Source of the DNA: Euphorbia lathyris | Lineage: Eukaryota > Streptophyta > Magnoliopsida > Malpighiales > Euphorbiaceae | DNA: 64,000 nucleotides | Direction of reading: 5' to 3' | Assembly (NCBI RefSeq): GCF_963576675.1 | Contig: NC_088911.1 | Span: 87,201,256 to 87,265,255, forward strand | In this document: one piece after another, positions 1 to 64,000 of the stretch | Layout: every line of letters begins with the position of its first letter | Numbering within the stretch: position 1 is the stretch's first letter | Notes under the pieces: generated by a model | Database searches by the model: none | What the model was told of the DNA's origin: nothing | What the model saw: the letters and a program-made list of their open reading frames with translations, nothing else | Translations under genes and position numbers: made by a program

Positions 1-179
1 ATCGGTGTTCATTTTCCCATTCGTGGGTGGCGACTCTTCCATATCTCCGAGCTCCGGTCCTGCCGAGCAGCTTGATTCCACGATTGGTTGCTTTCGGCGC
101 CAATCACCGCTTACGTCGCCATGAGGTTGTCCACCCCCCGGTCCGCTCGGGAGATTAGGCCGCGGCACCTCGTCTAACA
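1..179 (+). repeat. End of the Tat 5' LTR
   Basis: Ends in TCTAACA at 179, directly before the PBS. It differs from the 3' LTR copy (17276-17454) at five positions (98, 129, 147, 162, 172), all transitions, with no indels. About 2.8 kb of this LTR lies to the left of the window. Confidence 0.92.
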
Positions 180-181
180 AG

Positions 182-199
182 TGGCGACTCTGTTGGGGA
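182..199 (+). other. Primer binding site (tRNA-Arg type)
   Basis: TGGCGACTCTGTTGGGGA lies two bases after the LTR end. It starts with TGG, complementary to a tRNA CCA tail, and resembles the arginine-tRNA PBS described for Ogre/Tat elements. The tRNA assignment is from memory of that family and was not aligned. Confidence 0.75.
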
Positions 200-2124
200 A
201 GCTAGAAATTTGATTCCGGAAGGCGTGTATTAAGCCCTTAACGGGGACGGATCGTTTTACTTCTTTTCGTATGCATTCATGTGCATTATTGCAAACCCTT
301 TGGGTAATTTCCACGAAACCTCTAGCGAGAGTCCATTCGTCGCTCGAAAGAGGCTAGTGTAAGTTCCCCCTTACAGTAAGGCGCCAGAGGGTCCCCATCC
401 ATTCGTTAGGGGCGAATCTGTGCGGTCCTGTGAGGTCCCGCGGTCAGCCGTGTCAGTATATAGTAGCCTTAGAAGTTTCCATAGGATTACCCATTACTAT
501 TTTTGATGTGATAAATGAATCGGTTCGTGTTTTCAAACCGCCATGATACGTGTCTAATCCTAAAGTATGTAAAGAAAATGAGACGATGCGTTAATATATA
601 CTTATGAATCGACATACTAATTACCCTAAAAACATCGAAACAATTTGAACTAAAGACGACTTAGTTATCTCGTACGAATGAACATGTGTGACCCGCCTTG
701 TCCCTTTCGGTGTCCCGACGAAGGCACGTGTTCAGGAAATATGTTATGACGTAAGCACGTATTAGTATGTATCGGTTCGGTGTTAAGGATAGTTACATTT
801 CGATACAAACGACTATATTAACAGTAGCCGTTATTCACATTCTTTAGATAAATTGGAATAAAACGAGATCACGACGAAACGAAAACGAAGAACATTTCTG
901 TCTTGAATGACCCTGTCGTAACGTAAAAAGTTTCGCACAAGTAGCCCGTCCCTTCCGAATAAAAGACGAGCTTTTACGTTATGCCTCGTGTCGTTCTTAA
1001 GAGAAATGGATGTGTCCGCAAAGGTGACTAAGAAAATAAAAGAAAAGAAAAATGAACTAATCGACCAAAATCATTCCGAGACTACGATATATATCAATCC
1101 CGAGGGTAGTTAAAGAAAATAAACCAATGTCGTTGTATACGTGCCTCGGACGAGTGTATACCCCGTTTAAAATCTCGAAGCCGAATTAAGCCAAACCATA
1201 TAATTGCGCCATATGGACGAGACTGCGGGTTTTGACTAACGACTCGATCATTTCGACCGTTACCAAAACTGCAAGAAATATGGCCCGATATACGTGTTTG
1301 CTTAAATTCGCGCCTAAAGGAAAGAAAACGGTGGTATCCTCGCTTCGAACAAACACGCGATTTAACGAAAGGTGGGTTTTCTATAACCACACTAAGATGA
1401 TATATCCCGTAGGATTGAGAAGAACAACGAACTGTTGCTAGCCGAAAGGTTACCGTGCGCTCAAAATAAGACTCGCCGTCTTTTCACGTAGCTAAAATGA
1501 GCAAACGGATCCTCGACGCTAAGAACAAACGCGTTACACGATGAGTCTGTTCCCTAAAATAAAATCCAAAAGTGATTCCATCACTAAATAAACACGTGGT
1601 TACGTCTCTCGATAGATCTAAAAGATCCCGTTGTGATACAAAAATCGAGACACGAACCCACGCGAACAAAAGGGAACGAATCATTGACAATAACGAACGA
1701 TTGGACTAGAAGAATAACTCGTACCACGTCTAAAAACTGAGATGCGCTCAAAGGGAGTCAAAACCCGAATTAATGCGTCTCGCGAAAGGACAAAAGACGA
1801 GTTATTCCGAAAGGACAATCCGCTTGGTCGATATCTTAGTCACTGAACGTTGGTACGTCAAAACGAACTGTGTTGTATGGTGAATGATTTATTTTTCCTC
1901 AATAATCGACGGCATCACGCGTCCCCTGGACCGCAATGTGAGCCCCAAACCAAAATCCTAGAAAAGAGACCTGGACCAACGAGTGTGTGGAGGAATAAGG
2001 GTGGAAGAGAGATGTTGTGATACGTGTAATTAGACTAACGTTTGTTCTTCTTATCTTATATATCCGTAAAATAAATAAACGCACACACCACGAATCATGC
2101 ATATAAAATCATGCATACATACTA
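200..2124 (+). other. Tat leader between PBS and gag, no gene recognised
   Basis: About 1.9 kb with only short, unrelated reading frames on both strands (longest 98 codons). Some Ogre elements carry an extra ORF here. I see no continuous frame or known motif, so this is a long untranslated leader or a decayed ORF. Confidence 0.6.
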
Positions 2125-4185
2125 ATGGATACCGTTCGCGCAGACGTCATCATTAAGCGGTTGTGGTTTCGCGAGAGTAATCGGCTTGTCAGACAGTTTG
2201 ATCAGCTACGAGTAGACAGTTCAGAATCAGTAGTTGTGGCTTCTGAATCATCTTCGTCTGGGTATACTCAGTCTTCCGTCAGTATGTCTGCGATCGATGA
2301 GAAAGTGGCTGAATTGGAGAATTCTGTGAACAATATCAATGATCAGCTGGCCGTGATCTTGGCCCAGCTAGCTGAGTTAGCACTGAAGGACAACAAGAGT
2401 GGTAGTAAGCGTGCTGAGAATGAGGTGAACGATGGTCCTCGCTTTGGGAATGAGGAGGATTATCAGGATTATATCCGAAAACAGTTAGAGAAAGAGAAAG
2501 CTAATGAAGAGGAGTGGAGGCAACACATCACACAGGAAGTGCAGGACTTGCGTGGAGGAAGTTCCGGAAGTCAGGACTTCTATAACTTGAAGAATTGTTT
2601 GTCGGCAACAGCTTTGCCTTTGAAATTCTGGCTCCCTGACATGAAAAAGTTCGATGGAACGGGAGATCCCACCGCTCACATGAATCAGTATGTTGCTGTG
2701 ATGAAGCACACGATCCTGACTGAAGATCAAGTCCTAGGGCTGTTTAACACCTACCTAGAGGGGGCTGCCCTCACATGGTTCCATGCATTGCCGATGGTGA
2801 CAAAGAGGGATTGGAAGGAGTTAGCGAAGTCATTTATCGCTCAGTATAGCTTTAACACCATGCTGGAGGTCACTTTGAAAGAGCTAGAGAGCACTAAGCA
2901 ACAGGCTGGGGAATCCTTTTCCGATTTTGTGAAAAGATGGAGGGCTAAGGCCGCAGTGATGAAACAAAAGCCGCTCGAGCAGGATCAGATCCGAATGGTG
3001 GTTGGCAACACGTTGCCGTATATCAAGAATGAGTTGCGGTATATGCCATTTACTGATTTCAATCAGATGTATAGTTGTGCCTTGACTGTTGAAGGGGATG
3101 GGGAGCCAAAGAAAGCTTATACCAAGTGGACGAAGTCTGGGTATAGTGCCAGAGGGCCTAGTGCGAGTACAGAATCCGCAGCAGTGAAAGTGGTTGATCT
3201 TAATGCTATTGAAAAGAGGCGGTTCGCCAAGTTCGATCAGACCTACGCAAAAGTTTTCGAGCGTCTGCAGAAAAAGGGATTGTTGAAAGCCCTTACCCCG
3301 TATAACAAAGCTCAACCTACTCCGCAGATACAGGCTAGAGGGTATTGTGAATTCCATAGCAGTTATGGGCATACAATTGAGAATTGTGAGAGGCTGAAAC
3401 ACGAAATCCAGGATTTAATCGAGGAGAAAAAGATAGCTGATCCTTCGTCAGCGAACCCTTCCACTAGGCATAATCCATTGCCTAATCATAGGGTGAGCAT
3501 GATCGGAGTTGGCTTGACAGAATGTGTAGTGATGGAATCCTTCGAGGAGAACGTAGAGGAGTTGTTGGACTCCGATGAGAAGAATAATATGGGAAATGGT
3601 CTGTATGTGTCCTTCCTTGGTGAAGAACAAGAGGATGAACTAATGGATGAAGGGTCGGACGGTGGAGCACCGTATGATGAAGATAGTGCCGAAGAGACCG
3701 GGGAAGGGTCGTCTCGGACTATTGTGCCAGAATTGGGTCTGTTTAGTGGTGGAGAAAACCCCGAGGTGCACTTGCGTGAATATATGCGCGATATGTTTGT
3801 CGAATCCTTCGGAGTAGATGAAATTGCCCAGTGGTTCCACCATTCACTGGTAGGCGAGCCTTTGGAATGGTTCCACTCATTACCCGACTCTTGCAAGCAT
3901 GATTGGGATCAATTATCAAATTTATTCTTAGAAAAGTACCAAAGAGCCGAGGACAGGGCCGCAGAGCGCTTCGCAATGCAGATTGGACCTATCAAGCGTC
4001 CGCTACCGAGGGTTAGCAAATATAATGGCAATAAGGACCCTATGGAGCACCTTCACTTCTACTTGTCGGCTATGGCGCCTTTGGGTTTTAAAGAGGAAGA
4101 GATCACTAGCTTGTTTTGCAATTCGTTAATGGGTGAACCGTTAATGTGGTACATGTCGTTGCCAATGTATGTCAAGACCGATTAG
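2125..4185 (+). CDS. gag: Tat Gag polyprotein, first part, ending at an in-frame TAG
   Basis: Structural Gag that packages element RNA in cytoplasmic particles. In the 686 residues, 55-85 form a likely coiled coil. Residues 165-325 are the retrotransposon Gag/capsid domain (FDGTGDPTAHM, LEGAALTWFHALP, then a second half to about 325). Residues 408-421 form a cysteine/histidine knuckle (CEFH, GH, C). After the knuckle come two further capsid-like modules, about 535-605 and 627-686, with an acidic linker (about 470-530) before them. Each keeps the pattern G-x-x-[DN]-P, H-[LM], L-x-G-E-P-L-x-W. The TAG at 4183-4185 falls where the other modules have Trp, and the same frame continues at once (4192-6363). 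It is either a nonsense mutation or a readthrough point. The ATG at 2125 is the first of this long frame. Confidence 0.85.
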   Translation: MDTVRADVIIKRLWFRESNRLVRQFDQLRVDSSESVVVASESSSSGYTQSSVSMSAIDEKVAELENSVNNINDQLAVILAQLAELALKDNKSGSKRAENEVNDGPRFGNEEDYQDYIRKQLEKEKANEEEWRQHITQEVQDLRGGSSGSQDFYNLKNCLSATALPLKFWLPDMKKFDGTGDPTAHMNQYVAVMKHTILTEDQVLGLFNTYLEGAALTWFHALPMVTKRDWKELAKSFIAQYSFNTMLEVTLKELESTKQQAGESFSDFVKRWRAKAAVMKQKPLEQDQIRMVVGNTLPYIKNELRYMPFTDFNQMYSCALTVEGDGEPKKAYTKWTKSGYSARGPSASTESAAVKVVDLNAIEKRRFAKFDQTYAKVFERLQKKGLLKALTPYNKAQPTPQIQARGYCEFHSSYGHTIENCERLKHEIQDLIEEKKIADPSSANPSTRHNPLPNHRVSMIGVGLTECVVMESFEENVEELLDSDEKNNMGNGLYVSFLGEEQEDELMDEGSDGGAPYDEDSAEETGEGSSRTIVPELGLFSGGENPEVHLREYMRDMFVESFGVDEIAQWFHHSLVGEPLEWFHSLPDSCKHDWDQLSNLFLEKYQRAEDRAAERFAMQIGPIKRPLPRVSKYNGNKDPMEHLHFYLSAMAPLGFKEEEITSLFCNSLMGEPLMWYMSLPMYVKTD

Positions 4186-4191
4186 GCAGCA

Positions 4192-6363
4192 ATGACGAAG
4201 AGATTTATCAAGGAGTATACAGTATGGATGCTAGCAGAGCAAACCCCTGATTCTCCGTCTTACCAAACACCTGATGCGGTGTTAGCAATGCCTAGGTATG
4301 GTGGATACCAGGATCCTGTGGAGCACGCGAGGTTATTCCGCAATCATATGTATGACGCCGGATTTCCGCAATGTGAGTTGCATGAACATTTTTCGGAAAC
4401 CTTGATGGGTGAAGCCTTATTGTGGCATCAAGGCCTATCAGAGGAGGAAATGGGTCATTGGGTACCGCTCAGGAGTGCCTTTGTGGCAAGATATGAGATG
4501 TATGTTCCATGGACGGGATCCCTGGAGGATCTGGATAGGATCAGGCAGTTCCCCGAGGAACCATTTGTGGACTATGCTAGGAGGTGGAGGCACCGTTATG
4601 AGAAGTGTCATGAAACAATGAGCGATAAGGTGCAGCTTATGTGCATACAACGAGGTGCTATTCCGTTGGCCGCCAGAAGGATGAGCAGAGTGTCCCTCTG
4701 GGATTATGATGAGTTGATAGGTTGGGCCTTGTATGGATCGGCGGATCCCTTTTACTTGAATCCGAATGTTCCTCACGTCATGGATTTAATGGTTGTGGAC
4801 ATTTGGGAGAGTTCTTCGGACGAGGAAGATGCCAATCAGAGGGTTCCTATTAACATTTGGGATGAATCGGATGATGAGCCAGAAATCGCCGTCATGACAA
4901 GGTCAGGGCGAGTGGCCGAGGGGAAGGCACCTATGATAGAAACAGAGATTGGAGAAGGGTCGGCTCCTAAGCCCGATGACCAAGTTCTTGAGCAGTTGAA
5001 GAAGACGCAAGCTAAGTCCACAGTCTGGGAAGTCTTATGCCATTCTAAGTACCATCGTGAGAACCTGATGAAAGAGTTGCAGAATCTGGTTATTTCCACC
5101 GATACTGAGCCGGCAGCGCTAGTGGGAGCAATTATGGCCCGAAAGAAGGCTGAAATCACATTTACTGACGAGGATCTCCCAGAAGAGGGGAAGGCTCACA
5201 ATAAGCCTTTGTATATCCGAGCGAAAATCAACGGAAAGAAGACTAGATGTGTGATGGTCGATGATGGATCGGCTATTAATGTTTGTCCGTTGAAACTCTT
5301 GTCGAAGTTGGGAGTGGAGAGGGGAAACTTGACAGCCTCTGAACCTGTGATTAGAGCATATGATGATAGCCGTAGGCATATTGAAGGAGTCTTTAAGGCC
5401 AAGTTGAAAGGGGGGCCGCATGAAGAAGAAACTGAGTTCACTGTGCTGGATATACCGGTAACCTTTGCTGTACTTTTGGGACACCCTTGGTTCCATAAGC
5501 TGGGAGGTGTGCCCTCCACGCTCCACCAAATGATTAAATTCCCCTTCGGGGAGGAGATAGTGACAATTAGAGCTGAGAAATTGAGCTCGGTGGCAGCATT
5601 GGGAATTGAGCCTCAACTTTTCTCCGGATTCCAAGTCTCCGGGATTTACGAATCAAGCATGACCACCGACGTGGTGAAGATGATGAAGGGAGGTTTCATC
5701 CCAGGAATGGGCTTAGGAGCACACCATCAGGGGTTGCCAGAATTTCCGGATTTTAAGAGTCAGAAAACCTGGAGGGGTTTGGGATATGAGCAGGGAGGTC
5801 CATCCAACGCAAGTGGCGAAGGAAAAGTGGGCTTGAGGAAGTACTTCGTGAACGAGGGGCATGGAAAGGCATATTCAGGGACCCCCGAGGCATGGATTAG
5901 CGCCGAAGGAAAGATTCTGCCGAGGTTCGAAATCTTCAATGATGTTGCCGACTGGGGCAAAGGAAAGGCGAGCTGCTTTGTCGAGGAGATTATGGTGCTA
6001 GACTTGAATGCCGAGGAGCAAGTCATCACCATTGAAGCAACTGTGGGAGCGGTGGACGAGCCCAATACCTCCAAGGTTCATGAGGAGCCCGAGAACCCTG
6101 ATGATGAAAATTGTATTACCGCTTTGTTTGAATCAGATGATGTAATCACCCATGCTATCAATGAAATGAATTCTGATTTTGCTTACTTGCTTGATGTTGA
6201 TCATGATCATTCCATGCATTCTCATTCATATAACATGCCTACATTTGAAATCAATGCAATAGAAATGTCAACTTTCAATCTTGGTACGGATGAAAATCCT
6301 AAACTTATACAAATTGCTCAAGCATTAACTATTGAAGAGAGAAAAAAAAATTTGAGAGAATAA
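4192..6363 (+). CDS. Tat Gag continuation, fourth capsid-like module, aspartic protease and G-patch
   Basis: Same frame as the upstream Gag ORF; the first ATG after the stop is probably not a real start. Residues 32-100 form a fourth capsid-like module (YGGYQDPVEHARLF, LMGEALLWHQ), followed by a Gag-like second half to about 180. Residues 340-450 are the aspartic protease, with catalytic VDDGS at 356-360 and the flap-side LLGHPW at about 428-433. Residues 498-535 look like a G-patch (GGFIPGMGLGAHHQGL, then RGLGY), a glycine-rich RNA-binding module also known next to some retroviral proteases. The frame ends at TAA 6361-6363, after a run of nine A's at 6342-6350. The RT frame begins just downstream in the -1 register. 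Confidence 0.82.
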   Translation: MTKRFIKEYTVWMLAEQTPDSPSYQTPDAVLAMPRYGGYQDPVEHARLFRNHMYDAGFPQCELHEHFSETLMGEALLWHQGLSEEEMGHWVPLRSAFVARYEMYVPWTGSLEDLDRIRQFPEEPFVDYARRWRHRYEKCHETMSDKVQLMCIQRGAIPLAARRMSRVSLWDYDELIGWALYGSADPFYLNPNVPHVMDLMVVDIWESSSDEEDANQRVPINIWDESDDEPEIAVMTRSGRVAEGKAPMIETEIGEGSAPKPDDQVLEQLKKTQAKSTVWEVLCHSKYHRENLMKELQNLVISTDTEPAALVGAIMARKKAEITFTDEDLPEEGKAHNKPLYIRAKINGKKTRCVMVDDGSAINVCPLKLLSKLGVERGNLTASEPVIRAYDDSRRHIEGVFKAKLKGGPHEEETEFTVLDIPVTFAVLLGHPWFHKLGGVPSTLHQMIKFPFGEEIVTIRAEKLSSVAALGIEPQLFSGFQVSGIYESSMTTDVVKMMKGGFIPGMGLGAHHQGLPEFPDFKSQKTWRGLGYEQGGPSNASGEGKVGLRKYFVNEGHGKAYSGTPEAWISAEGKILPRFEIFNDVADWGKGKASCFVEEIMVLDLNAEEQVITIEATVGAVDEPNTSKVHEEPENPDDENCITALFESDDVITHAINEMNSDFAYLLDVDHDHSMHSHSYNMPTFEINAIEMSTFNLGTDENPKLIQIAQALTIEERKKNLRE

Positions 6364-6404
6364 TTAAAAAATACGAAATTGTATTCGCTTGGACATACGA
6401 AGAC

Positions 6405-7433
6405 ATGCCTGGAATTGATCAATCTATCGTAACTCATCGCATTCCAACTTATCCTGAAGCAAAGCCCGTAAAGCAGAAGCTCCGACGTATGAGACCCGAA
6501 TGGGCAGATAAGATCAGGGAGGAGGTGAAGAAGCAGTTAGAAGCAGGATTCATCGAAGTGATTGACTATCCCCCTTGGGTCGCAAATGTGGTACCAATTG
6601 CGAAAAAGGACGGCAAAGTGAGGATGTGCGTTGATTACAGAGATCTTAACAAGGCATGCCCCAAGGATGAGTTCGCATTGCCTCACATCGACGTATTAAT
6701 CGACAGTGCAGCGTCAAGTGTATTACACACGAATGTGGATGGTTTCATGGGCTACATGCAAGTCCAGATGGCCGAAAAGCACAAAGCAAAAACCTCGTTC
6801 ACAACTGAGTGGGGGACATACTGTTACAGAGTGATGCCGTTTGGTTTGAAGAATGCCGGGGCAACTTACCAGCGAATGGCTACAGCACTGTTCCATGATA
6901 TGATACACAAGGAGGTAGAAGTCTACGTGGACGATATGATGGTCAAATCAGAGACAAGAGAAGGGCATTTTACCGCGCTCGAGAAGTTTTTGGCCCGAAT
7001 TGCAGAATTCAAGCTAAGGTTAAACCCGAAGAAGTGCTTTTTCGGTGTTTCGTCGGGGAAAATCTTAGGCTATGTAATCGGAAATAAGGGAATCGAGGTG
7101 GATCCTGATAAGGTGAAGGCTATACAGGAGATGCCGGCGTCGAGAAATGAGAAGGAAGTGAGAGGGTTTCTGGGGCAGGTTCAGTATATCAGTCGGTTCA
7201 TAGCAAGACTCACCGCAATCTGCAAGCCAATCTTTAAGTTGCTAAGGAAAGACCAACCCGCTGTTTGGAATGATAAGTGTCAGCAAGCTTTGGACAGCGT
7301 CCGGAGCTATTTGTCTAATCCGCCAGTGCTGAGACCGCCTAAACTGGGAAAGCCGCTTCTCCTCTACGTAGCAATTGAGGAGCGATGGCTCAAGAGGGAG
7401 ACACAGGTGTGGAGCACGCGGTGTATTATTTGA
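6405..7433 (+). CDS. pol: Tat reverse transcriptase
   Basis: RNA-dependent DNA polymerase that copies element RNA. The recognisable frame begins upstream of the ATG, from about 6363 (EIVFAWTYEDMPG). It contains the Ty3/gypsy RT blocks in order: KQLEAGFIEV, VRMCVDYRDLNKACPKDEF, KTSFTTEWGTYCYRVMPFGL, the catalytic YVDD in EVYVDDMMVKS, then the connection/thumb (LGYVIGNKGIEVDPDK, VRGFLGQVQYISRFI). The start of the RT-linked RNase H (LLLYVAIEE) is reached before the frame is lost around 7375-7390. The true reading continues in the -1 register at 7385. A few codons are missing at the junction, so this is a small deletion rather than a programmed shift. Confidence 0.88.
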   Translation: MPGIDQSIVTHRIPTYPEAKPVKQKLRRMRPEWADKIREEVKKQLEAGFIEVIDYPPWVANVVPIAKKDGKVRMCVDYRDLNKACPKDEFALPHIDVLIDSAASSVLHTNVDGFMGYMQVQMAEKHKAKTSFTTEWGTYCYRVMPFGLKNAGATYQRMATALFHDMIHKEVEVYVDDMMVKSETREGHFTALEKFLARIAEFKLRLNPKKCFFGVSSGKILGYVIGNKGIEVDPDKVKAIQEMPASRNEKEVRGFLGQVQYISRFIARLTAICKPIFKLLRKDQPAVWNDKCQQALDSVRSYLSNPPVLRPPKLGKPLLLYVAIEERWLKRETQVWSTRCII

Positions 7434-8632
7434 GTAAGAAATTCCTGGAGTACGAGCTCAAGTACAACATGATCGAAAAGACATGTGTGGCAGTGGTATG
7501 GTTGACAAAGAAACTGCGGCTTTATTTCCAATCGTATAAAGTGATCATTATTTCTCGGATGGACCCCGTGAAGTATCTATACCGAACTCCATCCTTGACG
7601 GGGAAGTTAGCCAGATGGTTGTTGCTTTTATCCGAGTTTGACATTGAATATGTGACAAAGAAGGTTATCAAAGGGAGGGTCGTGGCAGAATTTCTGGCCA
7701 ACCAACCTCTGAATGTAGAGGAAGAAGAGATAAGCTATGATTTCCCCGATGAACACTTGAACGCAATCGAAGTTATACCGTGGAAAATGTTCTTCGATGG
7801 AGCAGTTAATTCGAATGGAGCCGGAGTAGGAGTACTACTTACCTCACCGGAAGGAGAAAGGATCCTGATGGCCAAGAAGTTATCCTTCCCTCTCACTAAT
7901 AATATGGCCGAATATGAAGCATGCATTTATGGTTTAGAGTCATTAGCGGCACTGGGAGCATCATATGTCGAAATTTGGGGTGACTCCAAGTTGATCATCA
8001 AACAGGCACAAGGAAACTGGGAAGTGAGGGAAGAAAGGCTACGTCCATATCTAGATCAGCTAGAAGGGTTGGCACAAAGATTCAAGGAGTGTCGTTTCTA
8101 TCACATTCCTCAAGCGCAGAACCAGGCGGCGGATGCTTTGGCCACTTTGGTGTCAGTTTGGGACAACCCCCGGAACCTTGCCTCGAAACCGTTGGTATTA
8201 AGGAGATCTCACAAACCATGCTATGAGGACGTAATGCTGTTAGAGGCAGATGAAAAACCGTGGTATTTCGATATCGTGAACTTCATGAAAAATGGAACAT
8301 ATCCGGCAGAGTCAGAACCGAGGGATCAAGCTGTGATTAGAAGGTTAGCTCGTCAGTTCATCATCCACGACGACTTACTTTACAAAAGGCACATCGATGG
8401 GTTACAGCTAAGGTGCTTAGATGCGGGAGAAGCCTGCGAGGCGATGGAATCGGTGCATTCAGGAATTTGCGGGGCCCATATGGGAGGAGTGGTGTTACCA
8501 AAGAAAATCATAAGGCAAGGCTTCTATTGGCTCACCATGGAAAGAGATTGTAACGAGTATGCGAAGAAATGTCACGATTGTCAAATCCACGGCGATTGCA
8601 GTCATCTTCCGGCCACGGAATTACATGTGTGA
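7385..8632 (+). CDS. pol: Tat RNase H, second (archaeal-type) RNase H and integrase zinc domain
   Basis: Residues 1-110 hold the remainder of the RT-linked RNase H (GVEHAVYYLSKKF, LTGKLARWLLLLSEF). About 132-265 form a second RNase H with all four acidic positions: D in FFDGAVNSNGAG, E in MAEYEA, D in IWGDSKLI, D in AADALA. This extra domain is diagnostic of the Tat lineage. About 345-405 hold the integrase HHCC zinc domain (HSGICGAHMGG, GFYW, CHDCQ). A TGA at 8630-8632 interrupts the protein between the zinc and catalytic domains, and the frame continues unchanged after it. Confidence 0.87.
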   Translation: MAQEGDTGVEHAVYYLSKKFLEYELKYNMIEKTCVAVVWLTKKLRLYFQSYKVIIISRMDPVKYLYRTPSLTGKLARWLLLLSEFDIEYVTKKVIKGRVVAEFLANQPLNVEEEEISYDFPDEHLNAIEVIPWKMFFDGAVNSNGAGVGVLLTSPEGERILMAKKLSFPLTNNMAEYEACIYGLESLAALGASYVEIWGDSKLIIKQAQGNWEVREERLRPYLDQLEGLAQRFKECRFYHIPQAQNQAADALATLVSVWDNPRNLASKPLVLRRSHKPCYEDVMLLEADEKPWYFDIVNFMKNGTYPAESEPRDQAVIRRLARQFIIHDDLLYKRHIDGLQLRCLDAGEACEAMESVHSGICGAHMGGVVLPKKIIRQGFYWLTMERDCNEYAKKCHDCQIHGDCSHLPATELHV

Positions 8633-9535
8633 GCACCTATTTGGCCATTCGCTGCCTGGGGCACTGACATCATCGGCGAAGTAAGGCCTAACGCTTCAAA
8701 TGGACATAAGTTTATTACTGTCGCCATCGATTATTTCACCAAGTGGGTACAAGCAGAGTCGTTTAGCAAACTGGGATCCAAGCAGATGAGAAAGTTCATT
8801 GAAAAACACTTGATCACCAGGTTTGGAGTGCCTCATCACATGATTACGGATAATGGGGTCCAGTTTCAGGGGGAAGTAAGGAATCTGTTCCGAGAATATG
8901 GCATTGAACATCACAGATCTTCTCCATACCGTCCACAAGCTAATGGGGCAGTAGAAGCAGCTAATAAGAACCTTAAAAGGATTCTCGTAAAGACGGTGGA
9001 ATCACATCGGAACTGGCATGAGCACCTCCCACTCGCGTTGTGGGCTTATCGCATGACAATCAGAACCTCGACTGGGGCAACGCCATTCTCCTTGGTATAC
9101 GAAACAGAAGCAGTCCTGCCAATTGAGATCGAAAAGCGATCGTTGAGAATCGCAGTGGAGACAGAAATTCCCGAGGCGGAATGGGCGAAGAAACGATGTG
9201 AGCAGTTGGCTCTAGTTGACGAAAAAAGGATGGAAGCGCTTTACCATGTACAGTTATATCAAAGAAGGATGGCTCGGGCTTTCAATAAAAAGGTCAAGAC
9301 CAGTCCTATCAAAGAAGGAGATTTGGTGCTGAAACAGATCCGTGTGACGCACACCGACCCAAGGGGGAAGTTCAGGCCTAACTGGGAAGGACCATTCGTC
9401 GTGAAGAAGATACTAAGCAAAGGAGCGGTGAAGTTAACCACAATGGACGGCATGGAATTCTCCGAACCTACCAACCTGGATAGGCTTAAGAAATACTTTT
9501 TCATAAAAAAACAAAAAAAAAAAAATTCCCGATAG
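8633..9535 (+). CDS. pol: Tat integrase catalytic core and C-terminal domain
   Basis: Continues in frame after the TGA at 8630. The catalytic triad is present: D in WGTDIIGEV, D in MITDNGVQFQGE, and E in YRPQANGAVEAANK. The C-terminal part contains the GPF/Y-like segment (PNWEGPFVVKKIL). It ends in a lysine-rich tail coded by A-runs, with the stop at 9533-9535 inside the first of three hairpins. The first ATG of this stretch (8786) lies inside the core, so it is not a genuine start; the piece belongs to one broken Pol protein. Confidence 0.87.
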   Translation, partial: APIWPFAAWGTDIIGEVRPNASNGHKFITVAIDYFTKWVQAESFSKLGSKQMRKFIEKHLITRFGVPHHMITDNGVQFQGEVRNLFREYGIEHHRSSPYRPQANGAVEAANKNLKRILVKTVESHRNWHEHLPLALWAYRMTIRTSTGATPFSLVYETEAVLPIEIEKRSLRIAVETEIPEAEWAKKRCEQLALVDEKRMEALYHVQLYQRRMARAFNKKVKTSPIKEGDLVLKQIRVTHTDPRGKFRPNWEGPFVVKKILSKGAVKLTTMDGMEFSEPTNLDRLKKYFFIKKQKKKNSR

Positions 9536-9680
9536 GTTGAAAACCCGCAAAGGGCGACCTATGCAACAATAAGGGAAATCCCAATGGGTGAAAACCCGAA
9601 AGGGCACTCATTTAAAAATTCCGGGATAGTAAAAGGAGAGGAGAAAAATCGTCGGGATCCGAAAACCGAAAGGCGGATCC
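9532..9680 (+). repeat. Three consecutive nested hairpins at the end of pol
   Basis: Each unit has an outer stem, then GAAAAC, an inner CC(C)/GG(G) stem and a short purine loop. Unit 1 (9532-9562): outer ATAGGT/ACCTAT, inner CCC/GGG with loop GCAAA. Unit 2 (9583-9612): outer AATGGGT/ACTCATT (one G-U pair), inner CCC/GGG with loop GAAA. Unit 3 (9655-9680): outer GGATCC/GGATCC, inner CC/GG with loop GAAA. Outer stems differ in sequence but stay paired. Function unknown. Confidence 0.7.
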
Positions 9681-9974
9681 TGGTAACAATAGTTATGACT
9701 TGAGCAATTACAAAAACAATGTATAAGAGACTAAGTATTTCTGTTGTTTGTAAATAAATAAAGGCATGAATATATTTGACGAGAATGATTGGAATCATCA
9801 TAATCTACTGAATGCATGGTAATATGAATCACGAGTTATACATTTCCTATCCTACTTTTCACAAAAAGCCTACCTACTATCCACCCCACTCCCTATACAT
9901 CAGCTATACGTCGGGGAAATTCTAATAAAAGCTACAAAGCAATAATGAAAGCTACAAAGCAATACGTAACGAGC
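9681..9974 (+). other. Spacer between the hairpins and the antisense gene, nothing recognised
   Basis: AT-rich, no coding frame. It would hold the 3' UTR of the antisense gene. Contains a short direct duplication, GAAAGCTACAAAGCAATA, around 9930-9964. Confidence 0.5.
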
Positions 9975-12900
9975 CTAATACGGAGGGAAGTCCCAATAGT
10001 CCTCAAAATCTCTTAGGTGTGATGCCCGCTCCGCAGATAGTGCCTCCTCGGCAGAACGCGCTCTCTCATCAGAAACTCGCGCTCTCTCATCAGAGGCGCG
10101 TGCTCTCTCATCAGCAGCTCGTGCTCTCTCCCTTGCAGCAAGGCGCCTGATCGACTCATCACGCGCCCTCTCCTCGACGGCAATGTGACCCTCAGTCTCC
10201 CGTCGCATCATCCCTGACCAGTGGTCATTTCTCTCCTGATACACCTGACCAACCCGGGCTTCGGCCTCCCGCACCAACTCGCTCTGCCTCCGCTCGTGGG
10301 CATGCAGATCACTCTACAGAAAAAGAAGAAAAAAAGAAGAACAGATAAAAAGCAGCATAGGCAAAAACATAAATCATACATACATGCATACATTCCACTA
10401 CACTAAAGTAAAGTAATGATACATACTAGGTGATCGGTGCAGCGCAAGCTGAGGCGATCTCGTAGGTAACCAGACAGCCCCACGTAATCCGTACAAGTCT
10501 CCCTCGTGGTCAGAGAAGCGTCTGAAGGATCAAATGGGACCCTCGAGGAGAAGATAGGAGGAGCCGCCTCGAATCCCGCATAAGCTGCCCCGGACTCGTC
10601 ATAGCAAATCGTGGCATAATCTCTCCCGTAGTCTGGTAGGGGCACGCCTAGGGAAGACCTCTCCGGTCGGGCAGCGCTGGAGGACTCGCCGACGTAGTAG
10701 GGCTGCTCGCACACAGGCGTCTGAGCCCAAGTACCGTCAAAGAAATCAGATAAATGGGCACTCCTCCAGGACCCCTCCTGCAAAAAAAAAAAACACAATA
10801 AAAACCCCTAAACATCTCATGAATGAAAGGTAAAATAAGAAGGGGATGGAACCACTTACCGGGACCTCCTCTTGACCGAAGACTGCCGCGACAGCCTCCC
10901 TCGAAAATACATCTGCCACCGGATCCACCTCTATCGCTGCCGCCGGGGCATCCCTCGCGCTCAGCAGAGTAGATAAGTAAGGCTCACGACCCCCGGCGTG
11001 AATCCACACCACTCTACCAACAAACCGACGGGTCAAGTCCCGACGAACGGTCGATAAGGGCATGGTCCGCACCGCGAACACAAAGACGGGGATCTCACCC
11101 GGTGTCCAGTGAGCGTCCCTAACTCTAGTGATGCCTCGATCCCCTAAATACCATGCCCGCACGCAGGGGCCGGTGAGCACACACTGCTGCTCCTGGATCA
11201 TCGATACATATGTATAATCGGGGCCGAAGTCGAGGTCGTCCCACCTGAACTTAATCTAAAAATGCACAAAGAGAAAGTCAGAAAGACTCCAACAAAAACC
11301 GAGCATGATTAGGCAAAATCTACCTGTGTGAGGGTCAGCGAGTCGATCCGATCTAGGAGTCGTGGCACCGTCCGACTCCTTTCGGCGCTCAAGTCAAAAT
11401 CCCTCCATCGAGTCATGAAAGACGGCCTCGGTACTCTCGGTCGAGATCGAGACCGGCGGGGAAGGATGTGCCTCTCATACGCCCACACCTGCGGTAAAAA
11501 CAAGGACTAGGAGTGTGAAAAAACGCGAAGAAGATAAGGCGGGCAAGTCAAGAAGGCGTCACGTACCAGCAGAGCAAAGGTGTAACCACCGAAATCCTTG
11601 CGCTTCCTGCAAGTCAGATCCAAAAACTTGTAGAGAAAGGCTAAGCCTGCCCCCGCCCAATCGTAGGAAGCCGCTGCATCCAGATCGTTGAGCGCCTGAA
11701 TGAGACCTGCGTGTACCTTTCCGCCCTTCGTGCGGAAAATCGTCTCACTCAGAGTATACACTAAGAAGCTGCGAACCGCCAAGTCGGTATCGTCTGTCTC
11801 GCAGAAATCTCGCCGACTCAAGAGGCTCGCGGTGGAAATAAACTTCACTGGAGTAGATTTGGCGCAAAGACGAACTCCCGGTCCAATCAAGGCAGCGAGC
11901 CTAGCAAGGTCGACCCGTGGTCGCATCATTTCGAAATGGAAAGGAACGGGAGTGTTGCTCCCTCGCAACCCTGTCAGCAGTGAGAAATCTCTGGGCGAGA
12001 TGGTCATCTCCCCAAAAGAAAGGTGGAAGGTGTGGGTCGAGTCAACCCACCGCTCACATAAGGCCCGCAGGCCGAAACGATCGCATACCCCGTTGGTGCG
12101 GGGCAACGCTGCAATAAAAGGCTCGAAGCCCAACTCACGCACGCGGGCTCTCGCCGCGGCACCTAGCCTATCGTACCACGAGTGAATCTCGGCGGTGGTC
12201 CCCGAAATCTCAATGAACTAAAAAGAACAAGACAAGAAAATTTAAATACAGCTCCTAAAGCATGCAATTGTTAAGAACGTGTTAAGACTAGGTATTCTTT
12301 CATAGAGACATCCGGTCAGTTAGGACCAATTTTCTGTAAAAATCTCTCATGTAGGGTCATTCACGTAGGGTTTAGTCAATTCTTTAATCCACCCTCGTCT
12401 GCGGGGATAAGGAGCATAGATTAGGTTTTACTGTTTACGTGCATTAGCTAAGTTTTTACTATTCACGTTTTTACTATTCACGTGCGTTAGTTAAGTTTTT
12501 ACTATTCATGTGCACTATTTTACGTTTTTACTATTCACGTGCACTATTCGCGTTTTCACTATTCACGTTTTACTATTCACGTGCATTAGCTAAGTTTTTA
12601 CTATTCACGTACACTATTCACGTTTTTACTATTCACGTGCACTATTCACTATTCACGTTGTTTGTACCGTTAGCATGCATAAAATTGTAGTGTCACTATT
12701 CACATGCATATAACGCGCATTCTTACAAAAATAAACAAGTGCTACTTGTAAGTAAAGGAATTCACGTTTTCTAGCTAAAGTCCTCTAAAGCAGTCTAAGG
12801 GTTAGCATGCAAATCATGTTCGAATAGGAATGCTAAAGCCTAGAGTTCGAATCAAATAAAAGTGAGAAATTACTTACATCGTTGCAGCGTGTCCTGCTCA

Positions 12901-12994
12901 AATGCGTCGTAGGGTCGTGGAAAGTATCAACTCTATCCAGGTTTACGTAAACCTCGTCCATGCCTCTAGTGCCATCCCATTCATCTAAATCCAT
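9975..12994 (-). CDS. Antisense six-exon plant-mobile-domain (PMD) protein carried by the Tat element
   Basis: Predicted minus-strand exons are 12994-12878, 12217-11567, 11488-11324, 11255-10860, 10777-10427 and 10313-9975. Each intron has GT..AG ends (donors GTAAGT, GTACGT, GTAGAT, GTAAGT, GTATGT), every junction is phase 0, and the join gives 672 codons without a stop. The ATG at 12994 is the first after an in-frame TAG and lies about 80 bases from a TATA-like box. Residues about 40-400 match the plant mobile domain (aminotransferase-like), with LSFGEMTISPRDFSLLTGL near 105-123 and VWAYERH opening exon 3. PMD proteins of the MAIN/MAIL1 type act in transposon silencing and genome stability; related domains occur in Mutator-like and Ty3/gypsy elements. 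The C-terminus has heptads (ADERARA, SDERARV), probably a coiled coil. Role here unknown. Confidence 0.8.
12410..12680. repeat. Degenerate TTTTTACTATTCACGTGCA repeats in intron 1 of the antisense gene
   Basis: About ten irregular copies of TACTATTCACGT with variable spacers (GCATTAGCTAAG, GCACTA). Four copies contain the palindrome CACGTG (12479, 12537, 12578, 12634). The repeats lie wholly inside the 660-base first intron (12877-12218). Confidence 0.7.
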
Positions 12995-13072
12995 CCCGAG
13001 AATAATCCAAATTGAAGTCTAGTGAGAGAAAGAAGAGAGAAAAGGTGTGGGGTTGAAATGAAACCCCACCAC

Positions 13073-13079
13073 CTTATAG
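13073..13079 (-). promoter_or_regulatory. TATA-like box of the antisense PMD gene
   Basis: CTATAAG on the minus strand, about 80 bases before the ATG at 12994. It is followed by a pyrimidine-rich leader (TTTTCTCTCTTCTTTCTCTC), as is common in plant 5' UTRs. Inferred from position and motif only. Confidence 0.5.
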
Positions 13080-13080
13080 A

Positions 13081-13429
13081 GGAAAAGGGAATGGCATTCC
13101 CGTAAATAGTGAAAAAAGTACGATTTGACATAAAAGTAAAAAGTAAATAATTAATTACTAGGTGCACAGACCTCCGATTTGCAGTCCGTTTCAGCCTGCA
13201 TTTCTCCCAGACAGCGACCAACATTGTCAAGATATGAACTCCAGACAACAGTCAATTTTTACGGAACAGTGACACCAGTCAAAATACAGACAACAGTCAA
13301 CAGAAAAATAATCGTTAGTCTATATCATTCCAGACTAAAATACGTCCCCATTAAACCTCTGAGATGCTAGCTCCAGTAAGAAAATACAGACAACAGTGTT
13401 GTAGAAGAATCCAGAGATAATCCCCGCTT
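13081..13429. other. Upstream region of the antisense gene with short repeats
   Basis: No coding frame. Contains repeated ACAGACAACAGT blocks (about 13285 and 13384) and related CAGTCAA words. It lies between the antisense promoter and the 39-bp array. Confidence 0.5.
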
Positions 13430-14258
13430 TTGAGCCATCTTACTCACGGTCGCAGACCGGAGTTGCTTTTGAGCCATCTTACTCACGGCCGTAGACCGGA
13501 GTTGCTTTTGAGCCATTTGACTCAAGGTCGCAGACCTGAGTTGCTTTTGAGCCATTTTACCCGCGGTCGTGGACCAGGGTCGCTTTTGAGCCATCTTACC
13601 TGCGGTCATAGACCAGGGTCGCTTTTGAGCCATCTTACTCTCGGTCGTAGACCAGAGTTGCTTTTGAGCCATCTTACTCTCGGTCGTAGACCAGAGTTGC
13701 TTTTGAGCCATCTGACTCACGGTCGTAGACCGGAGTTGCTTTTGAGCCATCTGACTCAAGGTCGCAGACCTGAGTTGCTTTTGAGCCATTGTACCCGCGG
13801 TCGTGGACCAGGGTCGCTTTTGAGCCATCTTACCCGCGGTCGTGGACCAGGGTCGCTTTTGAGCCATCTTACTCTCGGTCGTAGACCAGGGTCGCTTTTG
13901 AGCCATCTTACTCTCGGTCGTAGACCAGAGTCGCTTTTGAGCCATTTTACTCTCGGTCGTAGACCAGAGTTGCTTTTGAGCCATCTGACTCACGGTCGCA
14001 GACCGGAGTTGCTTTTGAGCCATTTTACCCGCGGTCGTGGACCAGGGTCGCTTTTGAGCCATCTTGCTCTCGGTCGTAGACCAGAGTTGCTTTTGAGCCA
14101 TCTTACTCAAGGTCGCAGACCTGAGTTGCTTTTGAGCCATTTTACCCGCGGTCGTGGACCAGGGTCGTTTTTGAGCCATCTTACTCGCGGTCGCGGACCT
14201 GAGTTGCTTTTGAGCCATCCCGTTAGCGGTCGTACACCGAAATTGCTTTTGAGCCATA
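13430..14258. repeat. 39-bp tandem array, about 21 copies
   Basis: The unit is GAGCCATCTTACTCACGGTC followed by GCAGACCGGAGTTGCTTTT. Variants differ at a few positions and recur in a non-random order. Because 39 is a multiple of three and the unit has no stops, long frames are open on both strands: 13 residues such as MAQKQLRSATVSK repeated on minus, SHLTHGRRPELLL on plus. Tandem arrays between pol and the 3' LTR are known in Ogre/Tat elements, where they can seed satellites. I regard the frames as by-products of the repeat. Confidence 0.92.
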
Positions 14259-14474
14259 ACCAACGTACGCTAGATTCCGAGAAAAGAACATTCATCGATG
14301 GCCATTTCAAAGGTGACGATGGAAGGAATCAGAGGACGACACCGGAACGCGCAGCGCGAAGGTCAAGTATGTTCCCTCCTACTCTTTACGTGTCTTTTAC
14401 TTTTATATGTTTTACATTGCATGTGTTGCGTTAGCAAAAAACGTTTTCGAAACACACACGTCACTGTCAAAATA
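14259..14474 (+). other. Unique sequence before the PPT
   Basis: No recognised feature. It lies between the tandem array and the polypurine tract. Confidence 0.4.
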
Positions 14475-14490
14475 GAAAAGTAGGGGCAAC
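14475..14490 (+). other. Polypurine tract of the Tat element
   Basis: GAAAAGTAGGGGCAAC directly precedes the 3' LTR, in the position where plus-strand DNA synthesis is primed. Confidence 0.7.
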
Positions 14491-14847
14491 TGTAGACACC
14501 GACTCGGAGGACCTGTGACGAAAACCTGAAAACAAGACGGTTGAAGCGATTGATTCCGAAAGTTTTGAAAAAAATATATAAAAGATAACAAGCGAAGGAA
14601 AATCGGCGGCACGGGACGTGCGCTCGACGTCCGTCGGACGCACCGCGAGTGGCACGCTCTCGACGTCCGAGCAATGCCCGGGTCCGGTGGCACGGTGCGC
14701 ACTCTCGTGGGCCGCTGAGCGCACGCGTCCGGTAGCGCGAAGCGCGCGTTCGGCGGCCGCGACGTGTGAGTGTCCGGTGGCGCGGAACGCGCGCTCGACG
14801 GCCGCGGGGTGCGCACGCCCGACGGCGCGAGGCACACCCCGAGGGTC

Positions 14848-15085
14848 GTCGGGCGGGCGCCCAACCACGTCGGGCGAACGCCCGACCACCGTTGGGCGAA
14901 CGCCCGACGAAGGTCGGGCGCGGGCGCCCAACCTTGCGTTGGGCGCTCGCCCAACGCCGTTGGGCGCTCGCCCAACAAATGTTGGGTGGCCGCCCAACAA
15001 GGTTGGGCGGTAGCCCAACACAAGGTTGGGCGGCCGCCCAACCCCAATGGGCGACACCCAATTTCCTTTGGGCGTCGCCCATTGG
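14848..15085. repeat. Array of about 11 GTTGGGCG/CGCCCAAC palindromes in the LTR
   Basis: Successive units pair GT[TC]GGGCG with CGCCC[AG]AC around a 2-4 base centre, for example GTTGGGCGCTCGCCCAAC twice near 14937-14978. Spacing is roughly 20-25 bases. The array ends 17 bases before the LTR TATA box. Confidence 0.85.
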
Positions 15086-15102
15086 TCCGAGGACCCGTTT
15101 GC

Positions 15103-15110
15103 CTATAAAA
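15103..15110 (+). promoter_or_regulatory. TATA box of the Tat LTR
   Basis: CTATAAAA in GCCTATAAAAGGCACGGATC, at the GC-rich to AT-rich transition inside the LTR. It is the best TATA match in the LTR and would place transcription start about 30 bases downstream. Confidence 0.65.
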
Positions 15111-17455
15111 GGCACGGATCCCCATGCAAAAGAGGGAGAGGGGGATTTTTTTTGGATAGCTTTCTCACTCTAAACATTTTTAGAGAGAGAGTGATTTTTT
15201 TTGAGAAAAATATTTTTTTTCTCAAAAATTCCAAATTTCCTAAAGTTCAATTTTTACTAAATTTTCATTAAAAACGGAAGATCGTGGTTCGTGGAATCAA
15301 TCGGCTTCGACTGTCAGATACCGAATTTAAGGTATTATCCGAGGACTAGACTCTCTTTTATTTTATTTTATTTATCTTCCTCTCCTATTTATTTTTATGC
15401 TATAGTTTTTATTGATTTAGTTATTTATTTATGTTGTCACATTTTATTTAATTAGCGTATTTATTTAATTTTCATCTCGCGTTGAATAAAATTCGGTTTT
15501 GTTTTAAAATAAAAAACCTCGTTTTGATATCCGAATACGAACCGTGATCCGATAAAAAGGTAGTTCGGGTATCGAAAACGTTGTAATTATAAGTTTTTAA
15601 TTTAAAAGAAATTTCTAAATAATGTTTTGAAATAAAAAACGTCGTTTAGGAACTTCCGTTTTCGACTATGATCCATCTTGGGTAGTTCGGAAATCCAAAA
15701 CGATTGAATTAGATCTAATTTAAAGCTTTTGAATAAATCTGGAAACATTTAGGGGTGCTGCTGTAATTTACCTATTTTGTCACTAAAGGCTGTTTACCGA
15801 CGGATTTTCCGTCGGTAAATCTCCCAAAACGTAAAAAATGCCATTTCAGTCCCTTTTTCCTAACTTTTAAGCTTTTAATCTTTAATATATATATGTATAA
15901 TTATGTAATATATGTTTTTCAAATTATTTTGGACCTTTAGCATATATAATTATTTGATGATATTTGTATACCATTTTTTATACTATTTTCTAAATATAAG
16001 TATAATTATGTATATGTATTTCCTTTTTATTAATTTAGGCTATGTTTTAAATGATAGTTATTTGATATTTTGAGAAATAATTGATAGACATTAGTATATG
16101 TTATTTTTGGTATTTAAAACTATATTAGTTATGTATATATATATAGTGTTGGGATATTTGGGTTATTTTGTTGATTATTGAATGAAATTACTTTTGGGTA
16201 AATGTCATTTTCTTATTCATAAGATTTACTTATTATTTTCACATTTTTTTGTATAAATGTGTTGTACCTATTATTTTCATATACATATAGTTTCTTTTGT
16301 GTTAACTCTTACTTTCATATCTTCTTTTTTGATTTAAATGTATATATATATATATATATATGTCTAAATTATTTTCTTCATTCTTTTGGCCCATTCATGA
16401 GTCCATGTTCCAAATAAGTATTATTTGAGTGTGAATATTAGTTTAAAGGGGTTTATTATTGTAATTGTAATAAGTAGAGAATCCATTAAGGAAAAAGGGG
16501 GAAAATAAATCACAAAAAGAGTTTTCAACTTAATTATTTAAACTAAAAGGTTTTTTAGAGATTCTTAATGTAAATAAATAGTGTTTTCTTGACATTTCAA
16601 ATCGTTTCTTAAAACATCACGCTTTAAAACCTTAGTCCGTTCCAAACGACAGATTAAACGAGCCTTGTAATTAAAATCGTTTTCATTGTAAATAATAGAG
16701 TTTTGAATCGTTTTCTTAAATGATTTGTACAAAATAAAATTGACTTGTATGTTTAACCACATTTTCTCATCAAAGGTTTTTATCTCAATGTTTTCAAACT
16801 CTCGAGTTGTTCCAACGGCGATTCGGGTAAACTTCATCAAACGGGGTTTTAAAACGCACCTAGATCGTTCCAACGACGATTAAGGTGCGAACCATGTAAA
16901 TAAACTCGTTTTGGGGGAACAAGTTAGTGTAGAATAAACACACGACATGACTTTTAAATACGGTTGTAAATAAACCACTTCTTTCTCCCCCCTCTCTGTG
17001 TATGTATAACATAAATGGGTGATTCTTTACTAATATGGCTTTTCAATAATATATGCTCAAAACGGTTTCAAAAAAAGAGAAAGAAAAGGGTTTCAAATGA
17101 ATTTTAAACTTAAAGAAGTATACGATTAGTCCGTTATCGCCTAACATGCTGAGTAGGAGGCCGGTGGTTCATAACCGGGCGATGTCGGGGTGCCTAGTAG
17201 CCTTTCTCCGGAAAGGAGCTAGCCTTCTCGGCTCGTACCTAAGTTTTCCGAACCCACACCGGTCTCCCGCAAAGGATCGGTGTTCATTTTCCCATTCGTG
17301 GGTGGCGACTCTTCCATATCTCCGAGCTCCGGTCCTGCCGAGCAGCTTGATTCCACGATTGGTTGCTTTCGGTGCCAATCACCGCTTACGTCGCCATGAG
17401 GTTATCCACCCCCCGGTCCGCCCGGGAGATTAGGCCACGGCACCTCATCTAACAA

Positions 17456-17707
17456 CAGTACACTCAGCAGAACAGTCAGTGTGACTGTTGTGGACAAAGA
17501 GGACACACTATAAATGTGTGTTTGTATGCTCAGCACCATCGTGCTGACCAAAAGAGGAAATACCCTCAAAGGGTAATCTTTTGTGACTATTGTGGTAAAG
17601 ATGGCCACACCATAAATGTATGCCGTCACAAAATAAAATATGATGTTTCACCTGTTTATGCTAACCAACGAGGACCCAAAAAGAATTGGGTACCTAAAGA
17701 TGAATAG
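17456..17707 (+). pseudogene. gag: C-terminal end of copia Gag with two CCHC zinc knuckles
   Basis: Starts directly at the Tat insertion point. Two CX2CX4HX4C knuckles are visible, CDCCGQRGHTINVC and CDYCGKDGHTINVC, followed by a basic stretch (GPKKNWVPKDE). An in-frame TAG at 17705-17707 separates it from the protease frame, which continues in the same register. Two knuckles in tandem and the HTINVC wording suit Sirevirus Gag, which binds element RNA. Confidence 0.82.
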
Positions 17708-18115
17708 TTTAACTTGCAGGTGAGCCTGAGGTGCACGGAGAAGTCAAAGCTATGGTACATTGACAGCGCATGCTCGAGGCATATGACTGGTGATGAAACT
17801 CAGTTCATCACACTTGTGCATAAACGAGGTGGAAATGTAAGCTTTGGAGACAATAAAAAGGGTAAGATAGTAGGATCAGGTACTATCAGAGGAAATCCTA
17901 CTATTGAGTCAGTCTCCTTAGTCAGGGGTCTCAAATATAACCTATTGAGCGTGGCTCAGCTGTGTGACAGTGGTAGAAAGGTTGTATTTGATGCCACTGA
18001 GTGTCGTATACTCGAGGGAAAAACAAATGATTTAATTTTAACTGCCCCTCGTGTAGACAATGTTTTCATGTTGAGTTTAGAAAATAAGTTTTCGAAAAAC
18101 ATATGCTTAGTGTAA
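17708..18115 (+). pseudogene. pol: Copia protease and start of the integrase region
   Basis: The copia-type aspartic protease signature is visible as LWYIDSACSRHMTGD, with D-S-A in place of the common D-S-G. Next come the usual copia protease segments (GNVSFGDNKKGKIVG, GLKYNLLSVAQLCD). The frame stops at 18113-18115 where the integrase zinc domain should begin. The piece joining it to the next frame is missing: nothing like the histidine half of the HHCC motif is found, so there was an internal deletion. Confidence 0.82.
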
Positions 18116-18867
18116 GCATGGACCTCCTTGCCAAATTAGCTAGAAAGCAATTAGTTGAGGGTTTGCCCAAACTTAGATTTGAGAAAGATCAATTATGCAA
18201 TGCTTGTCAGCAAGGTAAACAAACCAAAAAGTCTTTTCAAAGTAAAAATATTGTCTCAACCAAACGTCCATTGGAATTACTACACTTGGATCTTTTCGAA
18301 CCTGTCCAGCCACTCAGCTTGGGCAGTAAGAGATTTTCCTTGGTCATTGTAGATGATTTCTCTCGGTATACTTGGGTCATCTTGCTGAGTAGCAAGGATG
18401 AAGCCTTTGAGATGTTTTTAACACTGATTAGAAAACTTGAAAATGACAAAGACTTAAAATTAGCTCACATCCGAAGTGATAATGACGGAGAATTCAAAAA
18501 CCAACAGTTTGATGAATTTTGTGAATTCAGCGGCATTGACCATAATTTTTCTGCTCCTAGAACTCATCAACAAAATGGGGTAGTTGAGAGGAAGAACAGA
18601 ACCTTAGTCGAAATAGCTAGGACAATGCTGAGTGAGAATAGGCTTCCAAAGTATTTCTGGGGTGAAGCTGTCAACACATCGTGCTATATACTCAATAGGG
18701 TTTTAGTTAGACCTATACTTAAGAAAACCCCCTATGAACTTTGGAAAGGACGAAAACCCAACATTGGATATTTTCGTGCCTTTGGTTGTAAATGTTTTAT
18801 ACTCAATACGAAAGACAACCTTGCCAAGTTTGACTCTAAAGCTGACAAAGCGATCTTTCTAGGGTAA
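18103..18867 (+). pseudogene. pol: Copia integrase
   Basis: The cysteine half of the zinc domain is present (CNACQQGKQTKKSF). The catalytic core has D in LHLDLFEPVQP, D in HIRSDNDGEFKN, and E in HQQNGVVERKNRT. Further copia integrase blocks follow (TPYELWKGRKPNIGYFRAFG). The frame ends in TAA at 18865-18867, inside the usual FLGYS region, so the stop is a mutation. The start lies within the deletion junction at about 18113. Confidence 0.85.
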
Positions 18868-19317
18868 TCAACTAACAGTAAAGCATATATGGTGTTCAAT
18901 AAATGAACTCAGGTCGTAGAAGAGTCTGTATATGTTGAGTTCGATGAAACTGGCCCTGTAGGAAAGTCAAGTCAGTCTGCTGAAGATGACCCATGCTCAG
19001 CTTCCGCTGACCAAAATGGAGCCGCTGAGTCATTACCACACGGGCTGACCAAAGGTAAAAATGAACCTGAAATTACCTTTGCTGACCAATCTAAAACTGC
19101 AGAAATTTTTGAAACACCTGCTCCTAAAAACTCAACATTACCCAAAGAGATCTAAATCCCAAGAGGACACTCGGATAAGTCCATTCTTGATGCTGCTGAG
19201 AACAACCTGATGACAAAAAATCAGCTCAGGAGATATCTCAGCAATGTTGCGTTTGTCTTAGTCCATGAACCAAAGAACTTCACTGACGTTGAGCACGATG
19301 AATTCTAGATCAATGCC
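18868..19317 (+). pseudogene. pol: Degenerate integrase-to-RT linker
   Basis: The frame can be followed through several stops (18865, near 18904, 19155 and 19306) as a low-complexity linker rich in Glu, Ser and Ala, ending in the conserved pre-RT segment (LRRYLSNVAFVLVHEPKNFTDV). Confidence 0.7.
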
Positions 19318-20796
19318 ATGCAAGAAGAGCTTGATCAATTCAAGAGAAATGAGGTATGGGATTTAGTACCAAAACCTAAGAATCAAAAGACCATAGGAAC
19401 TAAATGGGTCTTTCGAAATAAGCTAGATGAACAAGGTAATGTATTCAGGAACAAAGCCAGACTCGTAGCTCAGGGCTACAGTCAGCAAGAAGGCATTGAC
19501 TATGGTGAGACCTTTGCACCCGTAGCTAGGCTAGAGGCTATAAGAATATTGTGTGAATATGTTAGCTTCATGAACTTTAAACTGTTCCAAATGGATGTTA
19601 AAAGTGCTTTCCTTAATGGAGTTATAAACGAAGATGCATATGTTAGTCAGCCTCCAGGGTTTGAAGATCCAAAATTTCCAAACCACGTTTATAAACTCAA
19701 AAAGGCCCTGTACGGCCTGAAACAAGCACCACGTGCTTGGTACGAAAGGTTGACCAGTTTCCTACTGACCAGGAACTATGTCAGAGGTAAAGCTGACACA
19801 ACCTTATTCATTAAGAAGAAGGGTAAAGATACCCTGTTGGCACAAATTTACGTAGATGATATTATCTTTGGTGCTACTAATGAATCTATGTGCAAGGAAT
19901 TTAGTAAACAGATGCAAACTGAGTTCGAGATGTCAATGATGGGCGAACTCAACTTCTTCCTTGGACTTCAAATTAAGCAAGGGAAGAATGGCATCTTCAT
20001 TAGTCAGTCTAAGTATGCCAAAGAAATATTGAAGAAATTCGATATGGAAGAATGTAAACCCATATCTACCCTAATGAGTATTGACACTATGCTTTGCGCT
20101 GACGAGAAAGGTAAGTCAGTAGACAGCAAGTTATATCGTGGTATGATTGGCTCTCTACTTTATCTAACCGCTAGTAGGCCAGACATTCAGTACTCAGTAT
20201 GTTATTGTGCGAGATATCAAGCTGACCCCAGGGAATCTCACTATATAGCTATCAAAAGAATTTTTAGATATTTGCAGAGCTCAGTTAATGCAGGTTTGTG
20301 GTATCCAAACACAAATGACTTCACACTCATTGGATACACTAACGCTGACTATGGACGAGATAAGCTAGAGCGTAATAGTACTTCAGGAGGATGTCACTTC
20401 CTTGGAAGCTGTCTAGTGTCTTGGTTTAGTAAGAAGCAATCGTCAGTGGCCCTGTCAACAACTGAAGCTGAGTACATTGCTGCTGGAAGCTGTGTGGCAC
20501 AAGTCCTTTGGATTAAGCAACAGCTAGAGGATTATGGAATACAAACATAAACAATCGAAGTCAAATGCAACAACAAGAGTGCCATTGACTTATCCAAAAA
20601 TCCAATCCAACACAACAGGATGAAGCATGTCATCATTAGGCATCACTTCATCAGAGACCATGTACTCAAGGGTGAGATCAAGCTGACCTGTGTTCCAATA
20701 GATGAACAACTTGCGGATATCTTTACGAAGCCCTTGGCTCGTGAGCAATTTAACATACTAAGGGAAGCTATCGGTATGTCTAATCCTCTTCAATAG
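19318..20796 (+). pseudogene. pol: Copia reverse transcriptase and RNase H
   Basis: Largely intact RT with the copia blocks [55 protein letters not shown] and catalytic IYVDDIIFG. RNase H follows, with [23 protein letters not shown] and, after a TAA at 20548-20550, the terminal ADIFTKPLAREQF in the same frame up to the stop at 20794-20796. The aspartate position read as YTNADY departs from the usual YSDADW, so RNase H is probably damaged too. Confidence 0.87.
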
Positions 20797-21313
20797 ATTT
20801 CTGCACTTAAATGAATGTTGAGTGATTATTACATGCTGAGTGACTATTAAATGCTGAGTGATTATTGCATGATATGCTGAACTGACATGAATAAAATCAC
20901 CCTATGCTGAGTAGACATATATACTGAGTGATTACCATGAGATGAGTTACTAAGCATGCTATCCCTTCTACGTAAAACTGAGCACTCAGAACTTCAAACG
21001 TTTCGTATTCTAGATACTGAGTAAAGCCACTTGCACAATAAATGCTAGCACGTGCATTAAGTATCCACCTAGGATGATGTAAGCATAATAAATAGAAAAC
21101 ACATGTGCCGAATGTGTCATAAATGCCAGAGATAACAGTCGATTGATCAACTCGAGGTGAAACCGCCATTCCGACCTATCAAATCAATTCAAAACGACTA
21201 TAAATAGTGGATGATTTCCCACTCAACTCTCTTTACACTTGAAATCTTTGGCATTCGATTTCTCTCTCTAACTTCCCAAAATCCTCTGCATTTCTCAAAT
21301 CCTAAAGAAAATC
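20797..21313 (+). repeat. Copia spacer with TGCTGAGTGATTATT repeats
   Basis: Non-coding between pol and the extra ORF. At 20816-20935, four or five copies of TGCTGAGTGATTATTRCA occur in tandem or near-tandem. The rest is AT-rich, ending in a CT-rich leader before the ATG at 21314. CTATAAATAG at about 21199 could be a TATA box for the extra ORF. Confidence 0.65.
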
Positions 21314-24300
21314 ATGTCTAGTGATTCCCAAAACCATTCCGATCAAGAATACGACGACAATCGCTCCGATGTAAATCCTCCGTCTCCTGCTGAGCAGGAC
21401 TATGAAGAGACTTCCACTGAGTCTCAAGAACAAGGTCAGCATGACCAATCTGTCACTAAGGTCAGCATGAACCCTAAAACTGACCGAGCAACTCCGTCGA
21501 AAAAGAAGAAAGAGAAAACCAAGGAAAAGGTGTTCCTTCCAGTCTACAAAAGCGTGCAAAAATTTAAAGTCTTCCGTTCCCGTTGGTTCTCCAAAGGATT
21601 CGTAGAAGCTCAGAAACCTTTATGCGAATGGATCTCCAAAAACGACTGGACCGAACTCTTCAAACTCCCCGGTACCACTTACCCGTAGTTGGTAAGAGAA
21701 TTTATGCAAATCTAAGGGTTGCCGAAGATGATGTTGACCACTTAGTGACCAAGGTCAAAAACAAGGACATCACCATCACTCCGACCTATCTCGCTAAGCT
21801 GTTAAAACTGACGGCCAAAGGATCAGAACTCAGGTGCACCAACGACTACCCGCGCATTGACTACCCAGTTGAGTTCTGTAAACCAAAGAACCATAAAGGT
21901 GAAATCGCCAGCACCTACATGGGTCAGCCTCAGAAGATGGCGCACTACATCCTGACCAACTTCCTGTTCCCCAAGGTCAACTCCTCCTCCTCAGCGTCGA
22001 ACTTTGAGCAGTGCTTCATCTGGCACATGCTGAACTATAAGCCGCTCAACATGCCCGTATTTCTCATCGGTGCCTTCCAACGCAGTACCGGGACACTCAA
22101 GATGGGTTCCCTCATCACAAAGATACTGCAGGATCACAAGGTCAGCATGGTAGAGGAAATTGAGATTTCGGGTACGGAAATCACCACAGCAGTGCTGTTC
22201 GGTTTAGCCTACAACCAACCTATAAAACCGAAGAAAGGAAAGGGGGCTATGGGTGAAGAAGAACCCGCCGAGGAAGACATAGAAGGGGATAATATGGTTG
22301 AAGGGGATAATATGGTTGAAGCAGCACAAGATGCGCTGACCAAGAAATGGAAGAAAGTGATGGGTGACAAAGAACCTGCTGACCACACTAGGCAAGACAA
22401 AAAGAGGAAAGCTTACCAATCCTCCTCCAAAGATATTAACACAGATCCGAGAAAGCTTCGGATAATCTCTAGTGTGAAGAAAGCTGCTGCTGAGCAAGCT
22501 CAAGGGGAACCTAAGTCATCGGAGAAACAGAAAAGGCAAGTTGAGCCTGAGGAAGAAAGTGAGGAGACACCTGATCAGCCCCTAAAGAGGAAGAAAACCT
22601 CCGGGTTGAAGCCAATAGAAGCTGACCCACTTGACTTCGTGATTACTAAGGAATCACACTTCGTGCGGAGTCAAGAAATTGATCTGGAAAAAGGTTCCTT
22701 CTGGTCAAGAGGAAGAACTGGGTGATACTGAGGGAGAACCTCAAGCTGACAAGATGGGTCCTGCTGAGCAAAGTAAACCAGTTGATGCTGAGCAAGCTGA
22801 GAACCCCGCTAAGTCACTAGTGAAGGACAAGGTTGTGGAAGGCCTTGATACTGACCTTAACTCCTCTTCTGAGTCTCTTGAGTTTATTCATGCTGATCCT
22901 TCTCCACCAACCAAAACTCCTAAGGACAGTACGGACAAGCGTTTCAAACGCAAAGCTCAAAAGCCCAACCTCATCGATTTGTTGGATGACTCCCCACTCA
23001 AAGATCCAATCACAAACTTGACCGGACTTCAGTTCCAATTATTCACCAACATTGTTGAACCAACCCCAGACCAAATCAAGGAAAAACAAGCCTCTGTTTC
23101 TCAAGCTGAGGAACAAGCCGACCCGAAAGCTCCTAAGGGTCTAATTTCTGCCGACACTTCTGCTCAACCTTCCACTGAGCAAGTGCTCCAAGTCCATGCT
23201 GCTCACCCAAATGAGCTGGCAATGAAAACTCCTGCTCAAGATAGTTCTGAGTTGCCTCAACTTCCAAAATCTACTCAACTTCAGACTGACACTGAGCAGG
23301 TCAATAACTCTGCTGATCCACCTCTTCCTACTCCTACAAAGCAGAATGAAAATCAGTCAGCCCTTGATGCTGACCTGGATAAAAGTGCAGTTGCTGACCA
23401 AGCTGACACCTCCACTTTCCAGCACCAAACACCTCATCTATCCGGTGTTGATAAGATTCCGGCCCCTGAGCATCACACTGATGAATCCTACGCTTACTTG
23501 AATGCCTCTGAGTCTGTAAGGAAAATTATTGACTTAGCTCAAGCTCTCCTTCAGGATATTCATCAAACTCACGCCGATGCTGCTGGATCTGTTCATATTG
23601 AGCCAACTCAAATCTCCTCTGTCACTCAGCTTCTGACCGAAATCAAGGGTCTCAAAGAACTAATGAGCATCATGACATCTTTCGTTTCTCAACAGCCCAA
23701 GCAAGAGTCAATAATGAAGCTGGCTGAACTCCAGCTGATGATGGTGAACCATATGAACTCCATCCAAGGTCAACTCAATACCTTATCAGCTGTGAACTCC
23801 ACATATGCAACCTTTGCTGAGGTTAATCAACATTTCTCCCAGCTGACCTCTGAGCTAACTAGAGCTCGTAACCTTATCTCCTCCTCCTCTCAGTGCTCCA
23901 TCGAATAGATTGGTGAAGCCATTCGCCTACTCAACCTAAGTAAAGAGGAAATGGACACTGACCAAGTGAAGACCAACGAGATTCTGCAATGCACTCAATC
24001 CACCCTTGCGCAGGTCCGGCACATAAATGCTCAACGTCAATCATACGACACTGCCCTGCTCAGGATGTATCATCAATCCTATACACGGATGACAGAATCG
24101 ATAACTTGGATCGGGAAATCTCAAGAGTATCTGCTAAGTATGCTCAGTGTCAATATTAAAATCCCCACTTCAAGTATGGCCGATGGCATGTAGGTCTTCC
24201 AAGGTCTACAAGAGAGTACGAGTCAACTGCAACTGTACTCATCCAAACTGACTCGTGCTGTTCAACAGGGAATCTTCTATGCTCCTTCTCCTCCATCTCA

Positions 24301-24505
24301 TGATGCTGGCAAAACGGGGGAGAAAGAACGAACAAAGCAAGCTGTTGGAACTCAACAGAAAACGGAGGAGATATCTAAGCCAGCTGCCGGAACTCAGCAG
24401 AAGCCTGGTTCAACTTCTGCTGACCCGAGTACCCACACTCAGCAACAACGAACTGCCCAAACCAAACCCAAGTCAAATCAAGTTCAAGCCAATATTAGGA
24501 AATAG
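21314..24505 (+). pseudogene. Post-pol ORF of the Sirevirus-like element (env-like / plant-transposon-protein type)
   Basis: One long reading, in pieces at 21314-21688, about 21583-22725, 22679-23908, 23951-24193 and to 24505, joined by two frameshifts (about 21680 and 22700) and two stops (about 23906 and 24191). The N-terminus is acidic, then KKKKEKTKEK. About 200 residues of globular sequence follow (FRSRWFSKGFVEAQ, DITITPTYLAKLLKL, YILTNFLFPKV), resembling the putative plant transposon protein region seen beside plant retroelement pols. Next is a long Glu/Lys/Pro/Ala-rich stretch, then a predicted coiled coil (ITSFVSQQ to LISSSS). No signal peptide or clear transmembrane segment is visible, so an envelope role is not supported. 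Function unknown. Confidence 0.6.
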
Positions 24506-25031
24506 TGCTGGCAAATAGTCTATAGTGCTTGCAACTTATATTTTATGGCATGTTCTTGTTAAGCTGAGTTATATGATTTATAAGCATCTTTTATTCAAAC
24601 TGATTTTATATATGCGATGCTTACTTGTTGTGCTTATATGCTGATCTGTCATACTTAACTATTCATTGAACAACAAATTAAATATTGTGAACATAAGGAA
24701 TATACAAGTAAAATATACTCAGCACACAACTCTGATACCTATATGCGACACTGAGTAATAACTAAATGTTCCAAGCATTGACCTACTTCTGAAGGCTGAC
24801 CTAGGCTCATCTGAATTAGATCTTGGAAGGTCTATAATTGAACTAAGTCAGTAAAGGCATGTCTTAATTTCACTCGATTAAATCTTAGAAGGTTTAGAGT
24901 TAATTTAAGTCAATAGATGCAACCCTTACGGGGGAGTAACTTCAGAAGAATAAAAGGTAAATCAATCATGGGGAACCTCAATGCTGAGTTCCAAAATTAA
25001 ATACTTTTGCCAACATCAAAATGGGGGAGTT
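24506..25031 (+). other. Copia 3' untranslated region and PPT
   Basis: Non-coding and AT-rich. Two GGGGGAG-type purine runs occur (about 24930 and 25021-25029). The second, AAAATGGGGGAG, directly precedes the LTR and is the likely polypurine tract; multiple such tracts are described for Sireviruses. Confidence 0.7.
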
Positions 25032-26449
25032 TGTTGAAACACCTTTCCACATGATTTTGATTTGACAAAATTATTTAAGTTAATCCCATGATTAAGACAA
25101 TTAAATTTAAGTGCTTTGATTTAATCGTACTAATGTGTTTGTTCAATGTTGAGTATATTAATAAATGAGAACAGAAATAAAAAGTAAGACAAAATGAAGT
25201 CAGCATGAGCCACAGAAGCTGAGTAGAACACAACTCAACATCATAGAAGAAAAGTCTTCTTCTAAACAAACGCTTGAAGACGAAACTGACCAAAGAAGCT
25301 GAGTAAAACATAACTCATCCCCATCAAAGGAGATCTTAAAGGCGACATCAATTAAGTCAAGCTGAGTGTTCATTAGGACAGCACCAATGATCCGTTAACT
25401 AGAAGATAAAGCCCGATAAAGGTCTGCACCAATTCAGAAGCCTCAGAATTATGCCAAGAGACCTTTTCGAGACGCATGGATCAACTGGCGTTTTGCAAGA
25501 AGACAAACCTGGCGCAAGAAGACGAAACTGGCAAGCCTGGCGCCTGCTAGATTCAGACGATAGGATTGGCCTTCAAATCTGAATGCTGACCAATGAATGA
25601 CGCAAGAAGACCGTTTGATTTCAACGGATATGTCCGAATTCAAATGATTGAAGCTTCAGATTTTACTACAAAAGGACAAGTTCATCACTTGGATCCTTTG
25701 CCGAAAAATAAGAAAGCACAGACAGAAAAGCAAATCTTCACAAGAGTGAAAATCCAAAATAGAAGCTGTCTATATAGAAAAATCAAGTTCTTACGCCCAA
25801 ATCCAATCTCTGTGTAAAAGTCTAGAGTGAATTTGTATTCATCTAAAGTGTTCTTCGTTTGAGAGAACAAAATTTTGTATCAATTGTAAAGGTTGAGAGA
25901 GTGAAGCTGAGTACTCGGTCTTAGTACTCAGTGGTAGAGAAAATATGAGTGTTCGGTCATAACGCTCAGTAGGGTTGAGTAGACGAATAGAGGACGGTAC
26001 TCTTGCATACTCAATTGCTTTGTAAACGGTGTGCTCTACCTTTAAAGAGCTCAGTAGTGGATTGAAAAAGCCCGGAAGGATTCTGGGGACTGGACGTAGG
26101 TGGTGAGGCCGAACCAGGATAAAACTGCTGAGTAATCTCTAACCCTTCTCTTGATATATATATGTATGTGTTGCTTGCTTAAATTACTCAGTATATAATT
26201 TGTATAAGCCGACGCTGAGTAATCAGAGTGCTGAGTTGGAAGCTGACCTCAAGTGTTATTTCCCAACTCACAAGTGAAACAGTTCTAGTCAGCATCTGAC
26301 TAAAGCTGTCTTACACTACGCTCAAGCCTTGCTGACCAAAACTGAGTGGAGTTAATTAAAGAATTAAGTCAGCGTAATTAAACTAAAAAGTTTCATTAGT
26401 TCCTAACCCCCCATTGGAACTAATTATATTACATTACACGGGACCAACA
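25032..26449 (+). repeat. 3' LTR of the Sirevirus-like element (1418 bp)
   Basis: Begins TGTTGAAACACC after the PPT and ends GGGACCAACA. CTATATAG at about 25770 is a candidate TATA box. No coding frame. It is rich in CTGAGT/ACTCAG words. The sequence beyond 26449 is an unrelated retroelement relic, supporting this boundary. Confidence 0.85.
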
Positions 26450-26640
26450 AGTATGTCATCAAAATATACAACCACAAACTTCCCACTCACTGGGCAAAAC
26501 ACTTGATTCATCAGTCTCATGAATGTACTTGGAGCATTAGTCATCCTGAATGGCATCACTAGCCATTAATACAGTTCATCCCGGGTCTTAAAAGCAGTTT
26601 TCCATTCGTCCCCAACCCAGGTCTTGAAAGCAGTGCATCC
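26450..26640 (-). pseudogene. Ty3/gypsy reverse transcriptase relic
   Basis: Read on the minus strand, bases from about 26625 to 26450 give GDEWKTAFKTRDELY, a stop, then [16 protein letters not shown] and [10 protein letters not shown]. This is the Ty3/gypsy RT core with the catalytic YFDD. It is cut at 26450 by the end of the copia LTR, so the copia element inserted here. A CTGCTTTCAAGACCCGGGATG-like block occurs three times, a local duplication of the TAFKTRD region. Confidence 0.8.
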
Positions 26641-27637
26641 CGGGTCTTGAAAGCAGTTTTTAGTGATTTTCAATATAATGACACTAAGGTATGAAAGGTA
26701 ATCAAGTCTAGTAAGTGTATTGGCGTGATTTAGTAACAAATTTCTAGTGTTTATGAGACTAATCCTAGCTTCCATATGTTTTTCTCATTTCCCTCTCTAA
26801 ATTCAAGCTTTTAGTGAGATAAGCTCTCAAATTTATTTCAATCTTTATTGCCTTGAATTAAAAATGACAGCTCCCTCTCATGTTATGGCTAAATAGATTA
26901 TATGTGGAAGGATTAAGGTGACTTTGCAATAGTTGAAAGCATTTCGAGGTAAGGTGCATTCTATACAGAAGAGTTGATTGACTCCAAAGTTTAGATTTCA
27001 AGGCCGACTAGCCTTATCATACGAAAGATAGTTAATGATGGGTCGCATTCACATCAAGCACCAACAGTAAATATTTTGGATTATATGGAAAGGCCGATTG
27101 ACCTTAAGTTAGACCCGATCAACCTTGATAGACATTTTTCTAAGTTTGACCTTTCTCACTTTGACTTTGGCGTTCGGGTTGGATTTTAACCCAATCAAAC
27201 CTACAGATCAAGGTTAACAATAATACATTATAGGTGTCAAAAAAATCTGTGCTCATATCACTATTTTCATTCAGCCCAAGAATAAAAGGCTTATTGTTCA
27301 ATTTTGAAACACCTATATAAATCTTTCATTGCTCTCTTGCCCGACCATGCTCAATCCTTGTATTAACGGATTTGATTGCTAGTCATAATTGAGTCAATTC
27401 CCATCTTTGAATCTGTATTTGCTGACCCTCCTACAATGTCTCCTCCATCCCTATCCTCCTTGAGCCAAAGCTCACCACCCACAAATCTTTATCGTCTCTC
27501 GGCCATAATCCATCCTCCCCACCCTTTTAGAAAATTCTCCTTTGAGAAACAAAATCATTCGGGACAGTGCATATCACTGTGACCAAACAAACGACAAATT
27601 AACATATTTGATTAGAGGTAGGCACTTCATACTTAAA
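26641..27637. other. Intergenic, nothing recognised
   Basis: AT-rich with no long or familiar frame on either strand. May hold further decayed retroelement sequence beyond the RT relic. Confidence 0.5.
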
Positions 27638-28200
27638 CTACACCACTCTCCATGACCCACTTGCAACTTTAATCTTCTTCCATCTTTTTAGAGGATTACG
27701 AACATCCAATTGAACCCTTATATGCACGAAGCTCTTCCATCCTCCAACATTGTTCTTCATGTCATAGTCAATTAAATCCCCTAGAAATTGTCCGAGTAAT
27801 TTACCCTCTTCTATTGACATGCATCCCACCAAAACTTTATGCAATTAGACCCAAATAGAGAGGTGGATATGAGAATATTACTAGGAACATCCCCTTGTTT
27901 GAGATGACTGTGTAGCAAAAAGTGAACATCACAAATGTCCACGTCCCACCCCCTAGGAATCGTTTTAAGTCTAGTGCATGACAGAACTAAAAGAGAGATA
28001 ATCTTGAACCCAGATCTCAGATATTCATCTCTTTTCCCAATCTCCAAACCTCGACATCCCATATTTCATCACTAGGAACTTGATGATGCAATTCGTGAGA
28101 AACCTACACACCAAGCAAAAGTATTTACCTCTGGTTCCCCATTATCCACAGTCGGCTCTAAGACTAGTTCCTCTTCCTCGTTCAAGCTCTAAGAAAAGTC
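27638..28200 (-). pseudogene. Decayed LINE ORF1 (DUF4283-type)
   Basis: Minus-strand pieces in three registers line up with the N-terminal domain of plant L1 ORF1 proteins. They are an acidic start (LNEEEELVLE), CLVCRFLTNCIIKFLVMK, then HFLLHSHLKQGDVP, then LLGQFLGDLIDYDMKNN with HIRVQLDVRNPLKRWKKIKV. The zinc knuckle is not seen. Frameshifts and stops occur throughout. Similar in kind to, but clearly diverged from, the ORF1 at 51536. Confidence 0.65.
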
Positions 28201-29137
28201 ATAATGGGGTGGAGATTCCCCAAAAACCGCGACGATGCAAATCAACGTGAATGGAGAATCACCGAAATATTCGGGATGAGAATAAGAGAGAACATTTTGA
28301 CTTGAAGCTGAAATGAGGATACTATCCCTGAAATGTGAGGATCGCGCCTCTGAATAAATTCTTGTAGGGTTCTTTAAAAAATCCCATGAGAATCTACAAA
28401 TTGTTTTATAATTTTAATTATATATATATATATATATATATTTAATTACTTACCAAGCTAACCTAATTCAATCCACTGGCTACCTTTAACCTTTAGTTAT
28501 TGATTTACTTTCCACTCTCCCAACCCAAGTCTCAACCTCTAATTTTTAGATAATAATGGTTCTACTAATTGATATGTTTCCACAAATAATTGAAATAATT
28601 TCTTGATAATTCTCTTTGTTTGTTCTAAGAATCTTATATTTTTCCATTGTACGTATATATATGGCAAATGAAAATAAAAAAAGGGAAAAAATGATTTTTT
28701 TTTTGTACATAATGTGTATGTTATCAATAGTTGATTCAATAACATAGATGAATATAACTACAACAACGTTCTGGACATCTTATATAAAAGGCGACGATTT
28801 AATAGATTTTTTTAACCATTATCATTACTTTTACTTTTACAAAACCAATAATTAATTTCTTTTTGAATCATTAAAAAAAGTTCAATAATTATTTTTAATT
28901 TTATCTTTTTGAGACGAGGATATCTTGTCTTCTCTCGGTATCCGCACAAGACGGGATACCAAGGATAGAGATAAAAAAAATCCTAAAATCCTTTAGCTAG
29001 AATTTTACGAATCTATTTATGTAAGTATTGAGAACGGAGTGAAAAATGTATCATTGCCCGCCTTCCGTCTTATTGTCACCCTTAAGGTAACGGTGGGTTA
29101 GTGAGAGAATTTTTGTTTGAGCTAGGTTTGTTTGTTT

Positions 29138-29169
<32 letters not shown>

Positions 29170-29271
29170 GGAAAAGGTTTGAGGTAGGTTTTAATTTAAG
29201 ATGCTAGTACTGTCGAGAAAGAGAAAGTAACAAAGGATGTAATTTGCTGAATATCCAACAGTCAGTATGTT
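28201..29271. other. AT-rich intergenic DNA with simple repeats
   Basis: No gene seen. Contains an (AT)n run (about 28421-28441) and a T-run of about 30 bases (29136-29166) just upstream of the URB1 promoter. Confidence 0.6.
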
Positions 29272-29368
29272 TGGGCTTAACTAAGTTAAGATGTTAGTGG
29301 GCCGACACAATTCCTCCACTCTTTCAGCTTCTCTGTCTGTCTAACCAAACCCTTGCACCTTAAACCCT
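29272..29368 (+). promoter_or_regulatory. URB1 promoter: two site II motifs and two telo-boxes
   Basis: Site II motifs TGGGCT (29272-29277) and TGGGCC (29298-29303) are followed by telo-box cores AAACCCT (29347-29353 and 29362-29368), all within 155 bases of the ATG. This pairing is known from plant ribosomal-protein and ribosome-biogenesis promoters. A CTC repeat follows the telo-boxes. No TATA box is evident. Confidence 0.65.
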
Positions 29369-29423
29369 CCTCCTCCTCCTCCTCCACCCAAACAAGAAGC
29401 TTTCTGTTATTACTCTCTTTTCA

Positions 29424-32400
29424 ATGGAGGACCTAAGCTCCGCCTCCGACGATGAACAAGGTACGCAATTTTTCATTATACGTATCTTCCCAATAACTGC
29501 ACCAACTCCATAATTCTTTGATTGCATTACCCATTCTGCTTTGCCATTATATTCATTTTCTGCTCAAGGATTTATAATGGAAATGGTGTGATGGTATTTT
29601 CTGATCCTCATCAATTGAATGAAAAACTCTGAGAAGATTGAACTTTGTTGATATATATATATTTTCTAATCTAATTCTGTTTTGGTAACATTTCTATTGA
29701 ATTCGCACTACATTTAGTTTAGTGTTGTGTGTGTGAATGTCCAGACAGAATATAAATTGTCTATTTTTATTTTTAAATTGTAGTTTTCATGGAAGAGGAG
29801 GGCACTGTGGTGCAGGGAAAGGAAGTTACGAACCTTGTTTTTAAAGCAACCCATGAAGCTAAGCTTAGAGAACTATTACATAAGATCAATTCCATTGAGA
29901 TTAAGTTATGTTCGGATGCTACGAAGGAGTTTATTAAGTTGCTCAAGGGTAATTTTGGGGGTGAGTTGCTGCGTCTTTATGTACAGTCGACTACGAATTT
30001 CTCAGAACTTCTGGGAGCTATGAAGCTTCGACAGGGGAAACCTGGAATTTCTTATATATTATCCTTGATTTCTGTAATTCTTAGTCATCCTGATGGAAAG
30101 TACAAGCCGAATGATAAGGAGAGAATTGGTATAAGTGTGATTCTTGATAAATTTGCACGATTTTTTATTGAAGAGAAGTTGGAGGAACTTTATAAGGAAC
30201 TGACCAGTGATGAAGGAAAGCGCCAAAATGCAGCTCTTCTGTTAATGGCCTCAATAGTTCGGCGTGGTTCAGGTCTGGCTTCAGATGTTGCTAAGAAGTT
30301 TGATTTCAAACTCAAGGGATTTTCCAAGCTTGCAGAGTATAAAAAAGGGCATAATGACAAGAAACGGAAGCACTCAACAAGAAGGGCTTTTGTTGGATTT
30401 GCAATGTCATTTTTGGAGATGGCAAAGCCGGGATTGCTGCGGTGGGTCCTACAGCAGAGGGAAATGTACTCTGGTGTTCTTCGTGGGCTTGAGAATGATG
30501 ATGATGAGACTGTTGCTTACATTTTGTCAACATTGCGAGATAGGATTCTCACTGAAGACTCGCTGGTTCCCCCATCTCTAAGGAGTGTTCTCTTTGGGAG
30601 CCTTGTTTTGGAACAGTTGGTTGGTATTTCGGGAAGGGAAAATTGTGGATCCGCAGAGGTCGCTTATAATGTACTACATCAGGCTTGCACTGATCCTTGC
30701 AATGGATTGATGCCAGATTACAATAGAAAGCCAAATCCTTTGAGAGGTAACCCAAGGAGACTTTTGGATCTCATGAAGAAGTTAAAGGCAACAGAGATAG
30801 TTTATCACAGAGATTTGCTTTTAGCTATTGTTAGGGGGAGGCTTTCCTTTGGTTCAGCATTTTTGGAGAAGTTCCCTTACAACCTTGAAGATTATGCATC
30901 TCCTAGCTGGTCAGATTCCTGTACATATCTGCATATACGTGTTAACTTTGATTTATTTGTCTGTTGTTTTATTGCTACTGTACTGGTATTGTTCTTTACC
31001 ATCCATGTCCAAGCATATGCATGGCAACTGAAGCTCTTGCAGGTTTTCTACTGTTTCTCTTGCAGCAAACTTGATTTCCTCCATGATTGTTGGAAGTCCT
31101 TTTGGTTTCCTGGATTCTGAGTCTGGTGATCCACCTTCATTTGATAGCGTGGATGTGCAGAATGTCATGAGTATCTTCCATTCTCGTGCATTGAGCCGAT
31201 CAATGATAAACAAGGGGCTACTTCACTCAGATTTTATTGTGAAGAATGGAACTTTACGGCTTCTTTTTGAGGCCTTGAAGTTGTTTGATTCCTTTTTCAA
31301 GGCTATTAACCTATCTTGTAACCAGAAACAACAGAACCAAAAATGGAAAGCTCTTGAGCAGGAAACCCAGAATGAAATTCAAACCTTGCTTCCTGATCCA
31401 CAGGTTTTGCTGACTCTACTTTCTACTTTAAGTAGCCATGTGAGAACCAGTGAGTCATCCTTGAAAAGAACAGCAGATAGAGAAAGTTTTCCTCTTGGTG
31501 GCATGCGAAAAAAGAAACCAAGAACAACTGCTATGAATGAGGAAGCTGACATAATTATAGGTGGTATAAGTTCGGCCTCTGACATCGTTTTGCCTTCAGA
31601 TGGTGAAAATGTTGTAGATTCACAAATACCACCCTCATCAGACAGTACAGTGGATTTTGTGAATGTAATGTCTGAACTTTGGGTTGACGTATTCTCTGCA
31701 CCTGTCACTACACTGAAAGATGCTGAAATGTTCTTCTACTCTAAGCTTCTTGACGCTCTCAAGATATATCTTGTAAGCTCAATATTTCAACGTTTGTCTA
31801 TCATTTCTAGCCAAGGCCATGTTCTCTAATGAATTAAAAGTTTATAAGTTGGGTGTTACTTGTTTCAACTTCACTGTGCTACTTTTTATATGGTGAGATT
31901 TGTATAGTTCTTTTGGTTTCTCCTCTAGAATCTCAGTAATGTTACTGTCTAGCCAGTAACATAAGTAAGATATTATGAATAACACAATAAAAGGATGAAG
32001 CCTGGAGATGGAGACTTTAGACGAAGTATAATTAACTATTATGAGAAGGATAGATGAGATTTTTAATAATTAATATCTGATAATGCTATATTGAACTCAT
32101 AGCATTGTATTTATAGTCCTATATGGCAATCCAACTTGTATTTGAACTTCTGGACATATTAATATAGAAGTGCTTTTGTCATGCTAGTATTCCTAGGTAC
32201 ATTGTTTGTGCTACATATTTCTAATGATTTAGGCAATAACAGCCTTTTCAGCTTATTCAGTTGTGAATATGTAATAATGCATATTCATTACATATTTTGT
32301 TTCTGGCAATTTATTATATGTTGTTATTGTAAAAAAAAAAGAAAAAAAAAAAGAAAAAAAAGTTTGATAGGACATCAGATACAGAACGATTAATATGCAA

Positions 32401-35400
32401 AAGGTTCATCATAACTTGCCATTAGCCTAGGGGTGAGCATGGTCTGGTTCGGTTCAAAAACCAAACCAAACCAAACAAAACCGGACCAAATAAGTACAAT
32501 TTTTATAAACCAAACCGAACCAAACTACAATTCGGTTCGGTTCAAACCGAACTAAATTATTTCGGTTTGGTTCGGTTTGGTTCCATTCCAAACCAAATTA
32601 GAGATAATTAACTAAATAATGTTCCTGAACTTTTTTTTTATAATTTTAAAATGTTTTACATATTTCTCTTTATTTTAGTTTGTTTATAAATCATAACAAA
32701 ATTTTCAAATAATGTTTCTGGAACTTGTTCCTGGAATTTTTTTCCTTTACAATAATGAATTCATTAAAATAAAAATTTCATAATAATGAATGGAATAAGT
32801 TGATGTTGGGTATTATATGTGAGTTGTGTTCCTCTTTTCGACTTTCTCTATAACTTAAATTTTTTTAATTTTTTTTTAATAATCAAATAATATAATAATA
32901 GTTTAATTGTATTTATAATAGGCTTGGCACATTGGTAGTAACTAAATTATTTGTAGTGTACTGGGTAGTAATAATTTAATTCGGTTTTTTGGTTTATATC
33001 TAAACCGAACCGAACCAAACTGAAAACCGAAGTTACATAAAAATAAAAACCGAACCGATCCGAGCTACAATTTGGTTTGGTTTGGTTCGGTTTTTTTGGT
33101 TTTTGGTTTTTGGTTCGGTTTTGCTCACCCCTTGTTAGTGCCTATCTGTAATTCGGTACCACAATCTAATATATTTTTTGCACTTGAATCCAAGGGTTCC
33201 CTGTCTTTAACTTGCTCTCATAAGATTTTTTAATGCTATTTGAAAAGATAAACACTTATTTAGCACTTTGTGAATTTCACTCTTATTGTTGATGGATTTT
33301 TGCTGGAAGTCCTGTTATTATGTTGCCCTGTTAGTTTGTGTATTTTATCGAGCAACCATCATCTGATAAAGAATGTGATATCATGGGTTTGTAATTTCTG
33401 GAAGTCATTAGAAACCCTTCTCATTATGAATTATTATGATTTCACTTTTGTCTCATGCAGCTGAGAATGCCTACTGCACTGGAGGGGTCATTTGATTTTT
33501 TTACGAACCTTCTCAGCATGCCATCAGAATTACCGTCTAATCTTCTCATGTCTTTGTTGTCTCTACTAGTTGAGTACGTTAGAACTTCCCCTGGTAGTGG
33601 ATCTGCCATTAGGACACCACCACTTATGTACAAGCATCTGCAGGCATTTCTTAATTTGTTAATATTTTCACCATTTGGTGACATAAAGATCCACACTTAT
33701 AAATTGGCACAAGCAGCTATGTCAAGTACAGGTGCATTTGACAGAAACTTGCATGAAATTTCTGTTTGGTTGTCATTTTTACCGGGTTATAGTGCTGTTA
33801 AATCATCGGTTGAGGACCATGGAGTAGAAGTGCTGCAGAGCTTGTCAGCAGTTGTCATCTCATTCTTGTGTGATGCCATTTCTACCATTGGGAACAATTT
33901 ACTTAGGCACTGGGATGTTGTCAGGAATTATACGTACCACTTAGATGAGTTTAGAGGTAATTGGTATATCTTTCATTTTACCTTTTATCTTTGTTTCTGG
34001 TTTTGTGCTTTAAATTCACACTTTTGAAGGTTGTCTTATTATTGTGCTTCCCATCTTTTGTTTGCTTGTACTTAATGTAGCTATAGTTGAGATTCTTCTG
34101 CACCAACTTTGCTCTTTCATTTTCTGCCTGCATTAATTTATGTTGTTATTTTGTCTGAGCTGTTTATAAATGGAGACACCTGTTCTAAATACACATTGTC
34201 AAATACTCGGCGGTTAAATGCTCACAGGTTTGATTTTTCTATTTTGAAGCCTACTGGCATGAAAAAAGTATCATCTGGTGTCGTATTTCCATGTCAGAAT
34301 TTAAAGGAAGGAGATTTCTGCATCAATTTCAACATGGAAATGTAATAGTCTTTTCAATCATAGTTGGATTGTGGTTAAAGTATTGGAACCTTGTGTCCCC
34401 TTGAACTTAGAGTACTTTTGGTTTGAATATGACAAGACAGAGATAGACAACATGCTTAATATTGAAAAGACAATTAAGAGTATATTGAACACAATTAAGA
34501 GTCACGGTGAAAGCAGGGTGAAGAGCAGACATCTTCAGTTACATGATATGAGAGTATACACTGTACAGCCTTTGAAGTGATGACATTAGCATTTTGTTTT
34601 AAAACCACAAACTGGTAGTAATAGTCTTTTGGTTTGTGGTTAAAGTATTGGAACCTTGTGTCCCCTTGAACTTAGAGTACTTTTGGTTTGAATATGACAA
34701 GACAGAGATAGACAACATGCTTAATATTGAAAAGACAATTAAGAGTATATTGAACACAATTAAGAGTCATGGTGAAAGCAGGGTGAAGAGCAGACATCTC
34801 CAGTTACATGATATGAGAGTATACACTGTACAGCCTTTGAAGTGATGACATTAGCATTTTGTTTTAAAACCACAAACTGGTAGCTGAATATCCTCAGTTT
34901 TTGTTTGCTTGACTTGTTGCTTGTCCTTTTCTAGATGGAACTGATCAGTCTGCAAACCTGTTCTTGAATATGCTCTTAAATTTTTTATTTTCAAATTGAC
35001 ACCTAGATGCATGTCCAGATTGGAGTGGATTTATTTTCAGCTTAATATGGTATAGTTTGTAAGAGGGTCAACGTTGTTGTTCCTAGTGCACCGGGCCGCC
35101 CTTTTTTTATGGTATAGTTTGTAACTTTTGCTTCAGGAAAATGTACTTCACTTCCTTTTGAATGATCACTTGAACTGTAAAATGAATGTCAGGGTTTTTC
35201 ATTCTATGGAATGTTCTTGTGAATTTTTTGCACAATTGTAAACCTAGGAGCAGTTCCAAAAAAACTGCATGAGGCCTTGATTTATTTCTTCTACTTCTTT
35301 ATGTGCCCCATCTGGAACCACGCATCATGAAGTTCATTAAAATTTATGCTATGTTTGTTTGGAGGGCATGCGTCTTCATGCATCCAACTTCCTTTCCTTC

Positions 35401-38400
35401 CTCACTTCCCTCCTAACAAACGCAGTATTAGTGCCTTAACTACAAGCTTTTCTGGTCGAGAAATATTTCTTCTCCATTGAATCAAGTACATGAGCACACA
35501 TTCCCTTCACAACAAGAATTATTACTGTTTACCTAACTGTTACACAGTTATTGATGTTATTTAGAGCATTGGAAATTCAGATTTTTTTATTTAATTTTTT
35601 TTTTCTTCTGTTTCCAGTTCAATGGATTGCATGAGATTGGCGGCTTGTTGTTTTCCCCAAAAAGTTGGGACAAGCCTTGGTTTGCATTTTGTAATACTTT
35701 TCCTGTTTCCTTCGCAGATAGTTCACCTGAATTCAGCCCTCTTGTCCCATGTGTCCTGCAGAAGTGCATAAGGTTACTCAGTTCAAAATCTGGAACCTTT
35801 TCTTTACCAGAGAAGTCTATGATATCTGTATATGTGTGCAATACATTGAAGTATCTATTGCAAATTCAGGTACAGTTTTTGTGTTTTAGCATGTAAATAC
35901 AAAGATTGTATACATAAGTTGATGGGAGAACTATATTTTTGTAGGTAGATGCAAGCTTTTTAGCTGCTTTGATTAGTTCAGCTTTGTCTGAGACACTTCA
36001 GGATTGCTGTTCTGCGGATCAGTTCTGTGAGTGGAGGCCATTTAAGAATTTGTTGCTTTTTGCAGAGAGCTTACTGCATAAAAAAACATCCTGTTTCTTT
36101 CTCTTTGAGCAAAGGGATATGCCTGTTGATAGGTCTTTCATGAGAGTACTTGGTGAAGTAAGAAAAATTGTAGAGAGTGGGCATGCTGGTGAGATAGCTG
36201 GAAGTGCAAGAGCTTTTTCTTCTGCAATTATATGTACAACATCAGATGCAGTGCTAAAGAATTTTCCAGCAGTTATGACCCTTTCTCAACATATCCAGCT
36301 TCCTTTTTCCTTCTTATCCTTCATAATCTATCTTGAGCAAAGTTTTCTTGCTGATGTTTCAAAGCTATGGCCCACAGTATTCTTTGCCGGTCTAGAAAAG
36401 GCTTCTTCTATTGTTATTTTGCAAGGCACAAATGATGATGCTATTGCTCAACAAACAGTGCTTACTTTGCATGTTGATGCTAGCGAATCAACCGCTGCTG
36501 ATGCATTTGCCTTGTTTTTGGGGCAGACACCTTTTCATGTGCTCTTTCCTGGAATTGTATGTGGTAGTGGTCCTTGTCTATCAGACTTCCCGAAGTTAAA
36601 AGAAATGCTTATGGCTAAACTAGCTGAGTGCACAAGTGATTTTGTGATTCCATATTTGCGCCTTATTCTATTTTGGTTTTATCAGATACAGTTATCATAC
36701 AGAATAAAGCCATTGGCTAAATTTGAAGAATGTGCTGAAATCTGCTATATGCTTGTGAATCATATGCTTGCTCAATTGCTAGTTTACAGACCTGGTTCAG
36801 GGGATGTTCTTGCAGGTAACCTTATTCGAGAAGTGGCTGAAACCATCTTTTGTCATCCTGTTGTGAAAGCATCTTTCACTTGTCCTGCGGATGGTGATGA
36901 TAAATTTATTACCGAGGAGTTTGCAGATGGAAACTTTGGGGACGATATAGAGGCTTTTCTTAGTTTTTGTCGACAAAGAGTTAATTTAATAGATAGTCGT
37001 GTCTTGGACATGTTGAAAACAACTTTTGACCGTTTGTCTTTACTTGACGGGCAACATTGTGTACTTGAAGAAGGTTCAAACAAGCAAATTATGAAAGCTT
37101 GCAACACCCTGAAACAGAGGCTATATATGGAGCTGAAGGACAAATTTAATGGGTGCATTAGAACTGATAGTTTATTGCCCCTTCTCCAACCATTTTATGC
37201 TTTACATGCTCTAATACAGTTTACTTCCCCATTTGAACTTTTTGAATTAGCAACTTGGATTTTTGATAGGGTTGAACTAAATGGTTCAACTGGACTAGAA
37301 TCCTGTAGGGCATCTGCTCTTTCAATTGGATTTTGTATTGCCAGTGATGCTTTCAAAATGTTATCTATTTATTTGGAGCATCCTGTAAGAACCAGAGAAC
37401 TGTTAAATTCCTTTTGGGATGTGAAAAAGAAAGACTTGGATGTTACCTTGATTGAGGATATGTATGTGAACCAATGCAAGTTTGCGTCTACGCTTAAACT
37501 AGATTTTGCATATTCTTGTTTGCTGGAAGCTTTGACTGCTGTCTACAGACTGAAGTACATGAAATGTGATTTACTTGATCCCTTAAGCTTGGTACTGTCA
37601 AGGGTTATTCTGAGCACTCCTATGGATATTGTTTTTCACTGCGTTCACGAGACAAGCAAGACAAAATCTAAAGTGTTGTTTCTTCTTGTTGACATGAGTC
37701 CTCTGCATCTATCAGCATTTGGGTACATATTATCTCGAATTTTGAGTGAAAATTTTCATTTTAAGAGAGATAAGGTGGAAGAGGCCTTTGAGACGTCTCT
37801 TTCAAATGTGGACTATATGTGGCTGCTTCCAGCTGCATGTTCATACTTGAATTCAGTTTTCATCAAGTTAGAGATGCCATACCACAAGCTGTATACTAAA
37901 ATTTCCAAGTTTTATTCTGAAATACTCTTAAGGGGTTTCTGTGACTGGAAGAACTTTGTGTCTGGACATCTATTTGAGGATAATCATGATATCTTCTTGC
38001 CATCATCTATTGAAGAATTTGTCAATCTGTTGGATGCTAGTCATCTAGGAGAAGCACTGAATATGTTAAAATGCCATTTTGTCTTAAGTGGGCACATGGA
38101 ATTGGAGCGAAGATTGAAGGTATGCAGTTGTCTCCTCACCCATTCCGGTACATATGATGAGCTGCTGGATTGTGATGTTGATGAACTGGAATTCTATCCA
38201 CTTGAACAGTCACTTAACGTTGTTATTAGAGTTGCTGCAAAAATATTATTTTGCAGGATGATGTTATTTCCAAATGATAGTAAAATCCTGTCCCTACCAA
38301 AAGAAAAAGATAGGAATTCTAAAACAACCTCTTTGAAATTTGTGTCTAATGAAGAGGGTGAATCCAGAATGCAGTTTTTACTGAGCTTGGTGAATACTTG

Positions 38401-41400
38401 GCAATGCATGGTCAAGAAGTTTCCTTCAGACTCAGATAGTTCCAGAAAAGAGAAGAGCCCTGGTTGTCTGCAGTTGTACAGATACTTGGAATTGTTCATT
38501 TTAAAAAATATTTACGAATTATCTGTGGAGATGTGTGATGGTCTTATACAATTGCAGACCATACCTTTTCTTGAGCAATTGGTGAGGTCGTCTCTCCTCT
38601 ACAGGTTTGATGATCCCAAAACATTGAATGTTCTACGGAGCATTTTGACATTATTTTTAGAGGGGAAATTTTCATACCTCCCATTTCTTCAGCTGCTGCT
38701 TGCTCACTCTCAGTTTGCTTCTACAATCCATTCTGTCATAGATCCAAATAGTTCTCAAACTGGTGCTTGTTTTAGGCCTATGCCAAGCATTCTCAAATCG
38801 GCTGTTATCCCCCATTCGAACATGAGGAATGATTCCCAAACAACTAACCCTCTTTTTCAGCAGTTGGAAATTCTTAAGTTGCTTAGAACGCTCATTCAGT
38901 TGAAGCCTGATCAGGCTGGTTGTTCTAAAAAAGATGACGCAATCAATTTTAGAGAACTCTATTTATTGCTTTTGTCTTCGTATGGTGCAACGCTCAGTGA
39001 AATTGACTTGGAGATACATAGTCTAATGTCTGAAATTGAATCTATTGATAGATCAGCCTCTGATGACCTTGTTGACTTGGATTACCTGTGGGGTCAGGCT
39101 GCTTTGAAAATAAGAAAAGAAAGGACTTTGGACAGGGACGCATCTTCAAAGATTATGACTAATACAGAAGCATTTGCAGAACATAGAAGAAGTCAATTCA
39201 GGGAAAACCTTCCTATTGACCCCAGAATGTGTGCAGCAACAGTCATTTACTTTCCCTATGACAGGACTGTGGGCATTGGACCAGGGGCATTTAAGAATAT
39301 ATGTGTGGTATGATCTTAATTATATATATAATCTAAGTTTATGCTGTTGAATAGCTTAATATTTTTGTTGTTACTTTGTTAGCAGCACCAGAGTTACACC
39401 CTTATTCTATTTGCAGGCACATTTTCCTAGTGTCAACAAAATGAAACGATATGATCCTGTTTTCATCTTGCGCTTCTCAATTCAAATTCTGTCAATGGGT
39501 TATATTGAAGCTATTGAGTTTGCTGGCTTGGGCTTACTTGCAATTGCCTTTGTTGGCACATCTTCACCTGATGTTGAGATGAGAAAATTGGCTTATCATT
39601 TTGTTCAGAAGTTTAAGGAGACATTAGAGGTAAGGTTGTCTATTTATATATCCGGTTAATGGCAAGTCTCTTTGTGTGTCTCGGATCTTATATGGTTGAA
39701 TTTTCATCTCAATTATAGAGTGTATACAGGCTATGCATGTACATAATATATCTTGAATCTAACTTTTTTTTTGTGATGTTTTAAAAATTCGATTTGGATA
39801 TGGCACCATTGAGGATGACACACTATTAATTTTAGAAACTCATTTGTAAAGCAACAAACATTTATTCAGTACTCTTTAAATATATTTCTTGGACTTCTGT
39901 ATATAACAGACAGCAAAGTGTAGACTTCTTATTCATGCTATTCATTCTTCTTGATTTCCATTTTTTTATTGTCAAATTATTCTTTCAGAGATGCCAAAAG
40001 AAAAAGGATATAATGCTACTTCGCCTTCTAGTGATATACATGCAAAATGGTGTCGAAGAGGATTGGCAGAGAATTCCTTCCATCATGGCTATTTTTGCTG
40101 CAGAGGCGTCTTTGATATTGTTGGATCCTTTAAATGAGCATTACACAACCTTGAGTAAGCATTTGATGCATTCTTCAATGAAGGACGCAAAGGTATGCGC
40201 TCTACTGGCATTTTGCCACTACGTTTAGTTGTCTTCCATTTGCAACTTGCATTTTCAACAAATCATATATTTCCCTTAATTTGTTGTTTCAGGGCATACC
40301 TTTCTTTCGTTCTTTCTTTGAGAGCAACTCTGTTAACTTCAGAGCAGAGAGGCTATGGATGCTTCGGCTAGCATGTGCTGGATTGAATTTAGACGACGAT
40401 GCTAATTTATATATGAAAAATTCCATTCCTAGGACTGTCCTGAGTTTTTATTCTACTCCTCTGGCAGATAATGCATCCAAGGAACTTGTTCTTCAGGTAA
40501 GCAGTCCCAGCATTACTTCTCTTCTTTTAATTTTATAATCCATTAATTTCTTTGGAAGTGTTAGCTAATCAAATACTCAAGAGGCAGAAGTATGGAACAG
40601 CATAGAACATTTTGTCTATGCTGGTTTTGACTGCTGTAATCTTGTATTAAATATTCATGGATTTCATAAAGTAAGAAATTTCTTATCTGCATATTATTGG
40701 TTTTTGAGTCACATACTTCTTATATATAAGATGTGAAAGTATCTCTAAACTGGAACCTAGAATTCCCCTCAGCATGCTCAGGTGTCCAATTGGTTTGGCT
40801 GTTCGAAATTTTACTTACAGAAGCCTCTTTATACCTGCACAGATTGCTAATTCTTATATACACCTAATGCCATATGCATGTGGAATATGTTTATAAATCA
40901 AAGGCTTAATGCATCAAAACCCCTCTGAACTTGTCCAAAATGTTTGATTGGCCCCCTGAACTTACATGGTGTCTAGTTAGCCCTCTCAACTTGCTTAAAA
41001 GAACTTATGGGCCACCTGAATTTGTTTAAAGTGACCTATTGCCCCCCTGAACTTGCTTACAGTGATCCATTTGCCCCCTGAACTTGTATAAAGTGATATA
41101 CGTTGCAATTTATCTAAATCCGTAACAAAAAATCAAAACTTAAAAAATAAAGGCCCATTTCGTGATTTTAAGTCTTTAAAACAAATTAACTTTTTATTTT
41201 GTACATTTTTATAGATTTAGGGACTTAATCATGGCTTTTTAAACAAGTTTAGGGGGCTAAAAAGACACTATGTAAGTTCAGGGGCTAATCAACCTTTTTG
41301 GACAAGTTCAGGAGGCTTTTAATGTATTAAGCCTAAATCAAAAATCATCTACGTGTTGGTTGCTAATTTTATAAAATTTGTTGTATTTATTAATGTCATT

Positions 41401-44400
41401 CTTTTTTCTGCATGTTTTTTCTAAGGTTTTAGTTGTTAATGGCTTTTAACAAATTTATTTACTGTTGAGAAAATTTATGCTAGTTTGCAGTCTATGTTCT
41501 GATTCTATGACTGTTTCTGATTTTTCTGTTATTCATAGACCCAATATTTGTTTGGAATATGTGGTTTTACTAATGCACTTTTTTGTTTATATGTTTTAAA
41601 TGGTCACTGGACGTGTATGTGCATTTGACTAATATTTTCCATGAATTTCCTTGTCCTGGTATTCAAATGGCCTTTGATGTGTTTTGAATTATTGTTATTA
41701 CAGATTATATAGGTTACCATATATAGATCTTATTTGTTGGTATGGTGTGATATTGAGTAAATATCTTCTCTTAAAGAGGACGATAATGGGGATTTATGGC
41801 CTTGATCCAAATGTATGGAACAAACAAGACTGCCTGAGTAATGTCTGGTGCTCCCTGTATTATTCTTGCCTGAGTAATGTCTGGTGCTCCCTGTATTATT
41901 TATTTATTTTGATCTATTGAGATCTCGAACTTAAATTTATTTAAGTCGTCCTTGAAAGGAAGTGGTAAAGCTTGATATGTTATTTTAGAGTATTGATTAA
42001 GCATTGAGGTTCAATTGAGTGGCAAGTAGGGGTTCATGCTGTTGATTTAGTAATGTTGAATGTAGATGCGAGTGAAAGTATGTTCTCCCGAAATATATAA
42101 AACTGTTGAGACAGAGAATTGAGAATCATAGAGGGTCCTAATATATGCAATGATATGGTGAAACTGAAAAGTACTTGAATAAGTTGTTTCATGGATTAGG
42201 GAATTCAGAGATTTTGCTGAAATCATGCGGATGCTCTCTGAATATTTTCACTGTTCATGTAGAAATATTCAACTTCTTGATGCTTCAAAATGTAGAATGT
42301 CATGCTATTAACAGGGAGTGTTAAAAGGAGCCTTTCTTGTTTTATGGAAATTTAGTTGTCAGTTGTATCTTTTGATGGATGTAAAACGTTCTTTTAACGG
42401 TTGATTGAAGATTAATATCCAAGTCAATGGTTCATAATGTCACTGATGCACTTTGTATCATGTGCGGTTGCTTCTGAAAATTGATTGTTTGACGTCGTTG
42501 CTTATTAACTTGAGTGAAATTTGAAGCTTCTCATTTGTTTTTCAGGTAGTGAAGAAGTCAGTTAAATTGCATCACATTACTTGTGATCTAGTTAAAAAGC
42601 ATGGCATAATTCCATGGTTATCATCTGTTGTGTCAAATTGCAGTCGGATGATAGATGAAAATGACAAGAGGTCTTCTTCCACGCTGTTGATTGTGTCCAT
42701 TGAGGTAGTTACTAGTTTTTGCTTGTTTTATTGTCTCACCTTAGACCTGGTTTAGGTTTGGAAGACATGGTAAATTTTCCAGCTAGAAATTGAACACACC
42801 ATTTAGTTATGGGAATTTTCTATATGGGGAATAGGAAAACGTATTTTCCACATTTTAACTTAAATTTAGAAAACTAATAAAAGATGTTTCATAGGAAATC
42901 TTGCTGTCTTCTTACCTTAAAAATATAATCTTTTTGTTTTCTGCAACCTCAGTAATTTGTTAAGAGTGTTTTAGTTTTAAATGTAAACTATTAGACTTTG
43001 TATATGTAGGTTTGTAATAATTGTTTTAATAAATAGTGTAATCACTATTTGTTAACTATGGAAAAAGTTACAACGATACGAACAAATAATATAATATGAA
43101 ATAATCAGTGTATTAGATATACCGACCTTTTGTACATATGAAGTATTATAAAAGGGTGCTATACATAAAAATAATTCGCTTAAACATACAGAGTTGAAAA
43201 TTGGCTTATGGTGTGAAAAATTCTTGTTGATATCGAAATATGTTATTATTATTATTTTTTAATCTTTATATATGGATTATATCCTTAAATAAATGAAAAG
43301 AAGAATTCATTATATCTACATTTACATCGAAGTATATTATATTATCAATATAATCTTTAGCTATTCTAAGAAAAACAACTCCAAATCAATATTTTAGTTT
43401 TTAGAACATTAAATGAAAAAAAAAGAGGCAAGAAAAAAAAACATGTTCTAAAATTTTGTTTTCCATTTCAACAAGTAGAATGTAAATTAGGAATAGGAAA
43501 AGGAAACTCGAAAATGAATATGGAAAATCTTCACCTTTTGAACCTAACGAAGGCCTTAAAGTTTGTCTGATGAAGTTTATGTTCCATAGTGTAGTATTTG
43601 TCCCTCCTTTCTCAAAATTGTTTCTATTTTATTTGGAAATCACTTACACAAGTTTTTCTAAATTCTCAAAATCTTACAAGTGAGAAACAATGAACTTGTA
43701 TTAAATTGTTCTTTTTTACTTATTTTCCTTGGCATCTGGATTCAGGTTGTGCTGGATATTCTTCAATCCAAAGAGATTTCTGAATGGTTGCAACATAATG
43801 CGCTGGAGCAGCTGATGGAACTCACGTCTAATCTGTATAAACATCTTATTGGTGGCTTGAAGTTGATAAAAGACAATGTTACATTAGTTGATTCAATACT
43901 ACAGATAATGATATCAACATTGAAAATGTCTCAGAAAAGGATGATATACGAACCACATTTTACTATATCTTTTGAGGGCTTGTACCGAATTTACAAGTCC
44001 TGTGATGCATTTCATACTTCAAGTTCTAGTCCAAATGCAGAGTCTGGGCTCACAGCCATACTTATGAGCACACCTCCAGTCGACATTTTTTATGAGGTCT
44101 TTCTCTCTATCTCTCTCTCTCTCTATCTCTCTACAGACAGTACAGAATTATAGCTACTATCTAAACATTATGGGAAGTAGAAATAAGGACCAAGAAAAGT
44201 AGGTTGACAATAACTTGATTATGTTACGACAAAGAGAGGAAAAAAAATAGAAGAATCTTTGACACGAAGAATGCTAGTTTCTGAAAATACCATGGATTGT
44301 GCCATTGGTAATAAATCCTAGATATAAGTAAATGCTAGTTGTCTATTGTGTTGGATCTAATACACGAGATTTAAAAAAAATGGGTGTTCTGCCTGCGAGC

Positions 44401-45671
44401 TCTCATAATATAAAAGACAACAATTAAGGAATGCAGGTTAGTAGTGCCTGTATTAATGAAATCTAACGGCGATTATCTGAAACTGGACTCAGTTTACTTT
44501 TTGTTTCGTTTTTTAATACTGCATTCTTGGTTCCTTTTTCAGAATTTTTTGTCAATTCAAACGTTTCTTGTGTTTTCTACACTGCTCTGTCAGATATGTT
44601 GCTTACCTTGCAGATGTTCTGTTTTAAGGAAATTTTCTCTTAAATGTATTCTGCAGAATGCGGAAAAGCTATCGGGTTTTCTTATGTGGGCGGTTTCTAT
44701 TGCATTGAAGTCAGATTCTGAGAAAAAATTTCACATGAAAAATCACGTTAGTTTGAGGATTGACTCGGAGGAAGTGCCATCCGATGATGAGTCTATGATC
44801 TCAAAACTTTTACATTGGCTTGTTGCCACCGTCATTCTTTCGAAGCTTAATGATGTAAATGCCAAAGTTCCAAAAAGATCAAGCCCAAGAACTTTGCAGA
44901 CCCTTTTGGAATATGTAGATATTGGATGTAGAAGAAGCAAGAGCTGTAAATCTGATTGTGAAGATGTATTAGCGACGACAATAGTTTTCCTCCAACAGGT
45001 AAATGGTTCGAGTTCCACAGCTGTTCCTTCGGTTGTTTCTGCTCTACATATTCTGCTTTTCTGCTACCCCTCCAAATATTCAGGTATATCCTAAGTCTAC
45101 TAATTGCTTCCTGTACTTGTCTGTTTGGATCTAATTCTTCAACTTGAAATCCGATTTATTTAACATTCCGAACCAAAGTTTCATGTTCTCTCTGATTAAC
45201 ATGTTGAATTTGGCCCAGATTTATTGAGTGGTTATGCAAGTGATGTGGCAGCACTGCAGGCAAGAATTCATTGCCCCACCGAAGCCAACCCCAAATGGAG
45301 ATGGTAATATATAATTTTTCTTGCAGTTTCTACTCCTCCATCTCTCTTTTCTTGTCTTTTCCATCAAGAGATTGATCAATTGTGCATAAGTTAATGCAGG
45401 CTTGTTAGTTAGCCAAGACTTTTGTTGATGATAGTAGTAGCAAGTTAAGTTTTTATGGGACTTTTGGTGCAGGTCATTTGAGGAAGGTTGGAGGGATGTT
45501 GAAATTGAAAGGAGTGATTCAGAGAAGATGGATGAGTATCAGGCTTGCCAAGCTCTAATGCTGATCATCTCTAACATTCTTAAAAAGAAACCATTTGATT
45601 CTCTAGTTTTGTCACATCGAGATAAACTAATTTCTGATGTTTTTGAATGGGAAACTAGTTTTTTGGAGTAA
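29424..45671 (+). CDS. URB1: URB1/Npa1 homologue, nucleolar ribosome 60S biogenesis protein
   Basis: Predicted exons: 29424-29460, 29784-30909, 31043-31772, 33461-33956, 35718-35869, 35945-39307, 39417-39629, 39989-40192, 40293-40496, 42546-42704, 43746-44096, 44657-45083, 45219-45303 and 45473-45671. All introns are GT-AG, phases fit, and the join gives 2582 codons with one terminal stop (2581 aa), a normal size for plant URB1. The N-terminus is acidic. About 50-400 is the Npa1/URB1 N-terminal helical domain (LRLYVQSTTNFSELL, AFVGFAMSFLEMAKPGLLRW, KFPYNLEDY). The rest is alpha-helical repeat-like, with an NLS-like KRTADRESF..RKKKPR region in exon 3 and the conserved URB1 C-terminal region (FEEGWRDVEIERSD, LISDVFEWE). 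In yeast, Npa1 acts in the nucleolus on early pre-60S particles. The gene looks functional. Confidence 0.88.
32429..33132. mobile_element. MITE-like inverted-repeat element in URB1 intron 3
   Basis: About 704 bp, bounded by the perfect 11-bp inverted repeat AGGGGTGAGCA / TGCTCACCCCT. Beyond it both arms carry many GGTTCGGTTTGGTT / AACCAAACCGAACC words, with an AT-rich core and no ORF. This resembles a widespread plant non-autonomous family. A clean target-site duplication was not found. Confidence 0.7.
34345..34883 (+). repeat. 265-bp tandem duplication in URB1 intron 4
   Basis: The blocks at 34370-34618 and 34635-34883 are identical except for two substitutions (CAC/CAT, CTT/CTC). Each contains the same 69-codon frame (34371-34580, 34636-34845) starting at GTG. 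The frame is not needed for the URB1 exon chain. Confidence 0.9.
40902..41334. mobile_element. MITE in URB1 intron 9
   Basis: 433 bp with long inverted repeats: AGGCTTAATGCATCAAAACC at the left and its inverse form at the right, ending ATGTATTAAGCCT. They extend about 70 bp with mismatches and are flanked by the 7-bp direct repeat AAATCAA. The left half holds about four tandem copies of a roughly 35-bp CCCCCTGAACTTG unit. No ORF. Confidence 0.82.
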
Positions 45672-46328
45672 TGGTAGGTAGCTCAACTCATGTAAATATG
45701 TATCAGTTTACTTTGGCTACTAATATTGTGAGGATATTATTCTTTCTAGTTTTACAAAAGCTTCATATGAGCCAAATGTACAAACAAGAGAAACATCTAT
45801 TTCTATCTGTATCATATTTTACATGTATAACTTATTCGTTTGACTTTATTTAGTATGGATGACTTATAAATAATTTATTAATTAGTCCGCATGTTATGTT
45901 TTTACATTTTTTTTTGAGTGAGAATCGGAGAACGAGAAGAGTGAGACCCGAATATCCTAATTAGGTTGGCATCTTCGGGACTATATCTAACCAAACGAGT
46001 CCAAAATCTATTTAATATTTTAAAGTTGAATGTTCTCAATAGTGAAATTGGAACACTTTTGTCAATTTTTTCCAATTGAACCCTTATAATCTCAATCCTC
46101 CTTTTTATTTAACTGGTTTTATTGTCCTTTTGGCCTTTTTTGTCTTATTTTTCCAATTGAGTCCTTATCATTTTCCTATCTCATGGTTTTATAGTCTTTT
46201 TGGCCAAATTTTCAATTAAACCCGTCTGACACAACTTTTCTTGACACTATCCCTGGTTTTCTTACAGAAAAAACCCTTCTTAACCTAAACGGCATCGTTT
46301 TTACAAGCCCCTTTTAGTAAATTAATCA
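45672..46328. other. URB1 3' flank, no gene recognised
   Basis: AT-rich. It would hold the URB1 3' UTR. Bases 46007-46052 recur almost exactly at 47396-47441. Confidence 0.5.
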
Positions 46329-46330
46329 TT

Positions 46331-46606
46331 GTGGGGTTGCATACTCTCCAATCCACTCATCCCCCATCATTTCCAGCAGTTTCGCGATTTTCCTTTCTAC
46401 CTAATCTCTCGCTCCTGCGTTTTCCAAATCTCTTTTCCCCTTCTTCTCAGACGCAACAACCACTGCCATCCTCTATCTTCTTCGGTTCGAGATTACTTTC
46501 CAATGGCTTTCAATCGGATTCTGGAAATGAAGAAGAAGATGAAGCAGTAACTCTGATTCGATGTCGAAAGCTTTGGTTTACCAGTCATCATTTTTCGATC
46601 GGTTAG
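46331..46606 (+). CDS. Orphan first-exon-like ORF, function unknown
   Basis: 91 codons, preceded by a pyrimidine-rich stretch. The sequence is rich in Ser, Pro, Phe, Leu and Arg, with few acidic residues until QSDSGNEEEDEAV. The first 60 residues (ending near SRLLSNGF) could be an organelle-targeting peptide. No continuation exon was identified; the next 4 kb are duplicated and broken. It may be the first exon of a broken gene or a chance frame. The GTG-type start is uncertain; an ATG occurs at 46503 in another frame. Confidence 0.25.
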   Translation: MGLHTLQSTHPPSFPAVSRFSFLPNLSLLRFPNLFSPSSQTQQPLPSSIFFGSRLLSNGFQSDSGNEEEDEAVTLIRCRKLWFTSHHFSIG

Positions 46607-46645
46607 TAAGTCTTCTTCTCCTATTACTGTAGCGTTAATTTTTTT

Positions 46646-48153
46646 TTTTTCTGTTTCAAGAGATATCTTTATCTTTTTTATCATCGGACTTTGTATATGA
46701 GTTTTGATGAACCCTCCTGTTTAGGCAGTTGTTATGATTTATAGGTTTTTATTATTATCATCCATTGCTCATTTGTCTTTTAAAAAACATCCGCATCAGT
46801 ATTCTAACTCACTCTTCATGTATTTTTTCAGAATCAATTAACCCTCCTGTTTAGGCATTTGTTCTGATTTACATGTATTTATTATTATCACTAATCTTTC
46901 TTCATCGATTCGCTTAAGAGATGAGGAATGGAAGAGTAAGAAAAGGGGGTTTTATTTATGTATGGTGAGACCTTGAATGTCTTAGGCAATGATTCGCATG
47001 GATCTATTACCCTTGCACATTATGTTTTTTTTTTTTCGTTCCCTGGTTTTCTGTTTAGGAGATCTTAAAGCATCCACCGATATGTTTTCTATGTGATTTC
47101 TTACTGTCTCAGGCCATGATTCGTTTGGTGATCTAAAAGCATCTTCATCGACATGTTTCGAATGTAGATGACCGTGGTGAGACCTTGACTGGCTCAGGCA
47201 ATGATTCCCATTGATCTATTACCCTTGCACAATATGTTTTTTTTCCGGTAGTTTTCTGTTTAGGAGATCTTAAAGCATCTGCACTGATATGTTTATAAGT
47301 GGTCTCGAAGTGATTTTCCATGAAAAGTACTGCTTAGTCTTATGCGTCAGTTGAATATTATGTTACAATAATTGTAGCAAATGGTTGTCATATCATCTAT
47401 TTAATACTTTAAAGTTGAATGTTCTCAATAGTGAAATTGGATTTCTGTTTCAAGAGATATCTTTATCTTTTTTATCATCGGACTTTGTATATGAGTTTTG
47501 ATGAACCCTCCTGTTTAGGCAGTTGTTATGATTTATAGGTTTTTATTATTATTATCATCATCGATTGCTCATTTGTCTTTTAAAAAACATCCGCATCAGT
47601 ATTCTAACTCACTCTTCATGTATTTTTTCAGAATCAATTAACCCTCCTGTTTAGGCATTTGTTCTGATTTACATGTATTTATTATTATCACTAATCTTTC
47701 TTCATCGATTCGCTTAAGAGATGAGGAATGGAAGAGTAAGAAAAGGGGGTTTTATTTTTCAGTATGTATGGTGAGACCTTGAATGTCTTAGGCAATGATT
47801 CGCATGGATCTATTACCCTTGCACATTATGTTTTTTTTTTTTTCGTTCCCTGGTTTTCTGTTTAGGAGATCTTAAAGCATCCACCGATATGTTTTCTATG
47901 TGATTTCTTACTGTCTCAGGCCATGATTCGTTTGGTGATCTAAAAGCATCTTCATCGACATGTTTCGAATGTAGATGACCGTGGTGAGACCTTGACTGGC
48001 TCAGGCAATGATTCCCATTGATCTATTACCCTTGCACAATATGTTTTTTTTTCCGGTGGTTTTCTGTTTAGGAGATCTTAAAGCATATGCACTGATATGT
48101 TTATAAGTGGTCTCGAAGTGATTTTCCATGAAAAGTACTGCTTAGTCTTATGC
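46646..48153 (+). repeat. Two direct copies of a 0.7-kb block with internal duplications
   Basis: 46651-47344 and 47445-48153 match closely from CTGTTTCAAGAGATATC to GCTTAGTCTTATGC, with a few small indels. Inside each copy, an AACCCTCCTGTTTAGGCA block occurs twice and a TGGTGAGACCTTGA...CTATTACCCTTGCACA block occurs twice. No coding frame. Confidence 0.85.
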
Positions 48154-48720
48154 TGTGGATTTTCAGGTACTTTTCAATTACTCATTACACTTTTAAAAAT
48201 CGTTTATTATTTTTAGGGTTCCTCACGCATAGATCTATACTGTTTTACTTCATGCAGGGTTCTATCGTTTATTATTTCACATGTCTTTTCTTATAGACAG
48301 TAAAACTCGAATCATTTCCATGGTTGAAATACACATATCTCTGGGTTCATTGGTTCCTTTTTGAATGGATATGCTCTTTGCATCTCTTTGAGAACTGGTA
48401 TTATTAAGATCTTCATTTTTTGTGTGGTCACTGTTTAGGTTCAGCTTTTGTTATAAATCTTTGATCTATTTTCTTGGTGTTAGGTTTGATGAATTTATTC
48501 TCATTCCCTTTTTTTTCTCTCGATACCCCTAGATATAAATAGAACGTTGTTGCTTTGGGTTTCAACATGGGCTTTCTGATAAATTTCTTCTCATTCCCAT
48601 CCTATGGCTCTCCTTTCATCTTTTATGCGATTTGTCTTTCTCTATCCATCAATTGTGAATTTGGCTAATTTTTTTCACAAATACTTGAAAAGTTTTCGAT
48701 CATGTTTTGAGAAGTAATTG
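48154..48720. other. AT-rich stretch before the RING-exon copies
   Basis: No frame or known motif seen; intron-like composition. Confidence 0.4.
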
Positions 48721-49060
48721 ATAACACACCGTTACAATCTCAGGAAACCGATTTGGGAGGGCAGATGGAGTAACTTCTGCGGGAAATGTATGAGCTGAGG
48801 AAAGCAATGCAAGCCTGCTTTTGGTCGAGAAAGTAGCAGTTCAACCAGAACAAGGTGAGCTAGATAATGAAATTCTATTAAAAAAGATACGTTTGTTACT
48901 GCTTTTGGTTGAAATTGTTATTATTTGCTGAATGAGCAGCAAACTGTTTGCTAAAAAAGGAACTCTAATGCTGCATCTGCTATGATAAGCAAGCCGACGC
49001 ATTTTTGTATAGGTCAATTTCATAATTTTTTCTAATGTAAAGCATTCATGGGAGGGATGG
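48721..49060 (+). pseudogene. RING-finger gene fragment, copy A
   Basis: Coiled-coil exon remnant (QETDLGGQME, stop, LLREMYELRKAMQACF) ending at a GTGAGC donor-like site. It is followed about 90 bases later by a damaged half-RING exon that ends near TTTTTGTATAG|GT. The order and wording resemble the C-terminal exons of plant RING proteins with an L-x-x-E-M-x-E-L-R-K-x-x-x-x-C coiled coil. The copy is broken by stops. Confidence 0.5.
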
Positions 49061-49061
49061 A

Positions 49062-49382
49062 GGTTTTTATTGAAGTATCAATTTAGGCTCCACGTACAAA
49101 ATAGCACCAGTATAGGCTTAACGTTAAAAAATGGTCCAATTTAGGTCTCGATAATGGAATGCTTCACGCCGTTTATATTATTCCATTAGGTTCTTCCAAT
49201 TGTACGTGGAGGGAGAAATCAAAACTTAACCGAGTAATATGAATGTCGTGTCCATTCCGTTCTCAATGTCTAAATTGATACCTTTTTTAACGTTAGCCCC
49301 ATACTGGTGCTATTTTGTACGTGTAGCCTAAATTAATACTTTCCCAAAGCCATAATCCTATTTTGGTATCTTATCCGTTATT
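49062..49382. mobile_element. MITE copy 1 (TTTAGGCTCCACGTACAAAATAG family)
   Basis: Arms starting AAGTATCAATTTAGGCTCCA and GTACAAAATAGCACCAGTAT are mirrored on the right by ACTGGTGCTATTTTGTACGT and CTAAATTAATACTTT, giving an inverted repeat of about 75 bp with no ORF. The left tip looks truncated compared with the copy at 50838. Confidence 0.7.
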
Positions 49383-49639
49383 TCTTAAAAAAATGTTTAT
49401 CTAATTGGTGCAGAACAGGGAAAAAAACATTTGCTTCTTATAATAGTGTCTGTAACTTACTCTTCGGCTACCTACTAGGTGTTAAGCAGAAATTGTAACT
49501 GCATATACTCTCTTAATTATAAACATCAAATAGAAGTATAAATGTAATCTCTAAATCTTCATTTACAGTCTTAAATATAGTTCACATTATTCTACAGTTT
49601 ATAAACCTGATGCCTGTTTCTTTTCTTTTTCTTTTTATT

Positions 49640-50253
49640 ACAGGATGTTAACCTGATGCATGGAAAACTTCAGCGGGAAATGTATGAGCTGAGAAAAACA
49701 ATGCAAGCCTGCTTGGAAATGCAGATATAAATGCGCAGCTCCGTCGAGGAAGATGCAGTACAACCAGAACTAGGTGAGCTAGATAATGAAATTCTCTTAA
49801 AAAAGATACATTTTTTACTGCTTTTGGCTCAAATTGTCATTATTTACTGAATGAGCAGCAAACGATTTGATAAAAAAGGAACTCCAATGCTGCATCTGCT
49901 ATGATAAGCAAGCCGACACATTTTTTTATAGGTAAATTTCATAATTTTTCCTGAAGTAAAGCATTCATGGGATGTCATATAATGTTGAATATGCAATTTT
50001 TACTCTAAAAGATTTTAAGGTTGTCAATTTCATTGATGAATAAGGTTATAGAGTTATTTAGGACAGTTACGTGTTTGATTAAATCACATGTTTTTTTGAA
50101 ATTAAAGATATTGTTCTATTCTATTATCAAATCATAAAATTTATTATTTTTTAGGATCAGGTACCAAAATAGGCTTACGTTTTTTAGTGAAGTATCAATT
50201 TAGGCTCCACGTACAAAATAGCACCAATATAGGGCTACGTTTTTTAGTGAAGT
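49640..50253 (+). pseudogene. RING-finger gene fragment, copy B, followed by a truncated MITE arm
   Basis: The coiled-coil remnant reads LQREMYELRKTMQACLEMQI, a stop, then MRSSVEEDAVQPEL, very close to the usual coiled coil of this plant RING family. It is followed by GTGAGC-like and half-RING segments as in copy A. The tail (50155-50253) contains a left MITE arm only. Confidence 0.5.
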
Positions 50254-50257
50254 AATT

Positions 50258-50837
50258 GGTAACACACGGTTACAATCTCAGGAAACGGATTTGAGGGGGC
50301 AGATGGAGCAACTTCAATGGGAAATGTATGAGCTGAGAAAAAGCAATGCAAGCCTGCTTGGAAATGCAGACACAAATGCGCAGCTCCGTCGAGGAAGTAG
50401 CAGTTCAACCAGAACCAGGTGAGCTAGATAATGAAATTCTGTTAAAAAATATACATTTTTTAATGCTTTTGGCTGAAATTGTTATTGTTTACTAAATGAG
50501 CAGCAAACTGAAGTTGCTGAAAAAGGAACTCCAATGCTGCCTCTGCTATGATAAGCAAGCCGACACATTTTTGTATAGGTAAATTTTATAATTTTTCCTG
50601 AAGTAAAGCATTCATGTGAGGTCAAATAATTTTTTTTTTTTATCAATAGAGGTCATATAATGTTGAATATGCAATTTTTACTCTAAAAGGTTTTAAGGTT
50701 GTCAATTTGATTGATGAATAAGGTTATAGAGTTATTCAGGCCAGTTATTTGTTTTATTAAATCACATGTTTTTTTTTTGAAATTAAAGATATTGTTCTTC
50801 AACTCTATTATCAAATCATAAAATTTATTATTTTTTA
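50258..50837 (+). pseudogene. RING-finger gene fragment, copy C
   Basis: The coiled-coil remnant (MEQLQWEMYELRKSNASLL, with one frameshift relative to copy B) ends CCAGAACCAG|GTGAGC. The next exon remnant reads LKLLKKELQCCLCYDKQADT then FLYR|GT, the first half of a C3HC4 RING, stopping where the family usually has an intron before RCGH. The second half of the RING is not found in the window. Confidence 0.5.
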
Positions 50838-51182
50838 GGATAAAATATCAAAATAGGTCTACATTTTTTAGTGAAGTATCAATTTAGGCTCAACGTACAA
50901 AATAGCACCAATATAGGCTTAACGTTAAAAAAAGGGTCCAATTTAGGCCTCGATTATGGAATGATTCACGATGTTTATATTATTCCATTAAGTTCTTTCA
51001 ATTGTATGTGGAGGGAGAAATCAAAACTTAATGGAGTAATATCAATGACGCGTCCACTCTGTTCCCGATGTCTAAATTGATACCTTTTTTAACGTTAGCC
51101 CCATACTGGTGTTATTTTGTACGTTGAACCTAAATTAATATTTCCCCAAAACCATAGTCCTATTTTGTTATCTTATCTCTTA
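50838..51182. mobile_element. MITE copy 2, complete
   Basis: Same family as 49062-49382, with both arms and a longer left tip (AGGATAAAATATCAAAATAGG) mirrored on the right by CCTATTTTGTTATCTTATCT. No ORF. Confidence 0.7.
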
Positions 51183-51535
51183 TTTTTTTTTATAAAGAAT
51201 GTTTATGTAAATGGTGCACAATAGAGAAAAAAAACATTTGTTCGTTATAATAGTGTTTATAATTGATTCAATTTATTAATATAAGAGGTAAAATTGTTTT
51301 CACTGTCGTTATAGGTCAAATTGCACCATTTTAGACCTTATGCACCTTATTCCATTTTATTTATCTATTTTTATTGAAGTCATACATATTTTTACTGATA
51401 AAAAGAAAAAATTGTTATTATTTAATGCGATATTAATTTTTTTTTGTTATGAGTTAAAATAATTAATAATATATATATAAATAACTACAAAAACTACTGT
51501 AAACTAAACAACGAGAAAACCGGTCAAGAAAAGAC

Positions 51536-53668
51536 ATGACGAAGGGGAGCAAGAGAGACGGTGCGACATCTAGGGCGATCGGAGGTTTGGCTGGGGCGAC
51601 GGGAAGCACGGCTAGGTGCGAGTCCTTGTCGCTGGGGGATCGGGCGGAGGGGAAGGCGGAGGCTGCCGATCTGGAGAAATTTAGGGCGTTTGTTGGGGGT
51701 GATGGGGCGGCGATCGGCTTTGCCCGTTACCGCCGTCGGAGTGGGGAGAGGGTAGATCGTGTTCGGCCAGGATGCTCGGATGGGGAGGGGCTGGCGGTGG
51801 GGCTGGGAGTCGGTGGTTCTGGCGATGGCAAGGGGGAGGCGGATAGGCTTAGGGCAAGGGATGCGGCGGGGAGTGAGGCTGCCTGGGTTAGTGGATCGGA
51901 TTCGGGTAGGGTTACGGGTAAGGAACCGGGTGTGCTGGATCCGGTCGTTGGGTCTGGGTCTGGTGAGCAGCGGGTTGGCGTTGGCGATATTCTGGCCAGC
52001 GGTCCGGCCCTGTCGGCTCCGGTGCCATTCCCGCAGTTGGCAGCCCTTTCCCAGCCGGTTGCTCTGGCTATTTTAGCCTCGCAGGATGTGCAGGCCATGG
52101 CAGGTTTACAGACTGTGCATCCTGCATTTACTATTCAAGCCTCATCAATTCCTTCCTCAAGGCCCGTGGCCGGGAAGTTGAATATTGTGCAACCAGGGCA
52201 TATTAGGGATCAGGCTTTGTCCCCACGCCCTAAAGATACCCAGGGCCAGCATATCCAGCTCTATCAGAAGGATGGGGGATATCCCTCCTGGAGGGATAAG
52301 GTGTTAGGGGTTACTGAAGAGGATCCCCTGATGGAGGTAGACACTATAGAGGATGATTCTGAAGATTTCCTTTCTGACTCCGATATAGAGGATGGAGAGC
52401 CAGACAACCCCATGTGTCCTAGAATTCGTCTTTCCTCGGAAGACAAGCGTATCATCAGGTCTAAGTGGAAATTGGCGCTTATTGTTACTGTGCTGGGGAA
52501 GAGGATTAGCTTTAATTACTTTGCCCAGAGGATCCAGGCCCAATGGGCAAAGAAAGGAAAGGTTACCATCACAGACAATGAGAATGACTATTATGTTATC
52601 AAATTTACAAGGGCTGAAGACTTCAATGCTGTGGTTAATGGAGGTCCTTATATTATCTCCAATCATGTCTTGGCGCTGAGACCTTGGGTCCCAAATTTTG
52701 ATCCTCATGACTGCTCGGTTAACAGGATCCTTACTTGGGTTAGGTTCCCAGGCCTCCCTCTAGAATACTACAGTGATAGATTCTTGAATAAGATTGGTAG
52801 CCTTGTGGGGAAAGTTCACCATGTTGATAAGACAACCGTCGAGGCGGTTAGTGGCAAGTTTGCCAGGGTCTGTATTGACATTGATCTCGCTAATCCTCTT
52901 CTTTCTCAATTCTGTGTTCAGAATAAGGTTTTTCATATTGAATATGAAGGTATACACAATATATGCTATGAATGTGGTATGTTTGGCCATACCTTTGAGG
53001 GTTGCCCTAAGAAGAAGAAAGTGGTGGAAGAGATGGTGCAACCTATTATAGGTAGTGCTGAGAAGAGTCAGGGGGAAGAAAGGGGTTTTGGCCCATGGAT
53101 GCTTGCCAAGAGGAATGTGAGAAGGAAGCCACGTGCTAATGCTACTACCAACCATTCTATGGATATCAGTAAAAAGATGACTTCTCTCCAGATTGTTCCT
53201 GAGATCAAGGTCAGACCCCCGGACTCCAAGAAGGGTAGTGAGGCTGGTGTGGATCCAGCTTCTGGCTCGGGGTCTAGGTTCGGTGTTCTGTCTATGGAGG
53301 AAGGACAGGGCTCGGATCCTTCCAATGAGCAGATTGATTTAAGCATGCCAAGTCTAGAACCGGCTGAGCCGGCTTCTAGTCTGGGTAACTCTATTAATCC
53401 TCTCTTTGTTGCTAATGCGAATGCCATTGAGAGCTCCCAGCCTCTCCTATCAGCAGGGAAAGGGGTGAGTAATGAGGTTAGTAAGCTGACTCCTCTTCCT
53501 GATATCCCTATTGGAAAAGCTATAGGTGTGAATAAGTTAAATATGAAGAAACCTAAGCCTAAAGCGAAACCTATAAAGAACCTCAATAGGTCGGATTCTT
53601 GGGATAAAAGGGGGCCGTCTGGTACCTCCTCTAGGCTCTCCGGAGCCCCGAATAAATACCTGATCTAG
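51536..53668 (+). CDS. LINE ORF1 protein, DUF4283 domain and zinc knuckle
   Basis: 710 residues, uninterrupted. The first 210 are Gly/Ala/Arg-rich and low complexity. About 295-470 is the DUF4283-type RNA-binding domain (LALIVTVLGKRISFNYFAQR, NRILTWVRFPGLPLEYY, KFARVCIDIDLANPL), followed by a CCHC knuckle (CYECGMFGHTFEGC) at about 479-492. The C-terminal part is low complexity and ends in a basic stretch (KKPKPKAKPIK). In L1 elements ORF1 protein coats element RNA in the RNP. The ATG at 51536 leaves a 5' UTR of only about 43 bases. ORF2 lies in the same frame downstream. Confidence 0.88.
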   Translation: MTKGSKRDGATSRAIGGLAGATGSTARCESLSLGDRAEGKAEAADLEKFRAFVGGDGAAIGFARYRRRSGERVDRVRPGCSDGEGLAVGLGVGGSGDGKGEADRLRARDAAGSEAAWVSGSDSGRVTGKEPGVLDPVVGSGSGEQRVGVGDILASGPALSAPVPFPQLAALSQPVALAILASQDVQAMAGLQTVHPAFTIQASSIPSSRPVAGKLNIVQPGHIRDQALSPRPKDTQGQHIQLYQKDGGYPSWRDKVLGVTEEDPLMEVDTIEDDSEDFLSDSDIEDGEPDNPMCPRIRLSSEDKRIIRSKWKLALIVTVLGKRISFNYFAQRIQAQWAKKGKVTITDNENDYYVIKFTRAEDFNAVVNGGPYIISNHVLALRPWVPNFDPHDCSVNRILTWVRFPGLPLEYYSDRFLNKIGSLVGKVHHVDKTTVEAVSGKFARVCIDIDLANPLLSQFCVQNKVFHIEYEGIHNICYECGMFGHTFEGCPKKKKVVEEMVQPIIGSAEKSQGEERGFGPWMLAKRNVRRKPRANATTNHSMDISKKMTSLQIVPEIKVRPPDSKKGSEAGVDPASGSGSRFGVLSMEEGQGSDPSNEQIDLSMPSLEPAEPASSLGNSINPLFVANANAIESSQPLLSAGKGVSNEVSKLTPLPDIPIGKAIGVNKLNMKKPKPKAKPIKNLNRSDSWDKRGPSGTSSRLSGAPNKYLI

Positions 53669-53701
53669 GGTATGGGCTTGTGTCTGTAGTTTTCCTTTCT
53701 G

Positions 53702-56700
53702 ATGGATTTCTTTGTTTGGAATGTCAGAGGTGCGGCGAGCAAGGCAACCCGCATCCATATTAATGATCTCATTAAACAATTTAACCCTTCTTGCTTTGTT
53801 CTTCTGGAGACCAAGGTCAGTGGTGCTAAAGCAGACGAGGTGGTTAGAAAGTTCAAGAGTTGGAATTGTGTCAGATTGGAGGCTACGGGCCGGGCTGGGG
53901 GGATTTGGTTCTTTTGGAAGCCAGGTCAAGTCAATATTGATATTGTTACTATGGACAGTCAATTCATCCATAGTAAGGTGTGTCTCCCGAGTAATAAACC
54001 CTTCTTTGTCTCCTTTGTTTATGCCGACCCTGTTTTGACTAACCGAAGAAGGATGTGGGAGATTCTTCATTCTATTAGTTCCAATATGGTGGAGGCGTGG
54101 TTGGTTGCCGGGGATTTTAATGACATTGCCACCTTGAGTGATCAGAGAGGCGGGGGTAATCATTATATTAACCGATGTCTTAACCATAAACATAGTATGG
54201 ATCTTTGTGGTCTGTCGGACCTGGGAGCTGCCGGGCACAAGTATACCTGGAAAAGGAACAGTGTGTTCGTTCGTTTGGATAAGGTGTATGCTAATGTTGC
54301 TGCTATCTGTAGGTTTCCTGAGGTCAATGTGCTTAATCTTCCTTTCCGTCACTCTGACCATTGCCCTATCCTTATTAGGATGGTCAAAGGAAACCGGATG
54401 AAAGGTAACAGACCTTTTAGGTATCTTGTGGCGTGGGACTCTCACCCCGAGTTTAAGGCTTTTGTTAAAAACAACTGGCATCCTCACTCCAATGTCCTTC
54501 TCGCTGCTGAGGAGTTCAGGAAGAATGTGGCTGGTTGGAACAAGAACATCTTTGGTCACATTATCAGAAGGAAGAACAAGCTCTTGAGAAGGATGGAAGG
54601 CATCCAACGTTGCTTAGAGGTCCGCTTCGACCACAGCCTGAATGGTCACCTTAGATCTCTTCAGAACGAGTTGGAAGCTGTGCTTAGATAGGAAGAGCTT
54701 CTTTGGTTCCAGAAATCTAGGAAGACTTGGATTCAAGATGGCGATCGGAACACCAGGTACTTCCACCTCTCTACGATCATTAGAAGACAGAGAAATAGGA
54801 TCGATGCTATAAAGGACGCCAATGGTGTTTGGATTTTTGAGGAGGAGGACATTCGGCGTCTTGCCCTTGATTTCTACAAAGACCTATTCAGAGAGGAAGC
54901 GGTGAACTTGGAGAGCGCCTACTCTGATACCTCCTTTCCTCGGCTTGGGGAGGATGCTATTAAGGATGCTTTCTATCCTATTGACCGAAAAGAAATTGAT
55001 CTGGCCTTCTCTAGCATCGGTTCCACTAAGGCTCCTGGGATTGATGGAATCCCCGCTAGCTTCTATCACAAACACTGGGATACCGTGAAAGAGGGTATTT
55101 ACAGCTTCGTGTTAGGAGTTTTTGGTGGTTCTAATGATATCAGGTTAGTTAATAAGACCCTCCTTGTTCTAATTCCTACGGTTGATAAGCCCTCTTCCTT
55201 CCTCCAAATGAGACCTATCAGCCTTTGTAATGTTTTGTACAAAGCTATTACCAAGATTGTGGCTAATAGAATCCGGAAGATCCTGCCAGATATTATTAGC
55301 CAGAATCAAGGGAGCTTTGTGCCTGACAGACAAATGATGGATAACGTTGTCATTGCCCAGGAGGTTGTCCATTCCATGAAGATTAAGAAAGGTAAGAAAG
55401 GGATTGTGGCTCTTAAACTAGACCTGGAGAAAGCCTATGATAGACTTAACTGGAGTTTTCTTCTGGATAGTTTAGCCAAAGCTGGTATCCTGGATAACTG
55501 GAGGAATTTGATTGAGAAGTGCATCTCCTCTCTTGTGTTCCAGGTTATGATTAATGGGGACATGTCTGATGATTTCTCTCCCTCCAGGGGTATTCGTCAA
55601 GGGGATCCTATGAGTCCCTTCCTTTTTGTTATTGCCATGGAAAGACTTGCCCACCTGATCCAAGAAGCGGTGTGCAAGGGGTCTCTCCACCCTGTTTCCA
55701 TCAGCAAACATTGCCCCCCTGTTACCCATCTGTTCTTTGCGGATGAAGTGATGCTCTTCGTGGAGGGGAATGTGGAGCAAATTAAGGTGGTTATGGATAT
55801 CCTCAATCGTTTTTGTGATGCTTCTGGCCAGAAGATTAATATCCAGAAGTCCCGTATGCTTTGTTCTAAAAACATGGACAACAGCTTGTGCAAAAGACTT
55901 AGTGAGATTTCTGGCATCCCCCTGACTCATTCGTTGGGGAAGTATCTTGGGGTCCCTCTTCATAGCGACAGGGTCTCCAAAGCCTCCTTCAAAGACATTC
56001 TGGATAAAACTAACAGTTCGTGTGCTAGCTGGAAAGCTAATTCTCTTTCCCTTGCTGGTCGCCTTACCTTAATCCAATCTGTTAACTGTGCGGTTCCGAA
56101 TCACATCATGCAAGCCTGTAAGCTCCCTGAGCCGGTTCTTAACGAGCTTGATAAGATTAATCAGCGTTTTCTTTGGGGAGAGTCTGGTGAGGGGAGAAAG
56201 GTTCACCTGGTCCCTTGGAAGGAAGCCTGCCAGCCTAAAAGCAGGGGGGGTCTTGGTATAAGGCAAGCCAAGGACAATAATAAGGTCCATTTAATGAAGC
56301 TCCTTTGGAGAATGTGGCAGTGTCCCTCCTCTCTTTGGGTTCGTCTTCTGCGCGGCAAGTATCGGAAGGACAAAATCTTTGGAGGCCCGAAGGAGAGGGT
56401 TGTCAACTGCTCGTTCCTTTGGAAAGGGCTTAGCGCAGTTTTTGCTGAGTTCTGTACGGGGATTGGCCTGGAGGTGGGCAATGGTAAATCTATTAGTTTC
56501 TGGGATGACACCTGGATTGGTGATAAGCCGTTGATTGATCTGTGTAGATCCCCTCCGCCAAATGATATCCGTCCCTGGAAGGTTGCCGATGTGGTGGACT
56601 CGGAGGGAGATTGGATCTGGTCAAAGTTCGACTCCTTCCTTAGCCTGGAGATCCTCCTTAAGATTAGAGGAGTTAAAGTTAGCAATCAAGATGAGGATAA

Positions 56701-57802
56701 AGACAGGCACTGCTGGGCCTTGACTAATAATGGTCTCTTTTCTTGTAAATCGGCCTATGAAGCTTTTTCCCCTAACAGGGCTGATCCTCCTTTGGAGATT
56801 TGGAAGACCATTTGGGCCCTTAAAGTCCCTTATCGTATTAGGAGTTTCCTATGGCTAGGAGTTAAGGACAGGTTGCTCACTAATGCTGATAGGCACAAAA
56901 GGCATTTGGCTGAGTCAGGTGCCTGTAGTAGGTGCAGAGGCCAGGTGGAATCCTTGTGTCATGCTTTGAGGGATTGCCCTAATAGAAAAAAGATTTGGGA
57001 AGGGATTCTCCCTTACCACACCCTTCCTTCTTTCATGGCTTATTTTGCAGCTGACTGGTTCTCTGATGGTGTCAATGGGAAGTTGTTGGCTAACATAGAG
57101 CACGGTGACATTTTCTTCGCTATTATCTGTCACCAAATTTGGAAATGGAGGAATGAAGAGTTATTTACCGAGAAGACTACCCTTATCCCTGACTTACTTG
57201 CTTTCTTCTCCAAAAAGCTCTCGGTTATTTTAAAAAGCTATGAAGGGGAGCCCCCGGTTAGACCCTCCCCGGTTAAAGTTGTCCATTTAGTGGGTTGGAA
57301 TAAGCCTAGAGAAGGGGTTGTTAAGCTGGATACGGATGGATCTTGCCTAAGCAATGGCAGAATTGCTGCCGGAGGTGTTCTTCGGGATGCTGGTGGCGCT
57401 TGGCTGGCTGGGTTTACCCATAACTTGGGGATGGGCTCGTCCTTTTCTGCGGAGCTCTGGGGTATTCTGTCAGGTATTAAGCTAGCCATTCGCATGGGGG
57501 TAAAGAGGCTTTCGGTGGAGTCTGACAATCTGGAGGCAATCAACAGGATTTCGGATAGCCAGGCTGTTTGTCTTATTAGCCAGAATCTTGTCAAAGCTAT
57601 TTCGAGGCTTCGTCCTGCTTTCGAGACTCTTAGTTTCTCCCATATTTATAGGGTGCAAAACCGCGTGGCGGATCGCTTGGCTGCTGCTGGGCATGGGGGG
57701 ATGTTAGGTGTTTCTACCCTTTCTGTTTCTCCTCGTTTTCTTTTGTCTATTCTTCTCGAGGATAGGGTTGGGGTCAGTCTTCCTAGACTGATCCCGGGTT
57801 AG
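53702..57802 (+). pseudogene. LINE ORF2: endonuclease, reverse transcriptase, RNase H; one in-frame stop
   Basis: Endonuclease motifs are complete (WNVRG, LLETK, VAGDFND, RLDKVYAN, SDHCPI; residues 1-235). A TAG at 54689-54691 interrupts the linker, and the same frame runs on to 57802. RT follows, with LNKTLLVLIPTV-like, RPISLCNVLYKAITKI, GSFVPDRQMMDN, ALKLDLEKAYDRL and RGIRQGDPMSPFLF. The catalytic box reads FADEVMLF where plant L1s have FADD, so the second aspartate is Glu. Next is the zf-RVT region (HCWALTNNGLFSCKSAY, SFLWLGVKDRLLTNADR, CSRCRGQVES) and then an RNase H with D in KLDTDGS, E in FSAELWG and D in ESDNLEA. The stop and altered active site suggest this copy cannot retrotranspose unaided. 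Confidence 0.9.
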
Positions 57803-57863
57803 GTTTTTTGTTTCGTTTGTTTTCTTTTCCTTTCCTACCCAAAAAAAATAAATAACTACAAAA

Positions 57864-58765
57864 TGAATAAGGTATTTACTACAAAAAAAAAAAAAAAAAT
57901 CTATTATTATAAAAATTTAATATATCATTGCATTTTTAAAGTTTTTTTTTTAAATGTTCAGCTTATTAATAATGGATTCTAAATGAAGTTAACATTAAAT
58001 TTAATTGATATGATTTAATAATTTAGTTGTCTATAATTACATGTTTTTGAAACTTAATAAACAAATATTCCATAAGGATGGAAAAAGTTTAAAATTACAT
58101 TATTTACTTATTTTTTAATAATTAAATTTAAAATAGTTTTCTTACCAAAAAAAAAAAAAATTTAAAATAGTTTGATATTTAATGTGGATTGTATTTAAAC
58201 AGGTATATGTTTAATAATTGAATTTAATTTATTTTAAAGTAAGCATTTTTTTCAATCATACAAACAATAAAAAAAATTAACATAGTTAAATAGTATATAA
58301 TTGAAAAATAAATAATTCAAATATAATTTTTTTTGTCAGTTTTACTTTTATATGGTCTTGCTTTTCTTGAGTTTTTTTTTTTACTTTTTAAATTTCTTAA
58401 CAACCGAATTATAGAAAATATATCATTTAATATGATTGAAAACAAATTTATTTATGAAAATAGAAAAATAAATAAAAATGAAAGTCTAAAATAAAATTTT
58501 TAGATTAAATAAGTATTTTTTTGGAATAAATTTTTTTTGTTTTTCAACCCACAGTATATTTTTTAAACAATTTAGTAATCATTGAATTAAAAAAAAAATA
58601 TGTATTTAATGTTATTGATATAATTTAATATTTATTTAGCTATTAAATAAATTAATATACAAGCAATATTAGTCTTCATTTCTTTTTTAAAAATTAGAAC
58701 TACAAAAAATTCAAGTTTTTTGGAATCATAAATATTTTTTCTTTCAATTATATATATATATATAG
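57864..58765. other. Very AT-rich DNA, no gene
   Basis: Poly-A/T tracts and TTTAAT-rich sequence on both strands; no frame or repeat unit stands out. Confidence 0.6.
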
Positions 58766-59995
58766 GGGAGGGATCAAGTGAGAACCCTCCTTTAGGTGAG
58801 GACACTTTGTTATGTGAGAACTAGATGAAACGACGTAGTTTTGATACCTTTAATTAAAGATTAAATAAGAAAATGAGGATGGAGGGATTCGAACCTGGGT
58901 CAAGGGCATAGGAAGAGTGTAGCGCCCGCCATATTTAATTTTGTTTGTTTATTATATAATTCCTTTATTTATATATTATTAAGTGCCTCTGATGTTAAAA
59001 AAAATTCAATACTATATTTTTTAAATAAAAATACGTTTGCTTTAGTTTATTCATTATATAATTCTTTTATTTATATATTATTAATTGTCTCTGATGCTAA
59101 AAAAATATAATACTATATTTTTTAAATAAAAATACGTTTGCTTTAGTTTGTTCATTATACAATTCTTATTTATATATTATTAAATGCATCTGATGCTAAA
59201 AACTATATTTTTTAAATAAAAATATATTATATATTTTAATAAAATTTTATATTAATATTTTATTTATATAAGAAAATATATTTTTTAAAACATACGTTAG
59301 AACATATATTTTAACTTTTAAAACACGAACTATAAAGTTTAGAACATACGACATATTTTTTAGAATATACGTTATGTTTTTTAGAACATACGTTATGTTT
59401 TTTCGAACATGAGTTATAAATTATATTATAGAACAAATGCAAAAATGAACTAGATATCTACTGATTTTTTAGAAATTTATACTTAATTTTTAGAACACAC
59501 ACTATAAACTTTAGAACATACGTTATGTTTTTTAGAACATACGTTGTGTTATTTAGAATATGAGTTATAAATTATATTATAGAACAAATGCAAAAATAGT
59601 CCATATAATATTTTTTAAATAAAAATATATTATATATTTAATAAAATTTCATATTAATATTTTATTTATATAAGAAAATATATTTTTTAAAATATACGTT
59701 ATAACATATATTTTAACTTTTAAAACATGAACTATGAAGTTTAGAACATACGACATATTTTTTAGAACATATGTTATGTTTTTTAGAACATGCGTTATGA
59801 TTATATTACAGAACAAATGCAAAAATGATCAAGATATCTATTGATTTTTTTAGAACATTAGACTTAACTTTTAGAACACAAACTATAAACTTTAGAACAT
59901 ACGTTATGTTTTTTAGAACATAAGTTATGTTATTTAGAATATGAGTTATAAATTATATTATAGAATAAATGCAAAAATGGTCCATATGGATTAAA
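58766..59995. repeat. AT-rich repeat complex with TTAGAACATACGTTATGTTTT words
   Basis: It starts GGGAGGGATCAAGTGAGAAC. 58946-59230 holds three units of about 100 bp (CTCTGATGCTAAAAA ... TACGTTTGCTTTAG). 59217-59620 and 59621-59990 are two copies of a roughly 400-bp unit ending GAACAAATGCAAAAATRGTCC, each with several TTAGAACATACGTTATG words. Probably a non-autonomous transposon family; ends not defined. Confidence 0.65.
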
Positions 59996-61400
59996 AATAA
60001 GTATGGTGTTCATGTCTTGAAACTTCCAAGAAATAGCATTTAATGTGGTTGATATGGTATGATTACTTATTTGACTATTAGGATTAAAAATATATATATA
60101 AAAAAAAGTCTAAAACAAGTATGGTGTTCATGTCTTGAAACTTCCAAGAAATAATTGTTTTTGGCATCATATGTCATAAGAAAAGTCTAAAGCAAGTATG
60201 GTGTTCATGTCTTGAAACTTCCAAGAAATAATTGTTTTTGGCATCATATGTGTTTCTTTTATTTGACATTATTTATATACAATTAATGCACATAAATTAT
60301 TAAAATATAGTTTTGTTTATTTTTTCCTACATATATAATCTAACTTTTTTAAGAAATTTATCTATATCTTAAGTCATTTTTTATGAGTAATGTTTAATAT
60401 TATTTAATTTTTTGATCTTAGTAAAATTAATTAAATAATACATATTGTTTGAAAAACAATATTAAACTTTTACTATATTTTTTATTAAAGAATTCATTCA
60501 TACATTCTTGTATTTTTTTAGCATTTTTCAAGTATTTCAAATGGTTAGTAATTGAATTTAAAAAACATAGCATTTAATGTGGTTGATATGGTATGATAAC
60601 TTATTTGACTATTAGGAATAAAAATATAAAAAAAAAAATCTAAAACAAGTATGGTGTTCATGTCTTGAAACTTCCAAGAAATAATTGTTTTTGGCATCAT
60701 ATGTCAAAAAAAAAGTCTAAAGTAAGTATGGTGTTCATGTTTTGAAACTTCCAAGAAGTAATTGTTTTTGGCATCATATGTGTTTCCTTTGTTTGGCATT
60801 ATTTATATACAATTAATGCACATAAATTATTAAAATATAGTTTTGTTTATTTTTTTCCTACATATAATCTTGAGTCATTTTTAATGAGTAATGTTTAATA
60901 TTTTTTAATTTTTTGATCTTAGTAAAATTAATTAAATAATATATATTGTTTAAAAACCAAAAATAAAACTTTTACTATATTTTTTATTAAATAATTCTTT
61001 CATACATTCTTGCATTTTTTTTAGCATTTTTCAAGTATTTCAAATTGTTAGTAATTGAATTTAAAAACCATAGCATTTAATGTGGTTGATATGATATGAT
61101 AACTTATTTGACTATTAGGATTAAAAATACATATAAAAAAAAGTCTAAAACAAGTATGGTGTTTATGTCTTGAAACTTTAAAGAAATAATTGTTTTTGGC
61201 ATCATGTGTCATAAAAAAAAAAGTCTAAAGCAAGTATGGTGTTCATGTCTTGATACTTACAAGCAATAATTGTTTTTTGGCATCATATGTCATTTTATGT
61301 GTGTCATAAATTGTCATGTTATATGTTTTTTTGTTTGACATTATTTATATACAATTAATGCATATAAATTATTAAAATATAGTTTTATTTATTTTTTTCT
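59996..61400. repeat. Tandem array of a roughly 0.5-kb unit, about 2.7 copies
   Basis: CATTTAATGTGGTTGATATG starts units at about 60037, 60571 and 61074 (spacing 534 and 503). Each unit contains two copies of an 80-90 bp sub-repeat (AAGTATGGTGTTCATGTCTT, GAAACTTCCAAGAAATAATT, TTTGGCATCATATG). No coding frame. Confidence 0.85.
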
Positions 61401-62578
61401 TACGTATATAATTTTGATTTTTATTGTTTTTGTGAGATACATATAATAAACATATATAAAAAATTATTTATATACATTTAAGTTAAAATGGATTTTAATA
61501 TATGTAAATACAATAAAATAATATTTTTTGTACAATACATTATACAGTACTATTTTTTCAAAAAAACTTTAGATTTATAGTTTTTTTAAAATTTATTAAT
61601 AATTAAAAGTTATATAAAAAAACTAACATTAAATGCTATTTAATATGATTGGATAAGTTATTTCTTCAACTTTCCATACAATAACTTTTTGAGAGTTTAA
61701 AAAATTACATTTTCAATAATCTATCATTTAATGTTATTTGTCCTATTCCATATAATTTCTTACCTATTATTTGAAATCCATATGTCAGTAAAAATAGGAT
61801 TTAATATACATAAATATAACATGATATTATTTATAGTAGATAATATAGAATACTATTTTTTTACAAAAAGCTTCAAATTTATACTTTTTTAAAACTTATT
61901 AATGATTATATATATAAAAAAACAAACTAGCATTCAATGTCATTTAATATGTTCCCATTTTTCCATACAATAACATTATTATTTTCTTCCCTATTTCAAA
62001 CCCATATGCCATTTAATGTTTGCCTCAAATTGTCATGTTATTTTTCTTTTGTTTTACCTTATCTATATACAATAATCTATATACATTATTACTAAAGAGT
62101 TTTTCTTTTCTATACATATATACTTTTGATTTTTTATTGGTTTTGTCTTAGATAAATATAATAAATATATATAACTTTGTATCAAATGTTTTAAAATTAT
62201 TTTTCATCAATTGTTTTATTTTTTAAGAGTTTTAAACTAATTTGTTAACATTTTTTTTATCTACTTTGTTACAAATCTTTTTATTTTTAGTATTTTAAAA
62301 GTAATGCTTACATTTAATAATACTATTTTTACAATAAAACTTTAAATTTATAATTTTTTTAAATTTATCAATAATTATATATAAAAAACAAAGTATTATT
62401 TAATGTCATTTAATATGTCCCCACTTTCCATACAATAACTTTTCAAGATAAAAATATATATCTTCAATAATTTAGCATTTAATGCTATTTGTCATACTCT
62501 CTCTCATGAAGATCAAAATTTCTATAAATGGAACATCACATGTACACTTACATTCACCCAACCTCACTAGCTTTTACA
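61401..62578. other. AT-rich DNA with degenerate CATTTAATGTCATTTAATATG words
   Basis: No gene. It looks like eroded copies of the adjacent arrays. The last bases (TTTACA, 62573-62578) flank the copia LTR and may include its 5-bp target duplication. Confidence 0.5.
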
Positions 62579-62835
62579 TGTTGGATGAATGATTTGATAA
62601 TGATAGGAATATGGAGATAGACAGATAAGTAATAGGCACAATAATGAATTGAATCAGCTTAATGATTATGGCTCAGAGGCCTTGTATTTATAGTGAGCCA
62701 ATAATAGTTTGTATAGGAATACAATACATAAGTATAGTCGTATTGAAACTCTACCTAGCTAGGAATATAGACAGAGTAAAACTCTAACTAGATAGGAATC
62801 TATTTACAGAGATAATTAGAATATTATCTCTAACA
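62579..62835 (-). repeat. 257-bp 3' LTR of the minus-strand copia element
   Basis: On the minus strand it starts TGTTAGAGATAATATTC right after a TTGAGGGGGGG purine tract and ends CATCCAACA. A TATA-like CTATAAATA is present on the same strand at about 62690. Confidence 0.85.
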
Positions 62836-63998
62836 CCCCCCCTCAAGCCGATGGCGGGCACGAACGAAGAGGCGGGAGCATAGCATCGTGAAACGAGCCG
62901 GAGCTAGCGGCTTGGTGAGTATGTCTGCAACCTGATCATCGGTTGGAATAAATCTGACACTGAGAAATCCTCTGTGAACTTGTTCATGAACAAAATGGTA
63001 GTCTAGCTCAATGTGTTTCGTGCGAGCATGAAACACTGGATTTGAGGTGAGATAGATTGCTCCAACATTGTCACACCATAAATGAACCGGGGTGGGTAAT
63101 GGAAATCCGAGATCCGAGAGAAGAGATTTGAGCCATAGTAGTTCGGCAGTGGCATTTGCTACTGCTTTGTATTCGCTCTCTGTTGATGATCTGGCTATTG
63201 TGGGTTGCTTGCGGGTCTGCCATGACTATGCCAAAATCTGATGTACCCTGAACATAGCGTGGATCGTCGATCATCAGGACACCCTCCCCAATCACTATCT
63301 GAGTAGCAATGGATGTGCTGTATTGGTTTGACAGACATGACTATGCCAAAATCTGATGTACCCTGAACATAGCGTAAAACCCTCTTCACTCCTTTCCAGT
63401 GTTCATCAGTTGGACAGTGTAGAAACTGATATAATTTGTTAACTGCAAATGCAATGTCAGGACGAGTGAATGTTAAGTATTGAAGTGCCCCCACAATGCT
63501 TCTATATTCATCTCCAGAGGTTAAGCTGGTGCCTAGCTCCTTCGAAAGTGTTGGTGTGGTGGCCATGGGCGTTAGTGTGGGCTTGGAGTCAATCATCTTC
63601 ACTCTGTCGAGGATGTCAGCCACATACTTGGCTTGACACATGTGAATGCCATCCTTCTCATATCGGATCTCAATTCCAAGAAAGTATTCTGCTTTGCTAA
63701 GATTGCGAATGGGAAACTCACGTTCGATGGCTGCAATAGTGTTGGTGATGTGTGCCGGGTGGTTCTCTGTTATGAGTATATCATCAACATAGCACAGAAT
63801 GTAAGTCTTTTCAGTATCGGTGCGTCTGATGAACAAAGAGTTGTCAGCCTGTGACATTTTGTACCCTAGGGAGAGGAGGAATGTTCGAAGACGAGTGAAC
63901 CATTCTCGCGGTGCTTGCTTCAATCCATAGAGACTCTTTTTGAGAAGGCAGACATGATCTGGTTGATCACTATCCCGAAACCCCTGCGGTTGTTCCAT
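62830..63998 (-). pseudogene. pol: Copia reverse transcriptase and RNase H, disrupted by a 40-bp duplication
   Basis: The minus strand from 63998 gives RT segments [14 protein letters not shown] and catalytic CYVDDILIT, then RNase H (HCYSDSDWGGCPDDRRST). At about 63260 the frame is lost in a duplicated 40-bp block. RNase H then resumes in another register ([32 protein letters not shown]) and ends with [16 protein letters not shown] and [13 protein letters not shown] at 62830. The N-terminal part of Pol is outside the window. Confidence 0.85.
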
Positions 63999-64000
63999 AT

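Follow-up and report, generated by a model that had tools for sequence, protein, structure and literature searches.

The window, by which we mean the whole 64,000-nucleotide stretch of Euphorbia lathyris DNA analysed here, opens inside a complete LTR retrotransposon that measures 20,133 bp in total and has both long terminal repeats (LTRs), a polypurine tract (PPT) and a target site duplication (TSD). On its minus strand, between positions 12994 and 9975, six coding exons join to 672 codons and a stop, and the product is a plant mobile domain (PMD) protein. The features, in coordinates of the window, are as follows.

1 to 179, plus strand: 3' end of the 5' LTR
182 to 199, plus strand: candidate primer binding site (PBS), TGGCGACTC...
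2107 to 6363, plus strand: gag-protease region (gag domains from Pfam, protease recognised by eye)
6336 to 9535, plus strand: reverse transcriptase (RT), RNase H (RH), second RNase H (aRH) and integrase (INT), from Pfam
9975 to 10313, minus strand: PMD exon 6, with helical tail (helix from the predicted model of the relative P0001) and stop
10314 to 10426, minus strand: intron 5, 113 nt
10427 to 10777, minus strand: PMD exon 5
10778 to 10859, minus strand: intron 4, 82 nt
10860 to 11255, minus strand: PMD exon 4
11256 to 11323, minus strand: intron 3, 68 nt, at a site common to the host genes L006 and L007
11324 to 11488, minus strand: PMD exon 3, 55 codons (host counterpart 56 codons)
11489 to 11566, minus strand: intron 2, 78 nt, at a site common to L006 and L007
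11567 to 12217, minus strand: PMD exon 2, with most of the Pfam match
12218 to 12877, minus strand: intron 1, 660 nt (611-724 in 30 loci), with CGTGAATAGTAAAAA-type repeats
12878 to 12994, minus strand: PMD exon 1, with ATG
13019 to 13158, minus strand: leader intron of 140 nt, rich in T; it has a pyrimidine tract ahead of its AG and a TATA-like motif inside
13072 to 13078, minus strand: TATAAGG, preceded by TC in the window and by TA in 29 other loci
13159 to 13249 (5' limit not fixed), minus strand: leader exon aligned to P0001 and P0004
13347 to 14348 (edges approximate), no strand assigned: 39-bp tandem repeats in an array that separates the PMD gene from the 3' LTR
14469 to 14490, plus strand: PPT
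14491 to 17454, plus strand: 3' LTR
17455 to 17459, plus strand: TSD, ACAGT (a copy abuts the 5' LTR too)

The element and its antisense gene

The 5' LTR (2858 nt) starts 2679 bases ahead of the window, at 87198577, and the 3' LTR is 2964 nt long. ACAGT stands just ahead of the 5' LTR, which begins TGTAGACAC..., and again just after the 3' LTR. Aligned over 2855 sites, the two LTRs show 50 transitions and 18 transversions (K2P 0.0243), which gives an insertion age of 0.93 My at 1.3e-8 or 1.73 My at 7e-9 substitutions per site per year.

Pfam matches follow each other along the element in the order gag, G-patch (21.2 bits, just under the 22-bit Pfam cut-off), RT, RNase H, second RNase H and integrase. 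RT_RNaseH (3-87), RVT_3 (139-256) and Integrase_H2C2 (353-403) lie in the same translated piece, so that the second, archaeal-type RNase H of the Tat lineage is present; from its place we infer that the RVT_3 match is of the aRH type. The aRH lies between RH and INT, which is the Ogre/Retand arrangement (PMC6317226). A reverse PMD extra ORF of the Ogre type, 3' of pol, is also present; PMD extra ORFs are reported from 57% of Ogre elements and are thus frequent, not a strict criterion (PMC6317226). The PMD ORF points toward Ogre, and since the spacer of the Ogre two-ORF organisation was not found (the stop-to-stop frames 4186-6363 and 6336-7433 have 28 nt in common), the element is filed as Tat-lineage and Ogre-like, not as a proven Ogre. 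The candidate PBS may resemble tRNA-Arg. The Ogre PBS is described as antisense to tRNA-Arg (PMC9289625). Transposase_28 (PF04195), the marker of Retand TRP28, is absent from the antisense ORF, in which PMD is the sole match at E<=1.

Pfam domain order, LTRs, PPT and TSD thus bear out an earlier reading of the sequence alone, which had placed the gene antisense in a Tat-lineage element. That reading had also called Gag-Pol broken by at least three lesions, and we find two in-frame stops (4183-4185 and 8630-8632) and two frame changes (near 6336-6363 and 7379-7433). The integrase frame stops at codon 291 (from 8633) in 29 of 30 loci; in the window it continues to 9535.

The structure proposed for the gene was re-read from the sequence and is correct throughout: six exons, 672 codons and five introns of the lengths given, all GT..AG and all in phase 0 (between codons). 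Mononucleotide shuffles of the stop-free joined ORF held 25.0 stops on average and never fewer than 11 (n=2000). A PMD product had been proposed as well, and the profile search identified it as such: positions 21-242 of PF10536 align with residues 90-315 of the product (E=1.5e-26, 93.9 bits, curated cut-off 34.9). The match spans junction 256|257 and extends beyond 311|312 with no large gap. Nothing besides PMD was found at E<=1 in the Pfam search of the 672-residue product. With P0001 as query, sequence search of the PDB gave 0 matches at E<=1 and a scan of IMG/VR gave no match. The AlphaFold prediction for P0001 (mean pLDDT 36.9) models the C-terminal helix alone and, being poor elsewhere, lends no structural support to a nuclear role.

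Protein searches (about 8,000 candidates scored per search) returned 13 distinct relatives, all of them NCBI records from E. lathyris. Asking for 12 ungapped residues across each exon junction, we found junctions 1 to 5 continuous in 2, 6, 8, 11 and 9 of the 13, respectively. The proteins that are not continuous are mostly missing that part; the others have a nearby gap or a different joining. A gap of 4 residues flanks junction 3 in P0001, P0004 retains 15 in-frame residues at intron 2 (the first V, the last Q), and P0002 apparently reads into intron 3. Exon 3 is entered from other donors in P0008 and P0010, exon 4 from a foreign exon in P0009, and exon 5 from foreign exons in P0012 and P0013. 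Alternative isoforms in NCBI are usually backed by transcript evidence, and the 'isoform' labels of these records suggest transcript support.

The same records bear on the promoter. Both P0001 and P0004 join an upstream leader exon to one acceptor (intron end 13019), P0004 fitting a donor 13 nt further upstream than that of the leader exon listed above. The sequence-only reading had placed a TATA-like box (13078-13074) and a pyrimidine-rich stretch upstream of the gene; both are there, but according to these two proteins they lie inside the leader intron. The TATA-like motif may still serve as a second promoter, since TATATAAGG is kept in 29 of 30 loci and only the window differs, with TCTATAAGG in its place.

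Copies in the genome and selection on the joined frame

A DNA search of the plant's own genome, with window positions 9975-13250 as query and 40 of 2473 candidates scored, listed 44 rows of matches. These comprise the window, 36 near-full copies, three loci that are partial or split up, and a further short piece. Each near-full copy has at least 3186 of the 3276 query bases in a single match, at 93-97% identity and over 3185-3335 bases. Among the matches listed, all 36 of these other near-full copies therefore have an intron-containing length across the gene and, as the five introns amount to 1.0 kb, none of the 36 is a copy that lacks all of them. Splice sites were read in 30 loci (L019-L048, the window being L019); the leader intron and introns 1 to 5 each have GT donors and AG acceptors in 28 to 30 of the 30. 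Taken alone this is weak evidence, given a divergence of about 3%. That the introns survive retrotransposition, as had been supposed, is supported by both observations.

Selection was assessed in 29 copies including the window, L027 having been removed as a near-duplicate of L026. The set consists of best-scoring relatives (from the best 40 of 2473 candidates scored) and is no random sample. The PMD frame carries 31 premature stops and 9 frameshifting indels in these copies, 7 of which are intact (0.68 lesions per kb per copy). In integrase codons 1-290, with codons from 291 left out because 29 of 30 loci stop there, we counted 14 stops, 1 frameshift and 16 intact copies (0.59 lesions per kb per copy). 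The PMD lesion rate is thus slightly above that of integrase. In the window itself, four lesions in 7.4 kb of Gag-Pol predict 1.09 in the 2.0 kb of PMD, with P(0)=0.34. The contrast between an intact PMD and a broken Gag-Pol had been read as a sign of selection, and on these two counts that argument fails: the insertion in the window is dead, and ordinary chance has left its PMD frame intact.

Substitutions give a different picture. With all sites included, PMD variants found in a single copy (N 219, S 112, stop 18) have an omega-like ratio of 0.95 (0.76-1.21), and those shared between copies (N 83, S 71, stop 4) one of 0.57 (0.42-0.77); for integrase the ratios are 0.63 and 0.16. A second analysis dropped CpG sites because they recur. 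In frame 0 the PMD ratio is then 1.08 (0.83-1.46) for singletons and 0.43 (0.28-0.66) for shared variants (N 40, S 41), and that of integrase 0.51 (0.34-0.82) and 0.11 (0.04-0.22). PMD singletons differ from shared variants (Fisher, p=0.0008 without CpG, p=0.012 at all sites), and shared PMD variants differ from those of integrase (p=0.009 and p=0.0003). Read in the wrong frames, shared PMD variants give 1.05 (0.64-1.79) in frame +1 and 1.11 (0.70-1.87) in frame +2. Noncoding pseudo-codons give 1.26, 0.99 and 0.90 for shared variants and 1.07, 0.90 and 0.78 for singletons. As the neutral rates were derived from noncoding singletons of the same copies, the last three values are no independent control for being near 1; the noncoding shared variants and the wrong frames are.

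The joined PMD ORF is under purifying selection that is specific to frame 0 and weaker than that on integrase. Because the constraint is confined to the frame of the joined exons, it also supports the exon model. It acts on variants common to copies and is relaxed in singletons, mostly after insertion; integrase singletons are themselves below 1, so singletons are no pure post-insertion class. The PMD protein appears to be selected while the family spreads, but not at the window locus. Of the selection on the protein that had been proposed, the part that concerns the family stands on the N/S test, and the part drawn from integrity in the window does not. Stops remain among shared variants outside CpG (1 in PMD, 3 in integrase), which means that some broken forms are common to several copies.

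Two further candidate signals were set aside. Stops at codon 175 (6 of 29 copies) were considered as the legacy of a broken copy that transposed, but they are CGA to TGA changes scattered on the tree, and recurrent CpG decay is more likely. Radical/conservative amino-acid ratios taken from the proteins were uninformative, with an observed radical fraction of 0.39-0.52 (7 comparisons) and a neutral one of 0.44-0.54.

Proposed action of the protein and the age of its introns

In our view the gene is likely to serve a Tat-lineage, Ogre-like family as an accessory gene, antisense and spliced, with its introns kept, its frame selected and its predicted protein acting in trans. Introns on the antisense strand are no introns for the genomic RNA. 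That RNA would run from the 5' LTR on the opposite strand, where the PMD introns read CT..AC and would be left unspliced, and they would in this way be copied intact into each new insertion. An internal antisense promoter would supply a spliced mRNA, and its protein, a PMD plus a helical tail, would be a nuclear trans-acting factor whose target is most likely the element's transcription or silencing. A precedent for part of this is maize Grande, reported to carry an antisense gene that has its own promoter and a product located in the nucleus (PMC7264820).

On balance we think it probable that the PMD protein regulates the element's own transcription or silencing, whether by counter-silencing or by self-restraint. 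The host PMD proteins MAIN and MAIL1 are reported to act in silencing (PMC5418596, PMC7156037, PMC9899485), and counter-silencing by PMDs of transposable elements (TEs) has already been proposed (PMC8616336). The Arabidopsis DOWN motif CATGCAGTTT (one printed form) has no exact match in the element and a one-mismatch match at 1266. It was rejected as a target in the element itself: the window has 4 matches with at most one mismatch where 5.8 are expected, and the single exact match, at 35262, lies outside the element.

As an alternative to counter-silencing, the protein may restrain its own family, through control of copy number or through latency; this we regard as unlikely but worth real weight. 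The weaker constraint on PMD than on integrase is consistent with it, and HTLV-1 HBZ, a spliced antisense product, is reported to inhibit Tax-dependent transcription (PMC1459196). It is very improbable that antisense RNA alone matters, through double-stranded RNA or transcriptional interference, with the protein irrelevant; the possibility is raised in PMC7264820, but the constraint found here is tied to reading frame 0 of the joined exons.

The origin of the gene was approached through other PMD genes of the same genome, where a PF10536 search gave 129 matches listed (117 of 5425 candidates scored). Two of these loci, L006 and L007, we take by resemblance to be MAIL-like host genes. In both, one intron follows LTLLQ, a 56-codon exon beginning CWSYFH... 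comes next, and a second intron precedes V(E/D)W, in phase 0 with GT/AG borders; the order in the element is an intron behind TFALL, a 55-codon exon beginning VWAYER... and an intron ahead of IKFRW. Introns 2 and 3 of the element thus stand at sites that match introns of the two host genes, in phase 0. L007 has a further intron ahead of the PMD (WDGQ|ERGVLRC), which cannot be aligned with intron 1 of the element. In 10 other PMD loci chosen from the 129 matches listed (L008, L010-L018), the intron-2 site is uninterrupted in all 10, and the intron-3 site is interrupted at or near the same place in 9, L015 being the exception (edges not read base by base). No pol of the element's family was found at E<=1e-5 in the locus pieces that were examined. 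L001 is uninterrupted through the PMD domain, and in L001-L005 the profile matches are whole, with no internal stop.

In a tree of the exon-2 region with 22 rows, the five TE-borne PMDs group together as a clade (100/100) whose stem measures 2.57 changes per column, and the nearest host row is L007, at a path of 3.19 changes per column. The tree holds rows of this genome only, L003 and L004 being under half filled, and long branches meet in it, so that placement among the other rows is unsure. That intron sites are shared across so wide a divergence points to an ancestor of TE and host PMD genes that already had introns, whether the transfer was by capture or by domestication, and to an ancient relationship rather than a recent capture. 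Ikeda 2017 leaves the direction of PMD transfer open and leans toward domestication from gypsy to host (PMC5418596). The claim of a captured host gene is not supported in the form in which it was made, given the very long stem of the five TE PMDs and the leaning of that study.

Very improbable, accordingly, is a recent capture of a MAIL-type host gene. It would suit it that two host genes have phase-0 introns at these sites while intron 2 is absent in 10 of 10 other PMD loci examined, but the long stem of the TE clade and the length of the path to the nearest host row argue against it, as does the report that PMD-A clades are exclusively gypsy-borne and widespread in angiosperms (PMC5418596). 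Most improbable of all is that the PMD gene at the window locus was domesticated and kept by host selection after insertion: it is intact beside a Gag-Pol with about four disruptions, but this arises by chance with P about 0.34, singletons across copies are neutral (1.08), and 7 of 29 copies are intact.

Returning to the accessory-gene reading, we put forward a wider one tentatively, as possible but doubtful. An antisense position may let retroelements hold multi-intron genes indefinitely, the two PMD introns of this family may predate the split between gypsy PMD and host MAIN/MAIL genes, and domestication of an antisense element gene of this kind, together with its introns, may directly have given rise to the host silencing genes. 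Whether gypsy or host came first, the question of Ikeda 2017, could be approached on existing genomes with a phylogeny of intron positions.

Comparison with known systems

That Ogre elements can carry PMD ORFs is established. Our searches of the open-licence PMC literature turned up neither a multi-intron structure shared with the host nor the frame test, and no description of introns in PMD or other antisense genes of plant LTR elements. Two surveys of plant extra ORFs used thresholds of at least 250 codons (PMC6317226) or 600 bp (PMC11963269), so that intron-bearing antisense genes would be undercounted. One such gene now has frame-specific selection and intron positions common to host silencing-type genes, and it offers a concrete protein for the study of how element silencing is controlled.

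Neumann 2019 reports pfam10536 extra ORFs in Ogre, with reverse extra ORFs at the 3' side as one class (PMC6317226). The present gene is like these in having the plant mobile domain in an extra ORF; unlike those in the survey's passages on them, it is a multi-intron antisense gene with host-shared introns and selection on the joined ORF. It resembles Retand TRP28 (Vicient 2025, PMC11963269) as an antisense accessory gene in a long region between pol and the 3' LTR. Tandem arrays are reported in about half of the TRP28 elements, and the Euphorbia element has an array too. It differs from TRP28 in its domain (PF04195 in TRP28) and in its LTRs (315-1,194 bp there, 2.9 kb here), and while the word 'intron' occurs 0 times in that paper, the Euphorbia gene has five coding introns. 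HTLV-1 HBZ is likewise an alternatively spliced antisense gene in a provirus, but its function is another one, no PMD is claimed for it in the passages concerned, and its transcripts start in the 3' LTR (PMC1459196).

The closest likenesses are in PMD genes themselves. The gypsy clades PMD-A1 and PMD-A2 of Ikeda 2017 (PMC5418596) also hold an ancient TE-borne PMD related to host MAIN/MAIL; that study, in whose main text 'intron', 'splic' and 'antisense' occur 0 times, differs from the present case with its two introns at shared positions. With the host MAIN/MAIL genes (PMC7156037, PMC9899485) the element shares the domain and, in the two MAIL-like genes of E. lathyris, two phase-0 intron positions, whereas its PMD sequence is very diverged from theirs.

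Apparent repeats in the gag polyprotein and repeats around the PMD gene

In the element, a Tat-lineage, Ogre-like retrotransposon, window 2644-4600 of the plus strand seems, from sequence comparison, to encode four consecutive capsid-like repeats in the gag polyprotein.

Starts 2644, 3736, 4015 and 4291, plus strand: putative capsid-like gag repeats 1 to 4, from two-sequence BLASTP

When the repeats were aligned pairwise by two-sequence BLASTP, five of the six pairs matched at E<=5e-12, and the sixth did not (E=1.0). Excised repeats one and four scored above the Pfam cut-off for gag; no Pfam match was reported for excised repeats two and three. Among the papers listed by one literature search on tandem gag, none was relevant.

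Two further repeats lie in or near the PMD gene, the six-exon gene antisense in the element.

12426-12646, within intron 1 of the PMD gene: short repeats around CGTGAATAGTAAAAA
13347-14348, upstream of the PMD gene: tandem array with a 39-bp (13-codon) unit

Intron 1 ranges from 611 to 724 in length across the 30 PMD-copy loci examined. As 39 is a multiple of 3, each strand of the array carries a long open frame, of 300 and 337 codons, and these are probably not coding.

Neighbors of the element

Host gene pieces begin about 12 kb past the element, and LINE-like sequence is also present in the window.

29777-45094, plus strand: host gene pieces, the first with an Npa1 domain (URB1-type ribosome biogenesis)
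51503-57802, plus strand: LINE-like ORFs, with RT, zf-RVT and RNase H-like domains in the last piece

For the host gene piece spanning 35945-39313, Pfam gave no hit. We infer that all pieces in this interval belong to a single gene. Two pieces of the LINE-like ORFs are divided by an in-frame stop at 54689-54691.

PMD copies and fused protein models

Two pairs of PMD copies lie close together in the E. lathyris genome (G000).

G000:C5:7037820 and 7054950, same strand, 17.1 kb spacing: L027 and L026
G000:C1:58096523 and 58113606, same strand, 17.1 kb spacing: L047 and L035

This same-strand spacing nearly equals the size of a full element less one of its LTRs (17.2 kb), which suggests that the members of each pair are tandem elements with one LTR in common. 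Each pair is also a sister pair in the tree of copies.

An identical CGA to TGA stop at PMD codon 175 was found in 6 of the 29 copies (L020, L021, L024, L038, L043 and L044), which are dispersed over the tree; judging by the base change and this scatter, it probably reflects repeated decay of a CpG.

Several E. lathyris NCBI proteins (P0004/P0008/P0010, P0009 and P0012/P0013) join PMD exons to foreign parts, namely a different gag, a Copia RT and a 45-residue leader. P0012 and P0013 are placed on one contig under the names isoform X1 and isoform X2; they have a common leader, whereas their C-terminal ends come from two different PMD copies. These models look as if PMD acceptors had captured transcripts of neighbors.
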